Assembly: GCF_016859285.1 (NCBI RefSeq)
Contig: NC_053422.1
Span: forward strand, 13,442,501-13,506,500
Length of the DNA: 64,000 nt
DNA from: Xiphias gladius
Taxonomy: Eukaryota; Chordata; Actinopteri; Istiophoriformes; Xiphiidae
Reading direction: 5' to 3'
This document shows positions 1-64,000 of the stretch, piece after piece. Numbering within the stretch: position 1 is the first letter of the stretch; each line of letters opens with the position of its first letter. Both the position numbers and the translations under genes were made by a program. The notes below the pieces were generated by a model that worked only from the letters and a program-made list of their open reading frames with translations, was not told the origin of the DNA and ran no database searches.

Positions 1-243
1 CTGTGTGAGTGATGAGTATTCTCTGTTTCAGTTTCAATAAAAAGTAAAACAATTAAAGTAATACATTTTTAAAGGTGCTGCTTCCTGTGAACAGCAAAGA
101 AAAACAGCAACAAGAAAATAGGGATGTGAGATAAAGTGCTACTTTGTGCGTAGAACTATTTATAATTTGTATTATGGGTGTGACTTTATAATTTTTGTAT
201 TCTAATACCTGCCATGTCCACCATGTCTCTGTTTGGTCAACAG

Positions 244-1235
244 TAACCTGGCTCCAGATGCCCAGTTTACTACCCACTCCTGGATTGAACGCATTGTCAT
301 ACTGGGAGCCAGTAAGCCCAGCAAGGTTACCCTTCAGGCTGCTGGTGAGTACTATGCACAGCATTTCTCTTTCATTGATTCATTGAAAGTTACAGGCTCT
401 TTTAGCAAATGGAATCTGTTGAGAAGCCTCTAGCTATTTCACAAGAGGCAGTCCAACAGGTTTAATACTATTTTTGTTTTAAATGTCTAATGGTCAAAAA
501 CACATTCAAGTACGATATTAGTTGGAGCAATGTTCCCACAACGTTAAGTTGAATGCATACACAGTTTTAAACTAACCCTAAAGAGATGGTTGTTAAATAG
601 GTTTGTAATAGCTAAGCTAGCGTGGAACTGAATCTACCTTCCTGTTTGTTTTTGATGTAGTTCCTTACGTAGAATGTATTGGTGTTTGCAATGTTGCAAA
701 CAACCATGTTAAGTGGATATAAATCAAACTCCAGTGTTATTGGAGTGTAAAATGAAAATCTGGTAATACATGTCTCGTTAATCTTGTTAATTTGGACCTG
801 TTCATGTGCCAACAAGCCAACTACTATCAAAACTTGCTTCCCCAAATTATAATACCAAATCTTTTTGCTCAGTCTTTGAGCTCAAACACCCTTTTGTGTT
901 GACAACTAAACTTTGCGTGCACTTGAACTTCTCCAGAAAAAAGAAAAAACAAAGGGAAAACAAGAATGTTAGAAAATGGCTGTGAAAGAGTTTGCAGTTT
1001 TTACACTTCAAAACTGATGATATTTCACTGATATAATTTAGTATAAAATTGTTTTGGCATGAGATTTTCTCCCCCAGCTGTGCAAACTGTGCTTTTGCTA
1101 ATACTGTCTCCTTTTCCTTTTGCAGATGGTCAGGAGAGCCAGCTAGAGTTCGACTTTGACGCCTCCATGTCTGTGTTGACGCTCCGCAAGCCTGGCATGA
1201 ACGCAGGGGCAGACTGGACCGTGATGCTTCAGTAA
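244..1235 (+). CDS. ganab: Neutral alpha-glucosidase AB (glucosidase II alpha), C-terminal two exons
   Basis: Partial gene; its 5' part lies left of the window. Exons 244-344 and 1126-1235 join in frame (GCT GCT G|AT GGT) and end at a TAA. The residues WIERIVILGASKP and LRKPGMNAGADW match, from memory, the C-terminal beta-sandwich of human GANAB (WIERVVIIGAGKP, LRKPGINVASDW); GANC and GAA end differently. The family is the GH31 catalytic subunit of ER glucosidase II, which trims the two inner glucoses from N-glycans and so controls entry to the calnexin cycle. Only the non-catalytic C-terminal end is visible, so catalytic residues cannot be checked. Confidence in the gene is high, in the exact first exon boundary slightly lower. 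Confidence 0.9.
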
Positions 1236-2765
1236 CCACAGAGACGGCAGAGGAGGAGCAGGAGGAGAAAATGACTGACATGGACTGAACAAGAGGGGAG
1301 AAGAGGGAGGGCGTTAATACCCGAGACTAACTTGAGCCAAGACAACAGGATACCCACCATGGAAAATAAAGGACAAACATACACACACACACAACACATT
1401 AAATGCACACAGTTTCAGCCCTACACACACACACATGCACACAAACCCATTTAGACCTGTTAGTCATACTGACCCACATAACGTCTCTGCCATGTCCCTC
1501 CTGTGTTCACTCACACTTGTAATACCTAACAAAAAGGGTTACTACAAGATAGGTAATTATGTTTGTCATATTTTTCAGGTAGATAAAAACTGAGCAACTC
1601 AAATCACATCATTGTAATGAATCTTCAAGCTTAAATAAGTAAACATTCAGGCAACGTTTTTTTTTTCCTAATTGCTTAGTTTTCCATCCAGTCTGCCTCA
1701 GAGGAAAGTCACTGTGGGGGGATTGTTTGCCATTTAAAAGGAAGGTTCACACTCAGAGCACATGCTCCACCTGCTGGTGATTGCCTCCGTCTGTTTCTGA
1801 CTTCATACTCTTCAAACATTCATTCCATCCCTCCCCATCCCCATTTTTTTAAGCTGAGTACTTCAATCAAGTCAATTGGCTCGACCCTCTCTACTCATGC
1901 CACATTTAATATATTTGGGGAAGGCTTGCCAGGAAACTTATATGAGCTCCACAATAAACTTTCCTCCTGCAGTTTCTTAATTTTCCTCATTCCACAAAAT
2001 GTAAAGAAATAATCATCTTTTTTACTAATCCTGGCTGGTTTGTTCTTGTTAAGCCTCTCCCTGAATTCCTCAGTGATTCATTTGTGTGCATGGAAATGAT
2101 TCATTATCACTGCTTCACCATAGAAGTGACCAGGTTGTTCAACTGCTGCTTAGAGGAGATTTTCAGCTGTTCTTTTGAACAAACTTCACAGTGGGAATCA
2201 CTTCAGGGGAGTGAACCACTGACAGTGGATCATCCTGTTGATGTGCTTTCTTTTTTTTTTATCGAGTTCTTTTTCCATCATTGTGTACTAGATTATTTTT
2301 AAGGCACTTCTGAGAGTGAAAACTCAAGTTGTTTAGATTTTCATGTGTTACTAGATGTCGGGACAGTCTAGGATTTCCAGTGCGTCATTTGGATCTTAAC
2401 GAACAGGTCAAATCTAATCCTTGAAAGGTATTTCACTAGCAAATATCCATTTAAATCCTTCTGACTTTCATGATAATCAATCCTAAATTCGCACTGAGCA
2501 TTCATAAATATTCAAATGATTCTCTGGAGACTCTGTATGTCCCATCTAGTCAAAATCATCTGACCTTTTTAGGTGTTTTGTTGTTCCAAGTTTGTCTCTT
2601 TGATTGTTTTTATGATCATTAATGTACATGTTGCTGCAGTTTTGTTGATGATGGCTTGAACTGGTGGAAATGGAAGTGAAGGAACAGACTTCAGCTGTCA
2701 ATCAAAGTTGTCAGATGTACTTCAAAAGATGAGACCAAGTGAAATAAAGTTGACCAAATGTAAAA
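1236..2765 (+). other. ganab: Likely ganab 3' UTR
   Basis: Non-coding AT-rich sequence follows the ganab stop. AATAAA signals are present near 1365, 1953 and 2742. The last would give a 3' UTR of about 1.5 kb. Which signal is used cannot be told from sequence alone. There is a short CA-rich stretch around 1380-1445. Confidence 0.5.
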
Positions 2766-4188
2766 GAAGTCTGTGCTTTTGACTGAATTAACTGCAGACA
2801 ATGTGTTTTACCCACTACATTTACCAGTTTCTAATTTAGTAAGATGTCAGTTCTTCCTATACGTCAGGACTGAGTTGGACAATTGTTTAGATCTGAAAAA
2901 TGAACACTTGACTAAACATTATGAATATTATCATGCATTGGTAGACACTGCAACATGAAAATGGACGATTAATTAATTATACAAACGTGTTTCTAATTTG
3001 TCACAGTTTATACAAGGAAATTTGATTCCTGGCAGATTTTTGGGAGAGTATCCCTTTAAAAAGAAGCACTTAACCTATAGTTACACTCAGTTAATATACA
3101 ACTCCTTGGCTTATGTACAGTTAGTTTGTTAAACATTATTCATTTATTTATTTATTTATTTTACCACAGTCAAAGTAAACTAAGGTGCATACAACTAAAA
3201 AGAAAGAGCTCAACTTGCAGTCAAATAATCCACAACAAGAGCAAAGAACATATAGATAAAAATTAACAGCAAGAAAAAAAAACGAAAGGAGTTTCAAGTA
3301 GTTTGTACAGTGGACATTTGAAAAATCTCCACTTGTGAATTTTTTTTCCCCCAAAATTGCCAGATTATTAAAAAATCTGTAGTTGTGTCCAGTGTATGGT
3401 AGAAGTACTCTTTTAAAAGACCTTTCAATAAAGTAAAAGTGGCAATGCAGTGTAGAAATACTCTGTTACAAGTAAAATTTTGCTTAAGTAAAAGTACAAA
3501 AGGACTAGCATCAAAAAACACTTAAAGTACTAATAGTAAAAGTACTAACTTTGCAGTTCGACTCATTTCAGATTAATTACTGATAAATTATTACTGTGTT
3601 CATCACTTATATGTTGCAACTGGCAAGGGTGGAGGTAAATTTAACTACTTTATATACTGCTGGGTAGCTTGTGAATTTCCTCATGGGAATCAATTAAGTC
3701 TTATTTTATCCTTTAATAATACATCATAATTTTTTTTTTTTTTTTATTCATCCATTTTTTTTATTATACTCTATTATTAATCTGAATCTACAAAGTAACT
3801 AGTAACTAAAGTCATCAGATAAAAGTAGTACAACATTTGTCTCTGATATAGTATACAGTAACAGAAAATGGAAATACTCAAGTAAAGTACAAGTACCTAG
3901 AGCCTGTATCTAAATACAGAAGCTACCTCAGAAAATGTAATTAGTTACATTTCACCGGTTGTGTCATTTAATCCGAATATACAATCTTTTAAAGAAATAT
4001 ATGGACATTCCAGAGCGGAAATCACTCCAGTGTGTGCAAATAAATCCACATAAAACAAGTGTTCGGCCGATTGTACATCACTTTTTACAAAAAACAACGT
4101 TTTACCCAAATTTCTGTTTTGTTGTAGTTGACATATTTCCATCAGCGGTTTGTCGCGCCTGAATGACGTAAGCGAGACGTTTTCCATC
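2766..4188. other. ganab-prpf39 spacer and prpf39 promoter region
   Basis: No convincing gene. The middle (about 3370-3960) is a dispersed repeat, listed separately. The last 50 bases before the prpf39 start are GC-rich (GAATGACGTAAGCGAGACG), and TGACGTAA is a good CREB/ATF-type site at about 4163-4170. No TATA box is evident, as usual for a housekeeping splicing factor. Confidence 0.5.
3370..3960 (-). repeat. Dispersed repeat E (AAGTACTTTTACTTAAGTAC-type), copy 1
   Basis: Rich in the words AAAGTACAA, AAGTAAAAGTAC and ACTCAAGTAAAGTAC, with interior poly-A/T. The same words in the opposite orientation occur at 52180-52615, and shorter relics at 20035-20145 and 45140-45250. I recognise this as a very common short repeat of percomorph fishes, probably a non-autonomous DNA transposon, but I cannot assign a superfamily. 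The copy is old, and its interior is disrupted around 3600-3780. Confidence 0.6.
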
Positions 4189-7100
4189 ATGGCGGCGGAA
4201 GGAGGCGAAGAGCTGAGCGGCAACGGGGAGCTCGAAGAATCTTCAGGTTAGTTTGATTAACGTGCGTGAATATTTCAATATACAGGTGGGTGTCGTTTCA
4301 CAGGTAATGCTGGACTCTGGTTTCACGTGCCGGCGTTTTGCGTAAAGGCTCTGACTGGACCTGTTTTGAGGGCAAGCGTGAGAAGCTATGCTAGGCTAAC
4401 GTGATTTCAGCTACACAGTGTATCTGTGAAACAACATTCAACCAACTTTAACTAACCTTCCTGTCTTTAACAAAGGTGTTTATCTACTTTCATCACGGTT
4501 TAGTTGAATTACGTCCACAACCACCCGAAGATACTAGAGTCCAAACTCAGTGCTCTGATCTCTTTATGAATGAAACCAACCTGGGCAGGTGTAGACAGGA
4601 CGTGTTCCGAGAATAAAAGCGCTAAACTACTGATTTAATTTTTGTTTTGTTGGATGTTTTAGTCATGTGTGGATCACCAGCTGCAGGCAGTAGTTGGTTT
4701 ACTTTCATGTTTAACTGAATAACTGGTTTGCTCAGTGTAGAAAATATTTATCTTTTATACAGTTTGTCACACCGCACACTAAGTGTAAAATGAGAGCAGT
4801 GCTTAAATTCTTGTTCATTGATTTACTCTACCTACTACCAGTTTAGTAGAATGCATGTGTGTGCGCGCGCAAATCAATTTTCATACATGGTTGTTTTGTT
4901 GGCCTTTTCCAGGAAAGTTTCCAGGAAGCAGAGGAACGAGAAAGTTCTTATGTGATAGTAAACTGAATTGTTTTTGGAGTGTTGGTTGGACAAATACATT
5001 TGAAGATGTTATCTTGGGCTTTGAGAAATTGTAACTATTGTAACTATTTTCTGACATTTCATAGACCAAACAATTAATCAAGAAAATAATCAGAAAGTAA
5101 ATGATATCTACAGCTGTCAAGCAAAAATCACAAACATTCAGTGGTTTCAGCTTCTCAAATGTAAGACTTTGCTTCTTCTCCCTGTTTTATATTATGTAAA
5201 TTAAATCTAAATCTTTGGTTTTGGGCCGTTCATTGGGGAAAAAAAGCAAACTGAAAACATTACATTGGCCCCTTTGAACTTGTGATGAACATTTTCCTGT
5301 TTTCTGACATTTTATAGACTAAACAATTAACAGTTTCATTGTTAATAGTAGACAGATTAATCAATAATGAAAAATAATCATTGGTTGCAGATCAGCTGGT
5401 CCGTGCTAAAAACCATTTCAAATTCCGCATCAGGTTGCTCCAGGACAAGAAATGGTTTCAGGTCTCAGATTTATGCAGACTGTCCAGCATTATGGGAAAA
5501 CATCTTGAGGTGTAAAAGCAGGTGTATAATGGAGATTTGTCTGAGTTATCGATCTTCTCCCCTCTATAGCCATGGATGCTTCTGAGGTTCCTGCACCGCC
5601 TCCAATTGAGATGGCTGACCTGTCAGAAGAGAACGGCAGCGCCGCCGTGGCCCCGGAGGCTCCTCTGGGCCCTGACCCTTCTTCCTTCTCCATGCCTCCA
5701 GTTGCAGAGGACGAGGAGGGGGAACTGCCAGCTGACTTTGAGCGTCTGTGGAAGGCCGCCAACGACAACCCTCAAGACTTCACCAGCTGGACCGACCTAC
5801 TGCAATACTGCGAGCAAGAGGTGTGTGGAGAAACAGAGGAGAACCAACGGTGTTTAGATTAAAACAAAAAACAAAAAAAAACAACAACTTAGGAAACCAT
5901 CATATCGTCCCTCAGTAATGATGCATTACCCACTCAAACTTTTGAAATATTGACTTCTAGCGTCCCAATGAGGCCATAAACATGTTTAGTGAGGTAGCTT
6001 GCTGTAGCCTCATGTGACATTCGTACTTAAATTTTGTCTCACCTTTTCAGAGTCACGTCACAGCGTCACGCAGAGCGCTGGTGGCCTTCCTCGCTCGCTA
6101 CCCGCTCTGCTACGGCTACTGGAAGAAATTTGCTGATCTGGAGCGCCGCGCAGGGTACAACAACAAAGCAGAGGAGGTAAAGAAGGAGCAAGAGTTTACA
6201 ATTCTGCATTCCTTCTTCCACACACCATTATGAATTGAATTAAAGAAGTGTTTTTTCACTGGTTTTTATGAGCTCATGTGAATGGTTATGGTGTGCTGTG
6301 TTAGGTGTGTGTTCAGGGTCTCCAGGTGATCCCTCTCAGTGTAGATCTGTGGATCCACTACATCAATCTGTTGCTGGGAACACTGGACATGAACCTGCCT
6401 GAGTCGCCGAAGCGGATTCGCAGGTAGACATACACATTTAAGATTTGTTTTCATTTTTAACCTCTTTAAAGGAGCAGAATGGTTTAAACAGATTTCCCCT
6501 GGATTTTGATTCCTCATAAATCCAAACTGTTTTCTTCTGCAAAAACACTGTTTGTTCACCACAGTTTACAGTAAAATAGATCGTCCAGTGCTGAGCAAGA
6601 ACCTGGTTACCATATGGTTCTTAAAGTTTTGAAGAGAAACATAAGAGGGAAAATGCAAATAAGCCGTCCCTTTGTTTTGTTTTTAGTAAATTGCTTTTAA
6701 ACCCATTTACCTTTTATAAATACTACCTAAATCATTTTTAGGATAACTTTGCTGGAGTTGATATCAGATAAACTACACTATTAACTCCAGTTTGCTATCC
6801 TTAATTAACTTTCTGTAACAACTAATTTTTTCACTATTGTTTGATCGCCCCTTAATCTTAAAAAGCAGAACAAGAACAAATAGAAAGTGGTTTTCATGTT
6901 TTAATTATTTTCCGATCTCTACCCTCAGTGTGTTTGAGGAAGCGGTTGCGGCAGCAGGTCTGGACTTCCACTCAGACCGGCTTTGGGATCTGTATGTTGA
7001 GTGGGAGAAGGAGCAGGGGAACATGAGGAACGCAGGGGCCATCCTGGACCGAGTCCTCAAAGTCCCCACCCAGCTCTACAACACGCACTACGACAAGTAA

Positions 7101-10100
7101 GACCACACGCATACAGGCCAAGTAGTACCCAATCAGAACTTCTTAAAGTAAATTCAGAGAAGAAAAAAAATACTGATGTAAATGAATTATTGTCAATACA
7201 ATGCTTACTTTTGTAGAAGATCTAATGTCTCCATATTTCACCATGCAATATACTATTGTAATCTTTTGAACATTCTTCTCTTACTTGAACACCTGCTCTC
7301 GCTCTTTCTCCCTTTCTTAGTGTTTTCTTCTCTCGTGAATCTCATTTTGTGTCCTTCTCTGCCCTCCCTCCTGCCCTCTTGTCAGGTTCAAGGAGCACCT
7401 GAACAACCATGAGCCAAAAGAGGTGCTCTCCCCGGAGGAGTATGAGGAGCTGAGGACGTTGTGCCGTCAGAGCCAGAAGGCAGAGCGTGCTGAACAGGCC
7501 CAGGAGGAGGAGGAGGAGAGGCCACCGGGGGAGGAAGAGCCCGCCACACCTGAGGGTACAGACACAGTGAGTAACATCCGACAAGTTTTCACTCAACCCC
7601 GAGAGGATTTTGGTTTGTTTAAACGTATCTGTAGTATAAATTACAGACATGGCCGAATGGATGATTATTTTTATCATTTTTACTCTCTATGATTAGGAGG
7701 AACTGATGCAGAAGATTAGGGAACAAGTGCTGGTTCGCAGGGACAAAGTGTACCAGGACAACGAGGGAGAAGTCCGCAAGAGATGGCACTTTGAAGATGC
7801 TGTGAGTTTGTTTTGGTTTTTTCCTCCTCTTTCCTCCTCTTTCTATGTACCTTGCTTAGTTTATTGTATCTTTTTATCTTCTTGTTAATTTCCTCCCTCT
7901 CTCATCTATTCACTGTCTTTCTATTTCTTTGGAAACTTGAAACCAAAGTTTGACGTCAAAATTATTCCAGGCACCATAATTTTACATTTTTGATTAGTTT
8001 AATACCTGAGTTTTGGCACCTATGTTATTGATATTTTATTTTTGAGGAGTAACATGTTTTTCTGCAAAATCCCCTTTTTAATTTGGAAAAAGAAGCCAAA
8101 CTCAAATGGTAAATGTTGTCTAAAAACACGCATCTGTACAGGAGCTTTGGCTAAATTAAAAACAGTCTGAGATTGGCAAAATCACGATTTAAATCACAAA
8201 CTGTCTGATCAAAGAATATATAAATTTGAGGAAGCCTTTAATGCCAACATTCAGTACTCCACATATTCTCTATGACAGACACATTTTGGGAGGTTTCAGA
8301 AAACTACTGAGGTTTAATACCTAGACCTTTTTGAGACCAAAACCTAATTTCTTAATATGGCTGCTATTGGCATCAAGATAAAATATTTCCAAACCATTGA
8401 TACATTAAAATAGTTTATGTGTAATGGTCTTGCTTCTTAATTCGTCGACACTATAAAAATTAAGTTTTACAGTAAAATAATTGACTCTTCTCCTGTAAGC
8501 GTCTTGTTGCTTGTTTAAATTTAAAGTCATTGAACTGGCTTCCCACTTTAGTCAAATTGCACTCAGCTCATCCACTCATTGCTACATGAAAAACACATCT
8601 GATTTCCCCACAATTTTTTTCTCTTCAATGGCAGATCAAGCGGCCCTACTTCCACGTCAAGTCACTCGACCGCCTTCAGCTGCGAGCCTGGCACTCCTAC
8701 CTGGACTGGGAGATCGCTCAGCTGAACAAGGATACCGAAGACCCCAACCCAGGTGACTACATGCATGAGGATACTGTCTGTTGTCACCATTGTCTCTTTG
8801 GTTTCATTAAATTGTGTCAACATCTGAAAGCATCTTCAGTTTTGACACCACTGTCTCCTACTAGATCCAAACCAGGCGGCCACAGAGGGGTCAGAGGTCA
8901 CGGCTCAGCCTCATGAAGTGTCAGAGGATGCTGCAGTTGCCCAAGACGACCATAGGGTTCGCATCCTCTTTGAGCGTTGCCTGATCGCCTGTGCTCTGTA
9001 TGAGGAGTTCTGGACCAGGGTAAGAAAAAAAGTCTTTGTTTGTGTGTGACCCATATTTAGAGGAAGATTCACAAGAGCGTGTTTACATTTTAGTATGAAT
9101 TAATGTCTAGTGTGCGTCTATCTTTGAGAGCCTAAAGACTGTATCAAAAAAAGATGTTTTTGTTTGTGTATATGATGTGTGATCTCTCCTTAACGTGTAC
9201 ATGTGTGCATGGTTCAGTACATCCAGTACCTGGAGCCGCAGAGTGTGGACGAGGCCCGAGCTGTTTACAAACGAGCCTGTGAGATCCACCTGACGTACAA
9301 ACCCAACATCCACATGCAGTGGGCCACCTTTGAGGAGAGGCACAGTACGGCAACACAGAACACACAAAAACAGTATACATCAAGTATACCATTTATGTTT
9401 GTCCACACGAGTTAATACAGAACAGGTCGGAGAACTGCTTTCTGAATGTGATCTAGTTCTACTACATAGGATTAAATAAACATAATAGACATGAACCACA
9501 GCTGTTAATTTCTTATTCTCTGCTTTTAGATTTTATAATCAGCTTGTCAAAACTATTTCAGTTGAATCAAAGCTGTATTTGACAGGTTTTCACTTTTTTG
9601 TTTTGGTTTTAAAAACTGGTTCTGAACTGAATTAATATTATCAAGGTCTTATCAAACATTTTAATTTGGATCACCTACCAATACTCTCTTCATATTTCTA
9701 ACACATTAAAGTTGCTCTATAGAGTTTTTCTAGTGAACAAAGTTTCTTTTTACATTCATGGATACTCACCAACACTTTGTACACCTTTGAAGCCTAACAA
9801 ACATTTTGAATGCATTTCCGTCCTCATAAGAAATTTGCTAAACTGCTTTTTCTTCATTGCTTACATTCATGTTCCTCTTCATGTATGAGCACAAACAAAA
9901 TGGGGAGCTACATATAAAATCATTAACTCTATAATGCTGCAGTTGGTAAAAAAAAAGCCCAGGGGTACCTTTAACAGCCAATACATAATATTGTAATCAT
10001 TTCATTTTAATTTGAATAGTTGTTGACAGTGTCACTGAGGTGTTGATTAAACTGTGTGGTAATTTTTTAAGGTTGATTCCTTTGTTGGTGGTGGTGTATT

Positions 10101-12759
10101 CGAATGCATTATATTTAAAGACATTTCTAATATTTATCCTCCTCCTCTGGGTAGAAACACCTCATTATAAAGCAGTCACACACAAAGAACGTCACAAAGC
10201 CTCAAAACCTACTCTAGAACAGAGCCAACACATCAGGGACTCTGGTGAAACTATTTAAGATATTTGCATTCCGCATTTTGTAGCCACCACACTCATGAAA
10301 ACTCCTTCATCTTCTCGATCAGGTGATTTAACCGAGGCTCGGCGAGTGCTGGAGGCCCTGGAGAAAAACCTGCCAGGGTTGGCGGTGGTCCGTCTCCGCA
10401 GGGCCGCTCTGGAGAGAAGAGCAGGCCATCTGGACCAATCAGAGGCCTTGCTGCGGGACGCGGTGGCGGAATCCAAAGAGAAACCCACGTTACACGCTTT
10501 CTACTCCATCAAGCTGGCTCGTCTGCTGCTTAAACTAGGCAGGAACCCCAGCAGAGCCCGCAGAGTTTTACAGGAGGCGCTGGAGATTAGTCCGGTGAGA
10601 TAATTAACACACAAGCGCAGTAACACCCACAAATATTGCGGACAATAATATCATCACAGGCTTTTGATCCATGCTGTAAAAATCTGTCTTACATTGTACA
10701 ATTTGCCTACAGCGTCTCAACTTTATTCATTTTTGATTTTGTGAAAGTTTATAAATCAAGCTTTCAGATTGTCCATCAACCACACTCAGTGTGCCGGAGG
10801 CTTTGTCTATTCACGTTGCAACCTGCCGGGTTTTTTTTAACAGTCCAACAGATTGATAATGTTCCTTCACAGTTTCTAATAACTGAAAATGCCAAGTGGT
10901 AATCATCACATTTGCTGTATAAATTATGTGTTTAACGCTATGATTTACATCTCACATTCTCATGAATGATGAGTACGTTAAGAAGCAAAAAGCCAAAACT
11001 TATTACTGAAGACGCATAGTAGCTCTTGTTCTTAATTGCCTCTCTCTCCCTCAGGATAATGATAAACTGCACTTGAACCTGTTGGAACTCGAGGTTTCGG
11101 GAGACCCCTGGGCCTCAGCTGAGGCGGTGCAAGAGTGTGTGATGCGAGCCCTGGCAGCCCCTCTCGCCCCACACACCAAGATCCTCTTTTCACAGAGAGG
11201 CCTGCAGTTCGCAGAGGACTACAGCAACTCCATCCAGAGGTCAGTGTTCAACATAAGTCTTATGATTGGCAGATATCTAAAATCCAATTGGTCATGTAAA
11301 ACCTGAAGGTACCTAACATCTTTGACCTGAATGTTGTCCTACCTTGTCTTTGTCCTCTGCAGTGTGCTGTCTGTCTATGAAGAGCACCAGAAACTTTTGA
11401 AGGAGCTTGGTGGAACAAAGAGAGGAGCAGAGAATGGGTGAGAGGGGAAGGAACAACTGACTCAAAGATAAATTGATCAAGTTCAGAGTGTATATTTCCC
11501 ACGGAATTTGCAACTGGCGGTGTTTAACATAAAATAGCGTATGGTTTGAGTGTCATAAATGTTGTTAGTATTTTTTTAAGTAGTATTATTATTTGGTTTG
11601 ATTACCTGATGTCACTTTGGACTGGTTTCAGGTTAGCAAATTTGTTCCAGAAGTTAAGCAAAGCAAAAGCTGTTTTATTTATATAACACATTTTATTAAA
11701 GGTAAACTCAGTGTGCTTCAGTCAAAGTCACATCAGACCTTTTCCAACCCATATTTAGATTCAATGAAATGCTTTCAAATTCAAATTCATTACGTGGTTT
11801 ATTTACCGAGAATTTGTACCAAGATTTTCACTAGATCCGTTTTTCAAAAACACGACATAACTGCAGCTCCTACATCTACATTTTTTAAATAACCAGCATT
11901 TGGGTTAAAGGTATAAAAACAATATTTGTACAGCAAAAAATAAATAAATCTTTTGGGTATTACATCCTCAAAACAGATTTTCTTAAAACAAGCAAAATAA
12001 TATGCCAACAGTGTGAGATCATTTCACTTTTTTCAATTGATGGACAAATTCTTCTTCTCTTCTAGAATCAAGTGTCATTTTCCTGATATAAGTACAAGAA
12101 AATGGTCAACCTTATTAAGGAATTATTTTTACCTGACTAGCAGACCTATTTTAAAGTCTGAATGTGAAATGAAAATTTTTTTGCATCAGAGTTGGGGCTT
12201 TTATTTTATAGAAATGATTAATGGCACTGATAATGATATTAAGTAGGTTGAAGGTTGAAAACTGGCCGGAGTGTTGGCTTGTTGTTCATGCAGTGTTTGA
12301 TCTGTAGGGATGAGGATTCAGAGAAACTGAGCAAAAGTGAGGATGGCTCCGCTGTTGCCGTGTCCACACAAGTCCCACCTACTATGCCGCATGTCCCCAT
12401 CACCACGCCCCCTCCTTCTATGATGGGCGCCGACATGAGCGCACAGGCCAGTTACAGCGGATACAGCAACTGGTACCAGGTGGGAATGAGATTTTAAACA
12501 GACAGCAAATTTTTAAAAATAAAAGATGATTATTTGGATGAAAAACTATTTTTAAAAATCTGTAAATGTACCAATATGATTGAATGACCCAGAGAGAAGC
12601 TGGGGTTAGGGTGGGTGTACCACAATGAAGTACAGTTTGAGATGGTCTCTGTACCTTAATTTCCTATCTGTTGTGACTTGTTTCCAGCAACCGCAGTACA
12701 GCAGCTACGGTTACCAGAACACCTGGAACTACAACCAGGGCTACTATCCCCCCAGCTAA
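4189..12759 (+). CDS. prpf39: Pre-mRNA-processing factor 39 (U1 snRNP-associated, HAT repeats)
   Basis: Fifteen coding exons keep one frame: 4189-4246, 5570-5820, 6051-6176, 6305-6423, 6929-7096, 7386-7566, 7697-7801, 8635-8752, 8865-9019, 9218-9344, 10323-10594, 11055-11239, 11363-11437, 12308-12479, 12688-12759. They give 727 aa. Conserved blocks include YCYGYWKK-like LCYGYWKKFADLE, IPLSVDLWIHYIN, SDRLWDLYVEWEKEQGN, RPYFHVK, LFERCLIACALYEEFW and the Tyr/Asn/Gln-rich C-terminus. The family forms a HAT-repeat (TPR-like helical) homodimer in the U1 snRNP and helps 5' splice-site selection, in the nucleus. The start was taken at 4189 (MAAEGGEE) because exon 1 joins exon 2 in frame; an in-frame ATG at 5572 could start a shorter form. 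An acidic Asp/Glu/Pro/Gln-rich insert lies at about residues 368-403. It could be a fish paralogue of the human 14q gene. Confidence 0.93.
4930..5395. repeat. Dispersed MITE-like repeat A (CGATTAATCG-type), two degraded copies in prpf39 intron 1
   Basis: Two head-to-tail relics (about 4930-5110 and 5150-5395) share the words TTTTCTGACATTTTATAGAC, CAAACAATTAA and, at the end, AATAATCATTGGTTGCAG. The family has TIR-like ends with GCTGCAACTAA and ATTAATCGATTA. Other copies in this window are near 31020, 32490, 47650, 48290 and 50117. The superfamily was not assigned. Confidence 0.6.
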
Positions 12760-13665
12760 AGTGAGCAACCGCGACCGTGGCACCAAAAGATCACAGGAAG
12801 GAGTTTGGCCCAGGATGATTTCTCAGCTGAACAACAAATTAAAGCACCCAGTCCTGCTGGTCTAGTCCTGCTAAAATAAATCCCAGCATCCTTTCCTCTC
12901 CGTCCTTCCTCTGAGTTACCTCACTGTCCTGGATTTTTGAAAATAAGAGGTTGGAGTTGAGCTCTTTCAACATGTCGTGTCATTTCAGTGTTGAGTCTGA
13001 GGGACAGGTGGGAAGATGATGAAAGGAAACAGTGACGTTCATTTTCAGTACATCGGTGTCTCTGCATTTTAATCAGAACTATTTTTGTATTTGTTTGCAA
13101 GCCAACCCCTTTGCTTGTGTTTTAAAGTAATCCAGTTTATCCACAACTTTACAGGTGATTGTTGATTGACATTTTGTACCATTCCACACAATAGGCTATT
13201 TGTTTTTTCTAATGTATATAAAGGTGTTTTATAGTGTGTCACGACAGATCCTCTTTTGTTGTGTCTTCATTTGTCTCCATGATCCTCATTAACTGTGAGA
13301 CTAAAGCTTTTAGGCTTATGCGTCCTGCTCCTCATCCACAGCAGTGTTTTTTTAAAAAGTTGGAAATTGTATTGCCTTTAGTCTCGTGTCAGCAGGAATT
13401 CAACTGAAGACAATCTCATTTGCTCAATGTAAAGTGTTACTTAGGTATAAGTGGGGAGAGCGCTCAAATTTTTTTGTTTTTTCTTTTTATTAAATCATTA
13501 CCAACAGTCCACTTATGCTTCTGCTTTCCTCAGTGTTATATGAAGAAAACATGTGGAGTGTTAGCCCTCCCCATCTGTGAATTTAATGGACTTTTGCTCC
13601 TTGCTGGCAGCATCCAACAGAACTTTAAGATATTTAATAAAAGGGTAAAGGTTCCGTCTTTTGTT
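12760..13665 (+). other. prpf39: prpf39 3' UTR
   Basis: Non-coding sequence after the TAA stop. AATAAA occurs near 12875 and again near 13636, so short and long 3' ends are both possible. No other gene signal is seen. Confidence 0.5.
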
Positions 13666-13759
13666 TCCCCGTTAGTTTGATAAGCAGACTAAAAGTTGTC
13701 TGTAATCGATATTTTTATAACAATGAGTCAAATGACAACATGAAAACAGTCACCTCAAT

Positions 13760-14480
13760 CTGCAGCTACCCTTGGCTTTACAAAACTCTATATTGAGCTT
13801 CAGCTCCTTGTTTGGCTGTCCGACCCTTGTAGCGTTGTTTTTGGCTACAGCAGGCAACTATTTTCTGTGAAAAAGCTCTGAAATCCCACTGCTCAGCAAC
13901 AAACAGCAGACAGACCCATTAGCAACAAGCTGGTGAACATAGTGGAGCATTTAGCAGCCAAAGAGCCATCCATTTCCCTCAGGAGTTGGTAGAGACCAAA
14001 AACAGAGCTAAAAGAGTGAATATTGGAATTAAATTCATCTGATGGACATAAACACGACTCCAAACGAATGATAATGTTGCTCCTTAACTCCAGTGTGTAA
14101 ATGTGTAAATAAGCAACTGTTTGCTAAAAGGTTTAAGTCATATCATCTAAAAAAGTATAATGTCAATGTTGTGTTCACAACTGGTTTCCGCTGCTCCCAA
14201 CTGGCCGAAAAAATGCAGTTATTGCAGGTTAAAGGTTAACACTACAGCCTCTGAAAGCTACTGGCTCTAGAATCCACTAGTTCTTTTCTTTTTCACAGCA
14301 GAGTATGGTAGGAAAAGCACAGATGTTTCTAACAACATTAACAATGGCTCAGTTCTATCCAAGTGTCCCAGTAAATCATGACAGTGAGCCAGCATGAATA
14401 ACACCAGGACCCTGAAACTGGAGCAGCTGAATGGAATTCAGCCAACACTGATTTTTTGAATTATTTGCACCTGTGCTTTT
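13760..14480. repeat. Dispersed repeat D relics between prpf39 and ubxn1
   Basis: The stretch 13770-14130 contains words I know from many copies in percomorph genomes (GTGGAGCATTTAGCAGCCAA, CAACTGTTTGCTAA). The segment 14290-14450 (ACATTAACAATGGCTC, CACCAGGACCCTGAAAC) recurs at about 44780-44930 in this window. It has no coding capacity. The class was not assigned. It fills most of the convergent prpf39/ubxn1 spacer. Confidence 0.5.
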
Positions 14481-14799
14481 GCATGTCCTATTTTGTATGT
14501 CATAGAGTTTCAGCTCACTAGAGGTTTTAAAACCCAGTGGGCAGTACCGAGGAAGTGTGTGGTAGAGAAGTCAATTATGACAGGATTTCAGTTTAATGTT
14601 CTGTCAGTCTTCAACAAGCTCCCCTTTGAGATCAAATCTCTCAATTTGGCCAAATCTAATGAGTCTACATGAATTTAATGATTTTTTTGGGACATAACTG
14701 AAAGTAGAGAATATCACCTTATTATAACCTTATCATCTTATTTTAGGGAGGGTTACGTAAGTGATTTTTTTTAGAAAATTCAGTCGAACATCGTAATTC

Positions 14800-15390
14800 T
14801 CCAAGTCGGCTTTATTGTAAGTAGATTCTTGGTGATTATGTAGACATAATATATTTATGTCAATATATTTTAACTTATAAAAAAAACTGGCAAAGTAGAA
14901 TGTCACAAAATCAGGAAGATTGCAGGGATTAAATTTAAGGCCCTTTCAGAACTAATCGAGTAGGTCTTGTGTGGTGCTTTGCTGTGTAAGGATCAGGTTA
15001 ATTGTGTTGCTGGAACCATGAGCAGTGCTCCTTGGAGTATTATCAGTCAGAAGCCAGCTATCTTCACTTTGTTCTTGGTCGGTAAAAGTGACTGTCAAGC
15101 TCATTGCACACACCAGTGAAATCAGCCCAGAAAGACAAGGGGCTGCATTCAGTTAGTCTTGAAAACAAAAAAACATTTTTCCTCATAACTTATCCAGATC
15201 TTAATTTTAAGAGCTTTTACACATCTGAACACAGCATTCAGCTCCATCTCTACTTTAGTTCAGTTAGCTGGCTTATTGAATGATACTAAAAAGGTGGCCG
15301 CTCTGTTCCTGGATCAGTCTGTTTCTGTTGTCTCTGGTGGTGATGTAGTGGAAGTGGTGAGGTAGGCTCACAGAGCAGATCCTCCTGATC
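14800..15390 (-). other. ubxn1: Likely ubxn1 3' UTR
   Basis: Sequence downstream of the ubxn1 stop on the minus strand. A minus-strand AATAAA lies at 14811-14816, which would give a 3' UTR of about 0.6 kb. Nothing else is recognised. Confidence 0.45.
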
Positions 15391-16742
15391 TCACTTCTTG
15401 GTAACAACCAGCACAGCTGAAGGCACCAAACCTAAAAAGACAGAAACGAGAGGATTTTGGAAAAAAAGGTCAGATACAGTCTGTAGTTGTCTGAGCACAG
15501 CAAACCTGTGTGATGTGAACAGAGTCTTTTAGTTCCTACAGAAGGTATTCCACTCAGAATGTAGTGATTGAAGTCTACAGTACCTGACAATTTGGAAACT
15601 ACAATAAGGGATTACGGAGAATTAACATTATTAATTTATTTTTAAAAAAAAGCTGTTATCACATTTATGTAAACTCCATGTTTGATTGATAAATATTGCC
15701 CACATTTACACCTGGTATAAACGTGATCTGAACAATGGGCCTATTCATTTACAACTGGAATTAATGAGCATTCTCGGTACCTCGATTCTGCAAACACAGT
15801 GACCAGATCTCAATACACAATTAAAGAAGGTGGAGCTTGTGGACACAGTGCAGCGCTTCGTAAGATTCATTTTTTGAGAGGGGAATTTTGGCCCTCAACA
15901 GACAGTATACGGTACAGTGCCATACAGGAAAGGGAAGGGAGGGGGGTGGGGGTGTAATGCATCAGACCCCTGGATTTGAAACACAGACATTTCTGTTTAC
16001 ATGATACATGTCTCAGCATCTTGGCCATAGTTTCTTTTCCACACTGCACATACAGCACATCTGTCAGCACCTCCGGCAAGGCCTACGTCAAACAACATAC
16101 ACCAGACTGCAGTGGAAAAACATTAAAATTCAAAGTTAAATGATCCTGATCTGCCAAAATTGAATGGGTTGTTCCCTTCCCATCCCTCCACCAAGCTGGG
16201 TACAAATTGGTTCAGTACTTTTTGTGTAATCCTGCTGACAAATAAACAAACAAACAGACACGGGTGATCACTTGACCTCCTTGGTGGAGGTAAAAATGCT
16301 CCTAGCTGCGGTTGTCCAGTAAGTCCTATCAATGCTATATCATGCGACTCACAGCCTTCTTGAATCTCACCATGTGCTCTCCATAAAAATACCATCCCAT
16401 GGCCCAGTGCTCACCCAGCTCTTTCAGGGGCTTCTCCATGTCCAGTTCGGTGTAGACGTGACGGGGGTAGGGCGACAGCAGCGTGAAGTCCTGACCCTCA
16501 GGTGTGTTGCCGTTCATCTGCACGTAGACGCGCACTGCCGCCAGCGGCTCCTGGGCCTTGAAGACTGTCGTGATGGTCGAGCCATCCAACATGCGAACCT
16601 TGCAAGCGCAGAGGGGAAGTGAAAAGAGTCAGCGAGTAGCGAGTGGAGGAAGAGAAGAAGTTGCATGGATGAGCCATCTTTAAAATCACCATGTTTAAAT
16701 TTTACAATTTCATGCCAAAAAAATACATTGTTTCATTAAACC

Positions 16743-16774
<32 letters not shown>

Positions 16775-19209
16775 TCAATGTCTGTTTGTCTCACACTAAA
16801 AAATTAGTTTACACTAGTGATGGGTCCTAAATGTCTGTGCTGTTTCAGAAGGGACAAACTTAATTCTGTATTATCTATTGACTACAAAGGTTAGACAGAA
16901 AACAAAAGATGCAAAACAAGTATGAATGAAGGTGGTACCTGTATCCTGGACTCATCATACTCCTTCTTAGTAGGTGGAGGACCCTGACTGGTGGGTGATG
17001 AGGGACTGGGCTGGGCAAGCTGGGATGTTGCAGCCGTGCTCGGTGTTCCTCCGCCTCCAAACTAGACAAGGGGAAAAAAAAAAAACAATCATCAAGTGAT
17101 TGGTTCCCGTAGAAGTTGTAATAGAAAGAAATGGGAAGTGAACAAGACAAAGAGGAAAACCGAACAACACCGATGACAGGTACCTTTTGCGCTCTCTCCT
17201 CTCTGTCACGTGCTATCTTCTCTTTAACCCTTTGCCTGACAGGAATAAGGACAAGCAACACAAAAACAATAAGGATTTGCAACATATGGCAGTTTGGTGA
17301 AGGTGCCTGTTCATGTTTGTTCATTTCTATTTGCAAGTTGTCACTTATTTTTGATCCTAGACTCTGAGTTTCTCTTCTGGTACAGTGCCATGAGATTCCC
17401 ATCTGAAGCTTTTCCTAATAATAGTATTTCTACTATTATCTAAGTTGATTTTTTTTTTCAGCAATTCATGACGAGTAATGAATAATGATGTAAAAATAAA
17501 ACAAATATACAATACATTCCAGAGGGAGGTCATGAACATATTTTTAAAAAAGTGGAAAAATCGTTGGATCATTTAGGTACTTTATTGTTTTATTGCAGCT
17601 TAAACACGATAAACTGGTTGATGTCCCTGTACAAAAAGTCAATTACCATTACCTGAACCTACATTTCCTTTCTCAGAGATGTGTTTTAATAAAAACCTTA
17701 CCTTGCCAGTTTGTCCTCCATCTTTTCTCTCCTGCGCTGCTCAGCTAGCTTCTTCATATCATCATCCTGTAGCTTTTGGCGGATCTGCTGCAGCTCTTGG
17801 CCCTGCCTCCTCCGCTGCTTCTCCCTCTCCACCTCTTCTGCCCGTTCTCGCTCTCTTCTCTCTGCCTGCTTCACCCGCATCAGTTCCTCTAGCCTGGAAA
17901 AGACACACCGACACAGAACATCAGCTTACCTACAATGAGGCTCGGGCTTTTTCAATTTTTTCACTGTCTCTAACAAAGAGTATCTCCACCTCATGCTTAA
18001 TTCCTAGACACAAATGAACTGTCTCAGGCTATATTTTTTTACACTAAATCTGTATCTTCATTAAAAGCTGCCGTGTGTGCACTCTGACCTCTTCACTTGC
18101 TCACGTTTCTCCTCCTCTGTCATTGGCTGCTTTGAATCCTCATCATTCTCATAGTCTCCACCTGCTGTCTCTGAAGCCAAAACAAAAGGACATGAGAAAC
18201 TGAAAGAAAAAGAAACAGAGGAAGAGAGAAAGAGCAAACTTTTGTATGGTATTGAAATGTCTTACGGTCAACTACAAACCAAAGCAACAGTCGCATGCTG
18301 ACATAACAGGCTTATCTAACCCACACACTTGACACCACAAACCTTAAAACCTTAGTTTGAAAAACCAATGATACACGGCGGGAATTAGAAACTAACTAGC
18401 TGAAATCAAATTATGTTCAGTGTAAATTAACAGTGACTGCCACTTAATTTTTACCAAAGCTACTTAGATTGTATCTCATTTAAAGTTGGAAATGACATGT
18501 TAAGGAACAAGTCACTGACAAAAACAAATTTATATTTTCTCATGGTATGTGTCATTGTACTGCTCATCCCCCGTGACTTTTATAGTGGTGTCCGTCATGT
18601 TTCCATCACACTATCAAGGGAATTCCTGCCCCCAGAAAGCACAACACGCAGTGACCTTCAGCGGTGTCGGCTAGTGTCGGCTGTTCCGTGCTGGACTGGC
18701 TGTCTACTTCTCCTCCCAGGACGTTTCCCACAGGCGGCACAAAGGGCTCATCAATGTCAGGGTCGTTCTCATGCTCCATTAACCTGAGGAAAGCACATCC
18801 CAGAGGAAAGGCAAGGGCTGAACTGTTGTGATTAAAAGAGTCCGAAAAATGCCGGAAAATGAGGAGCACCGGGTGGCTTTACAAGGGAGACGTGGGAGTG
18901 GTGAGCTGGACTGTGGCAGTGAGGACTATTTTAACCTGGGCAGCTCCTGTGTCCGTGAGACTCACCAGTCCATGGCTTGTTCTATCCCCTGGTTTCCCGT
19001 GTTGGCCACCGCCTTTTCCCTGAAAACACCAACAGAGCAGGACAAGCAAGGTTACTATAATGTCAGACAGTTTTACTTTCACTTTTCACCAGTGTCACAT
19101 CTACAAAACCATATTAACCAGAATCGGTTTTTGGATGGGGTTTTACTCACGCTCTGTTTCTCTCAAAGCCCATCTCCAGCAGGCTCTCTAGTGTTGTTAG
19201 CTCTGACAT
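15391..19209 (-). CDS. ubxn1: UBX domain-containing protein 1 (UBA/UBX adaptor of p97)
   Basis: Nine coding exons on the minus strand keep frame: 19151-19209, 18966-19019, 18656-18783, 18089-18170, 17702-17893, 17184-17235, 16939-17061, 16415-16598, 15391-15431; 304 aa (human about 297). An N-terminal UBA domain ([20 protein letters not shown], then [20 protein letters not shown]) binds ubiquitin. A highly charged Arg/Glu/Gln coiled coil follows at about residues 95-190, then a C-terminal UBX domain at about 222-304 ending [12 protein letters not shown]. The family links ubiquitylated clients to p97/VCP and restrains ERAD and NF-kB/RIG-I signalling. The last exon is tiny (13 codons with stop), about 1 kb from exon 8; reading through the exon 8 donor adds an unrelated 25-residue tail. 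The loop normally FPR reads YPR (274-276). Confidence 0.95.
16743..16771 (+). repeat. Poly(A) run
   Basis: An uninterrupted run of 29 A (plus strand) in ubxn1 intron 7; on the transcribed minus strand it is poly(T), about 145 nt upstream of the exon 8 acceptor. Confidence 0.9.
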
Positions 19210-20738
19210 TTTGACCTGAAACGGATTGTATACATGCCAGTACATTAACAAGAAAATCACTACTTTCGTTTTTTGTCACATTGTTGCACTATCGTTATAA
19301 AAAGCAAGTCACAAAAACACACGCTTTAGCACACTGAAATTACTGCCCAGTCAATACAACAGCTCATGACTTTTCTTTGGCTCAGTCCTGTGTAAAAGAG
19401 CTGCATTACCATTGTAGTGAAAGAACTATGAATAGAACTATGAATGCAAATATTACCCATTCCTTGACTAGCAGCCTGACAAAACACTTCTTTACTTGTT
19501 CTCTAGTTGCAGCTATTCAATATCACAACTGACGTTATGCTGAGAGCTAAAATTAGCATTAATGTGGCTAACGTTCAAAATGCGAAAGCTAGCTGGGAAG
19601 CCTCGCTGGCTAGCACGATTAAAAACGATCGGGATCTCTCATAAACTATCCATCACTTTATCTGTTAATGTTTGTCCGTTTGTTACACGTTAAGGCACAC
19701 AGAAGTTTTATAATCTTTCCCATAGAGGTAATATCAGCTAATATACTCATGATGACAACGTTAGTTAGCTACTCACACATCAGCCAACACCGCTTCGGCA
19801 GTACGGGAGCCCACATGGGTCAACGAGAACAGCACGAGAATAGCGTATGTATAATCTATCTATAATGTATCTGATAGCCACCATACCCTATATTAATGAA
19901 ACTTGACATTATCGAGATATTTTTGTTGAATTTACTCTGCTGAAATGTTTTTCAAAAATTGAGAAGAATTTCATTCACCAGCATAAAGAATAAAGCATAT
20001 AAAGTGCAATATTTGCCTCCGAAATGATGTGGAGTAAAAACATAAAGCACGATAAATTGGACATACTCTAGTTAAGTACAATTACCTTAAAACAGTACAG
20101 TACTTGAGTAAGTGTACTTCGTTACTTCCCTCCACCACCATTCACAGTGTTTCAGTGTTCTTTGTTTTTAAAGAAATATCCCTTAGGCTGATGCTGTGTC
20201 TTGGTCTTATTCACCAGCACAGCTACCGAAGTACATTATCAGAAGAGGCTGAACTGAATTGAACCTTTTCAGTTTCTTTCATTTTTTGAAAAATGTTACA
20301 GCAGGGGCAGGAAGCTGACAGACTGAATGAAGAGGCCGAAGAGTGAAGGGGCGAACTCGAAGAGGTCTGAGGCCGGATGGAGTCTCTTGTTGGACGCTCT
20401 CCATCTTGTATGATTGAATCCCATCGTTATGTGTCTGTGTGTGTTCAAATAGAATATGATTAGCCAGGTTTTATGGGCAGGCTGGGTCGGTTACATATTT
20501 ACAGTAAGTGTAATGATTAATTTGTTTCCTCTCCCCCACACAGTCTTAAGCAGCCCTCATCGACAAGTCTACCATTACTCAGGGGACAGAATTGCATGTC
20601 CATCTGTTCTCTTCTGTCTTACTTCTTTTCTCGTTTAAAAGTTTGCCCACTGTTTTTTGTCTATTTGTTTGGCCCGCTTTTCTTACACTTTCGTTGATTT
20701 TTTTTTTTTTTTTTTCATTTTTCCCTTTTTTCTCTCAG
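19210..20738. other. ubxn1 upstream region
   Basis: The sequence is promoter-side and 5' UTR, AT-rich, with GCTAGC/GCTAAC words around 19550-19620 and no TATA box that I would trust. A short relic of repeat E lies at 20035-20145 (AAGTACAATTACC, GTACTTGAGTAAGTGTACTT). No coding region is convincing; open frames here are short and lack homology that I recognise. Confidence 0.4.
20035..20145. repeat. Repeat E relic, copy 2
   Basis: Contains TTAAGTACAATTACCTTAAA and AGTACTTGAGTAAGTGTACT and ends CTTCCCTCCACCACC, matching one end of the repeat family seen at 52180-52615. Confidence 0.5.
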
Positions 20739-20779
20739 ACTTAATGACTGAAATGAGCCTCATGTGCAGTGAGTACTTG
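20739..20779 (+). other. Exon-like segment, unassigned
   Basis: A 41-nt segment lies between a very strong acceptor (long T/C tract ending TCTCTCAG at 20738) and a strong donor (TTG|GTGAGTATG at 20780). Its open frame would encode LMTEMSLMCSEYL. It could be an exon of an unannotated transcript or an upstream ehd1 exon, or simply chance. No partner exon was found. Confidence 0.2.
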
Positions 20780-23275
20780 GTGAGTATGAACTTTTTTATA
20801 TACATTTCAATGTGATGAAATGAACTGAAAATGAGTAATCAAAGAAACTGTTTCCTTTCATCATATATTAGTCATTTTACATTTAATTGGTAGACTGTGG
20901 GACGTATGTAGGACAGTTCTAGCTTGCATGTAAACCAAGATCGTGAGTTTTGTATTTTGTATTGATTAAATATTTACTGTTCACCCATTCTGCCAGCAAC
21001 CTGAGCAACTAGTCTCTGGGAGTACATCCATTTTGTTTGATCAGTAGAACCTCAATCAAAGATCAGCCTCTGAATAAATTTGCCACCTCATTTGAAATGA
21101 ACTGAATGGCTATAAAGAGAGACACAAAATGACTCTTAAGGAAATTCATGAAATGAGTGAAAACTGTATTGAAGTCCAAATGCTTCTTGATGGAGTCACT
21201 GGTTGCCAGGCAACAAACGTGCTTTCATTCTGTAAATTAGGTTGTTGGATGATTGAAATTAATTTGAACAGCTGTGAATGGAGCTAAAATCAACTTTTCA
21301 TATTTAATTTCGGTAACAGAGAGGGTCGTCCTCTTCAACATTCTTGCACCTGTTATATCTGTCCATAAACCATAACATCTGTTGTCAAGGGCGAATTTTA
21401 AGATTGACTGAAATATAATCTGTTCGGGACTTTAAAGGTAATCTCTGTAGATTATGACTCTGAAGCCCACCTAATCCTGTGAAAAGGGTAGGTGTGAAGA
21501 TGTCTACAGGTATTGAGTAAACCCTGCAGCACAAGAGTCTTGTTTAAAATATGACACTTCTTCTGAAACTGGATTTCCTGTCACAGAAATGACCTGATCA
21601 GATTCTCTGTCCAGATTTCATATTAAAGTGCTTTCATCATAAACACATTCATTTTCATTTGAGTGCAGAGATTCATAATAGAGAGTCTAAATGTTCTGTC
21701 AGTGGAATTATCTGTTTAAAAAAACTGGCAAAGTCAAGGGAGACAATAGGGGTGAAGGTCTCTTTAGTCTACCCTTAAACTGCTTTATGGCTCTGTTTTT
21801 TACAGATGGCGAGGGTTAAGGGTCAAAGCTCAGTCAGGATAAGTTTAGAGAGATTCTGAGAAACTAAGGAGATGAGGTTTACACAACGAAATGATGCATG
21901 CTCCTGTTTATTGCTTGTCTTTGAAGCCTTATCAATGCCTATATGTAAAAGATTAATTTTAACAGACTAAAGACCAAAATTCATTTGCTGGGATGACACT
22001 CCCTTTTGACTCCACACTTTCACTGAGTGAATAACCCGGATTTTATTGGAGTCATAAGGTAACATCTAACCTTAGAAGCAGTAAATACCAAGATCAGGAG
22101 ACACAAGGCTGTGGTGGATGATATTTTACTAACTATTTATAAGGTGTGGGTTGCATTATCACATGATGGCTCGGATATAAAATCTGCAGTAAAATGATTT
22201 GAATTCATGTAGTCAGTGAGGCCAGACCAAAAGAGGGCAGTATTATTTCATATGTGGGAAAACTTTTATGACACTAGTGCCATGTAGGTTAAGTATGTAG
22301 TCTTATGAAATGCTTATCTATGAACCTTAGTTGGGATCAGGCAGTTTAAGACTGTAGTAACAATAATCCAATAATTCTAGCCTCTCCTGGGGACTTGAAC
22401 AATTCACACACCATATACCACACACACCAAAGGTCAGAGGAGCATGTGTTATGTGCATTTTAGTTATCAACTGAACATAATCACGTAAGGATAATCACAA
22501 TCGAACCTTGAAGTAACCTCATTCTCTTCATGGCACTGAATGGTAGATGTCAGCAGAAAACTGTAAAACCGGTCCCGTGGTGAAATAAATACTATTTTTT
22601 TCTTATGGCCCACGAGTGCTGTCAGCTGTGTTGGTTCTGTGGGTCTCACCAGCTGTAACAGCATCTCCATATGGAAAAAACTCTGGTTTCCAGTGGAGCT
22701 GCTGTTATCTGTGGAGAGACACCTCTTGTCATCGAAACACTGCTGGGACTCTGTAACTTACAGTGGACACATCTGATTTTCAAAAGTTAATGTGTTGTCT
22801 TCATTAACTCAGCTATTAGTTGTTTTTCCATTCAGTTTAATTTTCATGCTTATTTCTGTGCAGGTTGCTCTTTGTGATAAAATAAAGCTAATCCTGTAAA
22901 TCCTGTATAACTGTCTCTCTGTTTCTTTACAATCCTGTTTGAACAGAGAAAACACAAGATGATGCTGAGGGGCTCCTTCTTAGTCTTTTAATTACATGTG
23001 AGTGTGTGAGTGTGTGTGTGTGTGCGTGTGTGTTATTTGTGTGTATGCAATTTGATATAGCAATCTGAAATTAAAAACGTAACTACATGTCGCCTATAAA
23101 GGCAACATTTCTAGTTAATGGTAATAAGTGACTGGGAGCTCCCCTTACATTAATGAATGAATGAATTTATATTTTTGTTCAAGTGTCATACACCCAAAGC
23201 TGCCCAATCTGCATGAATTTACAAGATTTTCAATTTCAGTGTTGAAAATTTGAATGAATATTACTACTGCTATAA
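20780..23275. other. Gene-free spacer between ubxn1 and ehd1
   Basis: No gene was supported. It is AT-rich single-copy-looking DNA, with a short TG microsatellite near 23000-23035. Confidence 0.4.
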
Positions 23276-24240
23276 CAGGTCAGTTCAAGTGCCTCATTAT
23301 ACTGATGTCCACAAAACAAAAGAACAGATCTGAGTCAACTTTTGATCCTTTGAAAGGTTTATAGTCTGACTCTAATATGTTCTTTTGTTTTGTTGAGATC
23401 AGCAGAATATATTCATTCATTTATGTCAGCAGAAATCCGTCAGAGACACAGAATTCTACAGAAACTGAAATGGAAAATGTGAAAAATACACATCACCCAG
23501 TCTGAGAAATTCACAGTATTAATTATGCGGAAAAAAAACCAACTGAAAAAGTAGGTATCATTGTGACCATATCTGTGTACAGTTAAATACAGGCATTTGA
23601 AATAAAATCCAAAACCACATATGAACATGAAAGCAACCCTTTTTTGTTAATGGTAAAAAAGTTACTGTAACTTTCACTGACATAAATGAATGAATGTATT
23701 CTGCTGATCTCAACAAAACAAAAGAACATATCAGAGTCAGTCTGTAAACCATTCAAAGGATCAAAAGTTGAAATTCAAACAAAGTGCAAAGCTACAGAAA
23801 GAAAATAATTAATAAATAAATGTAAGGCTTTCATTGAGTGTCATGCAAGAGGCTTACGAGACAAAAATGACATGGTACTGTATCCATAGGCTATATGTCA
23901 AGACATAGTATCAGATATAAATTTAACAAATTCAATTTATAAATGCTTTCATACTGACATAACTGCAGCACCATAAAATGCACCATAAAAGACAGGTGTA
24001 ACAGTAAGCCATCTCTTCAATTTCGACGTAGAAAAAAGTTGTAGTGAGAGGATGTTTTGGGCTGAAACTATCAATCAATCAAAGTATTAATTATAGTACT
24101 ACACTAAGAGGTCAATTCATGTGCCTCATTCTGTTGATTCCCACAAAACAAAATAAAAGATCAGAGTCAGACTATAAACGTTTCTTGGGTTCAAAACTGA
24201 AACTCCAAAACTGAAAAACGTGAAAAATACACCTCAACAA
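23276..24240. repeat. Local inverted and direct repeat complex upstream of ehd1
   Basis: Arm 1 (23335-23429) and arm 2 (23677-23771) are reverse complements, 95 nt each with about 5 mismatches by eye, around a 247-nt spacer. Both carry the word CAACAAAACAAAAGAACATA in one orientation. A third, direct partial copy lies at about 24107-24240 (GGTCAATTCATGTGCCTCATT vs GGTCAGTTCAAGTGCCTCATT at 23278). It may be a foldback or MITE relic or locally duplicated DNA. Confidence 0.8.
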
Positions 24241-24815
24241 CCCTTTTAAAGTGAGGGATATTTAAAATAAACAAAACACTGATAAATTGTGGAGTTTAAA
24301 GTTGGGAGCATAAACATACACTACTATATTGCTGTATAGTGGAGACCGGACTGGCTGGCATCGTCGAGGCTTTTATTGTGAATTATATGTCAGTTTTCCG
24401 GTATCCTTGAGCCAGCCTTCTTCCTTGGTGGGTTTCCCCAACTGACAGCCGGTCGCTAATAGAGTTAGCCAGCCGCTAAGAGGAGTTGTAACGGTATTGC
24501 AGTCGCAGTAGTGTAGCATTGGATTGTATCTTGTAACCTAAAGCTATATATTTATTTTGGAGCGCGACTGGGTGTCTCGGGTGAGCCAACGTCAGCTGAA
24601 GAGGGAGTCATCCGTGAATGACTGACTGAGTGTGTGGCTAGCTAGCGAAGAGGAGGGTGGGGACAAAAAAACTTCCAAGACCTCGCCCAGCCGTTGCTTC
24701 ATTCCAGCAGGCAGCTACTCTCTTGACGGTGTGAGAGATCCACACCACTAAACCAGATAACTATTCAAGGGGAGACTGACACGGTTGTGTCAACCAAGGG
24801 TAAAAATCAGTAAAC

Positions 24816-27800
24816 ATGTTCAGAAAAAACTTGAAGAAGGACCCCGAGCTGTTTCAGAACGTGTCGGAAGGGCTGCGGCGGCTATACCGGACCAAACTGT
24901 TCCCGCTGGAGGACACGTATCGATTCCACGACTTCCACTCCCCTGCGCTCGAAGATGCCGACTTCGACAACAAGCCCATGGTCCTCCTGGTGGGTCAGTA
25001 CTCCACCGGGAAGACCACCTTCATCCGGCACCTCATGGAGCAGGACTTCCCCGGTATGCGGATTGGCCCCGAGCCGACCACAGACTCTTTCATCGCGGTG
25101 ATGCACGGCGAACAGGAGGGGGTGATACCGGGCAATGCTCTCGTTGTCGACCCCAAGAAGCCTTTCCGCAAACTCAACGCCTTTGGCAACGCGTTCCTCA
25201 ACAGGTAAAGCCAGTGCCAGGTCCCGAGACCACATTAAAGAGCTTACACTGAGCAATGTGAAAAATGTAATACACTAGGATTATAGGAACTGGGCAGCAA
25301 GAGCCACACAGTTATTTATGAATATTTGAATGAAATGAACATGTCGCGTCAATGTCACGCTTCTCTTAAATTCAACAGCTGTGTGTTAGCAAAGAGTCAT
25401 AACAACACTTCGCTCATGGTATGAATGCCCCCCCTACAAGTCCTTAAATGTAGCACACTTTTCTCAAGGTAAAGTCGCTTTATGCTGTTGCATAATCTTC
25501 ACAGCAGAGCCAAGAGTGTGTGAGAGTTTTCCCTTTTCATCATCCAGAGAGAATGCGGATGTTTAGTGTCAATAGCTAGGTGGAGGAGCTCGTCTTGTGT
25601 ATTGAATAGCAAAGGACAGGAGTTTGCTTTACACCTTGTCCCATTCACAAGAAGTCCTCTCCCTTTCACTCTGAGCCAAATCCTGCCAGTTAACATGGTA
25701 CCTTGCCCTTCCTCGCGCACTTCTCCCTACCCTGGAAGCACCTGGCAGAGTCACTGGTGACAGACAGTTTTGTCCCAGTGTCACAGTGTGGCCCCTTCAA
25801 CATACAAATGAGATGTTGCTAGGCAGCAAGCTGACCTTGTTCTGTCCTCGGATTTTGGTGCTATAAGTTTTGTACTCCCTGGTCATACAAGTGTTACCAA
25901 ATCAGTAGAAAGCGATGGGCCAACTCCCTTATTTCAATATATGTGAGTGTGTCTTATGAAATCTTATCAGAAAGGTTTAAAGGTTTTGGAGTGATAGTCC
26001 ATCTCTTTGTAGTAGGGTTAAATTGAGTCAGCAGGTGTTTTATGAAGGTTACAGTTAGGTTACAGTGACAGGACATTCAGCTCATTGAAGTTTGATCCAC
26101 ATGCCTGATGGGCGAGAGAATCTGTGGAAACTTCCCAAAGTTTTATGAATCACTCGGTGTGATACCTAGGTCTGCTATTCTCCACAAAGTCGGAGGTAGA
26201 ATTTTCCTCTTGGCAAAAACTCAGATGACTCAGAAATATTCCTCAGGTGGGGCTCTCAGCAATTAATGCAAGATAGCAACGGCAAAGATTTGGAAATGAT
26301 AGAAAATGCAATTCAAAAACAAAAGAAAGTGAAACAAAAAAATGAAATAGAAAAGGAGGTATGAAGATGTTTAACTTAATATATGGAATGAGCTCCTCCC
26401 AGGTCAGTGTACAAGGTGAGACTGCACAAGCAAGGTTCTATGAGTCAGAGCCAGGTTCTCGGTGAAAGCTAAAACATCTTAATCCACTCTATTGTGTGTG
26501 TGGATTTGTAATGACATCAGATGGCTAACATCCGATTGTTGAAGGTGTCACTTCCTGTCGCGGATGTAGCGAGTATATCCCCTTGTCTTCCGGGTAGCCA
26601 GTGTGGTGTCAGCCTGCACAGGAGTAACCAGGAAAACAGACGAATAAATAATACACAAACAAATGACTAGCTTCTTGACTGTCGTGATTTTAATCTGTTA
26701 TTAGCCTCAGATTATCAGGTGAGTCATGTAGCCGTGTGCTGTGTTAGTACAAACACTCAGGTTGACACTTCCCCAGTATGGCCTGTTTCCCATTATCAAT
26801 TGAAATCCTTTCCTTCAATTGTGTGGAGTGTTTGCTTTATCTTGCTTGAGTGCAAACTCCTGCCAAACAACATCAGTCAAACTCAGAAAAGTGAAGTTAT
26901 GCATTTCAGATAACAATTTAAAAGTGTGTCTGTGTGTGTGTGTGTGTGGGAGGGGTGTTAGGCTTCACAGGCCACGATTCACTTCTCTTTAGTTTATTAC
27001 AGACTTGAGGGGAAACCAGATAAGATTGTGTATAAACAAAGACTATTGTCCATCACAGCATCATTTGCCAAACTGCTGGACGAAGTCCTGTGGTATCATG
27101 GGACTTGTGGTTCCCTTTGATTTCACTCTGCATCTTTGTCTCAGAGGCATATTCATGCTTGAGTGGTTATGCATTAGCTTAGGGGAAAGCTCACATGATC
27201 ATACACAACAGGATATGTGCGCATGGCAGTCACAGGTACATGACCTGTTTGAACAGCTCTGTGTATGTGTAGGCCTAATACATAATTAATCAGTTGTGGT
27301 GGTGTGTAGCATGGAGCACGCCTACAGCTCGTTGAATTTTTGTCAAGAACCAGATCCAGACAGACATTTGGAACAGAGCTGTTTTTGGCTACGGCTGCGC
27401 CAGTTTTCCACTCATGAGGCCAAAAGTATTTGGATTGGCCCTCAGCTGTTGGTTGGTTAAATGTATTTTTACTCATAAAAGTAGATAGGGGGTATAGGGG
27501 CAGACTGTGATGGTAGCTCCACTGTGTAGCTCTTTAACCATAGTCATTCAACCTGCAGATTAGCCCTTAACTACCAGGCTCAGACAGGACTTACCTTCAG
27601 TATAACCACTTATTTATGAAGAGAGTAAACAGAAATAAGCCATGGGATTCTCACACCTACAGTTCGCTCTTAGAAAAACCCAAAAGGTAACGGCTGGTGT
27701 ACTCAACTAGCCTGCCAATTTTTAGAGTTCTTCCAACATTTGTATTTTGTAGCAACCTTGTTTCTGATTGCCTCCCACCTCTTGTGCAGTGATTTTGTGC

Positions 27801-30800
27801 CAAATGTTTCCGTAAAAGTAACTTAATTCTTCTCTTCCACCTCCAAACCTATGTATTTTTTTAGCTCTTGTTCCCTTTTAGTTCAAATGCCGCTGCAGTC
27901 AGAGGGCCCCAGTGTGTTTTTGCTCCCTCTGTAAGCCATTAGTCAGTAAAACCAGAGTCAGCAAAGTTTAAGTTCCGCACTAACCCCCCCCCTGCTCTGT
28001 CCTGTCCTGGTCATGGCCTGTTATTCCAGGACACTGACTCTGCACTTTGCTGAGATAGGGGCTGACATACTCATGGCCTTACAGAGCACATAACAAACAA
28101 ATATACATAGGGGTTGATGTAGATATAGCTGTATATACCATATAGATAATTTTTTCACACACACACACGCACTCAAGCAACAAATGTGTAAAACTGACAC
28201 AGTTCTAACCTCCCCGTCTACATCCCAAGTGCTAACGACAGCCGCCCCGTTTCCTCTTCTCTATGGGAAGCTGAGGTTACGATGTGGGGGAAGGTCATAG
28301 ATCAGGAGGTGAGCCAGGAGAGGAAGATCTTCTGTTATAAACTGAAACCAGACTTCCAGTGTCACTGGACAGGTCTGAGTTTGAAAATTAACCCAGGTCC
28401 AATGCCTCTCAGAGAGGATGGGTTTCTCACATTCTCGAGACACAATCAGACATCCAAGGACTCAGATATTTTCAAGCTCCTGGGCCCCTGTGCCTGGCAG
28501 GGTCCTGCTGTTTCTAAGAATTCCAGCTCAAGTTCATCGGAGCATTTTTTCCTACTGTGTGAAAAATGGTGGGATAGATAAATGGAAAACCTGAGCCAAA
28601 ATTCCAACTGGATATCATACGCCATGAGCTATGAGAGAGAGAGGAAAAAATTGCATGTTTGTTATCTTTGGCAGTCATTATTACTGTATCGTAATACCAT
28701 ACATAGGATCTCCATGCATGAAGTACTGCACTCATATTTTTCTGACTTGTTCATTGTCCTCGGATTTTTCCTTCTCCACCCCTGCATGTGGTATGATATC
28801 TGTGTTAGGGTCTGTGGTGTGTCTGGCCTTAGAGTGGTTGCAGCAGGAATGTAAAAGCACGGTTCTCCCGGTCTTATGACCTGGTGCCTCTGAGCTCATG
28901 TTGTGAGCTCCGGTTCAGATTGACTCAAAGTGCAGCTGAGCGAGAAGTAGTACTCTGAGCTATGGATACTCCTAACAATCCCCTTCTTTGTCCACAGTGG
29001 GACACCGTGGGTTTATGCAAAACCACTCCTTCTCTCTCATGCTTTATAGTGTGTATATCTGTCTGTGTTTTGTGCGTGTAAGGGATTTGGCTTGATTTCT
29101 GTTGGAGACCAAAACTCCCCCTTTAAAATTTAAACCCAGTGTCCCAGCTTATAGGAGACCATTGTGCAGTGAAATATTTTGCATTGGGAATGACTCAAGC
29201 CTACAATGCATAAATTATAAAGTATTGTCCCAGCGTTTCCCTAACATTCTTACATCAATAGACGCCTCATACGGCTAATATTCCCCCACAGTTCGGAAAA
29301 TACAACTATATCATCATGTATTTTTCTGTTTTCTTAGTAAAAACAACTGAACTAGATGCAAGTTAGGGTTACAACTTAGGATTACTTTAATTCATGGTTT
29401 GCTCTATATATCATCAAAAAAGAGAGAAAAAGATCCATAATAATTTCCCAAGGTGATGTCCTCAGTTAGATTTTTTTGTCCAACCAAAGGTCCAAAAGTC
29501 AAACATATTCACTTCACTATTTGTTAAGACAAGGGAAAGCCACAAATCTTCACATTTGAGAGGCTAGAGCCATTAAATATCTGATATTTTTAAATGAAAT
29601 GACTTCTGAAAATGGGGTAGTGGCTGTACCCTGAACCCATATTTTTCATTTGCACCCAGTGCTACGCCGTGTTTTAGCTGTTTAGCTTTTCCAACAAGGG
29701 TATTCCACCAATGTTAATGCCAGAGAGCAAGGAGGTTGTTATTGGAAAGCTCCAGGATAATGTCTGTTTAATGCCAAGCTTATGTAGAAACACTCTCAAC
29801 AACTGGTTTTCCCACCCTCCCTCTCCTATGCCTCACTCTCTCAATCCTCTCTCTCCTTCTTTCCGCTCTCTTTCTTTTCTCCCCTCTGTGCCCTGCACTG
29901 TCCCCTCTTTCATCCTTGCATGTTCTTGACAGGTTCATGTGTGCCCAGATGCCAAACCCTGTCCTGGAGAGCATCAGTATCATCGATACTCCTGGAATCC
30001 TGTCCGGGGAGAAACAGAGGATAAGCAGAGGTGCTTCACACACACACACCAACACTTTACCCACTCTCTCACTCGCCTGCTCTCCCTAGTACTACTGCTG
30101 TTTAACAGAGCCCCACCCTCTCAGCTCAAAATCCCTGAAATGGTGTAATCAGAAAGCCTTGCACACACACATGCAAAATAAACCCACAGGAAGCTCAAAT
30201 AGAGATAGGAAACGTGCGTAAACAATCTACATGCTCTTCTTTTCCCTGAGTCTCTCTGGTATTTCTGTTTGGCATGTGTACTACCAAGTCAATTCCAGTC
30301 TCACTCATAGTGCTGTCAAACCTGTATTTAACTCTGAAGGCCCTCAGATCAAAGCCCAACCAAACAGGTCATGTAAATCTGATGGAGGCCTTCACAGCTT
30401 GACAGTAGCAAGGAGAGAGCACAGAGCACTTTGAAGTTCATTTCCTGTTTCTCTACCTGTGGTTTTCTAGGGCACAATATTCTTTGACATCCTTCCTTCT
30501 TTTTTGTTTTTCTTTCTTTCTGTTTTCAGATTGGCCTGTAGCTAGGTGCATATTAAAAAGGCTGAATTAAGACCAGTAACTGAAAGCACTTCCTCTATGT
30601 AGCCGTTTTCTGTCATTCTGTGCACCCTCCCTGCTTGTTCTATGCTGTATCATTTGTCACATTATATCCGAGTCATTTCACTGTGCTGTGTTGAAATAAG
30701 TCAACTCATATTTTTATCCATTTCTCCATGTGCTCCAACAACGCTATGACCTGCACGGTGACCTCAGAAAAGCCACACACAACGTTTTCCTTTTACTTTT

Positions 30801-31317
30801 GATGATCAAGCAGAAGATAACAGTGCATCTCAACACAGCTTCTGCTTTATCTACCTCATTTCAGCCCCTTTAAGAGGAAACACACTTACAAGCAGTAGAG
30901 TTTTTGTGTACTCTAGGGAAAGGAAATGGAGTAAAATGGCAAACATAGCAGAGAGTTTCCCAAGACTGCTCACCCCACCCCCCCACCACCTGCTTTTCTT
31001 GGTTTTATATTGCTATTAATCGAGTTTTGGACTGTCAGAAGCACAAAACAAACTCTTTGAAGACATTAATTTGGGATTTAAGAAATTTTGTTGGGCATTT
31101 TTCACTGTTTTCTGGCATTTTCTAGGTCAAAAGATTTAATCGAGAAAATAATCATCAGATTTAACCGATAATGAAATTAAGAGATAGTTTCAGTCCTAAT
31201 AAGAAGCAGTAGGGGACAAGAGAAGAGCGTGATGGTTGTTAAAGAGACTGAAAAGGCCAAACAATTGACTGTAAAAACAGAAGTGTAAATTAGCGGCATC
31301 TGACAAGAAACCAAAGG

Positions 31318-31406
<89 letters not shown>

Positions 31407-34400
31407 TGTGTGTGTGTGTGTGTGTGTGTGTCTGTGTGTGTGTCTGTGTGTGTGTGTGTCTGTGTGTGTGTGTGTGTGTGTGTGTCTGTGTGTGTGTGTG
31501 TCTGTGTGTGTGTGTGTCTGTGTGTGTGTGTGCGCTCATACAGTATGAATGAAAAGACTGGCCCATGACGAGGTGACCCCATCTAAAGAGAGGAGGAGTA
31601 GATGAAATCTGACGCCTCATACCTCAGACAGTTTTGTTTCCATACATACATACTTATACATTCCTATTCTTGAACACACACACATTTATTCCCTGTCTCA
31701 AGCTTACACACACTCTATCACACACACACACACGCTATCCTCTGCTCTGTTTCTGTATAAACACAGTTACAATACAGGACTCCACAGCCGTACTGTACTG
31801 ACTGTGTTATATATAAACAGGACCCGATCGGTTTGTGCAGCTGAGATGTGACGGGCACATGCGTATGTGTCAGTACTCAGCATACAGGCAGATATTAGGC
31901 TTGCAGCAGGCTACAGGAAGCTACGCTCTTATTTCTGACTTTCCCTCAGTTCTGTAATCTGCTAACGAGCCGTGTGTGACTTGTCAAATATCATAGCCCA
32001 ACATTTCTGTATTTTTTTTATTTATTTTTATTTAGAGCGGCATGGTACGAAGTTTTCAAATAGCATGACAGTCAGTGACAGAATTTGGAGAAGCATTTCC
32101 TCAGCTTTAAAACAGGTTTGACATAAAAACTTGGAGCATTACTGTAGGTCTACTACGAGTCTAAAAGAGAAATTGCATTGAGAAACAATGAAACTATGTT
32201 GTCCATTCAAGGAAACCCAGTTTATAATCCTTTGATTATGGATTCATTTTTGATTAGATAAGTAAGTATGCATCACAGCCTGTTCCTTGTGCAGAACTGG
32301 TTGATGTCTCTCCTATGGTCACTCCTGATGACATGAATAGCAACAATACTAGCAGATGGAAAAACAGTGATTTCTCAGAGGCTAAGTTGAAACTTTTAGA
32401 ATTAGTGACCATAACATATCTCTGTGGTACTGTTTAAAGGAATAGTTTGACATTTTGGGATATCAATTTGCCAATATTTCGATAACAAAAGATACTAAAA
32501 ATGTGATGGTTCCAGCCTCTCAAACATGAGAATTTTTTCATTGTCTTACTTTATTGTAAAATGAAAATATTTAAGCTGTGGACTGAAAAATGGAGTGGAA
32601 TCATAAATTTGGGCTGTGCCAAGTTGCGATGGACTTTTTTCACAGTTTTTGTTGGGTTGTTTTTTTTCTAGACCAAACGATTGATCGAGAAAATAATTGT
32701 CAGATAAATTGATAATAATAAAAATAATCCTTAGTTGCAGTCCCAATTTGTTGTTGTACTTCGGTTTTTGTATGAATTAAACAAACAAGATATAATGTGA
32801 TAATTAGTGAGTTTACTGCTGGTTGGTGGATTTTGCTCTTTTTGGACAGAATCCGACTAGCTGTTGGCCTATGTTTCCAGTCTTTGTGCTAAGCTAAGTT
32901 AACTGTCTGTTGGCTGTAACTATCAGCAAGAAAGTAATTAAGTGAGTTTCCCAAAAATGTTGAACTATTCCTTTAATTATCCAGAACATTTGAATGAAAA
33001 TGTGGTTTCTAATATAACCAGATTTGAGATTGTCAAACAAAAAATAACTACAGCCTTGTCTTCTTACTTCTCTGATCTCCATCAATGATTGGCACATGAT
33101 TTTGTCCAAATTTGTCATGAGTGTCTGGGCGTATCATAGCGTGTCCATGCATATCAGTTGTTGATGCTATGTGCTATAAGTAAGTCTAAGCTTGAGCAGC
33201 TGTCTTTTCTGTCTGATTCCCTGACACGTGGTTTAAAAACAGACTTAAGAGAGAATGAGCAAATGTTCCAAGCTTGTCCCCACGGGGATCTCAGACTTAA
33301 AATATTCCCCTTTTATCCCTCTCCACTTACACATCATGAGCACAGTCTCTCACTCTTTTTTTGCCTGGGGTGTTTTCCATCCCCTACATCCATCTCTTAT
33401 TACATTTCTCTTTTTCTCTTACTTTCACTTTTACTCACCTCATGTCTTTCTCTTCCTCTCTCCGTCCTTTTTTACTCCTCTCTCTGTCTCCTTCTTCATC
33501 TATCTATACCTCTGTCTCATTTTGTCTCTGTTTCTCGGTATATTGATCGATCTCTCTATCTCTCTTTTTGTATACACATGTTTGAACATAGACAAATGAC
33601 AGCCATATTGGAATGCATGTGCAGCAGATCTGGCGCTGATTGTGCGACAGCCAAGATGAACTTTTAGAGGATCTGCATTCTTTTCTGATCAGATGACACA
33701 CAGACTAAAATCAGAACCATAATTCTCTCTTCCCCAATTCCTGTAAAGCTCCTTTAGGCAAATGAAAGCTCAGGAAAAAGCTCTGTTTTATGTAATTTGA
33801 GTTGCCCCCTTGTTTCTCAAATAACCAAAGGAAATGAGCAGTAAAGTAAGTTTCTATGCTCAGGCAGTGATAGAATTGTGTTTATATTTATATTATATTT
33901 ACATTTAGCTTAACATTTGTATTTGCTGTCTGTCTCAAATGTTTGTTCTCTTGCTTCCTTTTGCATCTTTCATGACTGGCAAGCTTGTATTCAATTAGGC
34001 ATATTAAACACTGGCTCTGATAGAGGTCATTTAATTCCCCGAAGCCAATACATTCTGTAGATTTACAAGTCAGATTGTCCAAAGGGATTCAGGTTCAAAT
34101 GATCTTTACCTCCAGTTGCCTCTCTACTGCTGTCTCAGTATAGCTAGTTAATCTGTAACCAAGGGAAAAAGCCCTGCCCTCTTTAAAGGCCTTATCTAAA
34201 CATTATTGGATCAACAGGACTTGGAATATGAGCATAGAAGCCACAATTAAACCTTCTCCAACACAAAATTTATTGACTGATTTGAGCCATGAGCTCTTTG
34301 TCAAGTTGAACTCTGTATTTGTCCACACAGACTATAAAGGCTTGGGTCCCTCTACCCACTTGGTCACTGTTTAATAATTTGCAGTATGTTGTGGCAGCTA

Positions 34401-37400
34401 AACTTATAAATATACATATGAGGATTATTAATAGCAGTGAAAAACAGTTGAACACAGAAAATGAATCAATGTTATCTATCTCTTACACCTTCCTGTATAA
34501 GCCCTACCCACTTCCTGTATAAATTTAAATACAGATATTTTGGTGAAATAAACAATTACAGGTAGGAGCTCTTCATTGCTGCAACCTTAGTGTTTAGGAA
34601 TGTCAAAATCCTTGAATCAACTTTAAACAAAGCCAGTTACCAGGCAATATTTGAAGTCATTAGAAGGCACAACACCTTATGCACAGAGCCGTTCTTTTAA
34701 CAACTGATCTTTTCTACTTGTCTCTCTCCAGGTTACGACTTTGCCGCGGTGCTCGAATGGTTTGCAGAGCGCGTCGACCGCATCATCCTCTTGTTCGACG
34801 CCCACAAGCTGGACATCTCTGATGAGTTCTCCGAGGTGATCCGTGCTCTCAAGAACCACGAGGACAAAATGCGCGTGGTGCTGAACAAGGCGGACCAGAT
34901 CAGCACTCAGCAGCTGATGAGGGTCTACGGAGCGCTAATGTGGTCTCTGGGGAAAATCATCAACACACCTGAGGTCAAAAGCATTTCTTTTTCACACTTG
35001 TGCTTTTGTTTATTCCATAAATTTATTTAAATTGATAACATTTTGACCCCAGTGGGATCAAAATGTCTGTTTAAATCAATCCAAGCTTATGTTTATTTCC
35101 GACACTGACTGCCAGAACTTGCCTTCTTCAGCTGGTAATAATCAGTTGTTACATACTGGGAGCGGTCACAGTCTGTTAATGTTTTGAGGGGAAAATGTGG
35201 CCATCTTAGGAAGATCTGAACAGAGGTCAGATGATTTCTTTCCCCAAGGACGAGAGTAACCAAATAGTGACATATTTTACATTGATGCCAGTCAATGTTC
35301 TCAGCTTGTCATTGTAACAAAAGTCATAAGAAAAAACTCTTAAGTGTGTGAATGTAATGAAAGTGAAAGGCAGTTTAATTACCTTCCATCTCAGATCCTA
35401 TGTCCTTCTTGATATCATGTGACCCGTCTTATGACTTTTCCCTGTTTAGTTAATATTTGATCCAGAACTGTATTCATAAACCAATCCCAGAGAAACCTTT
35501 GGATCATATAGACAACTATTCATTGACTTTGAGTGTGTGTTGTATTGTAAAGTCTCTCTACATGATATAAAACACAAAACACTTATGTTTTATAAGTTTA
35601 TTTTTGCTTCACTTTTAACCTCACAGTCCTGTGTTATGTTGTCATGTATCCTGTTTGTGTTTTTTCCTGGTATATTGTGCCTGTTTACACATTTCAGCAA
35701 GATTGCAGTGTTATGTATGTGACCTGTGCAAGAATTTCCTCTAATGTGGGTGTGGGCAGTAAAGTGTACCCAGAGGGACAGTGAAGATTAATGGAGATTA
35801 ACTTGTGCAAACTTTATTCCAGGTTGTGCGTGTGTACATCGGATCATTCTGGGCACAGCCCCTGTTGGTCCCAGACAACAGGAAGTTGTTTGAGGCAGAG
35901 GAGCAGGACCTGTTCTTAGACATCCAGTCATTGCCACGTAACGCGGCCCTACGCAAACTCAACGACCTGATCAAACGCGCACGTCTCGCCAAGGTCAGTA
36001 TTAATGAGATTTAAGAGTCTACACCCATGCTAGCTGCTCTGTGAGGTACATTGGTGCTTTAAGCTAGAGGCTAACATCAGCATGCTCACATGCTCACATG
36101 CTCACAGTAACATGCTGATAGTTAGCAGGTATAATGTTTTAAATGTTCACCATCTTAATTTAGGATGTTAACATGCTAACATTTGCTAATTAGCAGTAAA
36201 CACAAAGTACAGCTGAGGCTGATGGGGAATGTCATTAGTTTAACAGGTATTTGGTCAAAAAATAAAGTAACTGACAAATTAAGATTTTGACCTGATGATG
36301 GTGCTAGGTCAAATGTCAAGGGATGACCAAAATGAAGACAAGTCAGGGGACCACAAAAGTCCTTAGGATTCATCCTCTGTGGACCACTGATAGATGTTGA
36401 GATATATTTCCATCAGGACCAAAGTGGTGCACTGACCAACATTGTCATACCTAGTACCATGATGCTTGTGTAGCTAAAAAGCACCTGCTTAAAAAAAACT
36501 GCATCAACGCATCTTATTTTCACTTTCTTTTCATTTCTACCTCCTGTGCCCCAGCCCCACAAGAAGAGGATTACTTAAAAAAAAAAAAAGTCCTGTTTTC
36601 TGCAACTTTGTTAGTGTGTAGTTTCTAAACTAACCACAGCACAAATGAGTACAAAGTGTGTCTGAAGATTTAGCAATCTGATAAACCAGTAACCTTCTGA
36701 CATTTACAAGAAGAAAAGAGGAATTATTTGTTGTTTGTGCTACCGGTCTGTATTTATATTGAGTTAATCCCTAACCTTAAAAATCCCCTGCAGACATGTT
36801 TTAAGACACATGAAAATACTCTGCTTTAAATAATAATGGCTGACAAGGTTTTTCCACATGAAGTTCAATTAACTAGTTAAAAATAAAATAGAATGTTTAT
36901 CTGTTTTTTTTTTTTTTTTTTTTTTTTTTATGGTGACTAGGTGCAAGCCTACATTATCAGCTCTCTGAAAAAGGAGATGCCCAGTATGTTTGGAAAGGAC
37001 TCCAAGAAGAAGGAGCTGATATCCAACCTGGGAGAAATCTACCATAAGATTGAGAAGGAGCACCAGATCTCACCTGGAGACTTCCCCAATCTGGCCAAGA
37101 TGCAGGTGAGATAAGGATAAATCCAGATGTACACAGTGGACAGTGATGTACTGTCCAGAGTTACAGAACTGATGAAATAACAACTTCGACTCTATTTTTG
37201 ACATGTTATATAAAGTATTCGGTTCAGAGTAGATTGACCTTCCAACCTTAACTCTCTTCACATCTTTGACCTTTTTTCCTGCCCTTGCCCTCCAGGATGG
37301 GCCAGGATGGGGATGAGATTTATTTTTCCTGGTTTGTCAGGAAATCCTGCTTCTTGTATGCTACTCCCATTGGTAGCCATTGAAGACTGACCTATTTCTA

Positions 37401-37974
37401 TCACCAATTCCTGTTTACTCTCAACCCCCCATCCCTTCAGGAGCTGCTGAATGGCCAGGACTTCTCCAAGTTTGCAGCGCTGAAGCCCAAGCTGCTGGAG
37501 GCGGTGGAAGACATGCTCGCCAACGACATTGCCCGTCTCATGGCCATGGTGCGCCAGGAAGAGGCCTCCATGCCCAGCCAGTCTGTCAAGGGTGGAGCCT
37601 TTGAGGGAACCATGAGTGGTCCCTTTGGTCATGGCTATGGAGAGGGTGCAAGTGAAGGCATCGATGAGCTGGAGTGGGTGGTGGGTCGCGACAAGCCTAC
37701 ATACGATGAGATCTTCTACACCCTCTCTCCCATCAACGGCAAAGTGTCAGGTGCTGCAGCCAAGAAAGAGATGCTGAAGTCCAAGCTGCCCAACACAGTG
37801 CTGGGAAAGATCTGGAAGCTGGCAGATGTGGATAAAGACGGACTCCTTGATGACGAGGAGTTCGCCCTTGCCAACCACCTCATCAAGGTGAAGTTGGAGG
37901 GCCACGAGCTGCCGCCCACGCTGCCTGATCACCTGGTGCCCCCGTCCAAGCGTGGGACAGTCCTCCAGGATTAG
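24816..37974 (+). CDS. ehd1: EH domain-containing protein 1 (endocytic recycling ATPase)
   Basis: Six coding exons keep frame: 24816-25204, 29933-30030, 34732-34973, 35823-35993, 36941-37105, 37441-37974; 532 aa, as expected for EHDs. The dynamin-like ATP-binding domain has a P-loop GQYSTGKTT (60-68), DTPG (148-151) and NKAD (214-217); the helical region follows, with KKPF-type [17 protein letters not shown]. The C-terminal EH domain (about 438-532) has an EF-hand loop [13 protein letters not shown]. EHDs oligomerise on tubular membranes and return cargo from the recycling endosome; the EH domain binds NPF motifs. ehd1 is preferred over ehd3 and ehd4 by sequence ([33 protein letters not shown]) and by synteny with ganab, ubxn1 and ttc9c. 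The N-terminus ([13 protein letters not shown]) is shorter than in human. The C-terminal tail [11 protein letters not shown] differs from human EHD1. It may be one of two teleost ehd1 copies. Confidence 0.94.
31020..31195. repeat. Repeat A relic in ehd1 intron 2
   Basis: Words GTTTTCTGGCATTTTCTAGG, ATTTAATCGAGAAAATAATC and AACCGATAATGAAATTAA match one end of the repeat A family (TIR side). Degraded. Confidence 0.5.
31320..31532. repeat. Long (TG)n microsatellite in ehd1 intron 2
   Basis: About 213 bp of TG repeat. The first half is pure and the second half is interrupted by regularly placed TCTG variants. Open frames read from it (Cys-Val or His-Thr repeats) are artefacts. Confidence 0.97.
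32436..32976. repeat. MITE-like repeat B with repeat A nested inside
   Basis: The outer element begins TTTAAAGGAATAGTTTGACA and ends with its inverted copy, GTTGAACTATTCCTTTAA, a TIR pair. Near the right end are the words TTGTATGAATTAAACAAACA and AGTCTTTGTGCTAAGCTAAG, typical of a family common in percomorphs. The block 32485-32745 (CCAAACGATTGATCGAGAAA, CCTTAGTTGCAGTCCC) belongs to family A and interrupts B, so A inserted later. A second partial B copy is at 60270-60500. Confidence 0.75.
33340..33560 (+). repeat. Pyrimidine-rich low-complexity tract in ehd1 intron 2
   Basis: More than 200 bp of C/T-rich sequence with TCTCTCTATC-type runs. It explains the long Ser/Leu/Phe-rich open frames there, which I do not regard as genes. 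Confidence 0.8.
36013..36482 (+). repeat. Dispersed repeat C (GCTAACATGCTAACAT-type) in ehd1 intron 4
   Basis: It begins AAGAGTCTACACCCATGCTA, carries CATGCTCACATGCTCACATG and GTACAGCTGAGGCTGATGGG, and ends CATACCTAGTACCATGATGC. These words match a very abundant percomorph repeat that I know from memory; its class is unassigned. The copy looks nearly full length but diverged. Confidence 0.7.
36904..36929 (+). repeat. Poly(T) run next to the ehd1 exon 5 acceptor
   Basis: Twenty-six T in a row, ending 11 nt before the intron's terminal AG. It therefore acts as, or abuts, the polypyrimidine tract of this 3' splice site. Confidence 0.9.
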
Positions 37975-38550
37975 AGGAGGGGGTAGCAGCCTAGAGGTGT
38001 CAACGCTTTGCATCATGTTTAGGACTCTCCAGACAAAAAGTCCAACCACAAGCATGAACTGCATCATCTTCCATCAAGCTGCGAGTCTCCAGGCTTCCTG
38101 ACACACGTGAGGAGGTATTGCTGTGATCTTTTACACCAGAGAGAGACTGGCGGGTTTCGGGGGGGGGGGTCCATCTTTGTGCATTAGGGAATAATGTTCA
38201 GCTATCTATTAGAAATAAACGGGGGGGGGGGGGGTTCTGATTTACCACCCAATGAAAGGACATTACTGGATCATGAACTGATGGGTAGTTGGAGGTTGCA
38301 TGATTGGGCTGAACGTGGATTTGTGCATCCTGTGTAAAAGATGTCTTATAAGCATACAGTCCATATTATTATATGTTGATCCAAAGAAATATAGTTTTTT
38401 TCCATTTGGAGAGAGAAAGAGGAAATAAATCAAAACAGCTGTTAGAATTGTTTTATCTATATTTTTGTATTTCCTGACTGTTAACGTTGACTCTTTCCAA
38501 ATGCTTCCCTTTTTATTATTTTGCCAGATAAATAAAAAGGAGTACTGTAC
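37975..38550 (+). other. ehd1: ehd1 3' UTR with two long G-runs
   Basis: The sequence follows the TAG stop, with AATAAA near 38213 and 38531. Two G homopolymers lie at 38159-38169 (11 G) and 38221-38234 (14 G). The second comes directly after the first AATAAA. Confidence 0.6.
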
Positions 38551-41125
38551 CATTCGACTCGTGGTTATGAGTCTTTCTATGATACATAACATTGGATTGA
38601 TCATATTAGATGTTTGAATGACAGAAGAAAGCCTTAAAAGAGCCACTAATAAAAATTGGGGAAAATCTTACTAAAATAAACCATATAAATTTGAACTGGA
38701 TCATACTTTTGTGCTTTTAATTTGTAGTAACTTGTCATTGAGGGTCATGCCAAGGACTGTGTCACTCAGAGGTCATCAAGACACTGTCTTTTATTTTGAA
38801 ATGCCTTAATTTTGACAGTTTTAATGTGGTCTACTGCCCTCTGTAGGTCAGAAAGACTTGAACCAGATGCCTCAGGAAGTCATGTAAGGCCATGTACCCA
38901 CAAAACAAGTCGCATCTTACTGCATATTTCTGAGGGGGAATTGAAGACAGTGGTGTAGGCAGACACTTGTTGCATTCTGTGGAGCACTTTAGAGGACACA
39001 TGGAGGCAATTTACAAAGCTAAAAATTCAATCCAGACTCAGGGAGACGAGCACAAATCATAAACAGAAAGACAGGAAGCTCTCACATGTGAAACTCTTAT
39101 TTGAGTCTGAATAGAGATGACGCTGGCTGATAATTAATTTTATATTCACCTTGTAAACCTTATAACCTGAACAAGTGTGAATCTGCTTTGTGGTCTGTTT
39201 GCGTAATTCAAATAGGATGTAGGAATAAGCACACCAATGGTTTACAGTAAATTTGGTGAAATTATGTGATGTTTTTTCCCATGTGAACCTTTTAATGGGA
39301 ACAGCAACAAGGTGACTGATGAATTACGTCAACACACTCCCACATGCGTGTCTTTCACTGCATGTCTGGTCATGTGTGCTCACGTATTTCCGCATTTCCA
39401 CGTCTGTCATCCTCAACTTGGAAACATCAGGTGTCTGTTTGGAATTTGCGTGACCATCGAATCACAGCTGAGAGCACCAGTTTACCTCTCGAAAACTCAA
39501 TGTGTCATTACATTTCCATGTGACCCTCAAAGAGTCCTTTGTTTCTCCCTCATCAGGCATATCTTGGTATTCTGCTCGTCGACTCCCTAGATTATTAGTC
39601 ATGTTCAGATATACATCATCTCCACCAGCTGTTTTTTTTTTTTTATTATTATCACAACAGCAAGAGATGTCATGTTAAAGTCCAGAGGCACACTCTTGTG
39701 TCTCGATAAGTTATTACATGTGATGTGCTTGGATATAGACTCATATTGGGGCTAGTTTTAACACTATGTATGGTTGTGTCCAGTGTCCTCTGCTGCAGCC
39801 AAAGTACAGGGCTGCTGCTCACTGTGAACGTTGTAACTCACGGTGCATTGTTAAGAAAGGGCCCCATAGACTCCTTCTATTTAATTTGAACCAGTTTATC
39901 TTTTTTTTTTTGAATCTGTGATGTTGATAATTGGCAGTTCCCAACCCTTTTTTTTGGTTGTGACCCCTAAAAAATAAAGTCAAGTCTATGTGCGACACCT
40001 TATCACAGATCTACACCAACCCAAGAGATGTGAGCAGTTCGACCAAAGAGTGAATTTCCCTTTGTTTAATTTCAAGGGTTTTTTGAGGTCTGAAGAAGTG
40101 GGAGTATTTAGTATTTCACAAACAACTGAAGCTTCAAGCAAAAAATTTGAAAAATATAGTTATTTTGTGTAAAAGATGCAGATGTATGAAAGTTTTTCAT
40201 TTCAAATACTGACCTCTGTAGTTTCTTCCTTTCTTCGCTATTTATAACATCTTGCGAAAATAATCCCTGCAAACTCCAACAATGATTAAAATCCAGTGAT
40301 GAACACGTAAAATGTTGTGTTGCTCTGATAAACCTATTGCGTGATGTATTATTTCATTTGATACAGATCGTTTGATTTTGCTTGAAGTGTGAGATTTTGA
40401 GCTCCAAATGAGGGGTAAAGCATTTTATGTTAAGACTCTGTTGTGAAAACTGAGCCAAAGCCACAGTAAAATACTATAATAAGGAAGACTAAACACTGAA
40501 GTAAATTTCTCTCTGTGGTCAAAACAGATAATTTAGGGTTTGTGTTCTAGTGATGATAATATATCGACAGAAAGCTGCTGGAATGGCCACAGTGGTGTGA
40601 AGTGAGAGGCGGTACGACTGTATGTCCCTGTGTGTTTAGATAGCTGTTGCCCTCGTCCACTGTATATCTCTCCTTTACATTGCTTCCTTTTTCCTGTCTT
40701 CCTCTGTTAGGACGTCACTATTTTCCTTGTGTCTCTTTTCCCCTCTTCCTTCCTTTTCTTCCACTGTTTATGGAGAGCAGCCTTTCCCTGTTTTGCTTCT
40801 TCTGTTTCTTTGTTTTTCATCTTTATTCCCGTCACTCCCTTGACTCTTTCTTTCCCCCCGTCTCAGTGCTTTGGGTCACATTTGTCCCTTCCAAGTCTAA
40901 AAATACCGCCTCTGACACACTGACCCCTGCATGTAGTTGACTGGGCCGGGCTCATATACAGTTACACTGTCATGTGGAGGGAGTGCCACTTCTGAGAGGC
41001 AGGTGAGGAATGAGGCACCTGTATGTGTGAGCACAAAACATGGGAGTAATGTCACCCTTGAAACTTAGCATTTTAGCACAAAATCTCCCATAAAAACAGG
41101 CAAGTAAACATCACACAAAGACAAT
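38551..41125. other. Convergent ehd1 / LC3C-like spacer
   Basis: I support no gene here. It holds AT-rich unique-looking sequence, a poly-T run near 39632 and a C/T-rich tract at about 40640-40870 that produces spurious open frames. Confidence 0.4.
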
Positions 41126-41129
41126 AAAT

Positions 41130-41972
41130 TAAAAGGACAAGAATTCATTTATTTTATTTTTTTTTGGAATATTGACAGCTGAATACAGAACACATCAGAG
41201 CAGCAACAATAGCCTCAAAAGTCCCTCCAATGATCTGTGAGAGTCCGGAGCACAATTTCACATTTTTAAGGGAAGATGAAGATGAAGAGGCGATCGGAGA
41301 GAAAGACAGGAGGAAGGAGGGATAAGTGCTGAGAAGGAGTCTGTTTACCAGCAAGACACTGACTCCTGTTTTTGTAGAATGGAGAGGATGGGGGTGGTGT
41401 TGGTTCCACTAGACTGCTTTTACCTTGAGCTGGCAGCACAGTTATGTGAAAACTGGTTTGTTTGTACTGAAGCTCAACGTTTCTGAGGTTACTGAAGGAC
41501 AAATATGAAAGTGTTTGACTGTTAAAAGTCATACAACAGACAAAAAAAACAACAATTACAATATTTGAGGATGAATCCGATGCTCAGTCTATTGCATCTT
41601 CTTAATTGTTTCTTTAATTTAAAAAACAAACAATTATCTGTATGGACTTCTATTTTTTCTCCTAATATCTCTTAACAGAAATAATTAAATTAGGCAATCA
41701 AGTGATCAATCAGTCGAAAACAACATCTTCATCAGGGTGACCTTGGTCCGGTTTTGGCTTGTTTAGGTGCCAGTGCAATAAAAAGAAGAACGGAGTGATT
41801 TGCTGTGTTTAAACGTCCTGAAAGGTTCAAGAGGTAGTCTGAGATGCAGTTTGGTGCTAAAAAAAATGGACAAAACAGCCTCGGCTTGGCTCGGTTTGTC
41901 CTTTTTTTTCCAGTTTGGTTTTGTGGCGTCACCACATTGGTCCGGGTTCAGTTCATTTGATCAGTTTCAGGC
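41130..41972 (-). other. map1lc3c: LC3C-like gene 3' UTR
   Basis: Downstream of the stop on the minus strand. A minus-strand AATAAA lies at 41148-41153, giving a 3' UTR of about 0.8 kb. No coding potential is recognised. Confidence 0.5.
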
Positions 41973-42895
41973 TCAGCAGGGCCGCCCGGCTGCCGGTCGA
42001 GGTGCTCCGAATATCTCCTGTGAGGCATAGGTGATGTAGAGGAAGCCATCAGTGTCGCTGTAGCGGGAGTAAACCTCCCCCATGCTAGAGGACATGCAGG
42101 ACATGCTCTTCTCCGCCACCAGGAGGAACAGAGCCTGGGTAGAGTCCAATGCAATCTTATTCCTGAGAAGCAGAAAGAGGCAGAGATGATGTAAAACAAC
42201 AGAGATTTGCTCTAGGACAAGGGGAGAGAGAAGAGGGAGAGGGAGGCAGAGGTGTGGGCAAGCTGAGAGAGAACACTGGTAAATCTGACAGCGTGGGGGA
42301 GAAAATGTAAAGGACGGGGGGTTGAATTAAGAAGAAAAAGGGAGAGAAAAATCAGAAAGGAGCTGGATGAGACGTGAGTAGTAACCATAAGAAAAGTCTG
42401 ACACGGTGCCACAGATCATTTACCTGAGCAGGCAGAGGAACTGACCGAGGGTGAGCTCAAAGGGAACCAGGAACTTCGTTTTGTCCAACAGGGGGAGAGT
42501 CTTTTCACGGATGTAACGTTCAACAATCACCTGGGCACAAAAACACATCTGTGATCAGCTGATGGTGCAGTCACGCCCAGCCAAATTAAAATGCATTGAA
42601 TTTTATAAAATAGCAATTTAAACCAACTCACAGGCAACTTGTTGGGGAATTTAGACCGAATGCTGCACACTTCATCTTTTCTTGTTGCTAAAGAGAAATA
42701 TTTATAGACATTTTTACACATTTAAAAAAAAACAGCATCCATACATCGTAAGGCCAATATGTTAATGCAAGCACGTTACAGCAACCTACTTACAGAAACT
42801 TACAGTAATCAAAGAATCAACTGAAAATGTGACTCACCGAGGCATTTCCTCTGCTTGAAGGGCATCATCTCCATGGATTTCTCAAAAGGAGCCAT
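41973..42895 (-). CDS. map1lc3c: Microtubule-associated protein 1 light chain 3 gamma-like (Atg8 family)
   Basis: Four coding exons keep frame on the minus strand: 42838-42895, 42632-42687, 42424-42530, 41973-42162; 136 aa. The start MAPFEKSMEMMPFKQRKCL resembles LC3C (PFKQRKSL) more than LC3A or LC3B (TFKQRRTF). The ubiquitin-like core has SKFPNKLPVIVERY, LDKTKFLVP and DTDGFLYITYASQEIFG. Gly126 is followed by a 10-residue tail, so ATG4 cleavage is needed to expose the glycine for lipidation to phosphatidylethanolamine. The family decorates phagophores and recruits LIR-containing receptors; human LC3C prefers NDP52. The usual RR-type pair before the third strand is LLR here. It may be the fish paralogue named map1lc3cl. 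Compact gene, introns 94-207 nt. Confidence 0.92.
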
Positions 42896-43156
42896 GTTTG
42901 TTTGTTGCTTGGGGTGGTTTGCAGGGACCAGTGGTGATGGAGGTGTGTGCAGCTGGCGGCACCGGCGTGGTCTGGCCCGGGCTGACGGTGAAGTCCCCTC
43001 GGGTGGAAGTAAGCAAACCCCACTGAGAAGCTGTGAGCGGTGGTGTTTTATGGGAGGCAGAGATGGGAGGAGTCGAAATGTGACACCAACAAACAAAGGC
43101 ACACTCCTCGTCCTGGTGGGCAGCGTGTGGATGCAGGGGGTGCATGACCGTGTGTG

Positions 43157-43158
<2 letters not shown>

Positions 43159-43190
<32 letters not shown>
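43159..43190. repeat. (TG)n microsatellite
   Basis: Perfect short dinucleotide run about 0.26 kb upstream of the LC3C-like start. Confidence 0.9.
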
Positions 43191-43191
<1 letters not shown>

Positions 43192-43448
43192 TTCCCCTCC
43201 TTACTGGTTCAGATCACATTCACACGTACTGGTTATCTCAGAGAGAATTCTCACATCTTCTTGTGATATTCACACAGAGGAGTACGAACATGAAGATAGA
43301 GGTGTAATGAGGGCAGCCCACCATGTGGAGAGCATAAACAACACATGACATTAATGATTCAGACAAACAGGGACTCCAGATGAAACCCCGGTCTTTTAAC
43401 ATGGCTGGTGCCGTGTATATGATAAGGTTTGACAGCTCTGAATTCAAC

Positions 43449-43449
43449 C

Positions 43450-43483
<34 letters not shown>
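43449..43483. repeat. (CA)n microsatellite
   Basis: Perfect short CA run, complementary to the TG run 260 bp away at 43159-43190. Confidence 0.9.
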
Positions 43484-43486
<3 letters not shown>

Positions 43487-44779
43487 TTGTTAGATCCCGA
43501 CCTTTGACCTCACTATCTGAATGCCATGCTGGCCACGTGGTCACATCATCGTCATATCCCCCATGTTTCTTACAGGTGCAGCATCTCCAAACTGCTGCAA
43601 ACGGGATGTGAATATCTTTCCATTAATCTTCCATGCAGTTTCTTGTTTTCCTGATCCATCTACTATCATTCACTCACTCCCTATTCACACATGAACTGCA
43701 TTTAAAAAGGAGAATGCCTTCGCACGTTATGTACTTGAAGCCAGATAAGAACAGTGCAAACTCCATCTGCTGGTGAGGAACATGTGATACCACTGAAAGC
43801 TCCACAATCCACACAAAAGGGACCTTGAGGGGCGACTAATTTGTCAACTGGAAACATTTGGTTGAAAAGTTAGAGGGTTTTTTTAGGACATGATCTTTGC
43901 TTAAGAGTATTTAAAAGAGAACACTTGAATATACAGGTCCTTTACATGGCGGGTTTTGCTCTATGTCCAATCACATAATAAAGTAAGAGTTGGCGATTCA
44001 GTATTTCTCCCTGCTTTTTGACTGAAGGTTCCACGCTACAGTATGTAAACTAAATTAAAGCAATCTGATACAACAGTCCTGTAATGAATCCTACTTTTGT
44101 GAAGGTCATGATGTTTCGTTTGTGTAGAAGCTGTTGAAACTGTTGAGGTGTTGATTCAATTTAAGATCATTCCAGTGGCTGTAGTTTGTGGTGCCATTGA
44201 ACTGTATTGTATTTAACTCAGATACGGACAACTTTCTGCCCCTTATGGAGGGTCCTACACAGTCCGATCGTAGTTTTGGGCCCACCAGCCTGTGGAGGCA
44301 TAGCAGGGGACAGAAACCGTGTCGCCGGGTGAATATCACCCTCTGCTGGTTGAAAGTTGGCACCAAACCACGCTGCACCTGTCAAAGCTGAGATGCAGAG
44401 AGAGTATTTCGACATCAGTCGCGTTTTATTCTCTTCTAGCTGCTTCTCCATGACTGAGTGTTGCTGATAAAAAGGTAATGATCTTTTTCTTTTTATTCAA
44501 GCCGCCATCCTCCGTGCACTCTGCGTGTACCCTGTCACCTCCAAGTTGCCATCAAAGGCTAGTGTGCACAACAGACTAGACATGGTAGGTAAATTTACTG
44601 TGTGACAGTTTTTGTAGTAATTTGATTAACCATTAACTTTATTTGGGGATCATGCAACATCTAAACACAATGTAAGCTAAAATAATAAGGGCCTAAAACT
44701 ACATTTCGACACAGATTCCCTGTAGAAGAAGACAGTGCCATCTTTGGTAGCTAATAATGATACTGTGTTTATGCTGAAA

Positions 44780-44930
44780 ATGGGCCTTTTTTTCACAGCA
44801 GATATTCGGTGTCAGTAATGACATTAACAATGGCTCCCAGGAGGCCGTGACAGTGTGACAGTGAGCCAGCCTGCACAACACCAGGACCCTGAAACCGAAG
44901 CAGCTAAATGGAGTTCAGTCATAATGTCTT
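44780..44930. repeat. Repeat D relic
   Basis: Shares ACATTAACAATGGCTC, GACAGTGAGCCAGC and CACCAGGACCCTGAAAC with 14320-14430, in the same orientation. Confidence 0.6.
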
Positions 44931-45139
44931 CCATGAGAACTAACTGAGCCTCTTCCTTAACAAAATGTTGAGGGGGCAGCCTCTTTAATGAGGGTACTAT
45001 AGCCTTCACCAATATAATATCATACATATTATATAATCTAAAATGAAAAAGAATATATTATATCTTATATAGTATCCCGTAGAAACTGTATCTTATAATG
45101 ATACCACTGGTGATTAAAATATATTATGATGAGGTCACT

Positions 45140-45250
45140 TTATAAAGTCATGTGTAAAAACATTCTGTTACAAGTCCCGTGTTCAAAAATATTTCTTCAA
45201 TCAAATTATGTACTATCAGATAAAAGTAGTCCTCATTAATGCAGAGTGAA
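45140..45250. repeat. Repeat E relic, copy 3
   Basis: Words GTAAAAACATTCTGTTACAA and TATCAGATAAAAGTAG match those in the copy at 3370-3960. Strongly degraded. Confidence 0.45.
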
Positions 45251-45837
45251 TCCCGTCAATTTTAACATTTAAACAATTTCAATTTGTGACGCCGGTGCAT
45301 TAAAGTATAAACAGCGTTTTAATGCTGTAGCTGGTGGAGAAAACATTCTAAGGACTCACTATACTGTTTGTTTAGTAGTTGAATCAATAATCATGCATCA
45401 TGCACTATAAAGTGTTCATGCTGAATAGTCGATATGGATCATTTGAAGTAAGTCCTCACAGGTGTTTTCTCTCATTCTCATTATTCTCACCAGTGCGCGG
45501 AGTTTGGTGACAATGGCACAACTCCCGGCACAGCTCAGGCCAGTCTGGGCCTGATGGGAGCTCCGACCAGCCGGTCAGGGCGAGTGAAAACACCTGCGTG
45601 GGTGAGCCGAGCCCTATAATTTGCAATGTAAACACAGCCCTGGTAAATAAATAGCGGAGCGAGAGGCACAACGGTTTCCTCCGAAACCTAAGCAGAAGTG
45701 TGCGGCCAGCCCAAGCTGGGAATACCCGGTAAAGCCCGGTGGGGCTGAGGCGTGATTACATTCCACCACTGGCCGCGGGGGACGCTTGAGAAATGGGAGC
45801 ATTTGTCCCCCGGCATCCTGAGGATGAGCAGGCTGGG

Positions 45838-45839
<2 letters not shown>

Positions 45840-45873
<34 letters not shown>
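45840..45873 (+). repeat. Poly(T) run of 34 bases
   Basis: A pure homopolymer at the left edge of the GC-rich region that contains exon 1 of the Dact-like gene. Confidence 0.95.
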
Positions 45874-45879
45874 CCGTGC

Positions 45880-46425
45880 GTCCGTTCGAAAAACTTCACC
45901 GACCAATCGCTGCGCAGGTCTGGTGCAGTGGCTCCTCCTCCCCGCTGCCTGCTCCCACATGTAACATTATCACGCTCCGTCCGGCTGTTGCATTGTCTCA
46001 CCGGGAACGCCTGCGTACGGAGCCCGGCACCATGGTAACTCCAACGGACCTGGAGGCTTAGGAGAGACGGTAAAAAAAAAAAAAGGGACAATGTCAACAG
46101 GAAGTCAAGCCGGGGTTGATGTGAGGCATGGCTCGCTGATGTTCCGTCAGGCTACTGGTGGATTCATTAATTCTAGTCTTGTGCCAGTCAGCAGGGGCTG
46201 CCTGAGACTGTAGGCTGCATGGCACGGTACAGCTGGTGAGGATTCTATATTTCCCTTAATGTTGCGTTAATTCAGGTGGCTGCTATGTTGCTATCGCTCG
46301 CCCGGACCTGTGTTGCTCTACCTGGAGCTGCACCCTAGCCCGTCCGTTCCTCTCATCCATTGCGCGGTAACCGAGCGGCGGTCAGCGGTGCGCCCGCGTT
46401 TCGCCTGCCGGGCGCCCCGACGAGG
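45880..46425 (+). promoter_or_regulatory. Probable promoter / 5' UTR of the Dact-like gene, CpG-rich
   Basis: The sequence becomes GC- and CpG-rich and stays so into exon 1 (to about 46695). A CCAAT box (GACCAATCGC) lies at about 45900, followed by GCGCAGG. No TATA box is clear. The CpG-island character and its position argue for a promoter; the transcription start is not determined. Confidence 0.5.
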
Positions 46426-49400
46426 ATGGCCGCCCGCCGCGGCTGCGTGAACTCGCTCTGGTCGGGCACCGAGCGCGTCCGCATCGGCGAGCGCCTCAAA
46501 GCGACGCTGGCCGGGGTGCTGGAGCTGGAGCTGCTCAGGTGCAGACACCTGGAGATGGTGGACGCCGCGCTGGAGGACCGAGCCCCTGCTGCTGCCGCCG
46601 CCGCCGAGGAACCACGGGCGGCGGAGGCGAGCGGAACCGCGGAGAGCGCCGCCTCGGATGCCGAGCATGGCTCTGCGACATCCCGCAGGCAACAGGTCAG
46701 TCAGTGCGTCTGTCAGCTTATAGCCCGGATCTCTGCATGACGGGATTATTAAATATGGATGCGGGAGTGATGGTGATCTGCCAACAAGCCAGTCCCTCTG
46801 CGGCTCAGTAGACAGATCTTATCGCTGCCTGGCGGCGCATGGCTGTGCCGAGAGCTGAATACCCAATTGATTGAGATGGTGCCAGAGAGCATCCAAGCAT
46901 GCAGCCCGGTCTTTATGCACAGCAGCAGTGTGTGACCGTCACATGGAGCAAATGTCATTGAGGTCAGAGTGCCAGGACCAGCTCCTGTCTGGCTGGCCCT
47001 GTGCCCTGCCTCAAGGTTATAAGGGAGGATGTGGTAGGATACAGGCGCTAAAATCTTGTGTACGCATTAATACGCAAACCTGCAACCAGAGGCTGCTGCG
47101 TTATTTGGCTCTGGACCGTGGGCTCGTGGGCTGTAAAGGTCACAGTGGCACCCAGTTTGCATCCAAATCACTTTGATCACTATATGAAGGTAGAGTCCAT
47201 CACCGTCAGTCATCTTGTCCCGAGCTAAAGGTGCACTTTGTGCAGCTCCAATGGAGTGTGACCTACTCAGGAAGGGTTAGGATGTGTGATGTCAGGCTCA
47301 TCTTTAAACACACCCACACAGAAAAAGAAAGAAACCCCTTTCCCAACCTTGTCCTGAAAACGGATATGCAGGTGGTTTTTGTGACGAGAATGTGGGTTGA
47401 CATGTAATACAGGAGGAGGGGACGTGAACATGTCCCATCCTGAGGCCTGGATACCGAGGCTGTAGCTGAACATGAATTAAAATTGAACCTGAGAGGACAC
47501 TAAGATGTAAAATCTATTGAAAATGAGAGGATCATTGTGACTTTTCTCTTCAGAAACACAGCAGGATTTCATTGGGGAAAATGGGAGAAATATTAAGGCT
47601 AAAATGGGCATTGGCAAGAAAATACTGAACCATGAAAGTGATAGGGAATACTAGCGCTGAATCGATTAGTTGATTAATTAATTAGCTGATCAGCAGAATA
47701 ATAATCTGCAAGCATCTTGATCATCAATTAGCCTTTAAGTCATTTTTCAAACAAAAATGACAAAAATCCTCTAGTTCCAACTTCTTAAATATGAGGACTT
47801 GCAGCTTTTTTTTGGTCTTGTGTGACAGTAAACTAAATGTCTTTAGGTTTTGGATTGTTTGTCCAACGAAACAAGACGTGAGGATGTCACCTTGGGCTAT
47901 TGAAAAATGTGATGGCCACTTTTAACCTATTTTCTGACATTTTGTAGCACAAACAATCAGTTGTTAGTTGGAGCCCAAGGGGATAGCACAGCCTGTTTTC
48001 TCTTATCATGTGGCACCAGTTTAAAAAATAAAAAAATAATTGCACCTCTCCACAAAAGAGCAAGAAAATGAACTTGTTTTCATTGGTGAAAACATCACCC
48101 AATGTATTTTGACACGGTAATGTAAAATCCTTGTGAGCAGAAATGCACATTTTGCTGCGGACCGAAACTTTGAGGGACAGAACGCAGCTGTTTGTGTGTC
48201 ACTTTCTACAAAATCAGTCTCTCGTGGATAATCTCGGGATCGTTTCCATATTTGACAAACCAGTGACATGACAGGTTCATGTAATGTTGAGCGAGTTTGT
48301 CGCCAATCATTTTGATCATCGATTAATCATTCAAGCATAATTACCAGACCGTAATTACCAGGTACAACTTCTCAAATGTGAGGATTTGCTGCTTTTCTTT
48401 GTCTTTTGTGATAATGAACTGAATAGATTTTGGTTTTGGACTGTTGGATCAACAAGACAAACACTTGGACGACATCACCTTGTATAAAATGATCTCTCTT
48501 TAAGACCAAAACATCATCAGAAAATAAACACACAGTGATATGCAGTATATTCTGAAACCTGTGGACTTAGCAGATTCAGTGCATTGCACATATTGTAGAG
48601 TGCGGTGATGTGGTTTTCTACTAAATCAGTCTCTCGTGGATTATCTCTGGATCATTTTTCAGATTTGACAAACCAGTGACACGTTGTGTTCAGGAGCTGC
48701 TGGTGTCGGGAGTTTTTTCGCATCAGATGTTACGGTATATGGGCCATTGTTGGCTACATAGTAGCATTTCATTGTCATCCACAGTAAGTAACACACACTT
48801 TATCACGGTCACTTTGCACTTTGCACAGTGTTATTACACCGTGAATCTGTGCGCTTGATACCGATGAGTGGTATGAGTCAGCAGCCTGCAGCAGCGTATT
48901 ACACGTTTAGTCTAAACCAGAGCACAGCTGAGGTCACCTTTGCAGAATGGTATGTTTATTTCACGAAAAAATATGAAATCGTATGTGCATGGAAGCACGG
49001 CTCATAATGTGCTGCCTTCCTGGCCACCCACCAACCAACATCTCCTGTAAAGCTCCCCCCCCACCTCGTTGTGATGATATATCCTGTGGAGAGGTCAAGC
49101 AGCATTGCTCATTCTCACCTCTGAAGGGAGCTGCCAGTGTAGCAGAGCAGCCTGGGATTCTGCCTTCTGCCTGGGCCGGCCTCCGCCAACACACAGACAC
49201 ACGCACACAACATTTGCATAAATGGCGACTAAATGTTGTTCTTTTTCTTGCAAAAGTGACCACATCTAGTTTGAAATACTGCAGCGGCTGGAGAGCGAAC
49301 ACGGAAGAGAAAGTGGGTTGATACCGGCTGTTTTCTTTACTACCATAAAGGTGGAAAAGAAAAGGTTTCATCCACAAACACGTTATATTCATTTTACCTG

Positions 49401-52400
49401 AAATTCGTTAGTTTTTTTTTTTAAAAACACAGGTTGTTGTACTTTCAAAAATATAACTATTTTGTAAGCCGAGGATTAGGTGACTCATAACATGATGCGC
49501 TCTACTTTAACAACAGCTTTTCATTTTTTTGGAATTAAACTGTTGAAATGTGATTTATCTTTTCTCTAACAGCAGAGAGAGAGAGAGAGAGAGAGCAGAG
49601 GTTAGCACTGTGCAAATCCGTGTTTGGCAGGTCGGGATTATGGCTGTTTGGTGTCATCTGTGATGGAAAAATGCAATTTAAAAAGACACTCCTCATCTTT
49701 GCAACCATGTGATGAGTTTCCAGCCTTTGTGAAGAATGCAGGTTTTTGAAAAAAGTAACACCTGTTGAAAAGCAGTGCTTGTGGACAGAAAGCACATTTA
49801 ATTTGCACAGATATGTTTTAATATCATAAATAATTCAGGTTTAGAGTCTGTTTTTATAAACAGAACAAGCTATGGTTTCCAAATCATAAAGCATTCTGCA
49901 TATACTGTATAAAGTAGAAGAAAAATGGAATTGTCAGTGTGTAACATGTTCACACTTTTCAGCAACTCCTCTGGCCTTCAGAATGGGTGTCAAGGCCAAG
50001 TTGGTGAAATCGTCAGTTACCATTTAGTGTTCAAAAATAAAATTCTCCTCGCTAAAGAAAAACCCACAGAGGACAGGAGTTTGAGAAGTGGAAGAGCTTC
50101 CCATACTTCACGTATACAGCAGAGCTGCAACAATTAGTCAATTAATTGATGGGCGGAAAATTAATTTGGAATTTATCTTCATAATCTAATTTAATTTTCA
50201 CAGTTGAGAAGATTATCAGTTTCCTTTTCTTAACAGTACAGTAAACGGACTATCTTTACGGTATGTGTGTCTGCTCCATCTGCAGCGGTGTGAGCGCTCT
50301 TACAGAAGGCAGCTTGTGATGAAATTAGGTTTAGTATTGGAAAGCATCATTTTACAAGGAGAGCCATTACCCTGACTTGTGGAGCGAGGCTGCTTTTGTC
50401 TCCGGTTCCAGCCCAGGGATCCTTCAGAACTCACGGGGGGGGCCTGGAACATTGATGCAATTTGAAAGATCCACCTGAATGTGTCAGCAAAGCTGGAGCG
50501 CATCACTCCACTCGGCGGTGAAGCTGAAGATGAACAGCGTGGGCCGTCTTTATATTTCAATAGCACATTAATAATGCATGAAACAATAAATACTGCACCC
50601 TGTAGAACAAGCAAATACTTCTCACCAAACGCTCGCTCCGTCCTACGCTGTTTGACCAAAGTGTTCTGCCTCAACATGGCAACTGCTGCAGTTTGTCTGA
50701 CTGTAATGAAATAATGCCTTTAGTAAGAGGAGGTGTTTTATGTGTGCAGCTGCGATCATCCAATCGACCCATACATTTTCTACATGTTGTTAAAGAGGGG
50801 CTGTGCTGCTCCGTCACATGAAGGTATATCATATTACAGAGCTGAGTGGACCCCCACCCGCTTGTCCGTCAGCCCCCTATGATCTGATCATGCGCTGGTC
50901 TCTGTGTAACATTATATCCTGTAATGCGCAATGCTTTATGACGTGGAGGGATAATACAGAGAAGTAGAGGTTTGTGTAAGAAAAAGGCAAAGAAGGATCT
51001 TTTTGCAGATAGTCACACATTCAAGGGACTTTCTAAAGGGTAAATTCAAATATTTAAATTGACATAACAAAAGAAGCGAAGGGAAAAAAACTTAAGTTGG
51101 GGCCCGTACAAGTGCAGCATGATAAACGCGTGCTTTTATGGCAGTAGGAAGGGAAATGCACAAAGCGGGATTTGCGGCAGAACAGACGAGGACATGCATG
51201 CGAGTGAAAGTCGCAACGAGACTGAATTTGTGTGTGTTCAGGTTGAGGATGAGTTAAATATTTCGCCTGGCCCGCTGTGCTGTTGTGGGTCTGTGTGGGT
51301 GGAGAAGTGAGTGAGAGTTAGAGAACGAGCAGCTGTAGCTATGGTGAGTAGGGGGTGGCTGGCTCGAAGGATATTACAGAAGTGGGGGGGGGGATTATTT
51401 GTCAAGGGGAGTGTGGGGGTGCCTCAAGATGCCCTTCTCTTTCACCCGGCAACCGCTCACCGCTCCCTCCCTGCCTTCACTGCCTTCACGCAATCAGTGA
51501 CTCACACTCTTATTTCTCAGTCTGTTTCTTTTTTTGTCTCTCTCGCTCATTTTGGTCAGCCACTTCCCACTAGATTCACAGAGGGGAAAAAAAAGAAAAA
51601 GTAAAAGAAACGGGACAGGAGTGAGTCGAAGCTCCCTAATCTCTCACAGATAAACCTAAGACAGGTCAAAGTCTGAAACTCTTTCTCCCACTCCCCCCTT
51701 CTGCCGCTCCGGCTGCTCTTTGTTACGTCATCTGTCTTCTCCCATTATCTTCTGAATCCCCCTCCTCTCCTGTCTCTCCCCAGCAGTGAGTCACAACCTG
51801 TATTGTTTCCTCAGTAACAAGAGGATTGATCAGTACCACTCAGTGTTTCCATTGTCTGGGCTCCGTCAGTCCAATGCAGGGGGCTCTTGGCTGCTGTCCT
51901 GGAGGGGCGGGATGGGGGATTCGGAGGATAATTGGAGGAGGGGAGCTACTCTACCATGCCTTTACTAGTCTGGGAAATTGAGGCACTTTGCTACCCTGAC
52001 AGGGCGATGATTATTCTTGTTATTGTGCGTGGGGCCTCATTCCTGACTGTTCCGGTAAGCGTGGTGTGACGTCATGGGTGTGTGTCTGGCAAATGTTATC
52101 ATGGACAGACAACACTACACATGGGTCTAACTGTGTCTCTGCAGTTCCAAGGACTTGCGAGCTTAAAGCTGTGGCTTTTACTGTCGGTGGCGGAAAGTAA
52201 CTGCGTTCATTTACTCAAGTACTGTACTTAAGTACAATTTTTCGGGTACTTTACTTGAGTATTTCCATATAATGCTACTTTCTGCTTCTACTCCGCTACA
52301 TTTCAGAGGGAAATATTTTGCTTTTTACTCCACTTCTGTTATTTGGAAACTCTAGCTCCTAATTACTTTTCGGATTAAGATTTTACTTAAAAACATGTGA

Positions 52401-55275
52401 TAAACTTAAAAAATACAATAAATAATAAGTCAATTACACGGGACCTTCCTCTGCAGGACAAGTACTTTTACTTTTGAGTACATTTAATACTTCATAATAC
52501 TTCAATACATAAGAACGATTTGAATAAAGGAAATTTACTTTTAATGGAGTATTTTTACATTGTTGTATTGGGACTTTTTTTTAAGTAAAGGATGTGATTA
52601 CGTCTTCCATCACAGCAATATACATAGATACAGCATAGGATGTTTTGCTTTTGCAGGGCAATAAATCAAAATGACCATTTATCAGCTTCTAGTAGAATCA
52701 TGATATGACCTTATCATGTTGTCATTTTACAAATTTCTGTTGTCCAAATGAACGATTCTGAGGAAGATGCACTTAAAAACTAATAAAATGAGTTATTAAA
52801 GTTTCATGTTTACACATGTGAAGAGTTTGGGCTCCTGTGATGTTGCACAGTTGAGCATAGTTTATTGTTTTGAACATTTTAAGTATTTTCTATGTGTTGA
52901 GTGTCAAGGTTGATTTTTACCACCAAGTTTGGCAAAAATTCTCCGCCAAAACGTCCTGTTACTTGGTGCTTCTGAGCTTTCAGCCGTGTCTCGTGGCCTT
53001 CCTCAGATGATGGAGATGGTTTATTTGTTATCATGTGACTTAACATCTGGTTATACAAAGATGCCCTTCTAGTCCAATATTTTGATGCCTTTTTATATGT
53101 GATTTAGCACACATTTTCCATACTACTTGACATAGTGATTTCAAACATACTGCCCAGCCCTACATCCATAGGTATTCAGTACATTACCTATGATACTAGC
53201 TGCCCCGGTGATGCTTGCACCCTTTGAAAACAGGCTTGTAATCACTTCAGAGGATGGCTTGAGACCCAGAATGGGGTAAGGCTCAGTTAGGGCTGGATGG
53301 TAATTCAGTAATCCTTTACGGAGCAATCATATTGTAATTTTATTATCATATTATGTTATTGTTGTAAAAAAAAAAATCTATAGTCCAAAGTAATGGTTCA
53401 AACTAAATTGTAATGAAAAAATAACACATCAGTTATTGAATTATTGTTTTACATGTGTGAAAGGTATTTTCTGATATAACGCACAGTAGTGGGACAAAGT
53501 TTCTTGCACTGGATGTAAGTCTGATTGAAAACGCCTGATTTTTCAAATGAGATTAATTAAGAGGTTGAAAACACTGGTACAAGTGGAGCCACTTTTAGTA
53601 TGTGATCATTCGCACAGATGTTTGCCCACTAAACTGAAGATCTGTTGAAATTTCATTTTAGCAAAGAAGCCCTGTAATTTGTCACAGCAAGTAATTCCTG
53701 TCATTAAACCCACTGGGTGATAATACGCACACAAAATTAGATTGAATATCATCTAGGTAATTTTGTCACTGTAATATTTTGTAATGTTTAAATAATGTCT
53801 TTTCTATGGTTGTAAACACTATGATTGTAATTTTATTTCTGAACTTAATTGATTCCGGGTGATTTTTTTTTGGGAGGGGGGGGGGTTATTTATTTTTTAC
53901 AGACAAATATGATGTACATACATATAGTCATTGTCACAGTATTTACATATATTGGTCAAAGATACTGCAATATTTGAATTTGTCAGTGGTACCCAGCCAT
54001 AACTTATCACACTTTTTTTTTTTTTCAGGCTGCCTCTCCTTCAGATATAATGGCATTGCCCTGTCAGAGCAGCCCAGAAGACTGTGGCAGTAATTCAGGG
54101 GATGGGACAGTGAACTCATCTGCAAGGGGAAGTAATTCACGCTGGTCCACTCTGTCCTGGGACGCTCCCTCTGACCTGCTCTCTCCCCCAATGCCTGACC
54201 CCAGTGGTATGGTCCACCTGGAGAGTGACTCCAGACCCAGTTCAGGTAAAAATGTGTTTTCAGTGGTTAAAATGGTGGACAGCGTGTGATAATAGCACTT
54301 ACCTGTATGATGACCAACAGTTTTGTCACCTTCTGTTAAAACTAGAGCTCAACCTTGTGTAAGAGAAGTCCCATTAAACATTAACCGTACTCTTTTTACT
54401 TTTGTTTACTTGCACTCTTCGTGACTTGGCACTGACACATTCAGTTTCTTTCTTTCTGTCAACCTTTCAGCCTTTCTTGCCAAACTCTTGTCCACTCTCA
54501 TTGTAACTCTGGTCCCTGTGTTTCTACACCCAACTCAGACATTTCTCTCTCAGCTATGCACTCATTCATGCCTTCTTTTTTGACTATTTTTTACTTTATT
54601 GTAGAGGAATTTCCCACCAACTACCCATTTCTGTTCATATACGTCCAAACTAAACACTGTTGGTACTGAAAACATTCCTCAGGATAGACAGTATTTAGAA
54701 CGGAAAATGTAAAACCTTTAAGTTAAATCTACAATAACAGATGGCATTTTAGGCAGCAACACTGATGACATCCATGACATGAAATTGCTTTTGTTTTGTT
54801 TTTTTAACTATTCCTTAAAATTAAAATTAACATAAGCAGTGGAACACAGAAATACCTTGACAATAGGCCCATGTGAACAATCCACGAAAGAAGAAAAAAA
54901 AGTCTGACAAAAAAATTAGTTAGCCAAGGAATAAGTGAAATTCCTAATTTAGAGATTTATGAATAAAATAATAAAGATAATTAATAATAATTCAAATGAA
55001 ATCATGGGCAGTATAGTGACTATACTGGTTGTTTAGTGTCTATAGAAGCATTATAGAAAAATTGCTGGATGTTGTCACTTAATACTGAATTTGTTTTACT
55101 CTCTTGTCAAGGTTTCTACTCAGTGAGCGGGAGCTCTCTGTCAGACTCGTGCTACTCTGTGTCCAGTGATGCTGCTCAAGGAGGACCAGCGCCATTGGCC
55201 AGACCTCTGAAGCTGTGGGAGCAGGTTCCACTGTCTACTGACAACACTGACATCCTGTGGTCAGAAGCCGCAGTT

Positions 55276-55322
<47 letters not shown>

Positions 55323-58173
55323 ACAACCTGTACCACGGAACAGCCAGGAAGATGCCGAACCAACAGAAGGCACTCCAGTTTCAGGTGAGCAGGTGCAGAT
55401 AATGGAGGGTATGAATCCTTCCAAGCAAATATGAATCTTCAGTAGACAGCTTGAAGCTAGTTCAGAAAGGGCAACTGAAGACAGTTCAAAGCAGAGTTCG
55501 GGCTCTAATCTGTTGGTTAACGTCAGTGGAAGTCTTAAGTCTTGGAAGAGTTGGATATGTAAATATTTAGCGAATGATAATCTAAAATAGAAAAATTATT
55601 ATGTCTTAAATTCTTCTTCTCTCGTCTTTTACAGTACCAATTGACCTTGAAGTGACAGGTCTGAACTTTGTGTCTGACCTCTGCTCAGGACTCGGTGACT
55701 CTCTGATTGTTTCCCTCCTCCCACTGCTTGACCCCACCTCTTCTTCCTCAACCTCCTCCCTCCATCCGAAACCCCACCTGGACACTCGCTACTGTACTGA
55801 CCTTGTGTCCCGTCGGACCAAAGAGGTTTACTCGTACCCCAGCCCACTGCATGCTGTCGCCCTCCAGAGCCCCCTCTTCACCTCCCAGAGCCAGGAGCAA
55901 TCAGCCTCTCTGAGTCCTGAAGGACCCAAACATGATGAACCACTTGAGTCCAACACTGACCCAGCTCTGCCTCTCCAGCCTCAGCAGCTCCACACCCTGG
56001 CCTCCTTCACCCAGCTGGAGCAGTACATCTCTCGCCTGGCTCGTCAGTACCACAGTCGGGTAACCACCTCCACCTCTGATCTCACTTCAGCTGCCACCCC
56101 TGGTTCAGTTGCGCTCAGAGGTCTTTGCACTCCCGGCAAAAGTCATGGATCCACCCAGTCTCTTTCTGCCTTTGAAAGCCGCAGTACACATTCCAATATG
56201 CCAGGTGGCAGCATCACTCCCTGTAAGTCATTGCTGGGAAACTCAGCCAGAGTCAGCCTCAGCACTACTGGGAAAAAGGCCACTAGGAACTCAATCAACC
56301 TGGGCAACCTTCCTTCAGCAACTGGAGAGGACTTGAACATAAATCTGCATCTCAACCTTAACTTGAATCTGGCCCCTGGTTTAAATTCTAGCCGGGGACT
56401 TGTGGACAATCCCAAAAATGGCAGTTGTGGAGCTGTGAGGAGTGACTTTACTACAGCTCCCACTGCATCCACTTCAACACTCTCCGCTGCTACACCCACC
56501 CCAGCACTTAGAGCGCGCCCTCGCATTTCAACTTGTCCAAGCAGCCTGAGCCACCGCAGTTCCCTGGAGGTCACTTCAGGGTCTGGACCCTGTTCCGGAT
56601 TTGGGTCATCAGCTTTCTGTCGCTCATTAGACTGGGGCAGCAGTGCTCCACCTGAGGCTGGACCATCGGTGTTTGGTACAAATGCTGGATCAGCTCCTGA
56701 GTCTCAGCGTAGTAGCTTGATCCAAGAGTCCAGCTCCAGTCCCAAATTAAGTGAAGACTCCCCCATGGTGGGAGAGATTTCCCGCCTGTCTGGCCTGTCC
56801 AGGGCTGTTGTGGTTGAGCTGATGGAACAAGGTGTGGAGCTGGATATTGACTGCTTCCAAACAGATACTGCAGGTGAGGTGAGGGGTCACAGTAAAACTC
56901 ACCTGACAGCTCAGACAGATCAGTCACATGACTATACCAGACTGACCGACCTGAATCCCCAGAGACCAATACAGCTCTCCCTCAGTGTCACCCATTCTCC
57001 TCAGTCTCAGTCCAGTCTCACCCCTCCTCTCTCACACTCAAGCAGCCCCATACACCCTTACCAGTCCATCCATATTCCCTCTCCCCACTACTCCTCACAC
57101 TGCCACTTCCAGCAAATCCCTTCTCCATCTGACCTCCCCTCTTCTACGGCCTCCTCCCCTGCTTCGCGCCCTAATCCCAGGGTTCGCTCCCCTCCCCGGC
57201 CTCTCCAGCCCTCCCCCTTGGGTGCCACCCCTCTCTCAGTTTTCCGTCGGGATGCGCCATTCCAGTGCTCCCTGCCCCACACCAATACCAGGACCTCTCC
57301 TTTGGAGCACGGTGGCATCCAACCAAGAGGTGGATCACTTCGGCAGAGTGGGGGAGGAAGTGGAGGTACTGGCGGGTGGCAGAGGGTGGAGGGGGAGGAC
57401 TTTATAGAGGAAAACATACCTCCCATAAGTTGATCAGGGCAGCCACAGTAAGCAGCTATGCCAAGAGAGAGGACTACAGCTCTGTTTGGGATGAGGAGGA
57501 GCAAAAGGCTCAGACACCAAGAAAGACCTCAAACAAACTCTGGAGGGGCTTTGAGGGACGCCTCTGGGGCAAAGAGTCAGAGAGCGAAAGGGAAGAGATG
57601 GACAGGGCTGAGTACGGCTATGGATGGAGGAGGAACAGCATTGGAAGCTGGAGGAGGGAGCACCGCAGGGTAAAGGCTTCATCCAGCAGTAATGACAAGA
57701 GGCCAAAAGTAGACAACTCCCCCATTTACTCAAAGAAGAGAGGGAAAGAAGATGGGGAGAGACGCAGCTCCAGCCTCAGGCTTTCCAGAAGGGCTTTGTT
57801 TAGGAGCGAATCCCAGGGTTTGCTGGTGCCTCGTAACAACAGTGAGGAGCCCACAAAGCGGGCACACTGGGTCTCCTCATTAGATGTGGGGCAAGGGGTC
57901 ATGGGCATCAGCAAAGAAGAAGGGGTTAGGCTGCTGAGAGCAAAGGAAGAGGACAAACGCTTGTCCTCCACCGCCAGCCTCTTTAACCTTTCTCGCTCTC
58001 AGAGCCTGGAGGGCAGCTGCCACTCCATTTCCCCTCTCTCATCCCCTTCTTTTTCTCCATCCCCTCCTCCACGGATGCCCCTCCAGCGCTCTCGATCACT
58101 GAGGGACTTGGGGAGGAGAGTGTTTGGTTCCATGAGGTCTCTGAGTCTCAAACGGAAGCCATCCAAGAAGTGA
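46426..58173 (+). CDS. dact4: Dapper/Dact-family protein, probably Dact4 (frame unresolved near its 3' part)
   Basis: Exons 46426-46695, 54029-54245, 55112-55384 and 55635 onward join in frame. Family signs are RIGERLKATLAGVLELELLR (Dact ERQEATLAGLAELEYLR), the exon 2/3 joint at LESDSRPSS|GFYSVSGSSLSDS (Dact LETDSRPSS|GFYELSDG), YSYPSPLHAVALQSPLF (Dact YRYPSPLHAVAVQSPMF) and LEQYISRL (Dact MDGYILSL). Dact proteins bind Dishevelled and tune Wnt and TGF-beta signalling. Not found: the leucine zipper and the terminal MTTV PDZ-binding motif; the protein would end LSLKRKPSKK. Without further splicing exon 4 stops at 57433 (852 aa). A GT-AG intron 57366-57448 (83 nt) would continue to 58173 (1071 aa). 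A run of 15 Gln lies in exon 3. ATG 46426 is the first in-frame ATG. Neighbour ehd1 mirrors EHD2-DACT3. Confidence 0.65.
47645..47985. repeat. Repeat A, nearly complete copy
   Basis: It begins GCTGAATCGATTAGTTGATT and ends TTTTCTGACATTTTGTAGCA plus CAATCAGTTGTTAGTTGGAG. The two ends are imperfect inverted repeats. It is the longest copy of family A in the window (about 340 bp). Confidence 0.65.
48203..48683. repeat. 68-bp direct duplication flanking a repeat A relic
   Basis: 48203-48270 and 48615-48683 are near-identical (both contain AATCAGTCTCTCGTGGAT and ATTTGACAAACCAGTGACA). A degraded repeat A copy (about 48290-48500) lies between them. Confidence 0.75.
50117..50215. repeat. Repeat A terminal fragment
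   Basis: CAGAGCTGCAACAATTAGTC and AATTAATTGATGGGCGGAAA correspond to one TIR end of family A; the rest is missing. Confidence 0.55.
52180..52615 (+). repeat. Repeat E, nearly complete copy
   Basis: It begins GTCGGTGGCGGAAAGTAACT and ends AAGGATGTGATTACGTCTTC plus CATCACAG; the two ends are imperfect inverted repeats. The interior carries TACTCAAGTACTGTACTTAA and CTACATTTCAGAGGGAAATA, typical of this percomorph family. The structure suggests a non-autonomous DNA transposon, superfamily not assigned. It is the best-preserved E copy in the window. Confidence 0.75.
53876..53885 (+). repeat. G10 homopolymer
   Basis: Ten G following GGGA, about 145 nt upstream of the exon 2 acceptor of the Dact-like gene. 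Confidence 0.85.
55276..55320 (+). repeat. (CAG)15 coding repeat
   Basis: Fifteen pure CAG codons in exon 3 of the Dact-like gene, encoding polyglutamine. A pure codon tract suggests a recent, length-variable repeat. Confidence 0.95.
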
Positions 58174-59215
58174 CATTTGTACAATAAATTATCATGAAAG
58201 TAGACTATTCTTCCACGATACATTCAATACACCTCTGATGGTGATGGTATTATATTTCAAGAAAAAGGAAGTGCCATCAGTTTTAATTTTCAAAACTTCA
58301 AAAGATTTGTTATCGATTAGACAGATACACTGGTTCTACAATACTGGCCATAAAATATCTGCCAGTCCTTTCATCCACCACTAACATGATGGAAGCTCCT
58401 CTCAGGCACATAAAAGACTGTAAAACCTGCTATTAATTTTAGTCATGGTTCATGAAATTCATTCCAGTGAAGTTTTTGTAAATTTTTATTGACATAGCCA
58501 CTTTTTATAGCCTCCCAAAAAACTACAAAATGTCTGTCAAATTTCTCCAAACAGGATCTACGGCATAATCAAGGTGCTCTGTAGCCAAATGATTGCACTG
58601 TCTCTCCTAAAGTCTTCCTCACTGGCAATGTGTTATTGTAAATTGTGCAAGCAAGAGTTCTGTAGGATCCAGCATGGCCCATAGAGAAATGTCAGTGAAG
58701 AAAACATAGGTGACGACTTCATGTAGGGATGAAGAATTCCTTTTAGATGCTGCAAAGAACTACAAAGCTTTTAAAAACTTAATTAGTGTAGGTTTCAGTG
58801 GAGTTTCTCATAGTGTTTAAAAAGGATGTTGTTTAAAAGGATTTGACATCTCAACAGGAAAAATATTCTGGGACCCTTTTGTGGCTTAAAAGTAGCCTAA
58901 TTTAAAATTATACAAACTCATAATATTGGCTATAAGCAGCTTCATTACATATTGGTTAAATTACCCTGTAACCATGAATATGAATATGAATGTGTATGTG
59001 TACACTCCCTCCTGCATGCTGCTCTGTGATTTGTTCAGTACTTGTAGCTATTGTGAGAATGTAATATTCCTCTTTGTTTATGGGCAATATTGCCCCTGAA
59101 GTACAATCATATTGGCCAGACAATGACCAAAACCAAGCAAATACTCTTTAACTTGATATTGTGCTCAGGATTTTCAAATAAACACTGAATGATTAAAATA
59201 TTGATGAGTCGTTTG
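58174..59215 (+). other. Likely 3' UTR of the Dact-like gene
   Basis: AATAAA lies only 10 nt after the stop at 58183-58188 and again near 59178. AT-rich and without coding potential. Confidence 0.45.
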
Positions 59216-59753
59216 AAACAAAATGTGGCTTCTCATGGCTTACGAGTAATAAAAGAAGCTGATAACTAAAACTTGTCCTGTTCCTTGAGATACTTGCATT
59301 ATATGATGTTTCTTAAAAAGATGTCAGACCTTGGACATTTAAAAAAATATTTTACTTGAAAACTCACAAAATCAACATCCACATCACTGACCAGACAACT
59401 GCAATCATGCAGGCATTATCAGAACTTTGAGTAGTGCATGAAGGGTCTCACAGTTTTGTGAAATATCCAAACTCTTGCTCTTTTGGGCTAAAAAGCAGCT
59501 CTGTTTCCATGTTGCTAGGAAACTAACATTCCTGTGCTCGTTCTATTTTCAGCAACGACACCTTTACTTTCCTACTCACTGCGTTCTAGTATTTTGTATA
59601 TTGTACAATCGTTACTTTTCTCAGCTCACCTCATAAATGTCTAAAGGAGACACAGTAACCTTAGGGATTCAGGACGTGTGATAATTCTTCAGTTGGTTGT
59701 GATCAGCTTAACACAGTCTCTCTCAGGTTTATTTGGCAGGGTGAGCTGGCATG
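59216..59753. other. Convergent Dact-like / ttc9c spacer with ttc9c 3' end
   Basis: The minus-strand AATAAA at 59728-59733 is only about 20 nt after the ttc9c stop and could end its mRNA; a longer 3' UTR is possible. Nothing else is recognised. Confidence 0.4.
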
Positions 59754-62494
59754 CTAAACTCCCTCACCAGCTCTGTTGATTTGGTTAATCCCTTCTCCGG
59801 AGCTGCTCTTCAGGCCGGAGGAAAACATGCCTCGATACATGGCCTTCTCTTTTTGCAACTCCCGATTCAGTTTTTCCTCAGCCCTTTGCAGGTGCTTCCT
59901 CACATTTGCATCTGCAACAGAAAAATGAAGTTTTGTTCTGGGAAGGTATATTTCAAATATGTAGGAGAAGGCTGAGAGAGAATCTGCAATACCTACAGTA
60001 TGCTAGAGGTCTTACATGTATGGATTTGACTTGTCCAGCAATTATTTGACAGAGCCAACTGTCCTTTAGATAACTGCATGAAGTGCAAAATGTCACATAC
60101 TTGGTCTTGCCAAAATGAAAAGAAAATTAACAAACTGATTGTGATAAATTAGTCCATGAAATAAAAATACAGAGTGCAATTTGGTCTTTGTGAGCTCTGA
60201 ATTTGCAGAGTGTCAATCATTTTATCTGAAAGACCTTTAATACGGACAATTTAAGTTGCATCTCATTTGATTAATTGCTGACGGCGATAACTCGTTAATG
60301 AGCTTTACAGGTGATAGGAAGATTTTGTTACTTTGGATAGAGCCAGGTTAGCTGTTTCACGTCTTTATGCTAAGCTAACTGGCTGTAGCTATTTAACAGA
60401 CACTAAGAAGAGAGTGGTATCGCACCTCTCATCTAAGTTTTGGCAAAAAAGCATATAAGCATATTTCCCAAAAATGTCAAACGACAATTTCTTTAAGTTC
60501 AATAAAGATATCATGCTCCGTTAGTTGGTGGATGTCATTACAAAAAAAAAACAACTTTTTTTTCCCTCTTAGGGTAATTTGCTATATTAAGTGATATTAA
60601 ATATAAAACTAAATCAGGATCATTAGTAACAGTCTGTATACAGTAATTTTACTGAAGGCAGTCAGTTTTCACAAATAACAACCAATAGAGACTAAATACT
60701 CACTGGAGACAAATATCCTTCTAAAATGGTTTGGCTGTCTACACTGGACACTTCACAACCACATTTTTGGTGTCCGTCTCATGAACATCTGTCGACATAG
60801 CTGTCTATACAGGCCATGGAGCAGCTCGCATGTCTCAAGTCTGTTTTCCTCTAAAGTCCTGTTCATACCTGGCATTAAAATGCTTCTCCACATGCGTCTC
60901 GAGTAACCGCTTCTGATCAGATCTCACTTCCGCGCGCTCTATATGCAAATAAAAACGTACATCATTTCCGAAGAAGAAATCAAAACAATACAGAAGGGGT
61001 CTATTTGTTGGCGTGTTCCAGGCAAACCAAATTGCCCAAGATGTTTGACGCACTCACAATATATCTCTATGGGCTTTTCGAAATTTCCAGACGTTGTGGA
61101 CAAAGCCAGCTTTAATGATTTGTATGACTTGTATTTGTTTGCGAATGAGTAAATACTTCATCCACTTACACAGAGGAAATCAGTTGAGTAGGCGGTCCTT
61201 CAATTTTGCTTGGGCCATATTGGATTACACACTGCTAAAAGAATGTGGCGTATGCAGCCCAGCTCACCTCTGAATGCGGTCTGAGCGATGAGATCTCAAT
61301 GCTTAAATACTTAGTTATTGCATCCCCAAGACGCATGTTAATGTCAGGTACGAACAGGGCCTTAATGACTCATATAGCTACACTCATTCTGTATTGGACT
61401 TTGTGTGCTGCCAAAACACTTCTAGTGCACAACAGTACTGTGGCTGAATGCATACTGTTTGTCCTGCTTTCGCTACATGGCCAGTGAGAAATACAGAAAT
61501 ATCAAAATAAATGACTATTAATACAGAAAATAACCCAAGCCTCCTTTGGATGATCCTGATGAACTGGCTCTTTTCTTACCATTAGGCTGCTCTCTGCAGG
61601 CCTGGATGAGGTACTGTTTGGAAGTCTGTGCATCTCCCATCTCCAGAGCAGCTACTCCTGCCCTGTACAGTGCCTTGACATCGCCTGGTCGCCACTTCAG
61701 CACCCGCAGGCTGTACTCCCGCACACGAGCATAGTCAACACTCTGTCTCTGCAGCAAACAGGCTGAAAGAAATAGATACTGTATGTACATATATATTATA
61801 AAATACTATACTTACTGTATTTGGCTGCCAATTTCTATTGTAAGGCAATCAGTGAAAAAGATGCCTTATGAAGGATGGCACGTCCTTGGAGCTGCCCAAA
61901 ACTACAGAGGGATTGTTGGTTGGGCATGTTCACAGTGAAATGATTTTGCTAAGGACTCCATATAAAACTAGTGACTACAGGAAACTGCTTAACTGAATAG
62001 TTTTTTGAAGAGCTACTACTTGAATAGTTTTTAACGGAACAAGAGATGTATTTAAGTCAATTAACAGTATTTCCACTTGAGCTGGATATTCTAGTGCACT
62101 TTGCAATTTGCATGGTTGTGATGTTTTATCTACCAGCCAAGTTGTTATAGCAGTCCACTTGTGTGTTTCTCAGTGAAGCCTCCTGTTCAGGTGTGAGAGC
62201 AGGTCTCTCAGGTCCAAACCCTTTGATTGAAGTCATCACATCAGCGTCGAGGCCTCGGAGGATCAGCAGAGCACGGTGATAACGGCCAATGGCTGAGCGA
62301 ATGTTCTTCTCCCTGTAGAAAGCATTTCCTTCCGTTTTCATTTGTGCTGCTTCCTCTAGCAAAGACCAAACCGGCTTTGTGGAAGTCTGTCGGTGTCCAG
62401 AAACGCCTGGTTCTGCGGCTGCTGCCGCCGCTGCCCCCTGCACATCTGGCCTCTCCTCCCTTCCCGCAGCCTCCATTTCTGCAGCGGAGCTCAT
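59754..62494 (-). CDS. ttc9c: Tetratricopeptide repeat protein 9C
   Basis: Three coding exons keep frame on the minus strand: 62134-62494, 61580-61762, 59754-59911; 233 aa. The TPR region includes AAQMKTEGNAFYREKNIRSA, GRYHRALLILRGL, CYNNLAACLLQ, VREYSLRVLKWRPGDVKALY and NVRKHLQRAEEKL. The middle LTPEQEASLRNTQVDCYNNL matches TTC9C (LTPEQENILHTTQTDCYNNL) rather than TTC9 or TTC9B. Small TTC9 proteins resemble the TPR modules of FKBP co-chaperones; the function of TTC9C is poorly known. The start is the first ATG after an acceptor at 62498, so exon 1 is probably non-coding; strong donors at 63082 and 63189 are candidates. Compared with human (about 171 aa) there are about 45 extra N-terminal residues, including an Ala run, and an extra C-terminal tail. 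Confidence 0.93.
60270..60500. repeat. Repeat B partial copy in ttc9c intron 2
   Basis: Words CTTTATGCTAAGCTAACTGG and AGCATATTTCCCAAAAATGT and the end AATTTCTTTAAG match the right half of the element at 32436-32976. Confidence 0.65.
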
Positions 62495-62497
62495 GAG

Positions 62498-63240
62498 CTG
62501 GTAAAATGACAAACTTAACATGAATAAATGTTTTATGAAGCCAATAAAGAGCTTTACATACATACACAGACATCATTTCAAGCTCCTGCTGTACATTTAG
62601 TGCCTCACTCACCTAACATACTAAATTGATACCAATACCACGCTTGTTAAACAGACACTCAACTGATTTAACTGTCCACAAGGAGTACTTCATTGCCTCT
62701 GATAGCAGTTTCCACTTTCCAGATCATATACCGTTCCGTAGTCAGTCATTACAAAACTGATATCATAAACCATCCAGGACAATATAGTCATAATCTGCAC
62801 AAGCCCAAAAATACTGTTATTGAGCCTTATGATACCTTACAAATGATTGAGTGATGTCAATACGTTGCACTATCGGTAACTACCCCGAATTAGTTGGGAA
62901 AGACGTGGGGTCACTCCATCCCAGTCCGTAATGCTTAGGGTTACGCCGAGGATGGTGGATGATGGGCAATTATCCTTCATCAACATTTACCGGATTTTAA
63001 CAACACTCTGTACAGGAGCCCGTTAACGCTTTGTGGCTACAGCTAACCGAGCTAACGGGGCTATCAAGCTATCTTCACTTACCTCACTCACACTAGCTAA
63101 CGTTCGTTCAGTTCAGTTTATAATGTCCACACAGTTTAACAGCCTGGCAAATTAAAATGTGATGGCTAAAGTGTTATGCATCATCTCACCTTACAAACTA
63201 CCAGGAAGATAATCAACCGACAGCTAACTATTACTTCTCC
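62498..63240 (-). promoter_or_regulatory. ttc9c: ttc9c 5' region with candidate non-coding first exon
   Basis: On the minus strand two donor-like sites are strong: GAG|GTAAGTGAAG at 63082 and AAG|GTGAGATG at 63189. Either could end a non-coding exon 1 spliced to the acceptor at 62498. GCTAACG/GCTAGC words lie around 63040-63110. The promoter is inferred to lie between here and the LINE tail at 63283. Confidence 0.35.
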
Positions 63241-63282
63241 CCGTGGACAACCATTCTACTGCTGTTGGTCGCTTCCTTGTTG

Positions 63283-63339
63283 TTTTTTTTCTTCTTCTTC
63301 TTCTTCTTCTTCTTCGTCGTCGTCATCTTCTTCTTCTTT
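63283..63339 (-). repeat. (GAA)n tail of the LINE
   Basis: On the plus strand it is a T run followed by CTT repeats with a short GTC interruption. On the minus strand it reads as a GAA-rich 3' tail directly after the LINE 3' end, a usual tail type for fish non-LTR elements. Confidence 0.7.
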
Positions 63340-64000
63340 GGATTTTAACGTCAGGTTTCATCCTAAAGGTTGCGCTACTGACATCTTCTGGAGTTTTTTT
63401 TTAACTCCCATAGCGCCAAGTGTGTCAGACTGTCCTTCAACAATCCTGTTCTCAGTAGGAAGCTGACCAAGCATCTTCTGCCTTGTCCCTTACCACCACA
63501 CTCCAGTATGCTCTTCACTCTTGTCGGCCCTAATCTTGCCATTTCTTCCATCACTTCCTTTCTCTCTGCTACATATTTCCTGCAAGTAAAAAAAAACATT
63601 CCTTAGTTTCTGATACCTCGCAAACGTAACAAAAAAAACAGTTGTATGCTTCCCTACAATGTCAAGTGTACTGTTCAGATTATTGTGTGCTATCGCTAAC
63701 CTACTCATGATTGTCTCTTTTCTACTTCTCACGATACCAACTCTAATTTGAGTGGAATGCAAATGTCTTCGATCCCACTGCTCCTGCTGCCATTCTTTCC
63801 CTCTGATTTTCAGAGAGTAATGCTTGTGTCTATGTTTTCTTATTTTTAACAGCTTGTCTGGCTAGTTTGTCCGCTCTTTCATTACCTATAATGCCTGCAT
63901 GAGCTGGAACCCAAATGAATATGACCTTGGCGCCTTGTTTCCTTATTCTTGTGTGCACCCACCTTATTTCATAAAGTAAATCCTGACCGACTAAACTTTC
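63340..64000 (-). mobile_element. Non-LTR retrotransposon (LINE), 3' part with RNase H segment, cut by window edge
   Basis: The minus strand at 63855-64000 encodes GAKVIFIWVPAHAGI and GNERADKLARQAV, the hallmark of the RNase H domain found after the reverse transcriptase in I-clade-type LINEs (possibly the Nimbus group of fishes). Downstream, MSRLAIAHNNLNSTLDIVGK matches the usual segment that precedes the zinc-knuckle end of ORF2. The frame changes between the two parts, so this copy is decayed. The 5' part lies beyond 64000. It ends about 100 bp upstream of the presumed ttc9c first exon, in the same orientation. Confidence 0.75.

Follow-up and report, generated by a model that had tools for sequence, protein, structure and literature searches.

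A dact4-like gene of Xiphias gladius, located between map1lc3c-like and ttc9c genes and encoding a Dact protein without a leucine zipper and a PDZ-binding end

A 64,000-nucleotide stretch of Xiphias gladius DNA (contig NC_053422.1), referred to here as the window, carries a gene of the Dact family that has neither a heptad-leucine zipper nor a C-terminal MTxV motif. The sequence evidence indicates, at a probability of roughly 0.93, that this locus is the dact4 orthologue, flanked by map1lc3c and ttc9c in the vicinity of ehd1. The gene looks like an ordinary spiny-rayed-fish copy of dact4, a member of an adaptor family that was lost in mammals. Dact4 was reported as the fourth gnathostome Dact by Schubert et al. 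(2014, BMC Evol Biol 14:157; PMC4236578), and the sections of that paper at hand describe a four-exon gene that encodes a protein of 1070-1120 aa in acanthopterygians, contains neither the leucine zipper nor the PDZ-binding end, and is missing from mammals, birds, and frogs through loss. Since both the gene and its two missing contacts already appear in those sections, the present finding is correct but not novel. According to the same paper, zebrafish dact4 is expressed in the brain, otic vesicle, and pectoral fin bud (PMC4236578), and the consulted part of a gecko genome paper places Dact4 among substitution-rich genes missing in several lineages (PMC5901865). The words dact3 and dact4 are missing from the main text of a zebrafish dact1/2 study, as far as it was accessible (PMC11581427).

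Four exons were assigned on the + strand. Exon 1 (46426..46695) contains the start codon and the first helix with ATLAG..ELE..R. Exon 2 (54029..54245), which was delimited by splice sites and conservation, encodes a Ser/Pro-rich stretch in the place of the zipper, including a motif conserved across the relatives, NSRWSTLSWDAPSDLLSPP (54134-54190), and ends with SRPSS. Exon 3 (55112..55384), delimited by splice sites, starts with GFY and includes a tract encoding 15 glutamines (55276-55320); the size and composition of this tract vary in Lates and Seriola. Exon 4 (55635..58173) encodes PSPLHAV, YISRL, an N/L repeat, a predicted Dact4-specific hairpin, an S/H/P stretch, and a basic C-terminus. 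Inspection of the splice sites revealed that introns 1 to 3 are all of the GT..AG type and that the reading frame is preserved across the joints. The exons amount to 3299 bases, or about 1100 codons, and the relatives' proteins are continuous across the exon joints of the window. The preliminary description had proposed four Dact signatures in the exon order of Dact genes, and these were found in that order at 46501-46515 (ATLAG), 54230-54245/55112-55119 (SRPSS and GFY), 55835-55858 (YPSPLHAV), and 56024-56038 (YISRL). The joint of exons 2 and 3 falls inside SRPSS|GFY, as is typical of Dact genes. The proposed span of 46426-58173 likewise holds as four exons of a single Dact gene, but exon 4 is not one frame, and the break in it had been overlooked. 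The product used in the searches below has 852 aa and is encoded by exons 1 to 3 together with the part of exon 4 that ends at 57430.

Profile searches were performed with Pfam families and with a Dact1-3-type profile built from the 120 proteins listed in a Dact1-seeded search, independent of the fish Dact4 set; none of its 120 rows contains any of six Dact4-type motifs. PF15268 (Dapper) was the only Pfam family found in the 852-aa product (E = 1.2e-34; 120.8 bits versus a curated cut-off of 27), and it was also detected in exon 1 alone (3.2e-7) and in the first frame of exon 4 alone (8.2e-23). When the 1622 open reading frames of the window, each of at least 25 codons, were searched with the Dact1-3-type profile at E 1, two were matched, namely exon 4 (2.7e-14) and exon 1 (8e-10). 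The joined product matched at 1.2e-32, far beyond chance, and 1000 shuffles yielded no match to this profile at E 10. Exons 2 and 3 singly and the tail did not match the Dact1-3-type profile, and no match to NCBIfam was obtained. These results show that the gene of the window is a Dact family member.

A protein database search with the 852-aa product, in which 7986 candidates were scored, yielded 714 homologues at E 0.001, and all counts on relatives given below refer to the best 120 of these 714. Among the matches listed, the closest were percomorph fish proteins with 88-89% identity across 99% of the query; identities were 89% for Lates calcarifer (1101 aa), 88% for Seriola, and 85% for Epinephelus. 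The top relatives have about 1100 aa apiece and carry PF15268, which is present in 119 of the best 120 (the exception being P0070). None of the best 120 bears the name Dact4. The homologues of Lates, Seriola, and Epinephelus, which are unnamed or called si:ch211-168f7.5, share 84-89% identity with the product of the window, but unlike it are not interrupted at its break site. The source lgn contributed 21 of the best 120 entries. Seven of them, whose contigs measure 3.6 to 6.5 kb, have all four exons in one frame, which fits spliced transcripts, and the remaining 14 are exon-4-only reading frames of 815-879 aa, which would fit unspliced DNA. One protein of the Dact1-seed listing, P0166 of Caranx melampygus, has a Dapper domain fused to PF00337, which we take to be galectin; this combination is probably a gene-model fusion.

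In a 45-row tree, the gene of the window grouped with 14 acanthomorph fish relatives at 100/100, separate from Dact1, Dact2, and Dact3. The phylogeny thus places it in a fish Dact clade distinct from these three. The central branch (100/98) separated Dact1/3 from Dact2 plus the clade of the window, a split that had already been published according to the accessible sections of PMC4236578. While Dact2 shares one side of the tree with this clade, the clade differs from it in having no MTxV end and in its long branch of 2.55. Several of the rows are fragmentary or have long branches. The labels of nameless rows in the tree are guesses: P0179, a guessed Dact1, was placed with Dact2, and P0230, a guessed Dact2, with Dact3. 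Four rows named dapper 1-like or dapper 1-B in the database (P0199, P0209, P0232, and P0235) were also placed with Dact3. The tree was composed without a sequence named Dact4, a non-teleost Dact4, or a sequence from PMC4236578. In view of this composition, and as none of the best 120 relatives is so named, the designation Dact4 is based on the locus, the size, the exon number, and the missing motifs. The Dact4-like identity put forward in the preliminary description is supported by profile, tree, and synteny.

As a measure of the zipper, the longest run of leucines spaced by seven was determined between the ATLAG and SRPSSG anchors. The run was 2 in the window and 1-2 in all 92 relatives showing both anchors (28 of the best 120 were dropped). 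By comparison, among the Dact1-3-type rows with both anchors it was 6-7 in five of six and 4 in one of six, 114 of the 120 rows having been dropped as fragments or for other spellings. Dact1 shares with the gene of the window, in consensus, the first helix with ATLAG..E..LR, SRPSSGFY, and PSPLHAV, but differs in its helix with 6-7 heptad leucines and in ending mostly with MTTV. A terminal MTTV was found in none of the best 120 relatives versus 76 of the 120 Dact1-3-type rows, in which MT[TLM]V formed the C-terminus in 102. The open tail of the window terminates with SLKRKPSKK, and PSKK is C-terminal in 94 of the best 120 relatives. It is therefore apparent that the gene has neither a heptad-leucine zipper nor a C-terminal MTxV. 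The absence of both contacts, noticed earlier in this gene, extends to the fish relatives that could be assessed. A profile comparison of the Dact4 tail with the Dact1-3 tail (motif 11g) gave E 0.69 globally and E 0.2 locally, in the latter case over one column; since this alignment is not significant, homology of the last residues of Dact4 and Dact1-3 is unproven. A Pfam match of the tail piece to ALK_LTK_GRD was rejected (E 0.13, under the cut-off).

The neighbouring genes were then compared with the published locus. A map1lc3c-like gene with three exon regions is located upstream at 41976..43213 (-); it matched ATG8 at 2.6e-14, its best solved structures were LC3C, and its exons 1 and 2 were assigned by eye. 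Farther upstream, the first and last coding exons of an ehd1-like gene were found at 24804..37971 (+), with EHD_N at 1e-17 and EH at 5.1e-20. EHD4 gave the highest total score for this gene (268.9 bits over 176 residues), whereas EHD1 had the higher score per residue (260.2 bits over 131), a criterion by which the gene is designated ehd1-like. Downstream, ttc9c occupies 59757..62572 (-); its best named matches, obtained with a query joined by eye, were tetratricopeptide repeat protein 9C of Toxotes (91%) and Lates (88%). The expected synteny with EHD and TTC9C genes was therefore found. The ehd1 neighbour named in the preliminary description stood, but map1lc3c, a published Dact4 marker on the other side of the gene from ttc9c, had been overlooked. 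Dact4 and ttc9c entries occurred on contigs of the same size in 40 cases (81 and 85 distinct sizes, copied by hand), and their locus tags adjoin each other in Scortum barcoo, Champsocephalus esox, and Lucifuga dentata. In the consulted sections of PMC4236578, Dact4 is linked to Ttc9 and mostly also to Map1lc3c, with Bscl2 within 1 Mb, and Ehd1-4 are among the four-paralogue sets linked to Dact genes. The earlier reasoning that a Dact gene beside ehd1 is the fourth ohnologue was thus right, but it had been published with Ehd1-4 in that paper. The locus fits the published Dact4 locus for Ttc9, Map1lc3c, and Ehd, in a comparison that left out Bscl2, Ints5, Polr2g, Stx5, and GANAB. The gene itself also agrees with the published description in its four exons, about 1100 codons, absence of zipper and MTTV, Asn/Leu repeat, and Ser/His/Pro stretch, and differs in the frame break of its exon 4; this likeness is one of description and not letter by letter (PMC4236578, sections at hand).

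Structures were predicted with AlphaFold2. A turtle Dact1 isoform, modelled from an alignment of 12 sequences, had helices at residues 30-77 and 97-150. In the model of Lates Dact4, a helix was kept at 15-56, residues 54-219 were under pLDDT 50, and no element of at least 4 residues occurred between 57 and 216. These models suggest that Dact4 has lost the zipper helix but preserved the first helix. The latter is not the sole helix of the Lates model, as helices were also predicted for the poly-Gln stretch at 217-236 and for the YISRL box at 384-411 (the latter with pLDDT 57-61). A hairpin was predicted at 634-655 in a block of pLDDT 70-79, in a model whose overall confidence is low (mean pLDDT 36). 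The corresponding predicted helical hairpin of the window, GEISRLSGLSRAVVVELMEQGVELDIDCFQ, is encoded in exon 4 at 56771..56860 (+). It is probably the Dact4-specific motif 6 of the available sections of PMC4236578, an assignment made by position and without comparing the letters of the motif. A role of this predicted hairpin as a partner-binding element is possible, and it gives the impression of resembling half of a UBA domain. Searches for solved structures gave no match to the Lates relative at a limit of E 0.5, and none to the tail piece at a limit of E 1.

Conservation was calculated over all 82 fish rows with a length of 1030 aa or more. The mean was 0.821, and values of 0.960, 0.939, and 0.942 were obtained for the hairpin region, the RWSTLSW motif, and the last 74 residues, respectively; the last value was 0.954 in 79 rows picked for ending in K. 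Residues 201-300, between SRPSSGFY and PSPLHAV, were poorly conserved (0.57). Judged from these alignments, dact4 is conserved among acanthomorph fish in much of the protein. The term "divergent" used in the preliminary description accordingly applies relative to Dact1-3 (branch length 2.55) but not within acanthomorphs (mean conservation 0.82). The conserved block at the C-terminus, which has 74 aa in Lates, lies at 57949..58170 (+) and ends with SLKRKPSKK, not MTTV. The Dact4-specific hairpin and the loss of the zipper helix, both predicted, together with this approximately 94% conserved block, would constitute new detail beyond the published work.

In exon 4, one frame applies as far as 57397 and a second from 57400 to the TGA at 58171-58173. 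At 57398..57399 (+), two bases stand in the place of the relatives' glycine codon: the relatives have EGEGLYRGKHTS, whereas the window has ...EGE, the two bases, and then LYRGKHTS in the other frame. The TGA stop resulting from the break, at 57431..57433 (+), ends the 852-aa product. A true frameshift truncating the protein to 852 aa would mean that dact4 is decaying in this species, a reading in keeping with this stop and with the loss of Dact4 in mammals, birds, and frogs (PMC4236578, sections at hand). On the other hand, 118 of the best 120 relatives are uninterrupted at the site (101 by pattern and 17 by eye), although the annotators may have corrected some models, for instance P0028 and P0078, which their source flags as LOW QUALITY; the gene models of the other two, P0025 and P0059, omit this stretch. 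The relatives carry both parts of exon 4 in a single protein. The tail past the break consists of 257 open codons with a TGA where expected, and its identity (92% to Seriola and 89% to Lates) matches that of the head (88% and 89%, respectively), so constraint is not visibly relaxed. In addition, the break sits in a G-rich stretch, and sequencing indels are common in such stretches. An intron within exon 4 was rejected, because the relatives keep the flanking codons gap-free and the 14 exon-4-only frames read through. Decay is accordingly improbable, and the most likely explanation of the frame break is an error of the assembly or a young allele, not an old pseudogene.

Several of the best 120 relatives are still annotated as a mucin, FLO11, or a nucleoporin; the names include mucin-5AC, mucin-17, FLO11, nuclear pore complex protein DDB_G0274915, proline-rich protein 36, and agglutinin-like protein. 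Taken at face value, these names would make the gene a mucin-like, FLO11-like, or nucleoporin-like protein, but this identity is refuted by the Pfam Dapper match of the window itself, the presence of PF15268 in nearly all of the best 120 relatives, the tree, and the Dact1-3-type profile, and we regard it as practically without a chance. The odd names probably stem from low-complexity Ser/Pro/Gln sequence. Reading the raw sequence thus recovered a real, often misnamed gene that is absent from mammals. As to its action, Dact4 would be a largely disordered, mostly monomeric adaptor, unable to dock on the PDZ domain of Dishevelled or to pair with other Dacts via a zipper. It retains SRPSSGFY and PSPLHAV, in regions that correspond in position to the Tcf3- and Alk5-binding parts of other Dacts. 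By binding some Dact partners without recruiting Dishevelled, it would compete with Dact1-3 and damp their action, a mechanism that we consider slightly better than an even bet. A failure of Dact4 to bind Dishevelled or to dimerise, and a possible role as an antagonist of other Dacts, were proposed in the accessible sections of PMC4236578. A literature search on dact4, part of which covered the literature as listings, found no functional test of Dact4. The main rival to the competing adaptor is a Dact2-like action, in which Dact4 would inhibit the TGF-beta receptor Alk5 without dimerising and would not antagonise other Dacts. The position of Dact2 and the clade of the window on one side of the tree agrees with this alternative, but the weak conservation of residues 201-300 (0.57) speaks against it, and we hold it to be rather unlikely.

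Beyond the competing adaptor, we tentatively consider, at somewhat less than even odds, that fish Dact4 is a remodelled and not a decayed Dact. If this is true, the Ser/Trp/Pro motif NSRWSTLSWDAPSDLLSPP took the place of the zipper helix, and gain or remodelling produced the Dact4-only hairpin VGEISRLSGLSRAVVVGLMEQGVELDIDCF and the basic C-terminus of 74 residues, which is approximately 94% conserved. These parts would jointly form a new partner-binding set and act on Wnt/TGF-beta signalling independently of Dishevelled.

Further features were observed in the window. The product of the map1lc3c-like gene continues with APRPAAGRPC after a conserved glycine, which is presumably the Atg4 cut site. 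A long CA/TG dinucleotide array is located between the ehd exons at 31200-31620. PRPF39-like HAT/TPR exons were seen at 5545-12500 (+), with a weak PRP39 match (0.0011) under the cut-off. A UBX-domain gene (2.5e-14) lies at 16338-18300 (-); we take it to be probably ubxn1. The names and outer limits of these last two genes were assigned by eye. At 63833-64000 (-), an RNase H piece (3.9e-8), perhaps of a retroelement, extends past the end of the window.
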